Shown here in pieces: positions 1 to 64,000 of a stretch of 64,000 nucleotides of DNA. The notes under the pieces are model-generated. The model saw only the letters and a list, made by a program, of their open reading frames with translations, was not told where the DNA came from and ran no database searches. The number at the start of each line of letters is the position of its first letter. Positions within the stretch are counted from its first letter, which is position 1. A program made the position numbers and the translations under genes. Origin of the DNA: Fragilaria crotonensis (Eukaryota; Bacillariophyta; Fragilariophyceae; Fragilariales; Fragilariaceae); the NCBI GenBank assembly GCA_022925895.1, contig JAKSYS010000051.1, forward strand, positions 1-64,000, given 5' to 3'.

Positions 1-691
1 TACCACCTTAAAAACTGCTTAGAACCAATAATTTAACGCATGTTACGACTCAATTTATCCATTCCTTCAAGCTTCGCACTCTATTTCCGTTCCGTTACAC
101 TTCTTCTCCTTATAGTTCTCCATGTTACAATTGAATCAATCTTGTACTGGAGCAGATATTCATCAAGAAATGGAACGATTTCATCGCCTGCTTTGAGATT
201 ATTGGTTCTAAGTGATACATAAAATTTATCCATGCATGAGGAAAATTTATATGTGCGCTGCACCTTTTTCACACGTTCGCCAAAATCGATGTAATTTCGG
301 TCTACTGTTACGCTGGTAGCCACGTGTGTCTTGTACCACCAACGTTGGACCACAAGAAAATACGGCGCGGTATCGTGTGTCACGTTTCTATAAAAATCGC
401 AACACTGAAAATAATTCGAGCATTCATGGAAGCCCACCTGATGTGTTAAAATCGTGAGCTGGATTTGAGCTCAATTGCCAAAATACAGTGTGAAATATTG
501 AAGGACCGCTCACTCAACCTCACTTTCCTTCCAAGTATACGAAGGCTGTAGGATGAATAAAGGAATGAGGTTGTCATACATATTCTTTGGGAAAAACATA
601 ATTTGAGCAACTTTTGTGTAGGGGATATGGATTTTAACGCGTTTATTGGTTCTAAGTGATATTATTGGTTCTAAGCAGTTTTTTGGTGGTA
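1..691. mobile_element. DNA transposon relic or MITE with ~31-bp inverted termini
   Basis: The first 32 bases (beginning TACCACC, then an A-rich step, then ACTGCTTAGAACCAATAAT) recur in reverse complement at 661-691, with only a one- or two-base difference in the A-rich step. Two further subterminal copies of the motif ATTGGTTCTAAGTGATA lie at about 200-218 and 641-660. A minus-strand open frame (81-437, 118 codons) inside resembles no family I recognise and may be a transposase scrap. The left end coincides with the window edge, so neither a target duplication nor the true left end can be confirmed. The superfamily is unknown. Confidence 0.6.
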
Positions 692-1005
692 CTGCACACC
701 GAGGACCAGCACCCAGTACGTTGTATCAACAGTAGATCTTCTCTATTACGACGTATACAGTATACAGTATTCACATACAGGTTACAGGTACCAGTACCTG
801 GTACTACTTGAACCTTGCACTTATAAGCGAACATCCGGGTTGCCACTGATGGAGAAGAAAGAATACGTGGGCATGTGGCTCGTATCCAATACACATCAAA
901 ACCTCAACCGGTATTGACCTTCAAAGATCCAACTTTCGCCTTTGCCTCATCATCTCACCATTCAATTGACACACAATTTCTGATTGCGATAATCAGATTG
1001 CTAAA

Positions 1006-1240
1006 ATGAAGTTCGTTGTCCTTGCCTCCCTCCTCGCCTCCGCCGCTGCCTTCGCGCCTGCTGCCCAGACCAAGACCTCGGTCGCCACCAGCATGTCCTT
1101 CGAGGACGAGCTCGGCGCCCAGGCACCTCTTGGGATTCTTCGATCCCTTCGGACAGCTCTCCGGTGAGGACGAGGCCCGCTTCGACCGCCTCCGTTACGT
1201 CGAGATCAAGCACGGCCGTATCTGCCAGCTTGCCTTGACA
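1006..1240 (+). pseudogene. Truncated mirror copy of the fucoxanthin-chlorophyll protein gene
   Basis: This is the 5' part of an Lhcf-type antenna gene. It starts at the ATG at 1006 with the same signal and transit peptide as the minus-strand copy (MKFVVLASLLASAAAFAP), followed by FEDELGAQAPLG. After that glycine the sequence has GGG where the other copy has GG, which throws off the frame. The downstream bases still spell the helix A segment (EIKHGRICQLA) in the shifted frame. Homology ends at 1235 in unrelated sequence that soon reaches stop codons. The copy lacks helices B and C and cannot make an antenna protein. Its promoter region is intact, so transcription that reads toward the real gene is conceivable. 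Confidence 0.85.
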
Positions 1241-1459
1241 TCTGGAATGCAGCCTATTGTGAGGTCGCAGTAGTTCCTACTGGGCAATGAATACAAGTTT
1301 ATGGGCATATTCCACGTGTGACTTCACCTTTACAGCGCCGAGATGGGAAAGAAAAACTGTTGGTTGTTGGTACGCATGAGAAGTAGGTGGGGAGGGCATA
1401 TGAAGTGACTATTTATATACACTAGTAGCACTCAACCCAAGATAGCAGCTCGTCCATGC

Positions 1460-2093
1460 TTAATGAAGGTGTCCAATGATTGGGAGCTCAGGGTCGTATC
1501 CGAGAGGAATGATGAGCTCGTGCACCATAAGTCCGAGGATTCCCATTTGGGCGGCACGTCCGTTGTTGAGCTCGATGGCACGCTTTGAGAGCTTCTCCTC
1601 CTCACTGAAGGTGTCCCATCCGAAGTCAATGTATCCGTTGCGGAAGTCACCAACGAACTCGTTTCCGGTTCCTGGAACATCCTTCATGAAGGCGCACTCA
1701 AGGACTCCGATGAAGGCAATGATCTGGACAAGTCCGGCAGTTGGGATGGCGTCAGGGCCGAAGAGGGCCGCAACACCGTTAGGGTAGGAGTCGAACGAGT
1801 GTCCGGCGTAGTCAATGTTTCCTGGAAGGTGGATTCCGGCACGGGTGACGATCTGGCCGAGGAAGGCAAGCTGGCAGATACGGCCGTGCTTGATCTCGAC
1901 GTAACGGAGGCGGTCGAAGCGGGCCTCGTCCTCACCGGAGAGCTGTCCGAAGGGATCGAAGAATCCAAGAGGTGCCTGGGCGCCGAGCCTCGTCCTCGAA
2001 GGACATGCTGGTGGCGACCGAGGTCTTGGTCTGGGCAGCAGGCGCGAAGGCAGCGGCGGAGGCGAGGAGGGAGGCAAGGACAACGAACTTCAT
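1460..2093 (-). CDS. Fucoxanthin-chlorophyll a/c light-harvesting protein (Lhcf type)
   Basis: This is a thylakoid antenna apoprotein that binds chlorophyll a/c and fucoxanthin and passes excitation energy to the photosystems. I place the start at the ATG at 2093: MKFVVLASLLASAAAFAP is an ER signal peptide followed by the ochrophyte ASAFAP-like plastid-import motif. Mature features are the LGFFDPFG N-terminus, helix A with EIKHGR (Glu and His/Arg ligands) and helix C with ELNNGRAAQMG. The total is about 210 residues with no intron, normal for the family. The frame is interrupted once: near 2008 the sequence reads GACGAGGCTCGG, where the mirror copy has GACGAGCTCGG. This one extra G separates the targeting peptide from the mature part. 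Everything after it is intact to the stop at 1460. Whether this is a sequencing error or a real lesion cannot be told from the sequence alone. Confidence 0.9.
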
Positions 2094-2400
2094 TTTAGCA
2101 ATCTGATTATCGCAATCGGAAATTGTGTGTCAATTGAATGGTGAGATGATGAGGCAAAGGCGAAAGTTGGATCTTTGAAGGTCAATACCGGTTGAGGTTT
2201 TGATGTGTATTGGATACGAGCCACATGCCCACGTATTCTTTCTTCTCCATCAGTGGCAACCCGGACGTTCATTTATCAGTGCAAGGTGCAAGGTTCAAGT
2301 AGTACAGTACTTGTACCTGTGTCCCTGTAACCTGTGTGATAGCGGAGATCTTCGATACAACGTACAGTACTTTGTACTGTGTGGTCCTCGGCCTACAGCT

Positions 2401-3830
2401 TGCACTGGGAGCCTGGTGCCAGCACGCGCCACGTGTTGCACCTGTACTTGTGCAAGCCCGTGTACTGTCACCTAATCGAGCCGGCCATCACCTCTGGAAG
2501 CGTACTGGAGTACTGTCTTCCACTGAATACTGGTACTGTATACGGTACCAGCTTTGCCCCTCACAACTCATTTGCCATGACGACAATTGCAATACGGGCG
2601 ATGTCGCGACTAAACGACTCACCACTACTGTTGTGTATCATACCTTCTCTAGATAACAGACTACGAGTAGTAATATTTAATATTGATACGGCAAATTGCA
2701 AATCCAATGGTAGAAACGACAGTGCTCAGCAATCCGAATCTGGCGAGAACAGCGCACCAACAGCTACGGTAGCTAGTAGAGTAGATGAAAAAGGAACTCA
2801 AAGCGGAATCCTACTTGGTGTTCAGTAGGAATCCTTGTCGTAGAATTTAGTAGAAATTTCCCTTGTTTAAAGTCAAGCCGGATCTCTAATCTCCGATTTT
2901 ATTTTGAGTTTCGCATCCACTAAATTTCCGTTTTATGATAAGGGAAACTTAGTGGAAACACGACTCTACCCGGATCTCCCTATTGGGTCTTGCGTCTTGC
3001 CTCTTGCCAATCGTGCTACGTACACGCATACGGAGTACGGTATGATACTAGATCCGACTAACTGGCACTCTAATTTCGTAATCGTGACATCATAGGAATC
3101 CTGGAAATTGGCTTCGTAATTTTTGCAAAACGAATTTCTGCACATACATGTGTGTTACATTGACCGTTTGACAAAATCGGTGCCTGCCCGGTTGCCACAT
3201 ATTAGTTTGAAAGTTCGAACTGCTCATTGTGTCTGCTACTACATTTAAATGCTCATTTTTCCACAATTCATTACTGTTGCTCCTTTTGCTGCTGCTCATT
3301 GTCCTTTGACTGTCATTGCGTTGGTGTTGTTCCTTATCGTTGTTATTGCATCATTGTTGTTGCAAAGGACTAGCGGACAATCATCTTTGATGAACTGCCG
3401 AACCGACACCAATTGCGACGCTGCAATAGCCACTACCTGTCATACATCAGGAGTGGTGGTTGCGCTTGCAATTTTGGTTTGGTGGTGGAGTTTGCACTTG
3501 TGACAAGGAACCGCTGAACCAATACCAAAAGCAATGTGGCGCCTGTGATTTTACTTTGGAATTGAGACCGATTTTGACGCCGTGTAACGATACAGCTAGT
3601 TCTTTTCCGCTTCATATCCCCAAATCCGAGTAATGACATTGCCCATATTCTTGCTCAATCCGAGTAACGACTTTGCCCAAGAGTTTGTCCCGCATCATTT
3701 CTCAAGGAGAACAAGTTGTGCCCTAATGTTGACAAATCTGTTTGGGAGGGAGTATGAAATGGAAATTCATGGGAGGCCGTGACAACTGCAATGGGCATTG
3801 GGAACAATGACAGCAGCACTGATGCAATCA
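2401..3830. other. Intergenic, no gene recognised
   Basis: This stretch is AT-rich to neutral and contains several short open frames in conflicting directions, none with recognisable protein features or coding-like composition. The first 200 bases are rich in GTAC and related palindromes. A stretch near 3260-3360 is rich in TTG/CTG triplets and reads as a hydrophobic low-complexity peptide. I do not regard it as a gene. Confidence 0.5.
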
Positions 3831-3831
3831 T

Positions 3832-4285
3832 TTGCAAAATCCCTTGTTATCTTTCTGCACCATGTTTGCACAGCCAAACATTTGATATTTTTCACAAAGT
3901 TTGCAAAAACCTTTGTTATCTTTCTGCACCATGCTTGCACAAACCCTCGTTGTTTTTACATCATTTGCAAAAACCCTCGTTGTTTTTACATCATTTGCAA
4001 AAACCCTCATTATCTTTCTGCACCATGTTTGCACAAACCCTTGTTATTTTTTACGAAGTTTGCAAAAACCCTCATTATCTTTCTGCACCACCATGTTTGC
4101 AAAAACCCTTGTTATCTTTCTGCACCATGTTTGCACAACCCTTGTTTTTACAAAGTTTGCAAAAACCCTTGTAATCTTTATGCACCATGTTTGCAAAAAC
4201 CCTCATTATTTTTTACAAGGTTTGCAAAAACCCTCGTTATGTTTACAAGATTTGCAAAAACCCTCGTTATCTTTCACCAGCATTA
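3832..4285. repeat. Minisatellite with degenerate 30-40 bp units
   Basis: About a dozen imperfect copies of a unit containing TTTGCAAAAACCCTYGTTAT, then often CTTTCTGCACCATG and TTTGCACAA. Two sub-units alternate: one carries TTTCTGCACCATG and the other TTTTTACAAAGT or ACATCAT. The array is open in all three forward frames and in one reverse frame over much of its length because stop codons are absent from the unit. The long open frames here are therefore a by-product of repetition. No flanking element boundary is evident. Confidence 0.9.
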
Positions 4286-4320
4286 GTAAAACCTTTTTAG
4301 CTGTGGACCCAAATACATAA

Positions 4321-5108
4321 TCATGGCATAACAATACCACAGTTCTCTTTGCACAATGTCATTGCCAACTCTACTAGGAGGCCTTTGGTTGATGGCAATC
4401 TAGTGAATACAGTCCATGCATTGGGCTGCTGTTTGCAAGTCCACTTGCCTGTCGGGTTTTGGTCCAATACTAGTCGGGTCAAGCCACATAGCCAGATGTG
4501 GGATGTGTAAGCGCAGAAGTTGTTCCATCGCAAAATGGTGATCGATGACAATCAGCAGTTGGTATCGTTTATCTCTGTTTGCATTGCATATTGATACCAA
4601 GTCGCATCGTAACACCTTGTTTTCTGAAACGTCTTCATGTTAATCAGAGGCTGGGGATGCAATGTTGTGCCAATCAGTGTCAAAAACAAGGCTACCATGT
4701 TTTCCAGCAGCGCAGGAACAAGCAAGTCGACCATTCCCACATGCAACATTCGACCAAAATATCCCCCCCCATCATTGTGAGGCTGCCAACAGTCTCTGAT
4801 CCTCCACAGCTCTCCGCAACCTGCCCAACAACACGTGAAACCAATCTTGTCCAAGTAGTTAATGGTTGGTCTGAGTGGCCTTTTGCCCTCCTTAAAATCA
4901 CTTCCCCACTAGGTTTAGGATACAAGAATAGTTCAGAACCGTCAATGTGCTTCAGATTAGCTAGCACAGCCACAAATATGGACGATTGGGAACATCCATA
5001 GCCTTCTGCAAAGACCTCATTACCTCGTCTGCCTGGCTTGCCTGTAACGGTGCATGCTGGTGATGTTGTAATCCCTTCACTGGGCCAATCCGGTGAATCC
5101 TGATACAC
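4321..5108 (-). pseudogene. Unrecognised degenerate coding relic
   Basis: Three overlapping minus-strand open stretches (5108-4692, 4854-4552 and 4551-4321) follow one another in different frames, and their amino-acid composition looks protein-like (Trp- and Cys-containing, few low-complexity runs). Together they suggest an old, frame-broken coding sequence. I recognise no domain. A transposable-element protein is the likeliest source given the neighbourhood, but nothing in the sequence proves it. Confidence 0.3.
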
Positions 5109-5544
5109 ACAATGATGTCAAGGAAGTACCAGAAGAAATTTTATTCATCCACTTCAGCAGAATAGGTGTGTTGCCAACAGATCTGACAATTATTGACTGA
5201 GTTGCTTGAATCTATTGAAGCATACATTGCTGTGTATGAATATGAATTCAAATTTGAATTGTCAGAGGGCAGAGCCGGCGACAAATTGAGTTGGAAGAAA
5301 AAACCAAAAATCAAAAGTGAAATTCCTATTGTGAATGGCTTTCACGTGGAGCTAAATTTTCTAGAGGGGGGGTCCTAAGTAGCGTGTCACATGATGACGA
5401 AATTGGAGTGCCATTTAATCGGATCCGCATTGGGCCATCTATACATACTTGTACTCGATGCTCGACGCCAGGTATGAAATACAATACTTGTATCGTAAAC
5501 CGACATGAAGACTCGGAATCACAAACCAACGTGCAGTTGCTGGG

Positions 5545-6045
5545 TGTCCTTTTCTTCGGGAAACGCTCCGCAAAGTGGCAAAAGGAGGACGAGGAGCAGT
5601 CGACCTGGTGACGGGCAAATCCAATGTTGAGTATATAGATCCAAGAAGCGAGATATGCCTCCTCATTTGCTTCATGTCGCGGACCAGGCCTATTCTCATT
5701 TAATGGACAGCATGGACAATCAACGATTCGTGGCAATTCGGTCGGATCGCAGGTTGCTTCGGGCATCACTGCAATCATTCATGAACAATATGGAGGCAAC
5801 GCAACCGCACTACATTCGATGCATCAAACCAAATTTCATTAAGTCACCTTCATCTTTAGACGCTGGTGGCTGAAGTATTGAGACTGTTGTGATACTCCGA
5901 AATGATGGAGGCGATTCGAATTCGTCGGGAAGGAGTTGCGATGCGCGAGATCCATTCGTCTCTCTTCAACAGGTTCAGTGTTCTTCTGGATTCGAACGGC
6001 GTGAGGAAAGGGAAAGGGATCAGACAACTCGTGCAGGTCTAATCA
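5545..6045 (+). pseudogene. Rearranged pseudogene of the downstream class XXIX myosin
   Basis: Three blocks match the intact myosin gene in order and orientation. About 5550-5637 matches 20035-20122 (LRKVAKGGRGAVDLVTG region). About 5638-5729 matches 20608-20700 (PPHLFHVADQAYSHLMDSMD). About 5725-6040 matches 22180-22495 (MEATQPHYIRCIKPNF, then the relay/converter region). The internal stretches of about 490 and 1,480 bp, including the P-loop, are missing. Remaining blocks carry many substitutions and frame changes, so this is a dead fragment rather than a small gene. The parent gene is intronless here, so lack of introns does not distinguish retrocopying from segmental duplication followed by deletion. 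No poly-A tract is seen at the 3' edge. Confidence 0.9.
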
Positions 6046-6210
6046 TTTGGGAGAATCTACAAGGCCGGTGTTCTACAGCGGGCTTCTATGTGTCCATGGA
6101 AAACAAATGCAACTTGGCTGGTTTCTTCGGATCGACTTGAATTCTGTTACAAACAAGAACGTATGACCCATACATGAGCTCATCGGATACGGTAAAGGCG
6201 CACGGGAGAT

Positions 6211-8939
6211 GTGAGTTTCTCCCCGCAGCGCAAGCAGATGCTGATGCACTGCATAAAGGGCACATTTGTCATCGGGCAGCACCATCCAGTAATCCTCACG
6301 GGATACAAGAACACGCCACTCATCGCCTTTGCCGCGTATCGACCGGTCGTCCTGGTGGCGGATCACACCCAGAAGATTGTGAACGTCGTGAGCGTTCCGC
6401 TGGACGAGGACAATGTGGGCCATGAAAAGGTGCTCACTATGCCCTTTGGTGTTACGCGGCTGCCTCCTCTGGCGGGAGAGGCCAACCAGCAGCTGCTCGT
6501 CACTATTTACCCGAACCCGTACACCGACATCGGCTCCATTCCCGTCATCGCGCCGACTGCATGGGCACAGGTAAGGCTATCACAAGAATCGATGAACATG
6601 ATGCGTCCTGTGCTGGTGCAGACACCCGTCGCGGCTGTCGCACCGAGCAATGATGTCGATATTGAGATGGTCGATGGCAATCAAGCGCAGGAGGAGCACA
6701 TGGAAGCAAAGCCCAAGGTGGTTGTGATCTATTCGGGAACGCAGGAATTGCCTCAATCAACCACCTTCCTTCAGGCCGATGTGGTGATCAAGGCGATGAC
6801 GACTCATGCCGTCTCTTCTACAAGACGCAACATGGCTATCTACCGCATCCGGGCTACCATCTGCCAGGTAGCAAAAGTGCTGATATAGATGCAGAGTTGG
6901 GAGAGCGTCATTTTCCCTCCCTCTTGCCAATGAAGGGCGGACGCGTGCTGATGGCTACTCGCTCGGTGCCCAAGCTGCACGAGTTGCAAAAGTGGTCGAT
7001 CGATCAGACCCGCGACGGCCTCTTCCATGGCACTGTCCCCGAGTTCTTCCTCGGCCCCATGGATGACCCCAGCCGCAGGGTTTCCACGTCGTACAAGGTG
7101 AACGGCCTGTACATCTACTGCGTCGACAATCCTGGTGCGGCAATTCTCGACAACTTAGACAGCCGCCGCAAGTTTCTCGCTGATATCAACACAAATACTG
7201 CTCACTGCGTATGCTGGACCAATGTCCATCGCACTCGTCTCTGTCTGCGTGGAGCAGCCGCAGCCGGAAGCGGCATCGGTCATTACTGCGAGTCCGGTAC
7301 CCACCACCACCACGCGTTACGTTTTCCTGGACGGCGTGCGACAGCCAGGTTTCCTCGACGTGGTGCCCGACTTTGCTGCCGAGGTAACCGAGGCGGTTGA
7401 GCGCAACCTCATCAACTGGCTCCACAAGGAGCGTCATAACAAGAATGTCATTGTCGACACAAGTCTGGGTATGGTGGCGATGGGACAGGAGCACGTGTCG
7501 TTTGATGAGTTCAAGCGTCGAGTGGCTCGTATGAGCCTTGACAAGGTCCTCGCCAACGAGACTCACATCTGCGACGTCATAACGCAAGCACAACGCCTGT
7601 TTGACGACAGTGCGCTCAAGCAGCATGCAGACGAGCTCATCCTCCTCCTGACAGAGACCAAGACGGTCCGTGTCTACATTGGCGAGGTCCTCGCCAAGTC
7701 GCATGTTGGTCTTGACGAGGTCGCATCGAAGAAGCTAATGGCCAACTTGAAGGGCAAGGTCAGGCTGATTCGCAAGGCGATGGGGAATCTGGCCCAGAAG
7801 CTTGGCTTGGTTGTCTCCAAGAAGAAGCAGTCGTCAATGAAGTTCAACCTGGCTCAGTTACAGAAGAAGCTGCTCATCAGAAGCAATGTCAATCACGCCA
7901 AGAACATGACGCTCGAGGACTTCGAGGAGCTGATGGATAAGACATGCGGTCAGACGGGCATGCTGTGGCTCAATCTCGACACCAACGTGCTACATCGCCT
8001 GCTCAAGGCCGTGGGCGCGTCAACCTTCACAAAGCTGCTGTTGCAGCCTCTTCAGCCACTCATTGAGTACCGCAATGGTGACTTTAACATGGATGCATTT
8101 AGCATCGGCTTGCTGTTTGGACAGACGGCCGAGCAATGCCTGGATCCCGTGCAACCCAAGATCAAGGACTCGGTCGTCACCAGTCTCCCAGTATCGTCCA
8201 TGTCGTATCAAGGCCTACGCACCAGCTCCTGGTTCTTCCCACTCCTGGACGAATTCAAAGAGCTCAAGGATCCGTTTGGCGTGCGCTGGGTCGACAAGAA
8301 GGCCAACGAGTCAGACATCGCTTCGCTACGAATCCTGGCGCGCGGTACACTCACCAATGCCGCGGCCGTACGTGATCTGGCCATCCACCTCAAGCCTAGC
8401 GACAGCCAGATCGCGTGGCTTTTGGTGTACCTGTCTATGGGTGCCATTCAGGAGCTCATCGTTCGCAAGGGCGCTGCTACTGCCTAGTACATCAAGCACA
8501 AGTCAGTGGCGGCGGTTGCTGATGCTGAAGCTGGAGGTGATGCCATGCAAGTCAATGTTGTCGGGTCGTCTTCTGTTAATGAGCAAGTACAGATCAACTT
8601 CGATGACACGCTGTGCATCAACATCCGCTGCATGCTGGCTCACATCCTGACTAATTACTGCATCGGGCGCCAACAAGCCGCTGTCAATGGTGTGGCAGCT
8701 CTTCACCAATAACCCGCGACCGGATTTACCGACAGAGGATTTTGAGTGGGGCGTATATGCCAGCAACGTGGTTCAGTACGCCATGTTTACCGGATGGAAC
8801 TTGACGCAACTCAAGCAAAACGTACGCGCACTGCTGGTACGTCAGCTTAACCGCTTCGTGGTCAAGGCTACAGAGCCATTGCGGTTCCTGCGCAGTGCCG
8901 ACAAGCGCAAGGCCGGAGAATTGAGGAAGGAGCGCTCAT
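6211..8939 (+). pseudogene. Unrecognised degraded gene, 5' portion
   Basis: A GC-richer stretch with strong codon-like composition, mainly in two long open frames (6211-6888 and 7222-8487), with further coding-like pieces at 6897-7210 and up to 8939. It is broken in several places, roughly half a dozen over the whole region. The protein pieces are rich in Leu, Val and charged helices and have no signal peptide or membrane segment. I recognise no domain. Composition and style resume on the far side of the inserted transposon at 17773-18704, so that insertion most likely split one long gene. A host gene, an old virus-derived gene or a mobile-element gene are all possible. Confidence 0.55.
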
Positions 8940-8981
8940 CAGGGAACACAAATCTCTGGTTTATCCATTTTAATGTAATAT
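8940..8981 (+). repeat. Left terminal inverted repeat of the 8.8-kb transposon
   Basis: CAGGGAACACAAATCTCTGG continues through about 8981 with a degenerate match to the reverse complement of the right end. The first six bases and CAAATCTCTG are identical at both ends. Confidence 0.8.
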
Positions 8982-9433
8982 TCTACCACATAATAATGTG
9001 TCGACCAGAGTTTTTTTTAAAACATATATGTATATTTTGAGTCATTATGCAAGTGCTTATCGTACGTTGAAGATCCAAATTCTCGGACATTCTTTTATAC
9101 ATAAATATTTAGATTACACATCATTTTATCCCTAAATACTGTCTGTTGCAAATATTACTTTGGAAGTTTCAGTTCCATTCCTCTTCTTCTCCATCGGTGT
9201 CTTCCTTCCATAATCGTGACTTGTGCACTGAGTCGTATACTACATACTCACCGTCTCCTCATTACTCACGCGCCAATTTTTCCTTTGTGTGATGAGCGTC
9301 AAATGCTAGTATTACGACTACCAGGAGGCATCATTCTTCCTCATTTTTTTTCTGTACTTTGTCGTCTGTTGTATGCTTTATATTCATTGATTCCAACAAA
9401 GAAGCATCCCTGCTGCATTTCCTCGTTAAGAGA

Positions 9434-12080
9434 ATGTTTGTTTGCTACAACATGAACTGCTACTCGCAGTTCCGAACCGAACGCGGTTTACAACAGCATT
9501 TGTGGCACAGTTCTGCCTGCAAGGACTACATGTCGGAACAAAGGCATACTGATGCTGGCATCGAGACCATCAATAGTACACGGCGTCAAGCATATGGAGT
9601 TCAATGCACACGCCTGAACCATGAAATGAATGCCGAATTTCCATCGTATGCTCCGTATGAAGAATTTCAGTATGGTGCAGCCGATGACTTTGATGGTGAC
9701 GACACATCGGCACTTGATGACATGTACGGCCAGTTAGATGGCTTTGCCTCATCAATTTCTGGTCTAGAAAATGTCTCTCCATCTGTTTTACATGGAATCA
9801 TGGAACGCATGAAAGCCAGCGATCGCCAAAGCATCCTGAATTTGCAACATGATGTCGAACACAGAAATATTGTGGAACTACTAAAGATTCTGGAGGATGC
9901 CCAATGTCCCGACTACATGTTGCAGAAAATTTTGCAATGGGCGTACATTGCAAAATTAGATGGCTTTGACTTCAACCCCAAAGCTACAACAAGGAAGGCA
10001 AATATTGGGTGGATGTACCGGTGTCTGGAACAGTCACATCAACGATTGCCTCATGTGATCTCGACAACTCTTGAGGACCAAGAGGCAGCTCAAGACATCG
10101 TGTGTTTTGACTTCGGTGTTTCTCTTTTTGTCAATGCTGCAAGATGATGAACTTATGTTGCCGCAAAACCTTGTGATCAATCGGGACGATCCAACTTCAA
10201 TGTATCATCCAAAGGATGGCAAACTTGGTGAGGCAAACAGCGGTCAGCGCTATCGTGACCTATACAATCAATTGATCACTCCAGGAAGAAATCAGCTCCT
10301 AGTTCCGATCATTCTTTACCTTGATGGAACCGCCATTGACAGCAAAGGTCACATCGAAATATGTCCGGTGTCGTTCACAACTTCTTTGTTCACGGAGAAA
10401 GTCCGCAGAGACAGCGGTGCATGGCGTGTCCTGGGTTACGTCCCCGACCTGAACCGCGGACGATCAGGTGCCATGAATCAATTTGCAAACAGCACTTCCG
10501 AGGAAGGAAAAGGTAGAACAACTCGTAATTTTCACAAAGTGATGGATGCCATGATGAGGGGCATGGTCGAAGCGCAAGCTGGCAAAGATTGTCGACTGAA
10601 GAAGGTTCCTTTGAAACTTTGTGGGAAGTGGATTGTCGTTGATATCGTTTGTCCTCTGCTCTTCGTCATCAACGACGGCAAGCAAGGGGATCAACTTTGT
10701 GGCCGCATGAATGGACATCACAGTAGTATGAATCGTCATCATCGATCATGCGACTGTCTCTTTGACGATCTTGACAATCCAGATGTTGAGTGCACTTTTC
10801 TTGATGTCGACACGATCAATGATATCTGTCGCAACGGCTCCGACGACGACCTTCAGGAACTCACAATTTACAAGGTTGATAATGCCTTCAACCGCATTCA
10901 GATGGGGCAAAACGCTCATGGTATCTTTATGTGCGCTGTCATTGATGTCATGCATACTATACAACATGGTATCATCATGTACTGCCTCGAATCGTTCAAG
11001 AAAGGGATTAGCAATGAATCACTGGCAAAGCTTGATGGAATGGCATTTTCCTTTGACAAGACCTGTCGTCAAACTATACGATCTAGTTTCCCACGGACTG
11101 ACTTCTCACGTGGAATCACAAACCTCTCCCAGGTCGAATGTTCTGAACAGTCCGGCACTCTCTTCCTGCTTGCGGCCCTTACAATGCAAGTTGAAGGATG
11201 GCATCTCCTCGAGAGACACTTCGCAGACATGGAGGCTGTTTTGGGAACAATCGAATGCCTTCTGTGTTTTGAGGCTTGGCTGGATCAGTTCACATTTTGG
11301 GATGTCAACGATACAACTGGTGAGGCGGACAAGGCTGAAGCTGCAATTGCTTCTCTTATGCGCCTCATCGTGAAGTATCTTCCGCGATTGAAGGGCAATG
11401 GGTGGAAGGTTTCAAAATTTCATGAGATCAAGCACATCGTCCGCTTTATCGGTGTGTTTGGTGCACCCCGTGGCTACAATGCGTCCCGTCCTGAGGAGCA
11501 TCACAAAGCGCATGCAAAACGTCCCGGCCGACGTTCACAGAAGGACATGAACACCATCGACCAGCAGTGTGCGCGCAGAATTGCCGACACCATTGTTATT
11601 GACACCATGCATGGGTTGTTCCAAGAAAGAAATGTTCTTGGGAGTGTCGACAAGAACCGCATTGACACTCCCACTTATCGTCCTCTGTATGTTGGCATCA
11701 ACACTGACGGTGACAATCCCGCAATAGAAGAAGGCCGTGGAACAATGTATTGCATCAGGTCGTTTCGAGATCCCGAAAATGGTGATCATTTGGTACGAGA
11801 CGTCAAGTTCACCACGCAAACAAGAGGACCCATGCATTTGGAGGACAATCTTTCGATGTTCATCATACAGTACTATGGCTCCTCCGACCTTGATGAACGA
11901 GGGGAAGGCAGCATCGCGTGCTGCACAGAATACCACAAGACTGATTCCATCACGAAGGAAAAGATGATATGCATTCGCTGCCATCCCAATTTCAGAGCCA
12001 AGGGATATCCATGGTACGACTGGGCACTTATCCAGTTTGAACTTAGTACAGGGGTGAAAAGGACTTTCCATGTCGTGTAG
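9434..12080 (+). CDS. CACTA/Plavaka-like DDE transposase
   Basis: Putative cut-and-paste transposase of the 8.8-kb element. I take the ATG at 9434, which places a CCHC-type zinc finger (CYNMNC, then H and C about 13 and 20 residues on) at the very N-terminus, as in Plavaka-type proteins. About 220 residues in, the frame passes to a second one; a 40-bp GT-AG segment at 10104-10143 would join them as ...DIVYDELMLPQ, but it is short for an intron and a frame slip is an alternative. The catalytic part contains LVPIILYLDGTAIDS (likely first Asp), a GYVPD block, FVINDGKQGDQLCGR (likely second Asp), followed by a His/Cys-rich motif and IDVMHTIQHGI. The rest is intact to the stop at 12080, so the element may be young. 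The family call rests on motif order, not on an alignment. Confidence 0.75.
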
Positions 12081-12352
12081 TGGCTTGTGTTCCAAGACAA
12101 ACTGACAACGGATTCTCTTTGACCTAATCGTACAAAGCTGTTACGAACCAACCGGTCGCGAGTCGTTTCTCTTCACCGAGTGGTCGTTCAGAAAAGACTT
12201 CCATGTTGTGAGTGCAACCGCACTGGTCGCCTTATGCCTCGTTCTTTGCAGCAGTGACTTGAATGGAGATGTCCTTGTCGTAAATGACAGGGACAAATGG
12301 CCGTCATACTTCTACGAAGCTGCAAACGTAGAATATAACATGCACGACTAAG

Positions 12353-14335
12353 TTAGAACCCAGTTTTCTGCTTCTTCCTTGTTGCAATTTCTCCATCAAG
12401 GCTGGATTTCTTGACGTTGACGTTTGAAGTCCGTTCGCATGCACCGTCTCGTTTCTCAAGCATCGCTCGTCCCCAATACCATCCCAACCATCTCGTCGGG
12501 CATCCATCCTTGGGAACAGGGCCATCGTCAGGATCAGCATCCTTGATTGTCGGTGCAAATATCTCGTCCTCATCCGAAGGCTCCTTCTCATCGCCTAAAA
12601 TTCGTGAGCGCTCCTCATCGGTGTATGCGAATTCCTCCATCTCTTGCATCATCTTCGCCCTCCTACGCCCTGCATTTACAAGGCGTTCCTTTGCGCAGGT
12701 GAAGGTGCCATACAGGTGATTGAGCGATCCTTTCCCGGAACCCACAACATTGGTTCCCACACCGTCAGGTCGTGAAAGCGAAGTACAATGCCGGATTAAA
12801 CGACCATCCCAGCTGATGGCCGTGCCGTGACGAAGTTTGATGGCAACACCCTCGAAAGCCCTGCCGTCAACCGAAACTCCATGTAGGTTGGGCATGACAA
12901 AATACCAGTTGTCCGCCACACCTGGCATCTCCTCTGTCCAGACACTGAACCCTTGGGATGCATCGTTGCTGTCGAAGTGCGATGCATTCGCAAGATCAAC
13001 TGACATGTCGATGGAGCCTCCAACACGATTGCCCTTGACATCACCGGCCATGACAGCAGCAGGTCTTACACCGGCGTCTCCCTCTGTGTCCTGAATCACA
13101 GACAGCACATCAGGGAAGACAACACTTCCAATTCGTGCAAGTGCATGTACAAATCGTCTCGATAGCTGCGAGGAAACCTTCTTCCCGACAGCATACTCCG
13201 CAAGGGTCATGCCATCAAGCATGACTCGTTCCAATCGGATGCATGGCACCAACATCACCCTGGTCTGACCTCGCATGGCCGGTGCGGACGTGTCTCCTAA
13301 TGAGTGAGTTGTGCATCGTGATCAGGGCAGCTCTCCAACAAAGTAGGGCCAGCCCTCGTCACCCCAATACATCTGCTCCAGTTCTGGGGAGAGGAGGTTT
13401 CGCACCATCACAACTGACTTTCGATTCATGTACGTTCCAATCGGTGCGATGTCAACAATGATGTCAACATGAGGGGCAGAAACGCCGTCGATGACAAGGC
13501 AGTCACCAGGAATCTGCTGGTGCAAACAACCTTTAGCATAGTGCCTTCCACCAGGTCTCGCAGACAGTGCAGAAGCCAGTCGTTCGTTGAAAGCTTGGCC
13601 ACGATCTGCGTTCGGCCAAGCAGCAATGTTGTGGCCACCAATGACATCGGGCGCCATGCGTGGACCTTCGGAGTCAGAGCACTGACTCGCCAAATATACA
13701 AGACGTCTCTGAAGCTTTGGAACAATACTTGTCGATACCCTCCAAATCGACACTCGCCCATCGGGGACATGGTAATTCCGTTCTTGGGCAAGTCGCTTTA
13801 CATATCCACCGACGCCAAACGAAAATCGACCGTTGTAGGGAGCCACCAGAGCATCCTCTTGAAATCGGAACCAACTTGCATCAAGCTGGATGTGGGCGTT
13901 GTTGCAACCCACCTCCGACCGACGACGCTCACGTGCACAGTAAAAGACGCCAGCACCGGGGAGGAAGGCGACCAATGTTCGATATTTGAAGTCCACGTCA
14001 TCCACGAGATCGCCATCACCATACGCTCGCACCATGACAACAGAGTCCGGGTCAGGTTCAGCGACGTCATCGTCATTCCGTGGGGTGACAATTCTACGGT
14101 TGAGGATGACGTCCATCAGAAAGAATTCCGAAAGGTCGTCGCGTATCCCAGGGCTCGGAAACATCTCATCCATTGAATTGAGCTGACATACCCTGTACTG
14201 AGGCCCGAAACCCTCCTTAAACCATCGAACAGGAGTTGCACACAAACAACCGTCATCGCCAGCCCTTGCCCTTCCTTTGTCATTGCCTCTTGGAATCGAT
14301 GCTCCATCAACTCTCGCCCCCGAAGGGGGATGCAC
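12353..14335 (-). CDS. Transposon accessory protein with 2OG-Fe(II) dioxygenase-like domain
   Basis: Two long stretches in one frame (14335-13322 and 13276-12353) are separated by a single in-frame TGA with no other stop nearby, together about 660 codons. The C-terminal half has the look of a double-stranded beta-helix dioxygenase: a SHFDSND block (HxD-like iron ligands), a WYFVMPNL strand, KLRHGTAISWDGR, and RHCTS (distal His), followed by NHLYGTF. After it come an acidic linker and a basic tail ending RKKQKTGF (possible nuclear signal). The N-terminal half is unrecognised. The gene faces the transposase tail to tail, 270 bp apart. Nucleic-acid-modifying dioxygenases (TET/JBP) are known to travel with some fungal transposons. 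That this protein modifies DNA is inference only. Confidence 0.55.
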
Positions 14336-14607
14336 TTCACGGCAACCCTCAATGCCATTGAGTGAGATGGCAGGAAACTCCGCTCCGTACGAACTCGTGG
14401 CATGCCGAAACCTCCGTCATTCTCTTCATCCACGCCCAACACTCTTGGGTTATTTCCCAGGTTCATCACGCTGGATCTGCAAATTGAAGTCCGCCCACGT
14501 CTTGAAATTCGAATGTTGTCGAAGTTCCTGATCATGCAAAAGTATGTCCAAGCTATATGGCAGGGACAGAACGATGATAATCAGGTGGAAGCAAAAGATA
14601 GATTTGT

Positions 14608-14728
14608 TGTCGTCAGCTATATGGCAGACCTCAACAAAGCAACTGTTGCTTGTGGTTTTCTTCAAATGGCGGGTGCTTTGCTTTGTTGTCGTCAGCTATA
14701 TGGCAGACTTCAACAAAGCAACTGTTGT
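14608..14728. repeat. Direct repeat, two ~46-bp copies
   Basis: A segment containing TTGTCGTCAGCTATATGGCA followed by GACYTCAACAAAGCAACTGTTG occurs at about 14606-14651 and again at 14682-14728, with one base difference. It lies inside the transposon, upstream of the minus-strand accessory gene, where repeats could bind transposase or act in that gene's promoter. Confidence 0.8.
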
Positions 14729-14986
14729 GAAGTGTTCTTGCTTGTAAATGGTGTTGTGATGTGTTGTTGCAGTGAGGACGACCTGAAATCAACAAAACTT
14801 GTGTATTTCGCTGAAATACTGAACGACATTTTCGGCGAAGTACAGCCGTGGTACAAAATGTACTACTACTACGTACGAGAAAATCACGGGACGCATGGTC
14901 AAAAATACTTAGCAAAAGTGTTTTACCTGCTACGTAGTTCCTCAGTACCAAATGCACGGCAGCGAAGAAGGTCCAAAGCATACTAG

Positions 14987-15736
14987 GCTATCCGTAAGAA
15001 GATAAACGGTTGGACGTATCGCTTATTTATACACATATATGAACACTTTAAGGAGTATAACATTGTGCGACGATATTCCTCTAAGTAAAAATATAGTTCC
15101 TTTGCAGAGACATGCGAGAGCCTGCCGGTATAACTCGCTGTCGTATATTTGACTGCCTATTCATGTACATACATATGCGTTTAGTAGCGTATAACGTATA
15201 AACATATGTTTTAAAGTACAATATGAAAATACAACGGTACACAACGATCATATATATTTTGAACGTAGCTACTTAAGAAATTGTATGTTTATCTACGCAG
15301 CATTCAAACCAAAGCCTTCGCCATTTCACCAATGTATATCTAAATATGCGTTGAACAGTTTATTCTGCATTTGTATATAAATTTTAATTTACATTATATA
15401 AATATTAAAGTATATAAGATACATACATATTTGAAACGAAACAACTTTTTTCATTTATAGATTATTGTACAACAACACCACCACAGCATCAGTCCATTCA
15501 AAAAGGTCGCCACCACCACTAGAAGTCACCACACCAGTTTGATTACTCTTACTCTTTTTGCCTTCTAGTAAGAAGAAGGCGTTGTTGCATGCATTGAAAC
15601 CTGGATTAAAGAACATAGCTTTGTTGTGCCATATAGTGTGACATTGCTGAATTCTGCTACGGTTACCAACCGCTGTCGCATAGCTGCAGAAGGTAAGGAG
15701 GTGAGGATTTGTGTGTTGATATCATTGCGGTGCATC
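14987..15736. other. AT-rich spacer inside the transposon
   Basis: No gene is seen. The stretch is strongly AT-rich from 15000 to 15460, with many TATATAT and CATATAT tracts. It then passes into a CACCACCA-rich leader just before the third transposon gene. It separates two divergent accessory genes and presumably holds both promoters. Confidence 0.5.
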
Positions 15737-17453
15737 ATGTCGTCGTCCACAGTGCGTCAGCGCACAAGATTACTAAGGGGTAATGCGCAAGGTGCAGCAC
15801 AAGGGAACGTGAATACTCGGCGGAACCAGGCAAGACCACAACCATATCCTGATGAGTCACCACGTACAGCAGCAGCAAGATTAACGCGCAGCAGAGTAGC
15901 ACCTGGAAACAGTCAGACAACTCCTGTGAGCACTGAAGCGGCGGCATCGGTTTCAACAGCAGTCATACCATCACCAAATACAAGAGGTGCAGCTGCCAGA
16001 GAGGCGGCGGCGTCGGTTTCAACAGCAGTCATACCATCACCAAATACAAGAGGTGCAGCTGCCAGAGTGGCGGCGGCGTCGGTTTCAACAGTCATACCAT
16101 CACCAAACACAAGAGGTGCAGCTGCTCGTGCCAGTTCGTGTGCTGCTACAGGGATACCAGGTCCATCAGCACCTGATATCCCTGCAGGAGGCCGGCGTTC
16201 CCGTGCTGCTCCACATGGCAGTGCCCGACGTGTTCCTACTACTACTGCTGCGCAAGCTCCAGCACCAGGAGCAGCAGCTGTTGCTACTGCCCGTGCCTAT
16301 GCAGGCGTAGGCATAAATGCTGCACCAGCAGCAGTTGTGCCTGCAAACCTTGGACAAGATTTTGTTGGTGAAGCGCTTCTTGCTCAACGAGGGGGTGGAG
16401 TTGCTATACAAGGTGGCGGAGCAACAAGGAGGAGGCAAGGCGGACAAGGAGGACAACGCAACACTGTTGCAAGAAGTGCGGATAAGTTTGCAATTCAAAA
16501 GTGTGTGAAGGAATATGTGTTCCCCAAACAAAAGTTTGTGACTGATGGCGACCTAGATTTCAGCAACAACGAAATGTCCATTTGTCGATGCATGGCGGCG
16601 GTGCTAGATGTAGACAATCGTAATATTGAGAACTGGTGGGAGACTGCAAGGAAAACAGTGAAAGAGTCGATATATAGGCACAGGAACAACACAATAAAGA
16701 AGATAAAAACAGTATTCCAAGGTAAGATGGTTGCGAGCGTCCATTTCAACCATTTAATTCTGAACTTCTAACCCTGAGTGTGTACTGCCTTCTTCTCCTC
16801 GATACACAGATATTATACTGCCAAGGAAAGGCAGATTTAATGAAGTCTTTAGCATGGACCGAATCATAGCATTGAGAAATGACGCTTTGGAGGGTGAAAT
16901 CTACATGAACTTATTGGACGACTTGCTGAAGACTGTGGTTGGAGCAACCAAATTCAAGGAGAATAGGTGCGAGAAACATCTAAGTGAGTGGTTCACTGTC
17001 ACAGATGAGGCATTCCTCCTCTTGTGTCTTGAAAATTACTGGCAACAATGGCATTACGAATGGATGGTTAACAGAAATGGACCGCCCGCCGACGAACCTG
17101 CACCTGAAGTCATTAACCCACGGTACACGGGCAAAACAAGGGGCACCAAGCGAAGTTGGTCAAGGGAAGGAATGGAGCGTTTCAATAACCTGGCTGTATT
17201 GGTCTATAACGACAGAAGGGAAAGGGGCGAAGAGTTCGATCAGTGGTTCCTTCGGGAAATGATACAATCATACGGTGATCGTAATCGAGATGCAGGAAGG
17301 GAAAACATCGAGGCAGAAGTTGTCAACGCAGCACCGACAATTGTGTATAATGAATTCAATATGCAGCTCCTGATCGCCCATGCACAGCACCAACAACTGC
17401 AACCACCAGCTCCTGAAGAAGATGATGTCGACAGAGTTCAAGAAGCCGTGTAG
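15737..17453 (+). CDS. Spliced transposon accessory protein, Ala-rich N-terminus with helical C-terminal domain
   Basis: Start chosen at the ATG at 15737 (MSSSTVRQR), because the open frame upstream is low in coding character. A GT-AG intron at 16722-16809 (GTAAGA...ACACAG, 88 bp) joins the exons in frame as KTVFQDIILPRKG. Three near-identical 19-22 residue repeats of AAASVSTAVIPSPNTRGAAA cover residues 76-135, followed by more Ala/Gly/Arg-rich disorder. The second half is globular and helical, with WWETARK, WFTVTDEAFLLLCLENYW, and SWSREGMERFNNL. The last two resemble blocks seen beside transposases in stramenopile elements, and I infer a DNA-binding or structural role in transposition. No exact family can be named. 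The two exons give about 540 residues. Confidence 0.65.
16722..16809 (+). other. Spliceosomal intron in the transposon accessory gene
   Basis: Donor GTAAGA and acceptor CACAG. The sequence inside closes both flanking frames with stops, and removal restores one continuous frame through a split GAT codon. Confidence 0.8.
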
Positions 17454-17730
17454 GTTCGTGATACCTGGAAGTAGAACTTTAGAAACAATAACGCACAGTA
17501 CAGTACTGAAACAGATTGCAACCCCCCCAGAATTGGTCGTAGCAGCACTGAAACCGAAGAAGAAGTTGTGAATATTTCTCAATCAGCTATGAATAAAACT
17601 GAGTACGACATAACAAGTATTTCTCTACATTTTGTCCATATTTATTTTGAATTGTAAATAAAAATGTAGATACTTGTAAATATGAATATAAGAAACATTC
17701 GGTGAAACATTACAGAAATATTTACAAAGT

Positions 17731-17772
17731 CATGTAAATTAAGATGTACAAATCAGAGATTTGCACTCCCTG
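17731..17772 (-). repeat. Right terminal inverted repeat of the 8.8-kb transposon
   Basis: Reads CAGGGAGTGCAAATCTCTGA on the minus strand. It pairs with the left terminus at 8940 and differs by three bases in the first 19. Confidence 0.8.
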
Positions 17773-18704
17773 ATGCTGTCTGCAGCTGTGTTCCTCCTAT
17801 TACCCGCACTATAAGAAGATTGTCGAGTACTGCCAGCAGGTCCGCAGTACGGAAGGCGCAAAGGTGGATCATGACAAGCTGCAGGAGTTTGCAGAAGTCT
17901 TTTCTGCATTCAACAACTCTCGCGTTCGTAGGGGGAAGCATCTTCATGCTCATGACGCACGCCAAGGATGACCTGATTAACCACACCTACGTCGATGAGC
18001 TCATCATAGCAATCCTGCACAAGTGGGACAACTACGACTGCAAGCTCAAGGTGGCGATCTACGACTTTGCTGTCGCGCTGGATGTAGAGAACGCCGACAC
18101 AAGTGCGGTAACAGAGCGGATCGTCGCTTTCCGTCGTGCTCTCAACAAGGTACGCACTGCGGCACTCCGGGCCGTTAACAAGTCTAAGGATGCCCAGGAG
18201 CCGATTGTCAATCGCGCGACGATTCTTGCTGCGCTACTCAAAGCCTTGCAGCACACACCTGCTACGAAGAAGAAGCCTACGGCTGTCCAGATCGAGAAGG
18301 CTATCTTTGCGGGTGAAGGAAAGTATGCAAAGTGCTGGCAGCCGTTTGATCCATTTCCCCAATATCGTCCTTCTGAGGAGCAGAAGCATCTACCGAACAA
18401 GGCGGGCACAAAATCGTATGCCAGCGCCGCTGACATTTTGGGCGAGGCCAACTTTCAGTGTACCATCAAGGCGCTGTTGATGGCGCCGGGTGCTGATGAC
18501 TTGCTTGAGGTCCTAGCCAAGGCAAACAACTTCAACTCGACGCAGGATTACTTATCGCTCGCCAGCTTTGCTGGGTTCGGCAGATCTTCCGCCGAGATTG
18601 CTGAGAGCACTTCTCTACTCTTGAACGAGCTACTCAAGAGGTGGTCTGTTTCGGGTGACGAGGCAGAGCAGCAAGCCATCGTGAGTCTAAAGCATATGTA
18701 TTAG
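17773..18704 (+). pseudogene. Unrecognised degraded gene, 3' portion
   Basis: GC-richer coding-like sequence that begins at the transposon's right edge and closes with a stop at 18704. Its longest stretch (from about 17940) encodes a helical, Ala/Lys-rich protein tail with segments such as YVDELIIAILHKWDNYDCKL and IEKAIFAGEGKYAKCWQPF. There is no membrane segment and no motif I recognise. Same strand, composition and style as the 6211-8939 part, of which it is most likely the continuation. It too is broken. A virus-derived origin cannot be excluded and would best be treated as a fossil. Confidence 0.55.
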
Positions 18705-19314
18705 GCCTTTCCATGCATTCATGCTTTGCCCATACCTATAGAGAATGGAGATTGATATGTGTTGTTCTCACGGTGCTCAGGGAATGCATGTGAGATACTG
18801 GTGCCCTCCACGCGTGAACACATGAAATATGAACATGCATTTTAGAGTGCCTTTTCGTAGAAACCCGGTGTCACACCTGAGGATGTCTATGGTACAAGTA
18901 CTACTCTAGTAGGAGTACTATATTTGTATGACTTATGTAGTTAAGCTTTGGCGCGCTTATGACATATGCATGATTTGTCCTGAGATTTTTGTCGTAAATG
19001 CTTAATGTTGACCAATCACATCGTAGGAAGGCTTTGTACTCTTTTCGCGTCGACCAATCATATAGTCCCAGAATTCAATACGTACTGCGTACTGTACACT
19101 GTACAAACGGATGGCCAAGTACTACGTATCATAGTACAAGTACTCGTACCTCGTTTCTGGACCTGGTATGACATATGATATGTCATATGCATGCATACTG
19201 CATACACATGGAAACTGTGCATATGCCACTGTGGTCAAATAATTGTACCAGGTACTGTACTCGAGTGCGTGACCTAATTTTACTACCAGTATAGTCAAGA
19301 GTTTGAATTTTTAT
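18705..19314. other. Intergenic, GTAC-rich
   Basis: No gene recognised. Contains clusters of short palindromes (AGTACT, CATATG, GTAC runs around 18895-19260) like those in the other intergenic regions of this window. Confidence 0.5.
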
Positions 19315-19322
19315 GCCATACA

Positions 19323-19675
19323 CAGGGGTGATTTTTTTAGGCGGGCGCCTAAAAAATCAGCATGATCGCCTAAATTCGACTTCGACAAAGCGCCTAAATT
19401 AAACAAAAATATAGATATACATACTGAATATATATTTATATACAGTAGACAGTACGACTATAAACAGTACCCGGTACCAGTAGGACGATACACTAGTTGT
19501 ACAGTAGTACTGTCGTGATCCTTTGTCTTGATTTTAGTACTGGCATTGTGACACTGTACTGTAACCCTAACCCCTAACCCCAGCGCCTAAATTAGACTTC
19601 GACAAAGCGCCTAAATTTGCGAGTTTTAGGCGCTTGTAGGCGCGCCGGCCAGATCGCCTAAAAAAATCAGCCCTG
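19323..19675. mobile_element. hAT-type MITE with perfect 8-bp target duplication
   Basis: A 353-bp element bounded by CAGGGGTGATTTTTTTAGGC on the left and the reverse complement of CAGGGCTGATTTTTTTAGGC on the right (one mismatch in 20). It is flanked on both sides by GCCATACA (19315-19322 and 19676-19683). CAGGG termini with an 8-bp duplication are typical of hAT elements. Inside, the motif GCCTAAATTNGACTTCGACA followed by AAGCGCCTAAATT occurs twice (about 19370 and 19584), and a short telomere-like run AACCCTAACCCCTAACCCC lies at 19563-19581. There is no coding capacity. The exact target duplication suggests a fairly recent insertion. Confidence 0.9.
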
Positions 19676-19991
19676 GCCATACACCATACATGATTTCCCA
19701 TGTTGTGTGCGAATTGATCATCTCATCATCTCCCGTCATTGACAAAAATGACGTGCGAACTACAGTACGGTGCTGTATTACCAACCGTACTAAGTACTCG
19801 TACTCGCATACGGAGTGTACATGCAGACCTGCACTAACGTATCGTAACCTGACGTCAAGACTTGAGATTCGTAAACTTCACAAACCTGAGAGTGTTGTCA
19901 TTGTCGTTTACAGCATCGAGGTGGTTTTGGTTTTTAACTACCTGCCCTGCCCCTCTGTCCCTTCCCTCACCGTCCGTCTTCGTCTAGAAGA

Positions 19992-22900
19992 ATGAGTTCT
20001 TCCAGTCCTTCTGCCCCAAGGACACCGAGGGCAGGAATTTCTTCGGAAACCCTCCGCAAAGTGGCGAAAGGAGGGCGAGGAGCCGTCGACTTGGTGACGG
20101 GCAAAGCCAATGTCGAGTACTTCTTCGACCCGTCTCTCGTCATAGAAGAAGACAAGTATGGGGACACCTCCGCTGGTAGTAAGACTCCGTTTCGTAAGGA
20201 TCTGAATGCAGCTCTAGCTCTGGAAGCCATGGCGGATCCATTGTTGAACTCGAAGCATCTTTTCATGCCGTGCACAATCATCAAGACACTCGATGGCCCC
20301 GAAGGCACGGCGCCTACTCCTCGTCCGACACTGGTCAAGACCATGGATGGAGCGCTTCACAAGATCTCAGACGCTACCAAGCTCGTTCCGCTGGAGGATG
20401 ATGACTACATCGGCGTCGACGACGTCTTACACTTGTCTCACGTTACCGAAGCGAGTCTGTTGCATGCGCTCCGCTTGCGCTATCGACGCGATGACATTTA
20501 CACCAATGCCGGTCCGATTCTTATTTCAATTAATCCATACAAGAATGTCATGATCGGATCCGAGTCAATATACAGCGAGAAGCGCATGATGCAATATCGA
20601 TCCAACAAGCGAGATATGCCGCCTCATTTATTTCATGTCGCGGACCAGGCCTATTCTCATTTAATGGACAGCATGGACGTTGAACCCATGGATTCGGATG
20701 CCAGTCTTGTCGGCCGTCATGTCGAGGTGCGCAACCAAAGCATCATCATTTCGGGCGAGTCCGGTGCTGGCAAGACAGAGGCCACCAAGATTATCATGCA
20801 GTATTTGGCTCGAATCACGCAGAAAGCAGCGACGCCAAAGGCTGGAGGGAGTTCTTGTGCATTGTTGAGCCCGGATGGTCAACTCATTGCGGCCCTCGAA
20901 GACAAGGTTTTATCGTCGAATCCTCTTTTGGAAACGTTTGGAAATGCACGGACATTGCGCAATGACAACTCGTCCAGATTCGGAAAGTTTATCCATATCT
21001 ACTTTGATGTTGCGAGGGGTAAGATACAAGGCGCCAGCATCTCAAATTACCTGTTGGAAAAGACCAGAATTTGCACGCAAATCGATGGCGAACGCAACTA
21101 TCACGTTTTCTATCAACTTCTTGCGGGATGCTCTGAGGAACTCCTTACCGACTTTGGTCTTGCTCGAGGTATGACCTTTTGCCTACCTGGGTAACTCGAC
21201 CCATTCGCACCTGGATGTTGGTGGCCTTGTGGAGACGAGAGAGTGTCTGATGCGCTTGGGTCTGAGCCCAGCGCAACAGAATGGTGTATTTGGTATTGTC
21301 GCAGCTGTCTTGCATATCGGCAACATCAAGTTCGATGGTGGAGGGGAAACACCAACCACAGTCTCAACTCCAGAAATACTCCAGCAAGCGTGTAGACTCT
21401 TGGGTCTAGATGCAACTCGAGTCCAAGAGGCCATGGTGACCAAACTATTGACCATCAACGGCAAGACAATTCAGAAGCCGCAATCGGTGGAACAAGCCGA
21501 GGAAAAGCGGGGACGCTTTCGCCAAAATGACCTACTCATGCCTGTTCCTCTGGTTGGTGCAGAAAGTAAACGAAACTTTGCAGATACTACCGTCCAACGA
21601 CGTCACGGAAAAGACGGGCTTCATCGGTGTCTTGGATATCTATGGTTTTGAAGTCTTTGATACCAACGGCTTCGAACAGCTATTGATCAACTATTGCAAT
21701 GAAAAGTTGCAACGCCACTTTAACAGACACTTGTTTGAAGTGGAGCAAGATATGTATGCGTCGGAAGGGGTGGATTGGACGTATATCACATTCAACGACA
21801 ACCGTCCTTGCCTAGAGCTTTTGGAGGGTGCTTCAAACATTCCTGGCATCCTCAATATGTTGGATGATTCCTGGGGAGGAATGGGTCCGACTGCTGAGAA
21901 GGATGTCAAATTTGTTGCTCAACTGCATAAGCAGTATGGTACCTCCAAAGGCAGTAAGGACAGTACTGGTCATGAGTATTTCAAAACGCCCAAGTTTGGA
22001 ATCGACACTCAGTTTGTCGTATGTCACTATGCAGGCGATGTGAAGTATACAGCTTCTGGTTTTGTCGAAAAGAATATGGACACCTTATCAAATGAACTTA
22101 AGGAATTGGGCATCACATCCAGCAATGAGTTGGCCAATGCTATTTTTGGGAGCGCCGCAACAGACACAAGCAACCAGCGATCTTCGATTCGTGGCATTTC
22201 GGTCGGATCGCAGTTCCGGGCGTCACTGCAGTCACTTATGAACGATTTGGAGGCAACTCAACCGCACTACATTCGATGCATCAAACCCAATTTCAATAAG
22301 TCACCTTCATCTTTGGACGCTGGTGAAGTATTGAGACAATTGCGATACTCCGGAATGATGGAGGCGATTAGAATTCGTCGGGAAGGATATGCGATGCGCG
22401 AGAGCCATTCTTCTTTCTTCAACAGGTTCAGTGTTCTTCTGGATCCGAAAGACGTCAAAGAAGGGAAAGGAATCGGACAACTAGTGCAGGTCTTGTCCAA
22501 ACGCTTGAATGTCACAGATGCCGATTGGCAGATTGGACATTCCAAGATTTTCTTACGCCGGGAATTGGCGAATAAGTTAGAACGTCTCGCGAAGTTGAGG
22601 GTGCTCGCTGCAGGCCGAACATTGACGCGCTTTGGTCGCCGCGTGGCTCACAGAAGAGCAGCAGCTTTGTTGTCGACCTGGCTCAAGTTTCGCCTCTTTC
22701 TGATTCGCAAGCGCCGCCGTTATAATGCCGCCACCCTTTTGGCTGCGTGGTTTCGCTCGTACACGCAGCGACGCAGTTTTGTACTGATTCGTGAGAATAC
22801 TATCAAAGTGCAATCCCTACAGCGTCGGATTAGTGCGAAGGCTAGGGTGAGGAAGATTCGCGATCCTTTCGGAGACATGACTTATGATCAACTTAAGGAG

Positions 22901-25900
22901 CTGCTCAAATCAGAACGAGAGCGATTGGAGGGATTTGTGAGAGACAAAATGTTCCAAGCAGCTGCCAAGTTAGAAAAGAGAGTCGAAAGCATCAGTGCGG
23001 CTGTCGAAGCCAAGAGGCCAATGACCAGGCGGTTGTTGGACGAAATGATATCTGAAGTCGAGCTTCAGTTGGAAGATGCGGTCATGCGAAAATCTTACGA
23101 AGAATGCGGTCCCCTGCAGACTCAGCTTAACGAGTTGACTTCGAAGCGCGCTGACCTTCCAACCATGGAGGAGCTTGAGAAGGCTGTGAAGGATGAGGAA
23201 GCTATGGTTGCTGCGGCCATCGCGAAGCGCGACTTTGCACGCGCTGCGGAAGGGCAAGAGCGAATCGCCGTGGCGAAGAAGAAAATGGAAGACGCCATTG
23301 CAGCTGAAGCAGCCATTGCGGCCGAAAAGGATGCAACAGAAGGTGCCCTTTCCCTTGGAGAAAGCAGTCGCTTTACTTGTCGAGCAGAACTTGAGGAGGA
23401 AATCAATTCTATCAATCTTGACATCGACGCAGCGATTGATGGCAAAGATTTCACACGAGCATCGACTCTTCAAGGCAAACTGGACGAACTAGAGAAGCTT
23501 CGCCCATTCTTTCCAACTCTTGAAGAACTTGAATCAGACCTCGCAGAAGCTAGAAAGAACCAGGACGACGCTATAGCGAGAAAGGACTTTGCACTGGCTG
23601 AGAAGTTGAACGCTACCGTGGATAAATTGGAGGAAAAGGTCAAGATCGAAAAGGAACGCTCACCGCAATCTGCTGCGGAGGAGGATGGGATCTCCGGTCC
23701 AGTCAGCATTAAGACTCCCGATGGAGAGGAGAAGGTCTTCGAATCTAGGACCGAGCTTGACGAGGCTATTAAGGAATACGGCAACCAAGTGTCGAAGAGT
23801 GTTTCTGCGAAAGAGTTTAAGAAAGCCCAGACGTTGCAATCATTCGTTGACGAGCTTGAGGCGTTGAAGCCTCGACTCCCATCCCTCCAGGAGCTCATTG
23901 CAGAATTGAAAACGGTCAAGGCTGAAATGGATACGGCCATCGCCAAGAAGAATTTCACTGACGCCGAAGTTTTGCAGCACAAAGTCGATGCGCTTGAAGC
24001 ACGCGTTGAAAACGAGAAGAGCAAGATGCCGGCACCACCGCAAACACCAGCGAGGGCGACTGAAGCAGCATCGACCAGATCGGTATCGCTTATGTCTGTA
24101 ACGCCATCAGTGAGAGCTAGCTCCATAGTGGCAGTTGCCGGTGGGTACAAGACTCCTGGAAAGACTACTACGCTACCGCATCCTTCAGATGTCAATATTG
24201 GGAAGCAGCCAGCGAAACCGGTCGCCAAGCTCCGTCCGTTGAAGCCAGTCCTCACGACTGCTGACCAGACCATGGTAGAAGTGTGCAAACTCATGGCACT
24301 GAAGCGTTCTAGAGCAGCCCTTGTTCCTCGAGCAGACGGTGGCGTCGCCGGTATCATCACAGACAGCGACATTACTAGGCGCGTTGCATCGAAAAATCTT
24401 GACCCTGAAACCACTATGCTTGCGTCGGTTATGACTCCGAATCCAACATGTGTTGCCATTTCAGATTCCGCCAGCGACGCTTTGTCAATGATGATCGAAA
24501 ATCGCTACAGGCATCTTCCTGTTGTTGACGAACAGGGGCGCGTTTGTGGCTTGCTGGATATTGGGAAATGCCTTAATGATGCCATTACTAAGCTTGAGAA
24601 GAGGGAAGGGAAAAACACCAGCCCCTCGACTGGTGCGGTCCTGCAAATCACAAATCTGAAAGGCGGTGCTCACGCAGCCGCGTTGCAGGCCCTTCTTGGT
24701 CCATTGATGTCTAAGGCTCTGGGTGGTGCGAAATCACCTACACTTCGCAGCATTCTTGCCGGTAGGCCTGCAACAATAGTTCCACCGCACGCCACCGTTT
24801 TGGAGGCCACCCAGATAATGGCCGACCACCGCAAAGCTGCCTTGATCGTCATCGAAAATGTTCTCGTTGGCATCCTTTCATTCAAAGATATTGTAAGTCG
24901 AGTCATCGCCAAGGGACTCCCTATGGACTTGACGGTTGTGTCCGATGTCATGACTCCAAACCCCGAATCCTTGCTGCCTGATTCTACGGTACTAGACGCT
25001 TTGCAGTCTATGCACGATCACAACTTCCTGACGCTACCAGTGTGCGAGGCAAACGGACGTGTGGTGGGGTTGGTTGATGTCATGGATGTCATCTATGGAT
25101 GTGGAGGTTCGGAGGGCTGGCGATCTATCTTTGACGGCGCCATGGATTTCAGTGACGATTTGTCAGAGGTTAGTGGTGGAAGGAGTGTTGGCCAATTGAG
25201 CTACGGCGGGAGCGCTTCCGTGAAGAGCAAACCATCTGTTGCCGGAAAGACTGATAGATCAGTGGCGAAACTTCGTCCGAAGAAGCCCTTGATTTCATCG
25301 GATCAGGATAGTATCTTGTCAGTGACGCAAATGCTGGCGAATAAGAGAGGAGACGCTTCTTTGGTTGTGAACGCAGCTGGAGGGTTAGCAGGAATCATCA
25401 CCGACACCGATGTTACTAGGCGGGTTGTTGCCCAGAACCTGGATCCCAGTTGCAATTCTGTATCAAAGGTCATGACACCCAATCCCACGCTGGTTCACAT
25501 GAAGGACCTCGCTGTTGACGCACTTGGGATAATGGTCGAGAATCACTTCCGCCATCTCCCTGTCATTGACGAAAATGGGGCCGTCGTCGGTCTCCTCGAC
25601 ATTGCGAAATGTTTGTACGATGCGATAAGCAAGCTTGAGAAGGCACAAGAAAAAACAAGCAAGGCTGCGGAAGCTGCAGTCTTGCAAGCTGCTGGACTTC
25701 AAGGCGCGGATGGCAAACATGCAGCAGCGTTGCAGGTATTGCTTGGTCCGCTGATGATGCAAGCTTTCGGAGGCGAGAAATCACCCAAGCTTCGAACCTT
25801 GTTGGCGGGACGACCTGCTACTATCGTTAAACCATCGACTAGCCTACGCGAGGCTGGACAGTTGATGGCCGAGCGAAGGAAGGCATCTTTGGTTGTTGAT

Positions 25901-28817
25901 GAGGGTCGGTTGGTCGGTATATTCGGATTTAAGGACATGATGACGCGCGCTGTTGCGAAGGAGCTGGATTTAGACTTCACTCAGGTATTGCAAGTGATGA
26001 CACCGAACCCCGAGGCAGTCTCCCCTGAGATGAACGTTCTTGACGCTCTTCAAACAATGCATGACAACAAATTCCTCACACTGCCCGTTTGTGAGGACAA
26101 TGGTTCCGTGGTGGGTCTTGTCGATGTCATGGACCTTATTAATGGCTGTGGTGGTGCTGAAGGTTGGCGTTCCATCTTCAGCAACACTATGGATCTCGAC
26201 GACGACTCGGATTGCGCGTCTGTAGATAGCGGCTCGCGATCAGTTGCATCGCGGGCATCCGTTTCGAAGAAGGCAGAACGTCCCGTTGCGAAGCTACGCC
26301 CGAAGAAGCCTATGCTTTCCAGTCAAGACGACAGCATTCTTGCAGTGACTCAAATGTTGGCGAACAAACGCGGCGATGCCTCGATAGTTGTGGATTTGTC
26401 TGGTAGTTTAGTGGGTATCATTACCGACACAGATATCACTCGGCGGGTCGTTGCTCAGCGTGTTGCAGCCAGCTCGACTCCAATCGCAATGGTTATGACA
26501 CCGAATCCAACATGCGTCAATATGAAGGATTCTGCTATGGCCGCATTGGCGACTATGGTGGAGAACCACTTTCGCCACCTTCCTGTTGTCGACGATAAGG
26601 GCGCAATTGTTGGCCTTCTCGATATTGCCAAGTGCCTTAATGACGCCATTGATAAACTCGAAAAGACAAAGGACAAGAGTACTGAGGCGGCCGTGGAAGC
26701 TGTCAAGCAAGCTGCGGGACTTCAAGGTGTAGAAGGTGCGCAGGCAGCAGCGCTGCAGGCGTTGCTTGGGCCGTTGATGACGCAAGCCTTTGGAGGGGGA
26801 AAAGCTCCGAAACTTCGAGAGATCCTTGCCGGAAGGCCAGCGACCATCGTGGAGCCATCTACAAGCATACGAGATGCAGGATTGCTTATGGCAGAACGAA
26901 GGAAGGCTGCGCTAGTGGTTGAGGATCACGTACTCGTGGGAATCTTTGGATTCAAGGATATGATGACTAGGGCTGTGGCAAAGGAGCTGGATTTGGACTA
27001 TGTCGACGTCTCGCAAGTGATGACGCCTAATCCAGAAGCGGTTTCGCCTGAAATAACCGTTCTCGAGGCCCTTCAGATAATGCACGACCAGAAGTTTTTG
27101 ACGCTGCCTGTCTGTGAAGCGAGTGGGACTGTCATCGGCCTCGTTGATGTGATGGATGTTATCCATGGCTGCGGCGGTGCCGAAGGATGGAGGTCAGTGT
27201 TCAGCACTGTGATGGAAATGGATGATGATGGATCCGATGACCAATCCGTGCATAGTCGTGACAGTCGCAAGACGTCGTCGGCACTTGCCCTCTCACCGTC
27301 AAAGAAGAGGCTGGACGAGCGACCAGTTTCGAAGCTTCGTCCAAAGAAGCCGTTCTTGATAAACAAGATCGAGTCGGTACGATCGCTGGCGAAAGAGCTG
27401 GCGGCTATCCGCGGCACTGCCGCAGTGATTATCGACGATAGTGCATCTATGGTTGGAATCATCACAGACACGGATGTAACACGACGCGTCGCCGCAAAGC
27501 GTTTGGACCCTTCTTCAACCTTGCTCTCCGCCGTCATGACACCCAATCCAACCTGTGTGGCTATGTCCGATTCTGCAATGGATGCACTCGCTATGATGAT
27601 CGAGAACCGATACCGGCATTTGCCGGTAGTGGATGACGTAGGTGCTATATGTGGTGTTCTAGACATCGGCAAGTGTCTCCATGACGCTATCAGCAAGCTG
27701 GAACACAAGCAAGAGAAGTCCAAGAAGATGGCTAGTGATGCGTTATTGAGCACTTTTCAAGGTGCCGGGGGCGCACAAGCTGCGGCTCTTCAGGCCTTGC
27801 TCGGTCCACTCATGGTCCAGGCAGTTGGCGAAACAACATCGCCGACGCTGCGCAGTGTCCTTGCCGGCAAGCCTTCGACAATAGTTTCTATTGATGATAC
27901 TGTGCAATTTGCGGCTGAGAGGATGGGGGACAGTAGGAAGGCTGCTCTTATCGTCGACGGAAAGGACTTAGTGGGCGTTCTCTCATTTAAGGATGTCATG
28001 ACCCGCGTGATTGCTAAGGACTTGCCTCTTGATTCGACCTTGGTCTCAAGTGTCATGACGCCAAATCCTGAATCACTTCTGCCAGACCAAACAGTGCTGG
28101 AAGCCCTTCAAGTAATGCACGATCAACACTTTCTCACGTTGCCTGTGTGCGAAGCAGACGGCCGCGTCGTGGGCCTCGTTGACGTGATGGACGTAATCTA
28201 CGGCTGTGGAGGAGCCGAAGGCTGGAGGTCAATTTTCGACAGTGCCATAGATCTCGATGATGCATCTGTGTCCGCGGCAAGTGAGCAGAGGGACAACGTA
28301 GGTCCACTCGCGCTGGCAATTTCACCTCCTAACGCTCGACGCAGTCCATCCAATATTTTGACGGAAGCCTCTTTTGCCCAACGTGCCACGTGACATTGAT
28401 ATTGGTGAAAATGATTCCTTCAACGACTTTGGAGGCGCATCGATAGACTTTTCGGAACGTGGCGGAGTTGTGTTCAAGGTGACTGATCCTTCGGGGCGAA
28501 CGCACCGCATTCGATGCGCACCACGTCGCAAGAAATTGCTAGACAATCTCCTTCCCAAAATTGGTAGGGACACAGATCCGACGAAATTGACGATTCAGTT
28601 TATTGATGACGAGGGGGACGCCGTCTTGATTACAAATGACGAAGACTTGATGGATGCGACTGATTTGGCTCTGAAAGCAGGTAACCAGGTTGTGAAGCTG
28701 ACTGTGAGTATGATAAAAGAAGCCAATGCAATGGCGAATCCTGCGATGTTGGGAGCCCTTGGGGTCGGAGCGATAGTGTTGTCACTCGCCTTGATGGCGT
28801 TTGGTAGACCCCGTTGA
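19992..28817 (+). CDS. Class XXIX myosin with 16 CBS domains, PB1 domain and membrane tail
   Basis: Actin-based motor of about 2,940 residues. Head: P-loop GESGAGKT near residue 257, switch I NDNSSRFGKF, switch II LDIYGFE. Neck: three or four IQ-like motifs (nt 22590-22860). Then six UVR-like helical repeats (nt 22890-24020), four long repeats each holding four CBS domains (nt 24226-28255), a PB1-like domain (VFKVTDPSGRTHRIRC...FIDDEGDAVLITNDEDL) and a final hydrophobic helix ending GRPR. This order matches the stramenopile-only class XXIX myosins. CBS pairs usually bind adenosine nucleotides, PB1 mediates dimerisation, and the tail anchor suggests membrane cargo. No introns are seen. The frame slips by one base at TTTT (21177-21180), GGGG (21509-21512) and TTTT (28372-28375). 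Dropping one base at each gives a continuous conserved protein, so I treat it as one gene. Confidence 0.92.
24226..28255 (+). repeat. Four ~1.03-kb coding repeats, each with four CBS domains
   Basis: Repeats begin at AKLRPxKP near 24226, 25264, 26281 and 27325. Each unit contains two VMTPNP motifs (eight in all), one GIITDTDxTRRV block, LLGPLM, GRPATIV and GLVDVMDxIxGCGGxEGWRS. Each CBS pair folds as a Bateman module, so the array has eight modules. The units differ at many third positions, so the amplification is old. Units 2 and 3 are the most alike (AKELDLDF, MMTRAV). Confidence 0.9.
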
Positions 28818-29040
28818 TGAGGGATTCTATTCTCAGTTTGCGAACCCACCAAGGAATGACTATTTGTAGAGCAAGAATTTTGACTTCTAGACTCAATCGA
28901 TGCTTTCTAGATGGGTGCATTATTCCGACACCACATTCCGCTTGAACCAACCATCCTGCTTGTTTGTTAAGGTGTGGTTTGGCAGGTTTCGATTTATTCG
29001 TCGTGAGATCGCGGAGCTTTACGCGCTAAAGAATAGAGCA

Positions 29041-29652
29041 TCAATCTCGTTCCACCTTCTCTCGTATTTTATCAGCTGCCCCCTTCACTCCAGCTAGTGT
29101 GCTCACGCCAATGTAGGTGTAGAAAATGACCTCACCAACTTTGGTAACAGGGCTTTTGGATTTGACTGTCCATTTGTTGCCGTCATTCCATCGAATGCCA
29201 TCGACATCTTCATACCCCAATGAAGTCACTGCGCTATTGGCAGGTTCCCATACACCTTCATGAATGCCATCTCCAACTGAAATGGTGCCATCGTCGAGTA
29301 TTCGGCCATCAAAGGCACCTCTGCGCGACCCAAACTCCTTTGCTTCTTGGAAGGAGCACCCATGTTTGATGGGATCATCCTTGGAACCTACATCTGTTCC
29401 ACTGTAGTGAAACACTCTCTTCACTCCATCGACACTAATATGTCGCAAGCACAAGGGATGTAAGGGATCGTCGTAGTTTTTATTGTAGATACTGGGATCC
29501 AAGGCATGGCAAGGAAGCGAGCATGCCGCAACGACAAGTGACACAGCTGTTACTTGCTGGTGGAGCTTTTGCACAACTCGACCCCATGAGGGATTCCATG
29601 CCTCGATGCATACCAAGCATGACGCAACGATGAGCATACGCAGCATCATCAT
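29041..29652 (-). CDS. Probable thylakoid-lumen protein, family unknown
   Basis: 203 residues. The N-terminus has three targeting layers. First is an ER signal peptide (MMMLRMLIVASCLVCIEA) ending before Trp, an accepted +1 residue for diatom plastid import. Next is a short basic transit stretch (NPSWGRVVQKLHQQ). Last is a second hydrophobic segment ending CHA before LDP, typical of a lumenal signal. The mature part has DPLHPLCLRHI, GVWEPANSAVTSLGYEDVDG and RWNDGNKW, spacing typical of conserved algal plastid proteins of unknown function. Transcribed toward the myosin gene (convergent, 224 bp apart). A short hydrophobic stretch near the C-terminus (VIFYTYIGVSTLAGV) could be a membrane helix, in which case the protein may sit in rather than inside the thylakoid. 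Confidence 0.7.
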   Translation of the reverse strand: MMMLRMLIVASCLVCIEAWNPSWGRVVQKLHQQVTAVSLVVAACSLPCHALDPSIYNKNYDDPLHPLCLRHISVDGVKRVFHYSGTDVGSKDDPIKHGCSFQEAKEFGSRRGAFDGRILDDGTISVGDGIHEGVWEPANSAVTSLGYEDVDGIRWNDGNKWTVKSKSPVTKVGEVIFYTYIGVSTLAGVKGAADKIREKVERD

Positions 29653-30186
29653 CGTCTGTTATTCGTGTTGGAATTTATGGCATGCCAGGCTCTACCTACT
29701 TGTACCTGGTAGCAGAAGAGGGCGGAGCGCCACATCGCCACATCAGTCGTCTCAGCCATCGTTAAAATGAACGAGTGGGTTCCTCAGCAACTGATCGGAG
29801 TACCAGGTACCAGGTACGGTAGTATGATACATACAACATGATACAGGATAGAGGACGCGCTACTTGTACTCCCGAAAGAAATGTATGTATGGCATACGGC
29901 ATACAGTCCCCAGTTCCAAGATATACAGTAGGTATGTCATAGTATACCCATACACCCATACACCCATACACCCATACACTACTAATTCATATAGTACTCC
30001 AGTACGTTTTTCGAATGATGAAAATTGCGTTAATCCACACAGATTTGATCTGCCCTAACAACACACATGCCCCACTATCGACAACACATGAACGCCGTCC
30101 TTCGTCAACCCATCGCCCGCGGGGAGAACGGGGTCACAAGCCAGATGAGCTGGCGCTCATGGAAATTGGTCTCGCGTTCCCCACTA
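29653..30186. other. Intergenic with short tandem repeat
   Basis: No gene. Holds GTAC-rich palindromes at 29700-29940 and four tandem copies of a 10-bp unit (CCCATACACC) at about 29946-29983. Confidence 0.6.
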
Positions 30187-31489
30187 CTAGGTTGGCCAAC
30201 ACTCGTAACTCGACTTGCCAATCAGTGTACGCAAGTCCACAGTCACCTGGGGAAAGCGACCAGGCCAGTTGCAAGCCACACAGGGATCGTTCGTCTGGGC
30301 ACAACCTTTAATGCACGTGGCAAAACGTTGGGCCTTTTGAGCGATGATTTGATCCCAAACTGGAAGAACAATTTTGTCGGGGATTATGTGTCGGACTTTA
30401 TCAAGCACTTGATCCAGCTTGTGAAATCCAGAGTCCAAGAGTCGATCGACACTTCGGACGGCGTCGCTTTGATTGCTCTTGTCTAGCTTGTACCATTGCA
30501 TGTCATTATGCTGATTGATGCTCGACATCAAAACAGTGGTACTGTTACCCATGGCCTTTCTGGCTTGTAAAATCTTGGTAGCGCAATCGTCGAAATCAAT
30601 ATTTGGCCTTTCAGCTCGCCAATGGATCACATCAAAGTCCGAAGTGTTGGAGATTCCCATCAACTGAAGCAGATAGTCCACGATATCGTAGTGCTGGCGT
30701 TCGAAAGCAAAGTGCTTGGCGAGTATGAACCCAGTTTTATTTAGGTAGTCCTGTAACAACTTTCCACCAACAATTGTTCCACGAAAGCCACCTGGTCGAT
30801 AATAATTGATGTGTAGCACTGTCGTGCCATTGTTCTGTTGACGCGCCGTCGCCAGAAGAGGGGTCACGTCCTTGTTATACATGTTTGTCCAATTGGCGCA
30901 AGATCTCGCAACATCACTCGGTTTTTGTGGATTTTGAAAACACATGGGAACAATGACTGGGTTTTTCACTGCAAGCATGGCCTTGTAAACCTCGTAGGAT
31001 ACAATGTTTGGGTAAAACTTGCGGAGTTCACCAACATCGTAAACTTGATTCAATCGGACCGCGTAATCGTCGCATGCTCGTAAGTATCCATTCTTTATGC
31101 AAGGCTCCACCACAGTGGCGTTAAGCTGCTTGGCAACCAAGAGGATTTCTGCTAAGGAGGTCCTCCAGGCTGCCATTCCCTCCGAGAATCGATGAACGTA
31201 AATCCAAAGAGACGGATCTTTGGGCTGCTCGTAAGGTAAAGTTGCACTGGCTCGAACATCTGCTGGTAATGATTGGTGTTCAGGTGGCACATTGAGCGTT
31301 GAATTCTCCACTCGTGAAGAGTGAAACTCGGATACGTATAGAATCGTGCCCTACGTCGTCAGAAATTGATATCGATACCTTCCGAACCGAGTTGGTTTCG
31401 TTCGTCAAGTCAAGCCTCATGACCAAGAAAGCACCTGCCGCGAAAACGAAGGCTATCAAGAGCAGTGTTTTCTTCGTTGAAGTGCTCAT
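30187..31489 (-). CDS. Fucosyltransferase-like type II membrane protein, array copy 1
   Basis: First of a ten-member minus-strand array. N-terminus MSTSTKKTLLLIAFVFAAGA is a short cytosolic tail and one membrane helix (signal anchor), followed by a stem and a lumenal domain. The domain begins EGMAAWRTSLAEI, then LNATVVEPCI (like the LNRTL strand of GDP-fucose-binding GT-B enzymes), has DFDVIHWRAE (comparable to the HxR nucleotide-sugar motif), LPVWDQIIAQKA and a Cys-rich GNF-like C-terminus ending SSYECWPT. A Golgi glycosyltransferase role is inferred. The anchor (31489-31280) and catalytic part (31311-30187) are in different frames, with the switch in the stem. Copy 3 has an intron at the same place, so splicing or a small frame break could explain it. 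Confidence 0.7.
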
Positions 31490-33741
31490 TGCAGTAGTAA
31501 ACGATTATTCGCGGCTCGCAGCCCTTGAGAATGACGATAGGATAGCTGACGTTGCACGTGCTGCCTGCATGTGCCACCAATACTGATGGTGATAAGGAAT
31601 AGAACTCTTGAACGTAATGTCTGACGCCTTGGATTCAATGTATTGTACGCAGAGGAACGGAGGAGGATGAAAATATTGTGTTTGTAGGGAGAAGGTTGCA
31701 GGTTTCAACGCCAACTGACGAGCTAGGAGTATTGTTCGGATGTTATTAGAATCGCATTCAGGGGTGTCATATTCGGATCGAGACATCATGCTTACCTGTT
31801 CAGAATGCAGAGGTAAAACAGAGACTATTCTTTCAATCCCTCGACCAGAGACTATCCGAAGCCAGACTACCGGTAGACCTGAGACGTCGACTCCAGCAGT
31901 AGATTTCATAGTATGAAAATCTCTGCACATGCTCTTTTCGCCAGCCAGCATTCTGAACGGACATCTCCTCGTCATGTTCCGTACTCAGATTTGGGGTCCA
32001 GTCTCCAGTCTGTCGAACATGGGTGAACATGCAAACATTACATTGGGGGTGAGAAATTGCGGGAGTAAATTAATACTTGGAGTACGCAGTAAGCACATAT
32101 AAAAGATTCTATGTAATTCTTTATAGATGATCGATCCAACGCCGCGACACAGTTTCAACGCATCACTTGACCGAAATAAGAGGTTCCGGACTTTTCGTTC
32201 ACCTTTAATAAATTCGTGTACAATCTACATAGACATGATTCAAAGTTCCAGAACCCCTAAATCACAAGGCAGCACGCCTGCCCTCGCTTCTATAGGGATT
32301 CCGTTCCGATGGAGTCAGTACGTGTAACAATAGTGGACAATAAAATCAGATGAGCCAACTCATTGCCATGGTCCTTTTCTTCATCATGACATCAGCAATC
32401 CATTGACCTCCAAGCCATCATCTGCTTGAAAGGTCATTATCATCAAATCTTTATTATGGTCGTAAGTTGGTGTAGCAGTCTTTCATTGCAATTTCTCCAG
32501 CAATTGCAAGGGCTCATGGTGATACGTTTCTTGCACTTCAAATCAAGATGCAAGTATTGTGCACTATCTTCTGGTAGCCAATGCTGATGATTGCTTGCCA
32601 CAGATCACAGCAATGACACTTGCAACAACATTTCGTGTAATACTGCTCGCCTCTGCCAGGAACACGAAGGCTCCAGGAGTATATCACCCAGGAGTTCTTC
32701 AGAGTAACATGGTGCCCCTCAAAGGGGTTTAGTCTAATCCCAGCAAGTCTCTGATGCTGTTGGTACTCCAACAATGATTCTCTTGCTACCCTTCTTGCAC
32801 GGCGTGCAAGAAGAGTACAACTCTCGCAGCCGTTTGTGTTCCGTTTTGGCTGCTGGAGGTTCCGGAATTCCTTCTACATCGTGCATCATACTCCGTACAG
32901 CGTTGGTAGAATGTGTCAGTGCAGATTGAAATGTCGGTCGACATAAGCGTCGAAAAGAAGGTATTCCGGAACTGCGAAGATGTTATGAGCCACTAGACCA
33001 AACCCCAGATTATCTTTGTGAAGACGTTATAAGTCGCTTGGCTATCAGCTCTAGTATAGCTATCGGGCTATATCCGGGCCGCTTGGATTAGTGGCTCATA
33101 ACATCTTCGCATTTTTGTGAAGACGTTATAAGTCACTGGGCTATCAGCTCTTATAGCGCTATATCCGGGCCGCTTGATCTAGTGGCTCATAACATCTTCG
33201 CAGGAACCTCCTGGAATATGAGGTATGTTGTGTATTGGAACAAACAGCAGATCTATGGGATGTAAAAAGATAAAGCGTTAAATCTCCAAAAGTTTGCTTG
33301 CGTAGATAGGTTAGATGGTGTCTAACATTGAAGGAACATACTACATACCTTTTGCTAAGACTGTGCTAAGGCTGTTAGAAACACTTGCCAATACATAAAG
33401 CGGTTTACGGTAGACATTAACAAAGTCATGAACCCATTAGGTCCCTTTTACATCCTGGTACAGTTGCCAAGTCCTCTGAGATGACGGGTTTCCTTCTGAA
33501 ATGTATCACACGATGTTCAAAGGGATGTAGTTCACATGTTCGAACGCACTTGTTTCAGTCCGGGATACTCTTTATATGGTAGCACGTTACACAGTATTCT
33601 GTCTTTAATAATGCTCGCTTCTACTATTACGACTAAGCCCATGTACACCGCAAATGGATGTTGAAACACGCAGATCGTTTTCTCAACAATACTCATACCT
33701 CACTGTCGACAACACCTGACCGCAGTCCTTCTTCGACCGGG
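31490..33741. other. Intergenic between array copies 1 and 2
   Basis: About 2.2 kb without a convincing gene. It contains a foldback MITE (32973-33202), annotated separately. The remainder has only short, low-scoring open frames. Confidence 0.6.
32973..33202. mobile_element. Foldback-type MITE with 5-bp target duplication
   Basis: A 230-bp element whose first 25 bases (TGCGAAGATGTTATGAGCCA then CTAGA) are repeated exactly in reverse complement at the right end. It is flanked on both sides by GGAAC (32968-32972 and 33203-33207). The interior is a tandem duplication of about 95 bp: GAAGACGTTATAAGTC, GCTATCAGCTCT, GCTATATCCGGGCCGCTTG, ending in TAGTGGCTCATAACATCTTC, with an extra copy of the terminal sequence at about 33088-33110. 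No coding capacity. The superfamily cannot be assigned from ends and a 5-bp duplication alone. Confidence 0.85.
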
Positions 33742-35013
33742 TCAGAGGAAACTGGTCTCGCGTTCTACTTTTGTTGGCCAGCACTCGTAACTGGACTTGC
33801 CAACCTTGGTACGCAAGTCCACAGCCGTTTGTGCAAAGTTACCACGAAAGTTGCAAGGCACACAGAGATCGTTTGTCTGGGCACAACCTTTTATGCAAGT
33901 GGCAAAACGTCGGGCCTTTTGAGCAATGATTTGGTCCCAAACTGGAAGAACAATTTTGTCGGGGATCATGTTTCGGACTTTGTCAAGCACTTGATCCAGC
34001 TTGTGAAATCCAGAGTCCAAAAGTCGATCCAGGCTTCGGATGGCGTCGCTTTGATTGTACTTGTCTGGTCTGTACCATAGCATGTCAGCATGGTGATTGA
34101 TGCTCGACATCAGAACAGTGGTGTTGCTTCCCATGGCCTTTCTGGCTTTTAGAATCTTGGTAGCACAGTCGTCGTAATCAATATTTAGCTTTTCCGCTCT
34201 CCAGTGGATCACATCAAAGTCTGCGGTCTTGGAGATTCCCATCAACTGAAGTAGATAGTCCACGATATCGTAGTGCTGGCGTTCGAAAGCAAAGTACTTG
34301 GCGAGTATGAGCCCAGTTTTATTACGGAAGTCCGGTAACAGCTTTCCGCCAACTCTAGTTCCAAGAAAGCCGCCTTTTCGATAGTAATTAATGTGAATCA
34401 CTGTCGTGCCATCGTTCTGTTGAAGTTCCCTCTGGAGAAGAGGGGTCAAGTCCTTCTGATACATATTTGTCAGATCGCCGCAATTTTTCTCAACATCACC
34501 AGGCTTTTGCGGATTTTGAAAACACATGGGGACAATGACTGGGTCCTCCACTGCAACCATGGCTTGGTATTGCTCGTAGGGTATAATGTTTGGGTAAAAT
34601 GTGCGGAGTTTACTCACATCGTAAACTTGGCTTAATCGGACCGTATACTCATCACAAGCTCGTAAGTATCCATGCCAAATGCAGGGCTCCACCACGGTGG
34701 CATTAAGCTTCTTGGCGACCATGAGAATTTCTGCTAAGGAGATCCTCCAGGTTGCCATTCCCTCCGAGAATCGATGAACGTAGATCCAAAGAGACGTTTC
34801 TTTGGGCTGCTCGTAAGAAATAGTTGCACTGGCTCGTGAAGGCTCAAGCTCTTGGATACTAACGCGGTCCTCCTCTTTAACGGTAGAAATTGCGATCGAC
34901 ATCTCACTAACCGGTGTGTATTTCATGTTCAATTCAAGCCTTACGATCAGGAAAGTGGCAGCCGCGATAAGAAAGGCTATCTCGAGTAGTGTTTTATTCA
35001 TTGGAGTGCCCAT
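33742..35013 (-). CDS. Fucosyltransferase-like type II membrane protein, array copy 2 (complete)
   Basis: 423 residues, uninterrupted. Membrane anchor MNKTLLEIAFLIAAATFLIV near the N-terminus, then a short stem that lacks the 25-30 residue segment coded in copies 5 and 9. The lumenal domain has EGMATWRISLAEILMVAKK, LNATVVEPCIWHGYLRACDE, YRKGGFLGTRVGG, ADFDVIHWRAEKLNIDYDDC, KLDQVLDKVRNMIPDKIVLP, WDQIIAQKARRFATC, and an 11-residue extra tail after ECWPT. N-glycosylation sequons (NATV, NKTG, NTTV, NQSD) are conserved with the other copies, in keeping with a secretory-pathway protein. The family function (transfer of a sugar, probably fucose, to protein or glycan) is inferred from motif layout. 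It is one of the intact members and a good reference for the array. Confidence 0.8.
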   Translation of the reverse strand: MGTPMNKTLLEIAFLIAAATFLIVRLELNMKYTPVSEMSIAISTVKEEDRVSIQELEPSRASATISYEQPKETSLWIYVHRFSEGMATWRISLAEILMVAKKLNATVVEPCIWHGYLRACDEYTVRLSQVYDVSKLRTFYPNIIPYEQYQAMVAVEDPVIVPMCFQNPQKPGDVEKNCGDLTNMYQKDLTPLLQRELQQNDGTTVIHINYYRKGGFLGTRVGGKLLPDFRNKTGLILAKYFAFERQHYDIVDYLLQLMGISKTADFDVIHWRAEKLNIDYDDCATKILKARKAMGSNTTVLMSSINHHADMLWYRPDKYNQSDAIRSLDRLLDSGFHKLDQVLDKVRNMIPDKIVLPVWDQIIAQKARRFATCIKGCAQTNDLCVPCNFRGNFAQTAVDLRTKVGKSSYECWPTKVERETSFL

Positions 35014-37625
35014 AGTAGTAGTGAGCGATTATTCGCGGCTGGCAGCCCTTGCGACGACTAAAGGATAGCTGACTTTACGCGTGCTGGCTGTCTGCGTTAC
35101 CAATGCTGACGATCAGGGCTTCAGTCTTCTGATGAAATGAAGGAGAATGCTCTTGGAAGAAATGACTGTCGTCTTGGCTTTCATGGATATACGCAGAGTA
35201 GCGTAGAAGTTCACAGGGAGCGAGTTGCAGGTGTCAACAAGAAACTGGCGTACTCTAGGAGTATTCTTTCGATTGTTTTGGAGATTGTTAGGACCATAAG
35301 TCAGGTTTGTCACGATGTTAGGATGGGATCGAGAAATCATACTTACCTGTCCAGAAAGCAGAAGTCAAACAGAGACAATGCTTTGAATGCCTCTACTACA
35401 GTAAAGACAAACAAGATCCCAGACCTGGTCTATGAGGTTGAAAGCAGGACTTGTGTTGAACTTATGTGTGCACTGGTGGAGTAGAACATGCCGAGGTTTT
35501 CTGCGAACGCACGTTCCTAGCCCGGATTCTGCATGGATAAGTCCTCAGCCTAGCGCGAAGTCCTTCTCCGGTACAAGCATAAACTAGATAGGGAGACGGT
35601 TTGTTGTCAGGCAGTAGTGAGACACTTTCTTTACACGTCTCAAACACCGTATTGACGCACTTTGACTTCGATTTTCGTGCGTTTAAAAGTTGTTCTTAAC
35701 GTTATTTGGTGGTTAGTTGCTGTAGCTACTTTTGGCGTAGTCACCTTGGTTCAGGAGTTATCTTCGACCGAAGTTCGCGGTAATTTTTTTCGCGACACAT
35801 AAAATTTCCTGACATCAATTGCTCTTTCATACTCACATGTCAATGCAAAGGAAGCAATGCTTGCAACCAATTTGCAATGCATCACTGAAAACATGAAGGG
35901 CTTCAAAGAGGTGCATCAATAAAGATGCAGTGATAATGGTTTGTCATTCATTGCAAAAGGGTGCTCAAAGCCTACCATTTTGTTGTGATGTTGGTTTGAG
36001 GTTGATGCTGTGATGGCGACGAAAATATTTTTCTTCTGAACGTTTGTATTGCTAAATTTTCTCTCCAAACATTTTGTTCTGCTAAATTTTTCGCCGTCAG
36101 ACGACAACCCATCGTGATGGCTCTCACCAATGAATGAGCTCAAACGATGATGAACTCCATCTCCCACACCCATTTGAATGTTCAGGCCTATTAAAATTAT
36201 AGTTCTTATCATGTTTCAAGTGTTTGACTCAAAAATACGACCTTGTTATCAATTTGCAACAAAGTACGATAGCTTGCTTTGTTGTCAAGTTTTCTCCACT
36301 CAAGTCGTGTAGAATGTACTGTAAATTATACGAGTGTCTCGTTATCTAGTTTACTTCCTCCGGGTTCCGAAAAAGTCGATTAAACATAACTTCATCAATA
36401 ACACTCCTTTTCCAAATGTTTTTGATTGAGCATGTGGACGGGAGGATTCTGCATCGTTTGGTACATTTTGAAGCCAAAAGGACGATTTTTCGGTGGTGTT
36501 TATTTTTTGTCGTCTCACTATCTAGTTTATGCTTGTACTCGAGTAATGTGATTTATTGATCCATGAAAGTGAACTACTCCGAAAGCGGACAATGCAAGAA
36601 CGAAGGAACGCAACTGTTGACATAGAGACAACTCAATTTCAAACACAAAACGACCTTTTTATGTTGAAGTTGCTTGAACCCCCTTGCAAGCTTGCAAGCA
36701 CGTCCAAAATCAACGGCTATAGAGCTATGATACCTATGCATAGTAGTCATTTGAATTCCCGTTATAAATCTACATATATGCCGTGTAGATTGACGCAGGA
36801 CGCACGATCCTTTCAAATTTGTGTTCTCTACTCTACTACCGGTAGGTTCTGTCTGGTTGCCTGAGTACTACCGGTATGTACCGGTTACCGGTAGAACACA
36901 GCACACGAGAGAGTGGAGAGTAAAAACATCGACTCTACACACAACAAACCTTTTAGTATGTAGGGCTTCCAAGTTCATGGGGTTGTTAGGTTGTTAGTAC
37001 GATATCGTGCTGGAGGCTGGAGTACTATTATCTCTATTATTAGTCAAGTTCTGTTATTTCGTAACTGGTATGCATAACTACATAACTACCGGTGGTGCCT
37101 GGTCACTGGTCAGCACACCGCAGACCGCAGACACTCCCCGTCCTTCCACGGAAACTTACTTTTTCCTTTCAACAAAACAGCTTCCAGAATGCGCTCTATT
37201 GACACCTTTCATCCGTAGCAAGTCATTTTGTTACACTTGTACTACGAAGTGCGATCTATACTAGTTTGAGATCACAGAAGGCGCACCACTGGAAGTCTGA
37301 TGATAGCCACCTGAAAGCTATTGATGGCTACGGCATGTGAGTCACATGTAGAGGCATCGGAGCGTGAAATGAGATCCCTGCGCATGTATTTTGGTCTTCG
37401 GTCTATCACGGGCATCGCGCTAACATTGATGGTTAATAAAGACTACGCACTTGCAACCCGAGAGTGGCTGTCGATGCACGGACACGATTTTTCCAAGAAC
37501 TGACCGTATTCAATCCTCAATTATTGGCACCGGATACAAGCCTATCGAGCTGGCGCTCATTTTGATGGGCATTAAAATCGCATTCACGGGTCTCCCAACC
37601 GACCCGACATGTCCGTACGCGCTGC
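35014..37625. other. Intergenic between array copies 2 and 3
   Basis: About 2.6 kb with no recognisable gene. The interval at 36830-37100 is rich in the palindrome TACCGGTA and in GTAC. Just downstream of copy 3, the short stretch at 37500-37625 resembles the 3' flank of copies 1 and 5 (ACAAGCC, GAGCTGGCGCTCAT), so duplication units included the downstream flank. Confidence 0.5.
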
Positions 37626-38942
37626 CTACTCGATTGGCCAGCACTGGTAACTCGACTTGCCAACCTTCGTCCGCAGGTCCACCGTCGTTTGGGCAAAGTT
37701 GCCACGAAAGTTGCACGCCACACAAAGATCGTTTGTCAGGGCACAACCTTTTATGCAAGTGGCAAAACGTCGGGCCTTTTGAGCAATGATTTGATCCCAC
37801 ACTGGAATAACAATTTTGTCGGGGATCATGTCTTTGACTTTATCAAGAACCTGATCCAGCTTGTGAAATCCAGAGTCCAAGAGCCGATCGAGACTTCGGA
37901 TGGCATCGCTTTGATTGTACTTGTCCGGATTGTACCATAACATGTCCGGTTCCTGATTGATGCTCGACATCAGAACAGTGGTCTTGCTGCCCATGGCGTT
38001 TCTGGCTTGTAAAATCTTGGTAGCACAATCGTCATAATCAATATTTGGCTTTTCCGCTCTCCAGTGAATCACATCAAAGTCCGAAGTGTTGAGATTCCCA
38101 TCAATCGAAGCAAATAGTCCACGATATCATAATGATGGCGTGCAAACGCAAAGTGTTTGGCAAGTATTAATTCAGTCCGATTGACATCCACCAACTTTTT
38201 CCCTCCAACTTTGGTATCGAGAAAGCCACCTTGTCGATAATATTTGATGTGAATCACAGTCGTGCCACCTTTTCGTTGACGCGCCTTTTTCAAAAGTGGA
38301 TTTACTTCCCTTCGATACATGTTCGCTAATTTGCCACAATACTTTTTCAGAGGCCCTTTTGGATTAAGAAAACACATTGGTACAATGACTGGGTCCTCCG
38401 CTGCCACCATGGCCTGATAATCCTCATAGGATACCATGTTTGGATAAAATTTGCGAAGTTTACTGACGTCGTACACTTGATGGAGTCGGGCTGTATAATC
38501 ATCACACGCACGCAAGTATCCGTCGGATGCAGGGCTCCACGACTGTCGCATTCAATTTCTTGGCCACCATGAGAATTTCGGCTAGTGATTTCCTCCAAGT
38601 TGCCATTCCCTCGGAATATTCTTCCACGTAGATCCAAAGTGACGTGTCCTTGGGCTGTTGGAACGACGGTGTTGCAATGGTTCTACTAGCATCTGCAGGG
38701 AATGAATGTTGGAAGTTGGTTCACATTTGTGAGTTGAATTCTCTCCACTCATGAAGTATTAGCCTCTTGAAAAAATGCTATAAGTACTTACATGCGCTCG
38801 TCTCAATGTTGGACGAAGCAGGGATCGACCACCTCGTTGCCATGATGTACTTGATGTCTACATCGAGCCTTTGAATAGACAGAGCAGCGGCAGCGATAAT
38901 GAAGGCTATCATGAGCAGTGTCTTATTCACTGGAATACCCAT
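37626..38942 (-). pseudogene. Fucosyltransferase-like array copy 3, frame-broken
   Basis: Full-length relative of its neighbours, but split over several frames. Exon 1 starts at 38942 (MGIPVNKTLLMIAFIIAAA, membrane anchor) and ends at a strong donor GTAAGT. The intron 38791-38693 ends CTGCAG, and splicing gives ...ETSAYASRTIATPSFQQPKD in frame with SLWIYVEEYSEGMATWR. Downstream there is a two-base loss after the VVEPCI block (near 38520) and a one-base loss before DFDVIHWRAEK (near 38090). The last part to ECWPIE is intact. The conserved motifs survive in the bits, so decay is recent or the breaks are consensus errors. Its GTAAGT...CTGCAG intron is the clearest evidence that the family originally had an intron in the stem. 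Confidence 0.75.
38693..38791 (-). other. Intron in array copy 3
   Basis: 99 bp, GTAAGT at the 5' end and CTGCAG at the 3' end on the minus strand. Splicing joins the anchor exon to the catalytic exon in frame through a split TAT codon. The intron body still resembles stem-coding sequence of copies 5 and 9 (GTGGAGAGAATTCAAC). Confidence 0.7.
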
Positions 38943-38966
38943 TGTAGTAGCAGTTGAAGTATACAA

Positions 38967-40200
38967 TCAGTCGCAGCTCTCAGCCCTTGAGATGTCGATT
39001 TGAGGATAGCTGACTTTTTGCAGTCGTACGCGCAACAGCTGTTTACCAATGCCGCCGATGAACAGTGCTTTAGCGCCTCGATACAGAACCGAACCCACTG
39101 GAAGCAACGACTGACGCCTTGGCTTTTGAAAACGATGCAAGGAACGGAAAACGATGTGTGTGTGTGTTTCGCAGGTTTGCTGATAGATGCTCTTGAGATG
39201 ACACAAGACGACGAAACGACGAGAAACAACTGTGGCCCTTTCAAATGCACAATGTGGGCAAAGAGACACTCAACTCATACAGCACATCGGACCACTTTTC
39301 AAAAATCACAATGTATGTCGCACCTAAGGACGACCATTATTACGCGTTCAACCGCTATTTCATAGTTCTTACTATGTCATACTACTACAGGATATGTATC
39401 AAAGAGGAAGATCCGGTAAACAGCAGACCATACTTCAAGTAAAGAAAGCTATATTTCTTAAAATCGATTTCATAATTTTAATTATTGCAACAGTGGTGTT
39501 TTATTGTGGATACGATTTCAGGCAACGGACCGTTTTTGAAATTCCGGCTTATGCATAAATATGCGCATTTGATGCGAAACCTGAAAACTGCCGGTGGCAT
39601 GATTGTGGATCGAAGCTCAGTTCGTTGTCTTGCCACAACCATGGCAGACAGCAGCTTTTCCATCCATTACAGAGCTGTCCCATTGTCTCATTACGCTGAG
39701 ACGACTTTAGTTTAGTTATATTGAAGGGAAGTATGCATACATTTAGCCCGAAACTCTGTGTAGATTATCTAATACTACAGCAGTGGTTTATGGAGGATGA
39801 ATCCGCTGTGTCCTGAGACACTTCTATCTCGTACTCCGAATATGTGTAGAACGGGTTGTACCCAATCCTGGATGGTTATATTGGCCTTCCCTCTTTTTGA
39901 TGATGGTATCACCAGAGAGAAGTTGAAACACACATTCTGGCCACAGTCCTCTTCCCAACGGTAACTCCGTATTGCGTGAAATGTATCATGCTGGTCGATG
40001 ACGGATTTTTCAAGACTGACACTGGCACACCGAGAATCGCTGTCCACGAACCAGATCGTTCCCAAAATCTCATCACTGTCCTTCCTCGAGCATTTCCCGC
40101 GAAGAACGGATCTACAAGGCATGCGTGCTTGTGCTCATCCGTCTCCAAACGGACAATGATGTACGTGACAGCAGGGGCAGCGGCTTTAACAACTGCTACT
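38967..40200. other. Intergenic between array copies 3 and 4
   Basis: About 1.2 kb, no gene recognised. Only short conflicting open frames are present, and I see no repeat structure. Confidence 0.5.
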
Positions 40201-41538
40201 CTAGATTGGCCAGCACTCGTCACTTGACTTGCCACTCTGTTTCCTCAAGTCGACCGCTGTCTGAGCAAAGTTACCAAGAAAATTGCATGCCGCACAACGA
40301 TGGCTACGACCACAACCTCCCGTACAAGTGGCAAACCGTCGTGCCTTGAGAGCAATGATTTGATCCCACACTGGAATCACTATCTGGTCGGGGATCATGT
40401 TTTGGACTTTATCCAACACCTGATCCAGTTTGAGAAATCCAGAGTCCAAGAGTCGATCGAGACTACGAATGGCGTCACTTTGATTGTACATTTCTGGCTT
40501 GTACCATTGCATATCAACCTCGTGGTTGATACTTGACAGCAAGACAGTAGTTTTGCTCCCCATGGTCTTTCTGATTTGTAAAATCTTGGTGGCACAATCA
40601 TTGTAATGAATGTCGGGCTTTTCGGCACGCCAGTGAATTACATCATATCCCGACGTGTTGGATACTCCCATCAATTGAAGCAGATAGTCCACGATGTCGT
40701 AATGCTGGCGTGCAAATGCAAAGTATTGTTCGAGTATCTGGCCAGTCTTTCTGAAATTCACTAAAGTTTCTCCACCAACTCTAGTTTTGTGGAAACCACC
40801 TTGTCGATAGTACTTGATTTGAATCACCGTCGGACCTTTTTTCTGCTGTAAAAGTGCCTTGTCGAGAGGAGCGTTCACTGTGCTGCTATAAATATTCGGT
40901 GCCTTGCCACAAACCCTCTTGATGGGTGGATTCCCAGTTGGTTTCTGAAGACACATGGGAACCATCACGGGCTTCTCCATTGTCACCATGGTCTGATAAT
41001 CCTCATAGGATGCCATGTTGGAGTAAAACTTGCGGAGTTTACCAACATCGTACACTTGATCCAGTCGAGCGGTGTAATCATCACAGGCTCGTAGACGACC
41101 ACGCAGGATACAGGGTTCCACCACGGTGGCATTCAACTTTTTGGCAATCATGAGAATTTCGGCCAAGGAAATCCTCCATGATGCCATGCCTTCTGCGAAT
41201 ACTTCCACGAATATCCAAAGAGACGGACCCGTGGGCAGCTGTTTTTTAGAAATTGCGGCAGGTTTTGCAGGTTTTATTGGGAATGATTGACTGGAAGGTG
41301 GAACTTGGATAGTTGTCTTGACCACGTGTGACGCAGTTGGCCCTTCATTACTCGTAGTACTCGAGTACTCGGAGTACTTACTGTATGTAGCTCTCTGCTC
41401 CATTTCTGCAGCTATTGCGATCCATTTCATTTTGCCCGGGTTGTATTTGTTGTTCAAGTCAAGCCTCAGAACAGAGAAAGCTGCACCGGCGATAAGGACA
41501 ACCATCATCAGCAGTGTTTTGCTCACTGAAATGCCCAT
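40201..41538 (-). CDS. Fucosyltransferase-like type II membrane protein, array copy 4 (complete)
   Basis: 445 residues in one frame. Anchor SKTLLMMVVLIAGAAFSVLR. The stem contains an odd stretch YSKYSEYSSTTS encoded by a GTACT/GAGTACTC-rich DNA repeat of the kind otherwise seen in intergenic regions, so intergenic repeat sequence has been taken into the coding stem. Catalytic-domain blocks: EGMASWRISLAEILMIAKK, LNATVVEPCILRGRLRACDD, YYRQGGFHKTRVGGE, VIHWRAEKPDIHYNDC, MIPDQIVIPVWDQIIALKA, ending GKSSDECWPI. The C-terminal Cys pair pattern differs slightly (CGRSHRCAACNF). Other family features are as in copy 2. Likely functional. Confidence 0.8.
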   Translation of the reverse strand: MGISVSKTLLMMVVLIAGAAFSVLRLDLNNKYNPGKMKWIAIAAEMEQRATYSKYSEYSSTTSNEGPTASHVVKTTIQVPPSSQSFPIKPAKPAAISKKQLPTGPSLWIFVEVFAEGMASWRISLAEILMIAKKLNATVVEPCILRGRLRACDDYTARLDQVYDVGKLRKFYSNMASYEDYQTMVTMEKPVMVPMCLQKPTGNPPIKRVCGKAPNIYSSTVNAPLDKALLQQKKGPTVIQIKYYRQGGFHKTRVGGETLVNFRKTGQILEQYFAFARQHYDIVDYLLQLMGVSNTSGYDVIHWRAEKPDIHYNDCATKILQIRKTMGSKTTVLLSSINHEVDMQWYKPEMYNQSDAIRSLDRLLDSGFLKLDQVLDKVQNMIPDQIVIPVWDQIIALKARRFATCTGGCGRSHRCAACNFLGNFAQTAVDLRKQSGKSSDECWPI

Positions 41539-42584
41539 GATTCTAGAAGAGTTTGTTGTATACTCTAGCTAGTATGTACGATCAGTCGCAGGGTCGCAGC
41601 TGATGTGCACCACTGGTTGTGTCGAGCAATGCGATGAAATCCGACGATACGGATATCATATGAATACAGGACGTGACAGCCTTCACGAGCTCCAATGCGC
41701 GCGTCCGTTTTCTTGTGCACCGGGTGAAGGAAGGAAAGTCCGAGCCAACCGCGCCAAATTTTGTCAATTTCGCCATCGTAGCTGCTGGTACTAGTACTGG
41801 AGTACTTGTAGTCGAGTACTAATTAACGACAAAACCGTTATTCCCAATAAATCCGAGTTGAAAATTGTGTCACACGTCACACAAATCCTCTCGTCGTTTA
41901 CCAACTTGAGAGTGCGGCCACCATGGCACACATTACACTGCTAGTTGTTGACATTCGGAACAGCAACATGTGCCATGGTCGATCTCTTCATGTTGCTTGA
42001 CAAGGAACACTGTACAGAAAAGATGCAGGACGACCCGGGGGGACACGCTTGACCACATGGACTTTTTTCAAGAAAGCAAAGTATACGCCGTGTACCTACG
42101 TTTGCTCAATTTCTGCTTCCAAACACTCGACACTATTCATGAGTGTTTACTGAATACGACGTAGAATTGTGCAGGTGCCCTGAAGCATTTCTGCTCGAAC
42201 TCAAATCTAGATTTGGATATTGTGTCGTTGTCTCTGCTCGATTTTTTTGATGCCGGGTCATTCAAGACATGGTGCGACATGCCATTCCTCTGGAGGGAGG
42301 GCATGGTGCGACATGCCATTCCTCTGGAGGGAGGGCATGGTGCTTGCCATGACCCGAACAAGAGGCTTGATGCCATTGGCAGCACCTGTGCTTTAGCCTT
42401 GCTGAAGGCAGGAGGACGGCAAAAAAAATTTACGGGGAATATGGTATAGCTTCCGAGCGACACCTGACCAGACTTCCTCAATCGTTGGCCACGGATACAA
42501 GCCTGACGAGCTGGCGCTCATTCTGGGCATTGATCTTGTGTTCACATCCGTCTCCTGACTGACATGCTGCTCGTGCGCGACAAA
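41539..42584. other. Intergenic between array copies 4 and 5
   Basis: No gene recognised. Includes a tandem duplication at 42269-42343, annotated separately. The last 100 bases before copy 5 carry the shared 3' flank (GACGAGCTGGCGCTCATT) also found at 30150 and 37545. Confidence 0.5.
42269..42343. repeat. 34-bp tandem duplication
   Basis: The unit ATGGTGCGACATGCCATTCC followed by TCTGGAGGGAGGGC occurs twice head to tail without mismatch, then a third partial ATGGTGC. Intergenic. Confidence 0.9.
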
Positions 42585-44046
42585 CTAGATTGGCCAGCAT
42601 TCGTCACTCGACTTGCCACTCTGTTTCCGCAAGTCGACAGCTGTTTGGGCAAAGTTACCAAGAAAATTGCATGCCACAGAGATGTTCCTTCTGACGACAA
42701 CCTCTCGTGCAAGTGGCAAAACGTCGAGCTTTCTGAGCAATGATTTGGTCCCAAACTGGAACAACAATCTGGTCGGGGATCATATTTTGGACTTTATCCA
42801 GCACCTGATCCAGTTTGAGAAATCCAGAGTCCAAGAGTCGATTGAGACCTTGGATGGCGTCACTTTGATTATATCGGTCAGGATCGAACCATTGCCTGTC
42901 AGCCTGTAGATTGATGCTGGACAGCAGCACAGCGGCCTTGCTACCCATGTTCTTTCTGGCTTGTAAAATCTTGGTCGCACAATCATCATAGTTAATGTCA
43001 GGCCTTTCAGCTCGCCAGTGGATCACATCAAAGTGAGAATTATTGGAAATTCCCATTAATCGCAGCAAATAGTCCACGCTATCGTAATGCTGACTTTCAA
43101 ACTCAAAATGGTCGGTTAGGATTGGTTCGATAAAGCGAGCAAGCACCAAGCGTTTTCGCTCGAATTTTGTATTGAGGAAACCACCTTGTCGATAATACTT
43201 GATATGAATCACCGTCGTGCCATTGTTGTATTGTAGCGCTTTTTCGATTGGGGCATTCACCTTCTCTTGGTACGTGTTCGTTACATTCCCGCAAACCTTG
43301 TCGGGAGATGGCGTCCCTCGTGGGAATTGAAGACATGTGGTAATAATAATTGGATTTTCCACTGCGAGCATGGTCTGATAATCCTCATAGGAAACAATGT
43401 GTGGGTGAAACCGACGGAGACGTCTCAAATCGTACACTTGTCCGAGTCGGTATTTGGCAACGTGACAGGTTCGCAACCGACCACCCTCAATACATGGTTC
43501 CACCACGGTTGCATTCAGTCGTTTGGCAACCATGAGAATTTCGGCGAGTGATATCCTCCAGGTTGCCATACCCTCTGAGAATTCCTGAACGTATATCCAC
43601 ACCGATGTGCCCTTTGGCTGGTACGATTCAATGGCACTGTTTTTCGAATCTTCTGGAAATGATTGATTCGAAGGTGGTGGGACATTGATAGTTGAATTCT
43701 CCACTCGTGAAGATTTAGCCTTGTGAATACGAATAGCTGGAAATGATTGTTTGGAATGCTGCATGTTGAGAGTCGGATTCTCCACTCGTGAGGTTGTAGG
43801 CTTTCGAATACGAATCGCTGGAAATGATTGATTAGGAGGTCGTACATGCAGAGTTGATTTCACCACTCCAGACGAGTTAGGTTCGTGAATTTGAACGTTG
43901 GTTTGCTCTATGACATCCGAAGTATCGATCGATCTAACGGTAACCGGGTCGTCTATTCTGTTCAAGCCAAGCTTCAGAACTGAGAGAATAACAGTAACGA
44001 TAAGCAATGCCATCATGAGCAGTCTTTTGCTCACTGAAACTCCCAT
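42585..44046 (-). CDS. Fucosyltransferase-like type II membrane protein, array copy 5, with repeated stem
   Basis: Starts at 44046 (MGVSVSKRLLMMALLIVTVI, membrane anchor). The stem is the longest in the array: three tandem units of about 34 residues, each of the form RVENPTLNM..KQSFPAIRIHK, so the stem grew by internal duplication. The catalytic domain carries EGMATWRISLAEILMVAKR, LNATVVEPCIEGGRLRTC, HFDVIHWRAERPDINYDDC and MIPDQIVVPVWDQIIAQKA. Near 42680 two bases seem missing in a GTGT step. As a result the last 35 residues (VACNFLGNFAQTAVDLR...ECWPI, to 42585) lie in a different frame from the first 460. The protein as read would end at 42655 without its conserved Cys-rich tail. Call: gene probably real, C-terminal frame uncertain. 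Confidence 0.72.
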
Positions 44047-44659
44047 TGTGGTAGTATACGATCATTCGAAGCTCGAAGCCCTCGAGATAACAAATGGGAT
44101 CTCAGGAGGGGTGCTACCGGTAGTTCCCACCAAATCCTGATGAACAGTGATCCAATGCTAACGATGCAGAAAAGCTCTCTTGCAAGAAATGACTGAGGTC
44201 TTGGCTTTGACGGATTTTGCACAGAGAAACGGTAGGGGATGCAATCTTCGCAGGTTGACGTATCTAGAACTGATCCAGCGAGCTTTGGCGTAAAGTTAGA
44301 ACGTCAGGATGTCACGATACGATCCTCAAGAGTACCGGTAAACCGAGCCAAGTCCTTGAATGCCGAGTCAATCCAGATCGAGACTTTCTCAATGAGTCAA
44401 TGAGGTTTGCAGTTTGCAGGCTGCAGGTGTATGCATTGAGGCTGTTACAGAGGCAGTCAAATGCCATATGAAGGCCAATGACACACCGTGCTGGACAATG
44501 GCCAACCAAACAGTTCTGCGCACTGGATGAGCATACTGGAGACTGGAGGCTGGAGAGATGAGTACGGCAGGTTCTGAGTGTGCTCCGAGTACTGTACACT
44601 GTACACGTATATTGTGTACTGTGTACTGTGTACTGTATACTGTATACCGATGTTCTCAG

Positions 44660-44980
44660 CAGAGACGGGAATTTCTGAAAATATCAAACCCATGGGTACC
44701 CACGTAAGGCTACGCTCACGGAAGTACCAGCCCAAACCCACCCAGAACCCATACGATCTACCAAGACCTACCCAAACCCACCCAAACCCAGTAGTTAGTA
44801 CTGGACTAGATGGCTCTACTACTACCGGTAGCAAACATCTACAGTCATTTTTTGCTATGATTTGCCGGCCCACCCAGACCCACCCATGAAATCCTGAGCT
44901 CACCCAAAACCCACCCTTAACCCAATGGGTTTGGGTGGGCCGTGGGTTTGGGTGGGCTGGGTTTGAAATTCCCGTCTCTG
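44660..44980. mobile_element. hAT-type MITE with perfect 8-bp target duplication
   Basis: 321-bp element with exact 16-bp inverted ends CAGAGACGGGAATTTC, flanked by GTTCTCAG on both sides (44652-44659 and 44981-44988). The interior is packed with ACCCACCCAAACCC on one strand and GGGTTTGGGTGGG on the same strand further on, so each strand has G-rich runs that could form quadruplexes or a long hairpin. No coding capacity. It lies between array copies 5 and 6. It shares the 8-bp duplication size with the 19323 MITE, but its ends (CAGAGACGGG) represent a different family. Confidence 0.9.
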
Positions 44981-45433
44981 GTTCTCAGTTCTCTGAGTAC
45001 GGACAACTCGTATGCTACCGTCCAGTACTTGTACGGAGCGGATGCAGTCATCAGTCATCGGTCATCGCCATTCACAGAATCCGCGCCACTACCGGTAGCA
45101 TAGAGAAGCGACATCCAGTGTGACAGTATCGTACTCATGGTATTAGGAGGTACAGTACCGTGCGACACAATTCATCCCCCATCTACCGGTAGGACAGTTC
45201 GTGAGTCTGCATTCTATGATATTGGCTGGTGATGTATCGCATAGATATAGCATATAGCATACATGTGTATATATGAGGTTGACGCCAAAGAGACTATTTT
45301 TGTCCTTACGCGACTAACAGCATTATGCATTGTGAAGTATGAGGCCGGTCTTTGCCATTTTTCACCACGATTCTTGTGCTCACACAAATACTCTTTCGTT
45401 GCTCGCAGGCCTGACCAGGATGGAAGAACACCT

Positions 45434-46115
45434 TTAAGTCGGCCAGCACTCATCGCTTGATTTGCCATGACTTTGTCGTATCCCAATGGCCATTTGGTCA
45501 TAGTTTCCAAGATAGTTGCACTGCACACGGGCAGCTTCTCGCTGACGACAGCCTTTCGTACATGTAACAAATCTCTTGGCTTTGAGTGCAATAATTTGGT
45601 CCCATACAGCAATTACCACCGTGTCTGGGAGGTGCATGTCATGACGTTTGTCAAGGGCCTGATCCAACTTGTACATGCCAGCTTCTGCCAGTCAGTTGAG
45701 ACTCTGAATCACTTGTCCCTGTCGATAGGGAATAGACCATTGCAATGCAGCATGCCGATTGAGGCTTGACATCAAAACAGTAGTGTTACTCTTCATGGTA
45801 TATCTGGTTTGCAAGATATTGGAGGCACAATCATCATAATTAATGTTCGGCAATTCAGCTCGCCAGTGAATCACATCAAAGTCAGACTTGTGGGAGATTC
45901 CCATCTAGTGTAGTAGATTGTCAACTGTATCGTAATGGTGGCCCGTAAAGTCAAAGTACGTCGAGAGGATTCATTCGATGAAACGAGGACGGACCAAACG
46001 GTTTCGTTCAACGTTTGTATTGCGGAAGCCACTCATCCTTGATATGAATCACTGTTGTGCCGTGGACTTTTTGTAGCGCTTGATCCAGGAGATGGTTGGA
46101 TGACACCTGTAACAA
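45434..46115 (-). pseudogene. Fucosyltransferase-like array copy 6, C-terminal half only
   Basis: Only the second half of the family protein remains: from about the HYDTVDNLL segment through SDFDVIHWRAELPNINYDDC, MYKLDQAL, LPDTVVIAVWDQIIALKAK and GKSSDECWPT at 45434. There is an in-frame stop before MGISHKS and a frame change near 45680. The anchor, stem and first catalytic blocks are absent, cut at the breakpoint near 46112 where copy 7 begins. The sequence belongs to a distinct subtype (type B, with copies 8 and 10) marked by PYRQGQ and LDQALDK in place of the type-A residues. Confidence 0.8.
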
Positions 46116-46133
46116 ATGTTCGGTTCAGCAGCC

Positions 46134-47292
46134 CTATATTGGCCAGCACTCGTCACTCGACTTGTTATGTTCGTTTCGCCAATCAACTGCCGTCTGGGCA
46201 AAGTTCCCAAGATGGTTGCATGTTACACAGGGATTCTTCGCCCATTGACAATACCTCGTACACGTGGCAAAGCGTCTGGCCTTTTGCGTAATAATTTGGT
46301 CCCAAATTGCAAGTACAACCTTGTCTGGGATCGTGTCTTGGACTTTATCAAGCACCTGATCCAAATTGTGAAAGCCTGAGTTCAAGAGCCGATCAAGACT
46401 CTCGATGGCTTCACTTTGATTGTTCGAAGTGTACCATTGCATGTCCGGTTGCCGACGAATGCTCGACAGCAAAACAGTATTGTTGCTATTCATGGCTTCT
46501 CTGGTTTGCATAATCTTGGTGACACAATCGTCGTACTGCATGTTCCCTGTTTCACCTCGCCAGTGAATAACATCAAAGTCAGAAGTGTTGGAAATTCCCA
46601 TGAATCCCAGAACCTGATCGACCACTTGATAATGCTGACGTTCGAAAGCAAAGTATGTGGCGAGTATGGATCCAGTCGTTTCGAAATCCGCCAGCCTTTC
46701 GTCCTCGACTCTCGTTCTGTGGAAACCACCTCGTCGATAGAATTTGATATGAATAACCACAGTCGTTCCGTTGTTCTGTTGCAGGGCCATGTCAAGAGGA
46801 GCATTCACTCTCTCTTTATACCAATTACTAATGTTGCCACAAAGTTCGCTGGGAGGAGGATATCCCTTTGGGTCTTGTATACACATCGACACAATGAATG
46901 GGTTCTGGACTGCAAGCATGGACAGGTAATCAGCAAATGATACAATGTGTGGATGAAATTGTCGGATTTGTCTCATATCGTAAACTTGATTCAGCCGATA
47001 CGTGGAACCGTCACAAGTTCGTAAGCGCCCACGCAGTACGCAGGGCTCCACCAAAGTCGCATAGAGCTTCTTGGCCACCATGAGAATTTCAGCAAATGGT
47101 GAACATAAATCCAAAGTGACGTGCCCCCGGGCGGCTTGTCAGAATTTATAACACTGGCTTCCAATGATTGATAGGAAGGTGGTGGTGGCACATTGAAACT
47201 AAAATTCTCCACTCGTGAATAATTATGCTCTTGAATACGAATTGCGGTCTGCTCAATGTCGGCCGAAATTGCGATTGATATTTCACTTACTC
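46134..47292 (-). pseudogene. Fucosyltransferase-like array copy 7, 5'-truncated
   Basis: From the stop at 46134 up to about 47100 the coding sequence is intact and very close to copy 9 (GRLRTCDGSTYRLNQVYD, FYRRGGFHRTRVEDERLADF, DFDVIHWRGETGNMQYDDC, GKSSDECWPI). Near 47095 a deletion of about 30 bases removes the start of the catalytic domain (the EGMATWRIS block), shifting the frame. The stem (47212-47110) lies upstream in another frame. At 47292 the homology stops, so the membrane anchor is missing and unrelated DNA follows. Therefore it is dead, though its 3' two thirds are nearly unchanged, which indicates recent duplication. Confidence 0.82.
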
Positions 47293-47873
47293 AGCCGCAG
47301 CATCGCCTCAGGTCCTGAAGACGGGATTCGACTCATTCCCACCGTCGACAAAGCTCTCGTCGATTTGAGTTTGTTCTGCTGTGTGGTTAGCTGTCCTTGT
47401 ATGGCTGTGTCTGCCTCTGGCCTAGTCAGGCTACGGTTGCTGCTGGGGTAATTCCGAATGCATTCAATCTCATCGTCGGCACGCTTACCTCTGTCGACTG
47501 TAAATGTGTTACATAATGCTTCGTGACGTCGGAGGACTTGGCCACTTAGGAGAAAAATCCGCCTGTACAAAACGTATGAACGCCTACCTCGTGCTCCTCG
47601 AACCTGAAACCAGCCATATAAAGACTAATCATCACGTTTGTTCATCATCATTCATCTGGTAGTTTGCGTTCTCCCTTCTTTTGGATTGCGACCTTTGTAG
47701 GTGAGTTGGATATGGCGTTTCATGTACACCTGTGGTACTTTTCCCTTCTTAATCAAAGGGCTCCTGTGGTATCATTTTCTTTAAGTTAAGGATTTCCTAT
47801 CTAATTTGAACCCTGGCCCCATAAGGACAAGCGAGAAACGCTCAGTCCATTCCCCTGCTCCACTTTTGCTGAT
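47293..47873. other. Spacer between duplication block 1 and the kinase gene
   Basis: No gene confidently recognised. A 95-codon minus-strand open frame (47570-47283) begins just beyond the truncation point of copy 7, with no known motif. It may be part of whatever sequence replaced the gene's 5' end. Confidence 0.45.
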
Positions 47874-50495
47874 TTACAGAGATTCTCCCGATTTCTTCCG
47901 TTTCCTCGTCATGTTCCCCTGATAGCCTATGGCATGGAGCGCCCTCTCGATCTCCGGAGAGAACTTCCACGTCTCAAGAAGCTCCGTCCAAATCTTGCTG
48001 GTCTCTTCGAATCTGCAATTTCTGACGTCCTCCGTCACCGCTCGGTGATTTGAAAAGCCCGACCAGGGGACACATCCTTTGGATAGGCGTGCAACCGAGT
48101 ACACGAGCGATGCCAAGTCATGGTTCAGACAAGGCGTCCACCGTTTTGTCAGACCGAAGAGGGTATCATGAGCGTAAGGCGGACAGCCAACGAATCCCTT
48201 TACTTCTTTGTCGGTGCGACAGGCACAACCCCAGTCAATCAGCAACACTTTGAAGCAATTATCCTCAGGATTGACACCAGCAATGATATTCGACGGGCGG
48301 ACATCCAGGTGGGCCCAACCTTTACCATGGGCAAATTGGAGTGCGCTGTAGACTTCATTGAAAATGATTGCCAAGGCGTCACTCTGCCAAGAACCGCGCT
48401 TTTGGCTTGTCGATTGACCAATGAGACCTATCAATGGCAAGCACGGGAGAGACGAGAACTCGCATCTGATTTGTATATCCAGAGTCTTGATGGAGTTGTC
48501 AGTATCGTACAGTTGAGGGATACTGCCGTGCCCGCGCAGATTCCGTAAAGCCTCAGCCTCTCCTTCGAGAGACTTCTTCATTCGGTGCGACTTCGGCACC
48601 TTGACGAATGCATCGTCTCTGCCATTTATGTCCAGTTTCAACACATGCGAAAAGGCTCCAGATCCCAAATAGAAACCCAACTTTATTGGCTCAGCATTGT
48701 TCGAGCGCATAGAGCAACTATCACTACCGGTAGTGTCTTTCATGCTTGCAAACAGAGATTTACCCACACTCGGTTGAGCTGACATCAGCGTGCGAGCAAG
48801 GAGGCGAAAACCTGCAGGCAGAGCGTGCTGTTCGTCTACAGCCTCGAAAGAGGCCTCCACATCCTTCGCCTTTTCACCGAAAAGCTTCTCTCTAGTAACT
48901 TTGTCGAAGAGCGGCACCCGTGCCGTTCGCCGTGTAGTGACTTTCACAAGGTCGGTTCCCACACCAGAGAGTTCGAGAACAATGACAGCGACGGATCCCA
49001 TGGTAAGTTCAAGGCCAAAGAGTGTACAATCCTCGCCAATCCCCACAAAATCGAAGGAGAACATGGCTCGCTTGGCCAAGTGTCCGATCAATTGATTCTG
49101 CGCCTCCACCAGAAGACAGTTGATTTTGGTGGTCTTGCGAGCGGTTGGCTTGATCTCAATTGGAACACCAAGCATTGCAGGTAGGATAGCCAATAAGTAC
49201 TCTTCCACATTCGATGCTACAACCACGTCAATGTAACGAGCCCGACGATTTTCAATTCTTGGAATCCCTTGCTCACGGGTTATATGCTGATCAAGGTCAA
49301 GTAACCGCGTCATTTGGAACATGATTGCATACAAAATCGGTTGCACCCCTTCGCTTTCCTGAGCTACGAGGCCAGGTGTAAAGAACTCTGCCGTAGATAA
49401 CTCCGAAATAGGCTCGTCGCCGACGTTCCATCCAATAATACCTTTGACTGTTTTATCAATCTTGAAGTGGTAGTCCGTATCGACAGCATCTAACCTTGAC
49501 GCCATTCCAAAAATGCGTTTAATATACGCGTAGAACTTATCAAGTAAATCCTCGTGATTTTGTGAAAGACTAGGAAGAAAGTGAGCCTCGTCCAATTCCA
49601 TTGCAGATGGACGGCACAATCTGTCAAACTTTGACGGGGTGGGCTGCGGCGTGGTATCGAATCTAGTCTCTGAAAGGCCGTCCGCAGTGTCTACAGTACT
49701 TTCGCCTGTTACGACGGCAGTTTCGTTGCCAGCAGTCTTCAATGCTCCCAAGAGGGACTGGACCTCACTGTGTTTGGTGGCAACAAGCGTGGCTTTGTCG
49801 ATAACACACTTGGCATCTTTGGAAACCAACCTGGCATCTTTGGCGACAAGGTCGGCATCTTTGGAAACCAACCTGGCATCCTTAACAAGAATCTCAGCTC
49901 GCAGATGCTGCACCACGTCATCCCGACTGGAAGAACAATGTTTCATTACAGTGTCGGCATGCACTTTCTTAGCCTCGGCATGTACTTTCTCAGCCTCGGC
50001 ATGTGCCTTCATAACTGCTGAATGCTCCATCTTGGCAGCCTCGTGTGCTGCCTTGCTTGTGAGGAAGGACTCGCAACTTTCCTTCAGCTCGGCGATGGCT
50101 TCGCATGTAGTGCAGGTACACTTCTCGCCGCGAATGGTCGCACATCGAAACCCGAAGGAGTCTTCAGCAAAACGTTCTGGTTTCTCATGCTGGAGCCATT
50201 GCTGTATCACACTCGCCAACTTTGTAAACTGAACAATGTTCTCGCGCAAACGAGAGGTGAATGAGTACACGGAACGGGAACTCGCCTCAGATGGCAATTC
50301 CTCCGACTGCGTCGCTGTGTTGAATCGCTCTGCGAGGTCACGCTCCATTTGTTGCTCCTGTTGTAGAGTGGCGTCGCCGTGGCTAAGAGAAATTACGTCG
50401 ACGTCCATCTGATCTTGTCTTCTGTACAATATGACGAGAAAAGAATGCGATTCTGTGTGCGATTGAAATGACGATGTGAGATGGTGATGATGCAA
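47874..50495 (-). CDS. PD-(D/E)XK nuclease-like plus protein kinase two-domain protein
   Basis: 873 codons in one frame. The Met at 50408 (MDVDVISLS) is a likelier start than 50495, because the first 29 residues are His-rich and lack conserved features. Residues 90-260 are helical with short repeats (AEAEKVHAEAKKVHA; KDARLVSKDADLVAKDA). Residues 420-490 contain IDVVV, PIEIKP and EAQNQLIGHLAK, the D...ExK...Q pattern of restriction-like nucleases. Residues 605-860 form a protein kinase: GSGAFSHV loop, FVKVP Lys, GEAEAL Glu, HLDVRPSN catalytic loop, IDWG for DFG. Nuclease-like plus kinase pairings are known from Crinkler-type eukaryotic effectors and selfish-element proteins. Whether this protein is an effector, a defence factor or an ordinary signalling kinase cannot be told. 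It sits between the two halves of a duplication in an otherwise uniform array. Confidence 0.75.
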   Translation of the reverse strand: MHHHHLTSSFQSHTESHSFLVILYRRQDQMDVDVISLSHGDATLQQEQQMERDLAERFNTATQSEELPSEASSRSVYSFTSRLRENIVQFTKLASVIQQWLQHEKPERFAEDSFGFRCATIRGEKCTCTTCEAIAELKESCESFLTSKAAHEAAKMEHSAVMKAHAEAEKVHAEAKKVHADTVMKHCSSSRDDVVQHLRAEILVKDARLVSKDADLVAKDARLVSKDAKCVIDKATLVATKHSEVQSLLGALKTAGNETAVVTGESTVDTADGLSETRFDTTPQPTPSKFDRLCRPSAMELDEAHFLPSLSQNHEDLLDKFYAYIKRIFGMASRLDAVDTDYHFKIDKTVKGIIGWNVGDEPISELSTAEFFTPGLVAQESEGVQPILYAIMFQMTRLLDLDQHITREQGIPRIENRRARYIDVVVASNVEEYLLAILPAMLGVPIEIKPTARKTTKINCLLVEAQNQLIGHLAKRAMFSFDFVGIGEDCTLFGLELTMGSVAVIVLELSGVGTDLVKVTTRRTARVPLFDKVTREKLFGEKAKDVEASFEAVDEQHALPAGFRLLARTLMSAQPSVGKSLFASMKDTTGSDSCSMRSNNAEPIKLGFYLGSGAFSHVLKLDINGRDDAFVKVPKSHRMKKSLEGEAEALRNLRGHGSIPQLYDTDNSIKTLDIQIRCEFSSLPCLPLIGLIGQSTSQKRGSWQSDALAIIFNEVYSALQFAHGKGWAHLDVRPSNIIAGVNPEDNCFKVLLIDWGCACRTDKEVKGFVGCPPYAHDTLFGLTKRWTPCLNHDLASLVYSVARLSKGCVPWSGFSNHRAVTEDVRNCRFEETSKIWTELLETWKFSPEIERALHAIGYQGNMTRKRKKSGESL

Positions 50496-50499
50496 GTTG

Positions 50500-50904
50500 A
50501 TAGAACGTGATGGATGGGACCTCGCTCAATTAACTATATGCTCATGGTCTTATGGATGAATTAACAGTTGTTGGAGCTGCAGTACTTGTACCTTGTACAA
50601 TAAAGCGTACAATCGAAGTACAATCGTACTTGTACTCGTCCAAGTGCTACAGGTGTATGGCGTAGGATCTGTTTCATGCGTTACGGCACAGTTACGCAAC
50701 CATTGTAAGCGGAGTACAAGTACAGGTACTCGTACTTCAAGTCTGTAAAGCCGTACTCGGAGTACAGTACCTGGTACAAGTATGTACCAGGCATGTGCTG
50801 CGAGCACATGGGCGTTCTGGCCACAAAGACAGTATGGTACGCATACTATAGTGTGATTCACAGAATCACAGTACCAGGTACTGTACCGTACATTCGAACT
50901 ATTG
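50500..50904. other. GTAC-rich intergenic DNA upstream of the kinase gene
   Basis: Dense in GTAC-containing palindromes (GTACTTGTAC, AGTACAAGTACA, GGTACCAGG). No gene. Probably includes the kinase promoter. Confidence 0.5.
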
Positions 50905-51173
50905 ATCCATGTGTGTCTGCATTCTATTGGCTGCTGTACCCCACCTACCGAACGAGGAACTGGGACTGATGAACACGGTGATTCCGATGAAAGTATCTGG
51001 TTGTCCGTACGTGACTATCTGTATTATTATATGCGAATTTCATGTATTACCCGTTCATTGAAAATTTTCACCTCAAGATTCTCGTGCTCACGCACACTCT
51101 ATCGCTCCTTGCAACCATACATGCGACTGAATTGCAGTGTCTGGCCAGAACAGACCACGATGGATCAACACCT

Positions 51174-52305
51174 CTAAATCGGCCAGCACTCATCGCTTGA
51201 CTTGCCACGACTTCGTCGAATGCCGACGGCCATCTGGGCGTAATTTCCAAGATAGTTGCACGATGCACAGGCAGCGTTTCGCTGACGACAGTTTCTCGCA
51301 CAGGTGACAAATCCCGTAGCTTGGAGTGCCATAATTTGATCCCATACAGCAATCACCACCGTGTCTGGGAGGAGCATGTCATTACTTTTCTGCAGGGCCT
51401 GATCTAACTTGTACATACATGCCGGCTTGTGACAGTTGTGGGAAACGAATATCGCCCGGAGGAGATACTTCATGGACGTTGGAGTGCGAAAGAAAAGAAG
51501 TAACTTGGTAGCTCTTTCGTGGACGAAAGTGCTTGTTCTTTTATGTACATTGTGAGCTACAGTAGTACTAAGTAATTTAGCTCTATAAAAATGAAGCCAA
51601 CCTTGACACTTGTCGTGTTGCGTTTGCAGAAGGCGTTCTTTCGCAAGCGTTCACTTGGGTCAATTACTTCAATCGTCTGACGCCTGGGAAGGTTAGTTAG
51701 GTGATGGCGCATCAACAAGTAGATAGTTAGGTGATGTGCCATCACCGTGTTGCGACAAACACTCGAAAGAGAGGAAAGCCCTCTTTCACAAGAACAAATG
51801 CTGGTGCCTGAAGAACGCGGACCGAACGACGCGGTAGCACAGTCCAGTGCGATGGTGAGCCGGTCCGCTTCCAACACACCACATCAGTCGGTTGAGACTC
51901 TGACTGGCTTGTCCTTGTCGATACGGAATGAAGCATTGCAACGAAGCTTGCCGATTGAGCCTTGGCATCAAAACAGTAGTGCTGCTATTCACGGCATCCC
52001 TGATTGGCAGGATCTTGAAGGGACAATCATCGTAACGAATGTTGGGCAATTCAGCTCGCCAGTGAATCTCATCAAAGTCAGACTTGTGGGAGATTCCCAT
52101 CGAGTGCAGCAGCTTGTCTACTGCATCGTAAATGGTGGCCCGTAAAGTCAAAGTACTTCGAGAGGATTCATTCCATGAAACGAGGACGTACCAAGCGGTG
52201 TCGTCCAACGTTTGTGTTGCGGAAGCCACTCATGCTTGATATTCATCACTGTTGTGCCGTGGACTTGTTGTAGCGCTTGATCCAGGAGATGGTTGGATGA
52301 CACTT
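51174..52305 (-). pseudogene. Fucosyltransferase-like array copy 8, truncated and interrupted
   Basis: Type-B half gene, sister to copy 6. The part from SDFDEIHWRAELPNIRYDDC to PYRQGQASQSLNRL lies at 52229-51885, and the C-terminal part (MYKLDQALQKSND, LPDTVVIAVWDQIMALQA, GKSSDECWPI) at 51435-51174. They are separated by a 447-bp insertion with LTR-like ends. As in copy 6, the first half of the gene is missing at a breakpoint near 52310. Confidence 0.82.
51437..51883. mobile_element. Possible solo LTR (fossil)
   Basis: A 447-bp insertion inside copy 8, defined exactly by comparison with copies 6 and 10. It begins TGTGG and ends CCACA (TG...CA, as in LTRs). It is flanked by ACAGT on the left and TCAGT on the right, a near-perfect 5-bp duplication, and has a TATA-like CTATAAAAATG near its middle. 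No coding sequence is seen. Family and age are unknown, but the insertion is younger than the duplication that made copies 6 and 8, because copy 6 lacks it. Confidence 0.5.
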
Positions 52306-52330
52306 GTAACATCTGTTCGGTTCAGCAGCG

Positions 52331-53632
52331 CTATATTGGCCAACACTCGTCGCTCGACTTGTTATTTTCGTTTCGCCAATCAACTGCCGTCTGGGCAAAG
52401 TTTCCAAGATGGTTGCATGTTACACAGGGATTCTTCGCCCATTGGCAATACCTCGTGCACGTGGCAAAGCGTCTGGCCTTTTGAGTGATAATTTGGTCCC
52501 AAACTGCAAGTACAACCTTGTCTGGGATCGTGTCTTGGACTTTATCAAGCACCTGATCCAAATTGTGAAATCCTGAGTTCAAGAGCCGATCAAGACTCTC
52601 GATGGCTTCACTTTGATTGTTCGAAGTGTACCATTGCATGTCCGGTTGCCGACGAATGCTCGACAGCAAAACAGTATTGTTGCTATTCATGGCTTCTCTG
52701 GTTTGCATAATCTTGGTGACACAATCGTCGTACTGCATGTTCCCCGTTTCACCTCGCCAGTGAATAACATCAAAGTCCAAAGTGTTGGAAATTCCCATGA
52801 ATCCCAGAATCTTATCGACCGCTTCATAATGTTGGCGTTCAAAAGCAAAGTATGTGGCGAGTATGGATCCAGTCGTTTCGAAATCCGCCAGCCTTTCGTC
52901 CTCGACTCTGGTTCGGTGGAAACCACCTCGTCGATAGAATTTGATATGAATAACCACAGTCGTTCCGTTATTCTGTTGCAGTGCCATGTCAAGAGGAACA
53001 TTCACTCTCTTTTTATACCAATTAGTAATGTTGCCACAAAGCTCGCTGGGAGGTGGATATCCCTTTGGGTCTTGTAGACACATGGAAACAATGATTGGGT
53101 TCTGAACTGCAAGCATGGACTGGTAATCATCAAATGATACAATTTGTGGATGAAACTGTCGAAGTAGTCTCATATCGTAAACTTGATTCAGCCGATACGT
53201 GGAATCGTTACAAGTTCGTAAGCGTCCACGGAGTATGCAGGGCTCCACCACAGTCGCATTGAGCTTCTTGGCGATCATGAGAATTTCAGCAAAGGAAATC
53301 CTCCACGTTGCCATGCCCTCCGAGAATTGTTGAACATAAATCCAAAGTGACGTGCCCTTGGGCGGCTGGTCAGAATTTGTGACACTGGCTTCCACATCTG
53401 GTGGAAATGATGGATTGGTAGGTGGAGGTGGCACATTGAAAGCTAAATTCTCCACTCGTGAATAATTATGCTCTTGAATACGAATTGCGCTCTGCTCAAT
53501 GTCGTCAGAAAGAGCGATCGATATCTCACTAACTGGGCTGTAAAGGCTCTTCAAGTCAAGCCTCACAACAGAGAATGTCGACGTGACAAGAACAAAGGCA
53601 AGAATGAACAATGTCGTCCTTTGCCGATTCAT
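52331..53632 (-). CDS. Fucosyltransferase-like type II membrane protein, array copy 9 (complete)
   Basis: One continuous frame. I prefer the Met at 53632 (MNRQRTTLFILAFVLVTS), giving about 433 residues, since it aligns with the starts of the sister copies; an upstream Met at 53656 is possible. Membrane anchor, then stem IRIQEHNYSRVENLAFNVPP. Catalytic blocks: EGMATWRISFAEILMIAKK, LNATVVEPCILRGRLRTCND, FYRRGGFHRTRVEDERLADF, DFDVIHWRGETGNMQYDDC (Gly-Glu in place of Ala-Glu), TIPDKVVLAVWDQIITQKA, CVTCNHLGNFAQTAVDWR and GKSSDECWPI. It shares the HWRGE variant and VEDERL with copy 7, its recent duplicate. Probably functional. Confidence 0.8.
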   Translation of the reverse strand: MNRQRTTLFILAFVLVTSTFSVVRLDLKSLYSPVSEISIALSDDIEQSAIRIQEHNYSRVENLAFNVPPPPTNPSFPPDVEASVTNSDQPPKGTSLWIYVQQFSEGMATWRISFAEILMIAKKLNATVVEPCILRGRLRTCNDSTYRLNQVYDMRLLRQFHPQIVSFDDYQSMLAVQNPIIVSMCLQDPKGYPPPSELCGNITNWYKKRVNVPLDMALQQNNGTTVVIHIKFYRRGGFHRTRVEDERLADFETTGSILATYFAFERQHYEAVDKILGFMGISNTLDFDVIHWRGETGNMQYDDCVTKIMQTREAMNSNNTVLLSSIRRQPDMQWYTSNNQSEAIESLDRLLNSGFHNLDQVLDKVQDTIPDKVVLAVWDQIITQKARRFATCTRYCQWAKNPCVTCNHLGNFAQTAVDWRNENNKSSDECWPI

Positions 53633-53656
53633 TGTTTTTTTTTCACGCAAGTTCAC

Positions 53657-54129
53657 TCGTTAAGGACAGAATTGAGCCACCACCGCGACTACCCCAATGG
53701 GACTTTAATTTAATCGATGGCAATAGCGACATCGATAGACGCATGGCAATGTCTGATATGCTCATGCATTCGTCTTTTGTGTCCTGTCGATTTGTTGAAA
53801 TGTTTGAAAAATGTCCGCCGGAGTGCAAGATTGGGCTACTGGCACTGGCATTTCTGCTATCGTACTGCACTGTTTTGGTCCACCAACTCTTTCGTTTGCT
53901 TGCATAATCGAACTTTGTGTGTGTCCTCTGTCCTCTCTTGGCAACAGTGTGCCTGTGCTCTTGAACTTAGGAGTTGTCGAACGATAGTAGCAGGTAGCAA
54001 CAAGTACTCGAGCACTACAGATTATTGCACTGGTAATATTCTGAGCCATTGAGCTAGAGAGGGATACTGGTTATCGAGCGTGCAATTCATTCTCTATCTA
54101 TAACCTTGGGTCGTGCCAGCATTCATCAC
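53657..54129. other. Intergenic between array copies 9 and 10
   Basis: No gene recognised. An open plus-strand frame at 53611-53907 overlaps the anchor region of copy 9 antisense and has no motif. Confidence 0.5.
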
Positions 54130-55427
54130 TCAACTTGCCATGACGCGATCGCAAATCAATGGCCATTTGGACATAGTTTCCAAGATAGTTGCACTGCACA
54201 CAGGCAGCTTTCGCTGACGACAGCCTTTCGTACAGGTAGCAAATCGGGTGGCTTTGAGTGCCATAATTTGGTCCCATATAGCAAGCACCACAGAATCTGG
54301 ATAGAGAATACCTTGGCCTTTATCGACTAGAGCCTGATCCAACTTGTACATGCCAGCGTCTGACAGTCGATTGAGACTCTGAATGGCTTGTCCTTGTCGA
54401 TACGGAATAAACCATTGCAACGAAGCTTGCCGATTGAGGCTTGACGTCAAAACAGTAGTGTTACTTTTCATGGCATCCCTCGTTTGCAAGATCTTGGTAG
54501 CACACTCATCGTAGCGAATGCTGGGCAATTCAGCTCGCCAGTGAATCACATCAAAACCGAATTGTTGGAGATTCCCATCGACCGCAGCAGATTGTCTACT
54601 GTTTCGTAATGATGGCCCATAATGTCAAAGTAGTCCGCGAGGATTGATTCGATGAAACGAGGACGCACTAAGCGGTTTCGTCCAACTTTTGTGTTTTGGA
54701 AGCCACTCTTTCTATAGTACATGATGTGAATCACTGTTGTGGCGTTGACTTGTTGTAGCGCCTGATCCAGGAGGTGGTTGGATGGCACCTGAAACATATT
54801 TGACACATTTTGGCCACATACAATCAGTGGAGATGGAGATCCGCCTTGAATCTGATGACACATTTTGATAATGAGAGGTGTCTCCCTCGTCAGCATGTCC
54901 TGATATTCTGCATACGAGGCAATATGCGGATGGAACTGACGGAGCCGTTCCAAGTCATAGACTTGACCCAACCTGTATTTGGTAATGCGACAGGTTCGCA
55001 AACGACCACCGCCTATACATGGTTCCACCACGGTCGCATTCAGTCGTTTGGCAACCATGAGAATTTCGGCGAAGGATATCCTCCAGGTTGCCATACCCTC
55101 CGAAAATTCTTCAACATAGATCCAAAGCGACTTGCCCATTTGCTGGGCTGAATCTTGGATTCCAATAGTTTGTTCTGGATTTGATGGATTGGTAGGCTCA
55201 CCGTCCACAGTGTCTATTGAAATCGTACGCGCTGAAGAGCTATGCTCGGGAATAGTAACATGAATGGGTTCTCTGTCGATGAGCAGCGGATAGTTATCTG
55301 CGTTTTCCGATTTGGATGTGATGCCCAAGCTTTCATTGCCGTGGAACGCAAGCTTCAGAAGCGTGAACGCAGCAGTGGCGACTAGGAAGCCAAGAATTCG
55401 TGACGACATCCTTTGGAGCGGAGGCAT
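54130..55427 (-). pseudogene. Fucosyltransferase-like array copy 10 (type B), full length but frame-shifted
   Basis: The only full-length type-B member. It starts at 55427 (MPPLQRMSSRILGFLVATAA, membrane anchor) and has a long Ser/Thr/Pro-rich stem, then SLWIYVEEFSEGMATWRISF, LNATVVEPCIGGGRLRTC, YYRKSGFQNTKVGRNRL and HYETVDNLLRSMGISNNS. There the frame is lost: TCGGTTTTGATG has one base fewer than expected for SDFDVIHW near 54553. The sequence continues in the next frame as IHWRAELPSIRYDEC, PYRQGQAIQSLNRLSDAG and VLAIWDQIMALKATRFATC. A second one-base loss near 54208 (AAAGCTGCC context) displaces the Cys-rich end. Both lesions are single bases; the rest is well conserved, so a functional gene with consensus errors remains possible. 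Confidence 0.72.
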
Positions 55428-57587
55428 TGTGTTGTGTGATCATTACACAAACAGGACGGCGCTCTTAGGGACTGAAGCAGTACCTACGACAATTTGCTGA
55501 AGCTGTAGCGATGTACTCATTGACATGGTGTCCCATCGCTTCTCACTGTACACATATCCGCTGTTCTGCTTGAGTTCTATCAGAAGTCAATCACTTGTAC
55601 GGTATGTACTTGAGCAACACATGGATCGAACTCATGACATTTTCATTTTTTTGCTTGAAGCGTTTCTTTCATTGATCCTTGCACTTATATACATACTAGT
55701 GGGTACCTCACATTTGATCGGAGTGTCTACTACAGGAAACTGGACGTACAGTACCCCCAACCTGGTCGTACTCCGTACCACTACTTTTACTGTTACTGTT
55801 TACTTTCAGTACTCAACCCTGGCGAAGCGAGAAAATTCAGACAGTATTCATTTGATCCAGTACCCCAGAGTGGTCATACTCCGTAACAGACGGACGCACG
55901 CACGCACACACACAATTAATTTATAACTAGTGGGTGCCTCACATTTGATCGGAGTGTCTACTACAGGAAACAGGAAACTGGACGTACAGAACCCCCAACC
56001 TGGTCGTACTCCGTACCACTACTTTTTTCCCCTACAGTATGCAGTACCATGGTACCAACGTAGGAAACTTCATGAAGTCTACAGTACCAGGTACCTGGTA
56101 CTTATCATGCCCCAGTATTGCAGTTCATCGCACGGTATATTTTACAGTAGCATTTGTCAAGCAACCTGTTCACAGCAAATTCAATGAGTATTCCATCCAG
56201 TAACTTTGAATTCGTACAGTATTGTAGTTCAGTAACGTAACACACTGTCGTTTCAACATAAATTACCGTCCGTTTATGTACTGTAGACCTGTAGTACATG
56301 TAATCCACGTAACAGTGCAACATTTGATCCAGTACCCCAGAGTGGTCATACTCCGTAACAGACGGACGGACTCACACACGCACGCACACAATTAATTTAT
56401 AATATACAAGGATGTACTCGCATCTACTGTACGACAATTCATATTATTTTTTCATCATGCGTCGGAGGTACACTTGCAACCCGTTTGGAGCTAGTATGTA
56501 CAGTACCAGGTACTTATCATGCCCCAGTATTGCAGTTCATCGCACGGTATATTTTACAGTAGCATTTGTCAAGCAACCTGTTCACAGCAAATTCAATGAG
56601 TATTCCATCCAGTAACTTTGAATTCGTACAGTATTGTAGTTCAGTAACGTAACACACTGTCGTTTCAACATAAATTACCGTCCGTTTATGTACTGTAGAC
56701 CTGTAGTACATGTAATCCACGTAACAGTGCAACAGTACCCCAGAGTGGTCATACTCCGTAACAGACGGACGCACGCACGCACACAATTAATTTATAATAT
56801 AGTAGGATATAGTAGGATATATGTATATTTAAAAATGTATGCTACATATATAAGTAGCGCATCTCCACGTGCTGTAGCGGATTAGTACCGGCCTATAGAA
56901 TACCGGTAGTCCATTGTGCACAGTACTCTACTCTGTACAACGTGTAAGTATAAAACGTACAACTACCGTCATTCCGTTCAAGTGGTTCTCGATAGGAGTA
57001 CGATGCATTTAGGGACATCCTAGCATCATAGGTAACGAGAGGGACGGTGCGCTTGAAGCCAGGAATCGGGTTGGTTCCTTGCAGTGAACACTGCGAGGCC
57101 CCGGGGAAGCAAAGTGCTTTTATTTAGGATCAAGGCTCAACCTAGAACTCTACCGATAGTCTCAACTTAAGGGGCGATCCATCGGAGCCACTGGGGCGTC
57201 GAACATCCGATCTGTGCTGTGCCTTCGCATCTTCAATCACTTCAAAGCAATTCCAACTAACAGCACCCAAGGCACCCACAATCTCCGACATATCAAGCTA
57301 CAATAGCGTTACTGAGTACGAGTAGTACTCGTTTACCTTCTCATCGTTTACTGTTACTCTTGCTCATGTATTTTCTTCGAATTCTCACATTTTTTAACCG
57401 ATAGATGGTGTTCCGCAGAAACTTTTCCTTTCACCTTTAAGTCAATCTTGTTCGATGGATAATCTTAGCTCAGATAACAGATCAAATCCTCGCTCGCTCC
57501 TTTTCCATTTACAGCTCTGCTCGTATCTGTTGAAAGCAATACCTTGCTCTGACGTCTTCCTACCGCACTCGAGTGCATTGAAGTAAC
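55428..57587. other. Intergenic with a nested repeat cluster
   Basis: No gene. Contains the repeats at 55680-56790, annotated separately. The part at 57040-57330 has a different, GC-richer look (GAGGCCCCGGGGAAGC) but no open frame. I could not identify a structural RNA in it. Confidence 0.5.
55680..56790. repeat. Nested direct-repeat cluster, three repeat families
   Basis: A 226-bp segment at about 56098-56323 (CTTATCATGCCCCAGTATTG...) recurs at 56510-56735, apparently without change. A segment containing TTTGATCGGAGTGTCTACTA recurs at about 55713 and 55945. A third, CAGAGTGGTCATACTCCGTA followed by ACAGACGGAC and GCACGCACACA-type microsatellites, occurs at 55865, 56338 and 56741. The order A-C-A-B-C-B-C suggests successive segmental copying. 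The identity of the 226-bp copies suggests a recent event. Confidence 0.85.
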
Positions 57588-59822
57588 TCACTGCCGCTCC
57601 TGGGACTCACGTTCTCGTTGAGCTCTCCGCGTGGAATACGTGAGAGGGGAGTTCTTTGCAACAGGGACAACCGCTACAGGATCTGTTGGTGGTTTAAGTA
57701 CGACATCATCGTAGACAGAGCACGGCACCGAGTCCGCGGACGATACTGACGATACAGATGAGACATCGGACTGCATAGAGGCCACCGAGGATGATACAGA
57801 TTCGTCGTCAGCACCGTCTTCAATCGCAAGTGTCGCATCGCTTTCGACAAGTGCGCCGCCATGCCACTTCCCTCCTTTGATAATGGACCCGCTTGCATCA
57901 AAGAGTATCCCAAAGCCATGAGGGAAGCCATATTCGTGACGTCCAACGTATCGGTCACCATTGGGCATGATTTCAGTGCCAGTTCCATGTTTCAGATTCC
58001 GCTGAAACCCACCCCTGTATAGGCTCCCGCATGCCGCTACAAACGCTGCATTCGAACCGTGCATTTCGCCACTCTTGAATGGGCCAACATACATATCTCC
58101 GTTCTCGAAATTAAGCGTTCCAAAGCCGTGTGGTACGGTTCCTGAAACAGCAACTCCGGAATAAAGTCCCTTTCGTGGTCGAGGAGATACAATTGTCCAT
58201 CGGATGTTGTTTACCATCGACAGGGCACTGTCTCTATGCTTACTTCGTGGCTTCGATTTCGCACCCGAGATACTTCGATGAGAAGGCGATGAACGTTTCG
58301 AATAGCTCTTACTATCGCGAGATCTTGAGACACCACTTCTTCGACTTTTCCTGGCCTTGTGGCTCTTGCTTTCACAATGATGAAGAGCATAGTCGACGCT
58401 TTCCAACAATAGCGAGTTCGCCGCGAGTTCTTTGAAAAGCTTCTTCCTCTCGCGAATCAAAAGTGAAAACTTGACCTCAGCAGCTTGACCAGATTCTTCT
58501 GTACCGGTAAGGCAATTCATGTTTGCACTGGGTGCACTAGGAGCGTTCAGAATATCTGGGTTAGATGTATCTTGGCATTGCGGAGGGACCTCGTCCTCCT
58601 CTGCACTCCAAGATTTCGTGAGACTGTAGCCTGCGATCTGCTCCTTCGGCGCCTTCTCCTCCCCATTAAATGATACTGCTGGTGCCGAAGTGGATGCCAT
58701 GTCTGGAATGATACCGCTTCCCAAATCGGAATTTGCGTCGTTTTCTTCAGTCAAACCGCTGGGTACATAGGACGAACCGACGATTCCATCACCGTCTTCA
58801 GTTGCCGTAGGTTCGTCGGCCAAACATGTGGACGTGTTGCCCTGAGTTGTGAAGGAGTCATTTTGGCTTTCTCCCCCCAATGCCATTCCCGTTTTCGGAA
58901 TTGCTGGTAAGGGTCCGGTTCGACACCGAAGAAGAAGAGGCCGTGTTCTCTATTTCGTCACTTTCGTCGGAAGTCAACTGTGTAACTTCCTTTTCAAGAG
59001 AGAAATTGAGAGGATCTGGCGAAGATTTCGGTGGTGCGCTGTTCTCTAGGTTGCTGTTCTCGTTCCTTAAGGTTGCACATTCCTTGTTTCGCGAAAGTGT
59101 GAGCGGTCCCGGGAACGTCTCCAAGGACTCAATGCTTTCCAACCTCTTGCTCTTGTCAGCAGTCATGGCCGCATCTTCCTTGTCGCACGAGGAAGGAATA
59201 GAACACTGCAATGAGATAGATGATGGATCAAAAGCTTCGCCTTCTTGCGGGATGTAAACCTCAAGAAGCGGCGTTGATCGTTGGGCGGCGACGGTGCCTT
59301 TGATGATGTATCATTCGTATTCTTACGACGCAATACCAATCTAAAGAAGCGATGTTTTCCTTTTGGCGAAGATGTATGGCTGGGGCTCGTTGAATCTGAA
59401 TCGTTGAGACCTGTACGCTTGGAAGAGTTTTTCGACTTTCTGTTTCGGCCAGAGAAGTAGGACATGAAGGTGTTTTGTGAATGAATCGTTTTTGCAACGC
59501 TGCTGGCGCCAAGTGTGTCCGATTCGTGTTCCCCGTTTGCTATGCCATCCAGAAAGTTGTCTAGTGTCCCTGCGCCCCCGACAGGTTCGTAGTCATCGAC
59601 CAATTGCCCATACTTGACACCATTCGACGTCTTTTGAGACCGTTTTGTTGTTGATGAATATGCTTCTTTGCTTCGCCACCTTCCTAGAGTGTTTGTTGAT
59701 AGGACTGACCACACACTGCTGACTGCACTTCTTACAGATTCGTCCGAGCCTCTGTTCGTCGATCTCCTTACTCCTCTACCCCCCATGGTGTCGTATTGCA
59801 CTGCGAGCTCCGTAGAATTCAA
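57588..59822 (-). CDS. MORN-repeat protein, frame-divided
   Basis: Three minus-strand frames follow one another. 59822-59230: Ser-rich N-terminus, basic segments HRFFRLVLRRKN. 59240-58858: EVYIPQEGEAFDPSSISLQC, then acidic Ser-rich. 58886-57588: disordered Ser/Arg part, then four or five MORN repeats (HGFGTLNFENGDMYVGPFK, GSLYRGGFQRNLKHGTG, GDRYVGRHEYGFPHGFG, KGGKWHGG), ending RERESQERQ. MORN repeats bind lipids or proteins and often link to membranes or cytoskeleton. The second switch is at a GGGGGG run (about 58878-58883); with one G fewer NGNGIGG runs straight into ESQNDSF. The first switch near 59275 would need one base more, or a small intron. I read it as one gene of about 740 residues. 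The C-terminal part alone from 58886 is the conservative alternative. Confidence 0.65.
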
Positions 59823-61160
59823 TGACGGAATGTTTGGTTGACCTGCTGACTGGTTGTTTCCCTTCGAGGACCTTATCCTCGTTCTGTAAGGATCTTACGA
59901 AGTATGGCTGACAACTTCAGCCTGAATTGTGAGCATAAACAAAAATGGATTTGGATTTTTGGGAAGGTCGACGAATTTTGTTGAAGGCGCTTAAATCACC
60001 TTTTCCGTTGCATTGGGTCACTCGGCATGCTTTACTTCCGAACAGCTCGACATTGCTCTATATGCATATGTTTTCCCCTCGTACGTAAGCGTCGTCTATT
60101 CTTACATCAAAAATCGGCCATGCACTCTTACGAATATTTATCGCTTCCAATGAATTTTTCGACGATAATTCTGCGTCGAATCTTTTGTTCCATCCGCATT
60201 CTGCATCGTCATTTGGTCCACTGTATTAGGGACATCTGGGAACGCACCTCGTCCTTATGATAAGTGCGACGATGTAAACGCTACAATAGTCGTACCGGAG
60301 CATAAGCAACACGAAAAATCTCTGCGCGCCATTTTCAATGGGGACATGTCGTCTCAATGTCGCAAGGCTCGTCTCCGGTACTCAGAAGGAACCTCTGGTT
60401 GGATGATCCCACGGTGAGTAACTCCTGTATCATAGTCTTAGTACTCCGTACGCAGAACTAAAAATGGCCCTATTGGAAGAGTTTTAAGAAAACCTCCTGT
60501 TGCAGACCCTGTTGTGGTCGTCATGAGAGATATGCAAGTCGTCATGAATGTTGTGCGTGGAGCGGGAGAATGTAGAAATACGAGGGAATTTATTCTGTTT
60601 GTGAGGTCACATATGCAAAGTGCCAGCGCTCAAGTAATTCAAAAAATGAGTTCAGGTAGTAGTAACGATGATGAGCTTGCCTGTCATCATTTGCATTACT
60701 TGCATACCTTGAAGAGTGCCTAACGCAGAGAGGACTCCATCAACAATACATGTACCCTCAAGAATTGAGACTGATGGAGGTACTTTTCAATAGTAGCAAC
60801 CAGCATATAAAGTGAGTTGATTACGACTAGCTACTAGTAGAACTAAATTTTTTAGTAAACGTGCTTGTCAGCCAGTTTTGATAAAAGCAACAAGATCTGC
60901 AACAATCTCATCTATTCTTTATGGCATCAAAAAGGCAGACAGTAATTTTGTTTGAGAAGAATTGCCTAGCAAGCACTAAAAGAAAAACACATGTAACAAG
61001 AAGAATCAATGATGTCAAATTGCTTGGCCCCATATACCAGCCAGAGGGCACCTGCTAAGTTTTCAGACAAGAAAAACGTATCAAAAGAACATCAGCAGTC
61101 AGGAGTGATGATAGTATGGTCATTGTATGATGATCATGTGTTGAAAAGTGTAGGGGAGGC
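59823..61160. other. Intergenic, no gene recognised
   Basis: Only short open frames on both strands. Some of 60840-61160 may be the eroded 3' part of the Harbinger relic that follows, but I cannot align it by eye. Confidence 0.5.
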
Positions 61161-62067
61161 AGTAGCAGAGTGGATAATCTAACTCGTGCTGCAGAGCTTG
61201 CATGTAAAAAGGGTATAAGCATCTTTGTTCCCTCCAAAGACTGCCAAGTATGGTGTTGCCAGAAACATCGAGTTCAGGTAAGCATTGTTGCCAAACAGAC
61301 AAAGGCCTGGTGCATGAAGTCCACCTTCCAATCAGGGGAAGAGAGACATCCCTTCAAATGCCAAACAATCAGAGGTCGATCCAGGATATACAATTGACAC
61401 CTCTAAAAATTTACCCCGTGAATCACAAACGGCTTAGCAATTCAAACCAAACTTGTGCTTGCGCCCACAAAGAATCTTCCAGAGCTGCATCCCGCCTTGA
61501 CACAATTGGCTTCCATTGGTTTGTGTATCCAAACTAGGATTCGATCAATTGCCCCAGCACAACATTCAAAACATGCTCCCAATTTCTTTCGAAAGCTCTT
61601 GGCTATTGCATGCTGTTTATCATGATGTTGACTTGGATATGAAATCTTTAATACCAGACACTCTGCATCATGTCGGCATCATACCCAATGCAGTATGTAC
61701 TAGTCATTACATCATGATAGGGGGAGCCGCCTGCAAAATACCAAAGTGCAGAAGCAAGGCAAACAGATGGGGTGATTGGGCCATGGGGAACAACATACCG
61801 CCGCAAGTAGTTATTGCTGCTCACAGTAGAGGAGACAATACTATTCCTTCTTTGTTTCTTGAGCAAAGATTGGATAATTCCATGTCGAAGTTTTCGTGTA
61901 AGATTTTGAAGGAATGATACACATTCTTCGGTAGGCTTTTTGAAGAAGGTTGGCCCAAGCTGCTGATAGAGATGTTTCACTTGGTTCCGTGTACGTCGAT
62001 GTGCACCTGTTGTTCGAAGTCTATAGGCGCGATGCCGTTGTTGTTGCTGTCGGGGCTGCTGAACCAC
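61161..62067 (-). pseudogene. PIF/Harbinger-type transposase relic
   Basis: Minus strand from 62067. The first stretch has a basic N-terminus, then VPHGPITPSVCLASALWYFA, AGGSPYHDVM and a YCIGYDADMMQSVW block, as at the start of HARBI1-like DDE domains. Further on, in other frames, come GACFECCAGAIDRILVWIHK (first catalytic Asp region), CSSGRFF, VIVYPG-like remnants, and FGNNAYLNSMFLATPYLAVF. In active enzymes the last motif is usually GDNAYL, so the second catalytic Asp is Asn here. Several stops and frame changes occur between these blocks. No inverted termini were found. This is an inactive relic. Confidence 0.8.
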
Positions 62068-62247
62068 CTTGGATACACATCCTTACTTCAGCAGCTACAG
62101 AAGGAGGAAGGTAACAAGGGAGGCTGGATCTTTCTGCTCATGTGAGTGCGGATTCAAAAGATCCGTAAACAAGAGCAAGCAAACCTTGAAAGATTTCAAC
62201 TTCAAAACTTCAATGTTTTGTTTTGCTCTATCTTAATGGCAAAGGTC

Positions 62248-62362
62248 AAATGAAGTTTCAAACATTCATAACCCAATAGATAATAGCTAGGCTATGAATG
62301 TTCGAAACTTCAAAACTTCAACCTTTTTTCTTGTATAAGAATGGCCTTAGGCCATTCCTTAT
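62248..62362. repeat. Two short hairpins
   Basis: GAAGTTTCAAACATTCATA at about 62252-62270 is mirrored by TATGAATGTTCGAAACTTC at 62294-62312. Just beyond, 62333-62362 is a near-perfect palindrome centred on AATGGCCTTAGGCCATT. A 21-bp tandem duplication (ATAATTGGTGGGCGAGTTC) follows at 62418-62460. Confidence 0.75.
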
Positions 62363-62716
62363 ACGGAAAACGAAAACGAAAACGAGAACATTTTCATTTT
62401 CGTCGGAGACATTTTCGGATAATTGGTGGGCGAGTTCAGATAATTGGTGGGCGAGTTCGGCATCTACACACCCTCTCTCCAGCACGTTTTCTGGAGGCGT
62501 GGATGGATACAAATCTTCTTTGTTTTGTTAAGCGATACATCAATAAGAACTTGTCAGGAGGCGATCCTGTGTTGAACTCTGAAATCCTGGTATTTATTTG
62601 GGTGGAGCTGATGCTCTCCTTTTACAGAGTGTTGCCTTCATTGCATTTTGATTTGGATGAACGCTCGAATTTCCATCCGCTGGACAGGGTATGGACTATG
62701 CTGATACCGACAAATC

Positions 62717-64000
62717 TTGCATGGTTTGAGCGTATCTGGTACCTCTAGACAAGTGTCAACAACAGCATGGACGCCTCCCATGCAGCATGACCGAGAAATG
62801 GCCGCAGCGATGGAAGTTGTTCGAAGAACTGGTGCCGAAATTGCTTTTGTCGCTGGTGTTACCCAGGTTGGCCTGGACGACGACTTGCTTCGCATGCGAT
62901 CGAAAATGGTCGTGAATCATGGCTTCTCACAAATAAATAACCCTTGTAAGGGATTGGGAGTCATTCATCATGGTGCAGTTTCTGTTACTACTGGATTGTA
63001 CATTGGTGGGCATGTTGCAGCGCGTGGGGAATCGACTTTGGATTGTGTCAAAATCCTGCAGCGAAGTATGACAGGTCGCTCGTCCGAATCTCAAATCAGA
63101 CTTGATGGGAATACGTTTTTTTGGGATAGAGGATATGGAGGCATTGATTGGGAGGTGAACAGGTGGAGTATTGGAGTCGGGACATCCCTCTTGGGAACGG
63201 CCAAACGAATGAGATCATTTCCTTTTACCTACGACCAGAATCCAGGTCCGGACCGAGTCCTAATTGCGGAGAAAGGGGCCGCTGCAGAGTATTGGGCAAA
63301 GAAGCCATGCAGTACAGCAAGGACAGCTCCCGGTACGATTGCTGCGGAGCATTTTGCATGTGCTTACAGGAATGGCTTAGGCCGAGTCGTTCTGATGCAA
63401 ACAACTGAAAAGAACTGTGGCCCTGGAAACTATACCCTTGTAACTCGACGAAAACGAGATGACCTTCCAGAGCCAACAATTCACTCTGAGCTTGCGTTGT
63501 TCGAGACAAATAACATCATCCAATTGACAGCATCCCAACGCACACCAGAATGGTTCAATCAGCATCGCTTTCGCATCACTGGAACAGGTGCTCTTGCAGT
63601 GTGGCGGCACTTTGCCAGCTGTAGTTGATTGGGCAGTGGTGGAGGAGAGCAGTTGTCTACGAGTGTGAAGGCCACTTGTAATATCCTTGGATTAAAGTAT
63701 TAAGCTGAGCCCGCAGCAGATGATTGTACTGATGACAGAGATCGGGTTTACACCAGAGACGAGTTGTCCGCTTTTCCGATTGCGCAATTAAAGATTATAT
63801 GTTGTCTGAAGCTGCTTGCCGTGTCAGGCAACAAGTCATGCCTCATTGAAAGAATTCTTTCCTCAACTGGATTGATCCGGCCTGAAGCAGAGCACCCTGT
63901 GCTTGAGATCCTTCTCGAGAAGTGGTTCATGTCGCCCCTTGGTTCGTCGATGGCAATGCGAGAGGGGACCCTCAACGAGGCAAACGTGCTACCCAAGTTT
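62717..64000 (+). CDS. Mobile-element protein with DRGY block, SAP and YqaJ-like features (partial)
   Basis: An open frame 62717-63628 encodes about 300 residues with NTFFWDRGYGGIDWEVNRW, KRMRSFPFTYDQNPGPDR and LIAEKGAAAEYWAKK, then TASQRTPEWFNQHRFRITGT, which resembles the opening of YqaJ-type exonucleases (Q.s.eW...R...iT). Two in-frame stops (63626, 63702) follow. The same frame then continues as a SAP-like helix pair (ELSAFPIAQLKIICCLKLLA) and MSPLGSSMAMREGTLNEANV, matching the later YqaJ pattern (G..nE). An intron from about 63620 to 63708 would remove both stops. The 5' start is uncertain and the 3' end lies beyond the window. The likely source is a DNA transposon or another selfish element; the exact family is not known to me. 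Confidence 0.55.

Follow-up and report, generated by a model that had tools for sequence, protein, structure and literature searches.

Based on our data, the window (the whole analysed stretch of 64,000 nucleotides from the diatom Fragilaria crotonensis) contains an 8,839-bp transposon at 8937-17775, which we read, with a probability of roughly 0.6, as a PlavakaB-like cut-and-paste element with an anti-silencing oxygenase cassette swapped between transposase lineages. In the mechanism that we propose, the transposase, presumably a DDE enzyme, would excise and insert the element via its terminal repeats, with the third protein as its putative DNA-binding partner. The putative oxygenase from the convergent gene would target element DNA that is methylated or carries another modification, and in this way lower host silencing, and its cassette would be swapped among Plavaka transposase lineages.

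The element has the termini CATCAGGGA...TCCCTGATG and carries 41-nt terminal inverted repeat arms that are complementary at 80% (Table 1). All 11 copies possessing both ends share CATCAGGGA...TCCCTGATG, and a 2-bp duplication lies outside CAT...ATG at 8 of the 9 sites with both flanks fully readable; in the C526 copy the flanks disagree (AA/TG). The terminal pattern is not a product of chance, since it matches 52 times genome-wide and never with a reversed control. The inverted ends reported at 8940 and 17772 in the earlier note, which was made from the letters of this DNA, are real, but each lies 3 bp further out: CAT and ATG are kept beyond these positions in every two-ended copy, and both the empty sites and the duplications of 2 bp put the ends at 8937 and 17775. 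A duplication of AT at a CATG target was rejected on the same grounds.

Table 1. Features of the transposon and of the gene that it interrupts (positions in the window)
Feature	Position	Strand	Remark
Target gene, left part	7159..8934	+	
Target duplication, left copy (CT), 2 bp	8935..8936	.	
Left terminal inverted repeat, starts CATCAGGGAACACAAATCTCTGG	8937..8977	+	
Transposase gene with DDE-like core and, N-terminally, a C2H2/C2HC-like finger	9434..12080	+	start codon inferred
Convergent accessory gene, putative 2OG/Fe(II) oxygenase	12353..14535	-	start codon inferred
Third gene, exon 1: N-terminus rich in Ala/Pro/Arg, followed by conserved region	15737..16721	+	start codon inferred
Third gene, predicted GT-AG intron, 88 bp	16722..16809	+	frame continuity only
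Third gene, exon 2: conserved region, WSxEGxxRFNxL motif	16810..17453	+	
Right terminal inverted repeat, ending TCCCTGATG	17735..17775	+	
Target duplication, right copy (CT), 2 bp	17776..17777	.	
Target gene, right part	17778..18704	+	

End searches of the 62-Mb host genome gave 14 matches for the left end and 13 for the right end, and 8 copies of 8.7-8.8 kb could be aligned that have the two ends in common and match each of the three genes, as the check proposed in the earlier note had looked for. The near-identical copies share 98.1-99.9% identity, with 4 substitutions private to the window copy, which supports a recent spread in the host genome and agrees with the age that had been suggested. 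An empty site for the C405 copy is present at C171 (99% identity, 143 bp vs 143 bp), the C17 copy sits inside a 73-bp satellite, of which 10 units in its flanks are uninterrupted, and sites paralogous to those of the C599 and C818 copies are also empty (92-94% identity, small length differences). The empty-site check therefore succeeded for these four copies but gave no empty counterpart of the window's own insertion site among the matches listed. The description as one mobile unit is borne out by the shared ends, the three-gene copies and the empty sites elsewhere in the genome. The three-gene set is a unit now but probably modular over time, because accessory-gene similarity does not track transposase similarity.

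The order of transposase, convergent accessory gene and spliced third gene is fixed in 14 of the 19 elements that could be bounded by their terminal inverted repeats, and recurs in two distant relatives (C87, C21) that retain CATCAG..CTGATG ends and 2-bp duplications. The accessory gene had 126 matches in the genome in one search. At 99 accessory loci, both neighbours were found in the expected orientation in 25 cases and one neighbour in 28, compared with a single locus in the flipped-orientation control (1/99); neither neighbour was found at 46 loci within the searches made. The spliced nature of the third gene, as earlier described, agrees with frame continuity: the two predicted exons join across one predicted GT-AG intron into a single uninterrupted frame. 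The earlier note described the transposase and most of the accessory gene as open. Open frames are present (9296-10147 and 10059-12080 for the transposase), but in the window copy the transposase has one frame change near 10.1 kb, the accessory gene is broken once by a change of frame and once by an in-frame stop, and none of the 8 aligned copies has an unbroken transposase or accessory frame. Assembly errors or decay are possible causes of these breaks. Uninterrupted frames exist in relatives, with 808 aa for the accessory protein (C137) and 1,093 aa (C518) and 993 aa (C30) for the transposase.

Between families, both genes show signs of purifying selection, with dN/dS values of 0.08-0.18 for the transposase (five between-family pairs) and of 0.11, with synonymous sites near saturation, and 0.17 for the accessory gene. 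Five near-identical pairs gave accessory values of 0.3-0.9 based on very few changes; the accessory values leave out two pairs that were not computable. The accessory core of the window element is nearer to elements whose transposases are 20-23% identical to its own than to those with 74-77% identity. As the accessory similarities depart from the transposase similarities, the comparison points to an exchange of the accessory cassette between transposon lineages. An ancient duplication whose copies were later lost differentially, or an altered rate in the C30/C121 group, could produce the same mismatch, and the comparison comprises only six element groups with 79 accessory and 222 transposase columns. 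Nevertheless, we consider such an origin rather unlikely, as the similarity ordering is retained in 2000 of 2000 column resamplings and the accessory dN/dS of C30 vs C121 (0.17) resembles that of the transposase of C518 vs C30 (0.18), so that no relaxation is seen. A further claim, namely that the accessory gene is absent from Plavaka relatives with 31-39% identity (C5, C140, C147 and others), was dropped because the same searches also missed the C30/C121 type (loci L028, L031).

For the accessory protein, a function as 2-oxoglutarate/Fe(II) oxygenase is plausible from its residue pattern. An HxD...H motif lies in the C-terminal half (within 12599-13273), and its H, D and distal H are invariant in all 7 aligned rows from six element groups. 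The distal H follows about 60 residues after HxD inside a G..I.WDGR.IRH pattern, and a K/R-containing stretch comes next. Such a succession of H-x-D, distal H and K/R stretch is typical of 2OG/Fe(II) oxygenases. The label “dioxygenase-like” can be kept as plausible on this ground, but it drew no support from profile or structure searches: Pfam gave no significant match for the window accessory pieces or relatives, NCBIfam and PHROGs none for the accessory protein of the C137 relative, the Tet_JBP profile (PF12851) none anywhere in the genome (E<=0.1), and PDB profile searches nothing relevant (best E 0.12, unrelated short stretches). Across four proteins, the NCBIfam and PHROG scans returned only two PHROG matches, both to the third protein of C87 (E 0.44-0.46). 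An AlphaFold2 prediction of the accessory protein (alignment A1) reached a pLDDT of 28.6 and carries no information on a double-stranded beta-helix like that of TET/CMD1.

The lack of both profile and fold support, together with a long gene whose N-terminal half is likewise conserved, would also suit a protein of another fold in which HxD...H is conserved, such as a transposition factor with a structural or DNA-binding role. We regard this as unlikely, since the invariant residues and their spacing fit the 2OG/Fe(II) layout, and since an obligatory transposition partner would be expected to follow the transposase in its similarities, which the accessory protein does not. A filing under TET/JBP was rejected, as the protein has the HxD...H pattern but no match to the Tet_JBP profile. 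The triad of HxD and distal His is common to many 2OG oxygenases and not only to TET/JBP.

Concerning the possible substrate, the host genome contains 13 matches to C5-methyltransferases (PF00145). Private C/G transitions fall on CpG in 13 of 25 cases, in comparison to 836 of 4129 C/G positions (p=4e-4), a count that leans on the C230 copy, which contributes 41 of the 77 private substitutions. The CpG observed/expected ratio is 0.87 within the element and 0.92 for the remainder of the window, so that depletion is not strong. The same transposon could carry an oxygenase directed at histones or other chromatin proteins, at RNA, or at thymine/cytosine hypermodification instead of 5-methylcytosine removal: the substrate cannot be read from the motif alone, conservation extends to the long N-terminal half as well, and the consulted part of Kojima (2025; PMC12730594) leaves other activities of divergent fungal types open. 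We hold such a target to be doubtful, because the host methyltransferases and the excess of CpG transitions make methylated DNA the nearest one. Returning to the preferred reading of an anti-silencing cassette, we only tentatively, at somewhat less than even odds, extend it to a diatom Plavaka group with its own oxygenase lineage, which would be sequence-distinct from TET/JBP, present in about 100 or more copies and countering cytosine methylation, with the cassette traded among transposase lineages of about 20% identity and the third gene tracking the transposase.

As to the transposase, the earlier note had left the choice between CACTA and Plavaka open, and termini, duplication and relatives point to Plavaka. 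Although the window transposase alone matched no Pfam model, the host genome has 91 matches to PF18759 (Plavaka), and the relatives C140, C259, C5, C131 and C147, which exceed its cut-off, are 35-38% identical to the window transposase; the distant member C87 stays under the cut-off (E=4.4e-5). The transposase can accordingly be classed as a Plavaka homologue through intermediates only. DDE candidates are D (LDGT), D (NDGKQGD) and E (PEEHH), with HEIKH as H(3)H. At the place of C(2)C, the C140 relative has CRAC and the window transposase HRSC; the latter contains another C(2)C, CLLC, which is absent from C518 and C140. The CMCT clade, which includes Plavaka, is described as having D, D and E residues, with C(2)C and H(3-4)H placed after the second D and ahead of E, and the termini CATCA..TGATG with a 2-bp duplication fit the PlavakaB definition in the consulted part of the same work (Kojima, 2025; PMC12730594).

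An ordinary CACTA/EnSpm transposon would share the inverted repeats and a DDE-like transposase, and the CMCT clade takes in both groups in the available text of that study (PMC12730594). It is nevertheless very improbable here: CACTA termini (CAC..GTG) and a 3-bp duplication are absent, with CATCA..TGATG and 2 bp found instead, relatives exceed the Plavaka cut-off of PF18759, and no transposase piece scanned matched a CACTA model. The presence of non-transposase genes is all that speaks for a fortuitous juxtaposition of unrelated genes or for viral integration. Both are practically negligible in view of the exact ends and gene order common to many copies, the empty sites, and pattern-based IMG/VR scans, which find close relatives only and gave none for the transposase, accessory and flanking proteins; one GTDB scan had no result.

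In the sections of Kojima (2025; PMC12730594) that we consulted, fungal PlavakaB including TET+ families have the same CATCA..TGATG termini and a Plavaka-type transposase, with duplications of 2 or 3 bp compared with 2 bp in the window element. Dioxygenase-type cargo occurs in some of these fungal families, and cargo movement between lineages likewise. In contrast, our element resides in a diatom, shows HxD where the fungal PE type listed for Plavaka has HxE, possesses a third, spliced gene, of which no counterpart in fungal PlavakaB appeared in the consulted sections, and has a cargo without detectable Tet_JBP profile match. Fungal TET+ KDZ elements (Kyakuja-Dileera-Zisupton) also combine a transposase and a putative DNA-modifying dioxygenase in one unit, but according to the consulted text their transposase has no sequence similarity to Plavaka, and duplications measure 7 bp in Kyakuja and 8 bp in Zisupton (Kojima, 2025; PMC12730594). 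Outside fungi, Plavaka is described among the giant repeats of Amoebidium (PMC11244446) and as EnSpm-Plavaka in the green alga Auxenochlorella (PMC12633428); the consulted parts of these accounts mention neither a dioxygenase cargo nor a diatom. CACTA/EnSpm elements belong to the same broad CMCT clade and resemble the window element in inverted repeats and multi-gene content, but differ in their CACTA termini and 3-bp duplication. The multi-gene En/Spm elements include a TNPA-like helper.

If the cargo oxygenase indeed acts on methylated DNA, self-protection of transposons from silencing would extend beyond fungi to an element of the same terminal-repeat type in an alga, and would provide a non-fungal case of transposons armed with an anti-silencing oxygenase. 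The mismatch between cargo and transposase similarity suggests a cassette-like behaviour of the cargo. Owing to near-identical copies and empty sites, transposition and cargo function are directly testable.

Besides, the transposon interrupts a gene that the earlier note took to be older and degraded. This status is possible: breaks are present on both sides of the insertion, and they may reflect decay or partly assembly errors, as the transposon copies show scattered single-base indels. A query with 7159-8484 of the left-flank gene found no second match in the genome. Joined without the element, both parts form a single frame across the insertion point, in line with the coding-like flanks of the earlier note.

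The three genes of the element form one unit and the element is a transposon, to which we give a probability of about 0.98. Scanning the genome with the terminal-repeat pattern CATCAGGGANNNCAAATCTCTGG (≤2 mismatches allowed) returned 52 matches, with 0 for the reversed control, which make up 19 pairs spaced 3-30 kb apart. In keeping with the one mobile unit of the earlier note, all three genes are matched in a fixed order within 14 of these pairs, on contigs C3, C17, C43, C76, C103, C170, C188, C230, C317, C405, C471 (the window), C526, C650 and C764; the C317 pair spans 26 kb with further insertions. Of the 99 merged accessory loci (first-half query), at least 25 are accompanied by a transposase as well as a third gene, each in the expected orientation and no more than 8 kb away, with the transposase alone at 20, the third gene alone at 8 and neither at 46 (orientation-flipped control: 1, 0, 0 and 98, respectively). 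Since the searches score only the best candidates, the counts are lower bounds. In the C30 and C599 pairs the sole match is a distant accessory gene (41% and 37%), and we read both as nested elements; an accessory match is absent in the C14 and C261 pairs, and the C295 pair holds the third gene only. Two shorter elements bounded by these terminal repeats, at G000:C295:127843-131507 (no transposase or accessory match) and G000:C14:95160-101299 (no accessory match), are likely non-autonomous derivatives.

Features of the element and of the gene it interrupts (window positions)
Feature	Position	Remarks
Interrupted gene	6196-8934 and 17778-18704	
Transposase gene	about 9434-12080	N-terminal C2H2/C2HC-like finger, read directly from the sequence
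Accessory gene	about 14535-12353	convergent
Third gene	15737-16721 and 16810-17453	

The ends originally placed at 8940 and 17772 do recur in the assembly (62.1 Mb, 881 contigs): the first 201 bases from 8940 have 14 genome matches and the last 201 bases up to 17772 have 13. Both are present on 11 contigs, and in 11/11 CAT precedes and ATG follows them, which moves the true ends to 8937 and 17775. The two bases outside CAT...ATG agree at eight of the nine sites whose flanks are complete on either side (CT, TT, AC, GA, TA, AT, TG, TG), the exception being C526 (AA/TG); C43 reads TA/TA with a right flank of 6 bases, and C650 was left out because its left flank is too short. We also searched the genome with the joined flanks of nine sites (403 matches, part of them listed). 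The C405 site is uninterrupted at C171:77621-77763 (99%, 143 bp vs 143 bp), the C17 insertion sits in a 73-bp satellite whose adjoining units are uninterrupted (10 units across two flanks), and uninterrupted sites resemble those of C599 and C818 at 92-94%, differing in length by 2-5 bases. Among the matches listed, none spans the window's own site. Flanking-base agreement and uninterrupted sites together define an element that is 8,839 bp long and flanked by a 2-bp target duplication. The satellite, tandem on many contigs, flanks the C17 copy (L006, L018) and accounts for the bulk of the listed matches. Of the interrupted gene, the stretch 7159-8484 is matched nowhere else in the genome, and Pfam gave no match for the frames 6196-6885, 7159-8484 and 17706-18701.

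Full-length copies exist as anticipated, eight of them (8.7-8.8 kb) aligning at 98.1-99.9% mutual identity. The C43 copy is 99.9% identical to the window copy, whose private changes amount to 4 substitutions and 3 single-base indels. Neither the transposase nor the accessory gene lies in one uninterrupted frame in any of the eight copies, judged against relatives that are uninterrupted, the C518 transposase and the C137 accessory protein. Because the breaks are partly private and partly shared, they may be fresh decay or assembly errors, the two being indistinguishable. The window copy (C471), which forms a subgroup with C43, is 90-92% identical to the six remaining copies in the first 500-bp bin (8937-9440), 96% in the next, 97-100% in the intermediate bins (between 9,940 and 17,440) and 93-96% in the last, as if the left end had been exchanged or were evolving faster. 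Transposase dN/dS lies at 0.08-0.18 for five pairs drawn from different families and at 0.03 for a near-identical pair. For the accessory gene, window vs C137 gives 0.11 over the first half, where synonymous sites approach saturation, and the second half is saturated; the value is 0.17 for C30 vs C121, and 0.3-0.9 on very few changes in five near-identical pairs, a sixth giving no value. The third gene is saturated against C764; its comparison with C17, in which changes are very few, gives 0.26.

The element very probably belongs to the Plavaka group. The window transposase alone has no Pfam match, and it is 35-38% identical to transposases on C140, C259, C5, C131 and C147, all of which match the Plavaka profile PF18759 (91 genome matches, many above the curated cut-off); the C87 transposase matches it under that cut-off (E=4.4e-5). 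The C87 and C21 elements, ~10.0 kb each, have the gene order of the window element, ends CATCAGAAGGT... and 2-bp duplications CA and TG. According to Kojima (2025, PMC12730594), fungal PlavakaB have termini CATCA..TGATG and 2- or 3-bp duplications, all TET+ Plavaka fall in PlavakaB, and PE-type dioxygenases, the type listed for Plavaka, have HxE replacing HxD; the word "diatom" is absent from that paper's main text. The literature searched, mostly without subscription papers and without Repbase, yielded no description of a dioxygenase-carrying transposon in a diatom (including the consulted parts of PMC12477816, PMC11244446, PMC12633428, PMC12344493, PMC9587614 and PMC9998398).

The accessory protein is probably an oxygenase, judging from its residues: seven aligned rows from six element groups show no variation in H-x-D, in a distal H or in WDGR-x-I-R-H and its neighbours. 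This arrangement is the usual one in 2-oxoglutarate/Fe(II) oxygenases. The earlier "dioxygenase-like" keeps its motif basis and lacks a profile match: Tet_JBP matches nowhere in the genome, Pfam and PDB profile searches gave nothing relevant, and a single AlphaFold2 prediction (pLDDT 28.6) no usable fold; we therefore infer an oxygenase and withhold the TET/JBP label. The genome has 13 matches to the DNA C5-methylase profile PF00145 (best E=5.9e-67). Of the 25 private C-to-T/G-to-A changes in the eight copies, 13 fall at CpG, which makes up 836 of 4129 C/G positions (one-sided binomial p=4e-4), with C230 alone supplying over half (41/77) of the private substitutions; CpG observed/expected is close between element (0.87) and rest of the window (0.92). 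These figures fit methylation of the elements without proving it, and an anti-silencing role of the accessory protein is a tentative idea, with odds slightly below even.

The cargo and the transposase differ in their nearest relatives. For the transposase, compared over 222 columns common to all, identity to the window is 77.0% in C30 (the second element there, at 105-107 kb) and 74.3% in C121, vs 22.5% in C87 and 20.7% in C21. For the accessory core (79 columns) it is 57.0% in C30 and 59.5% in C121, but 69.6% in C87 and 65.8% in C21. The window and C137 accessory genes were nearer C87/C21 in 2000/2000 resamplings, and the identities of the two genes are uncorrelated (Spearman -0.03; 15 pairs from six groups, alignments of unequal length). 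The third gene follows the transposase in its identity to the window element (C30 49%, C121 45%, C87 32%, C21 35%; the C30 copy, at 112.6 kb, presumably belongs to the same element as the transposase). Duplication with loss, or a rate change, is a possible source of the mismatch, the comparison spanning six groups only; since accessory and transposase identities disagree, we read the accessory gene as having been exchanged between transposase lineages.

Elsewhere in the window, 1463-2089 encodes a fucoxanthin chlorophyll a/c protein (PDB chain 8j7z, E=2.4e-101, 175 residues), from which we take the host to be a diatom, and 3758-4320 (plus strand) carries short tandem-like repeats open in three frames, translated as LSAPCLHKP or CKNP-like. 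At 19938-28393 a myosin head (PF00063, split between two frames) runs on into a frame of 2,313 aa that holds 14 stretches of CBS domain (PF00571); this pairing of myosin with CBS looks unusual.
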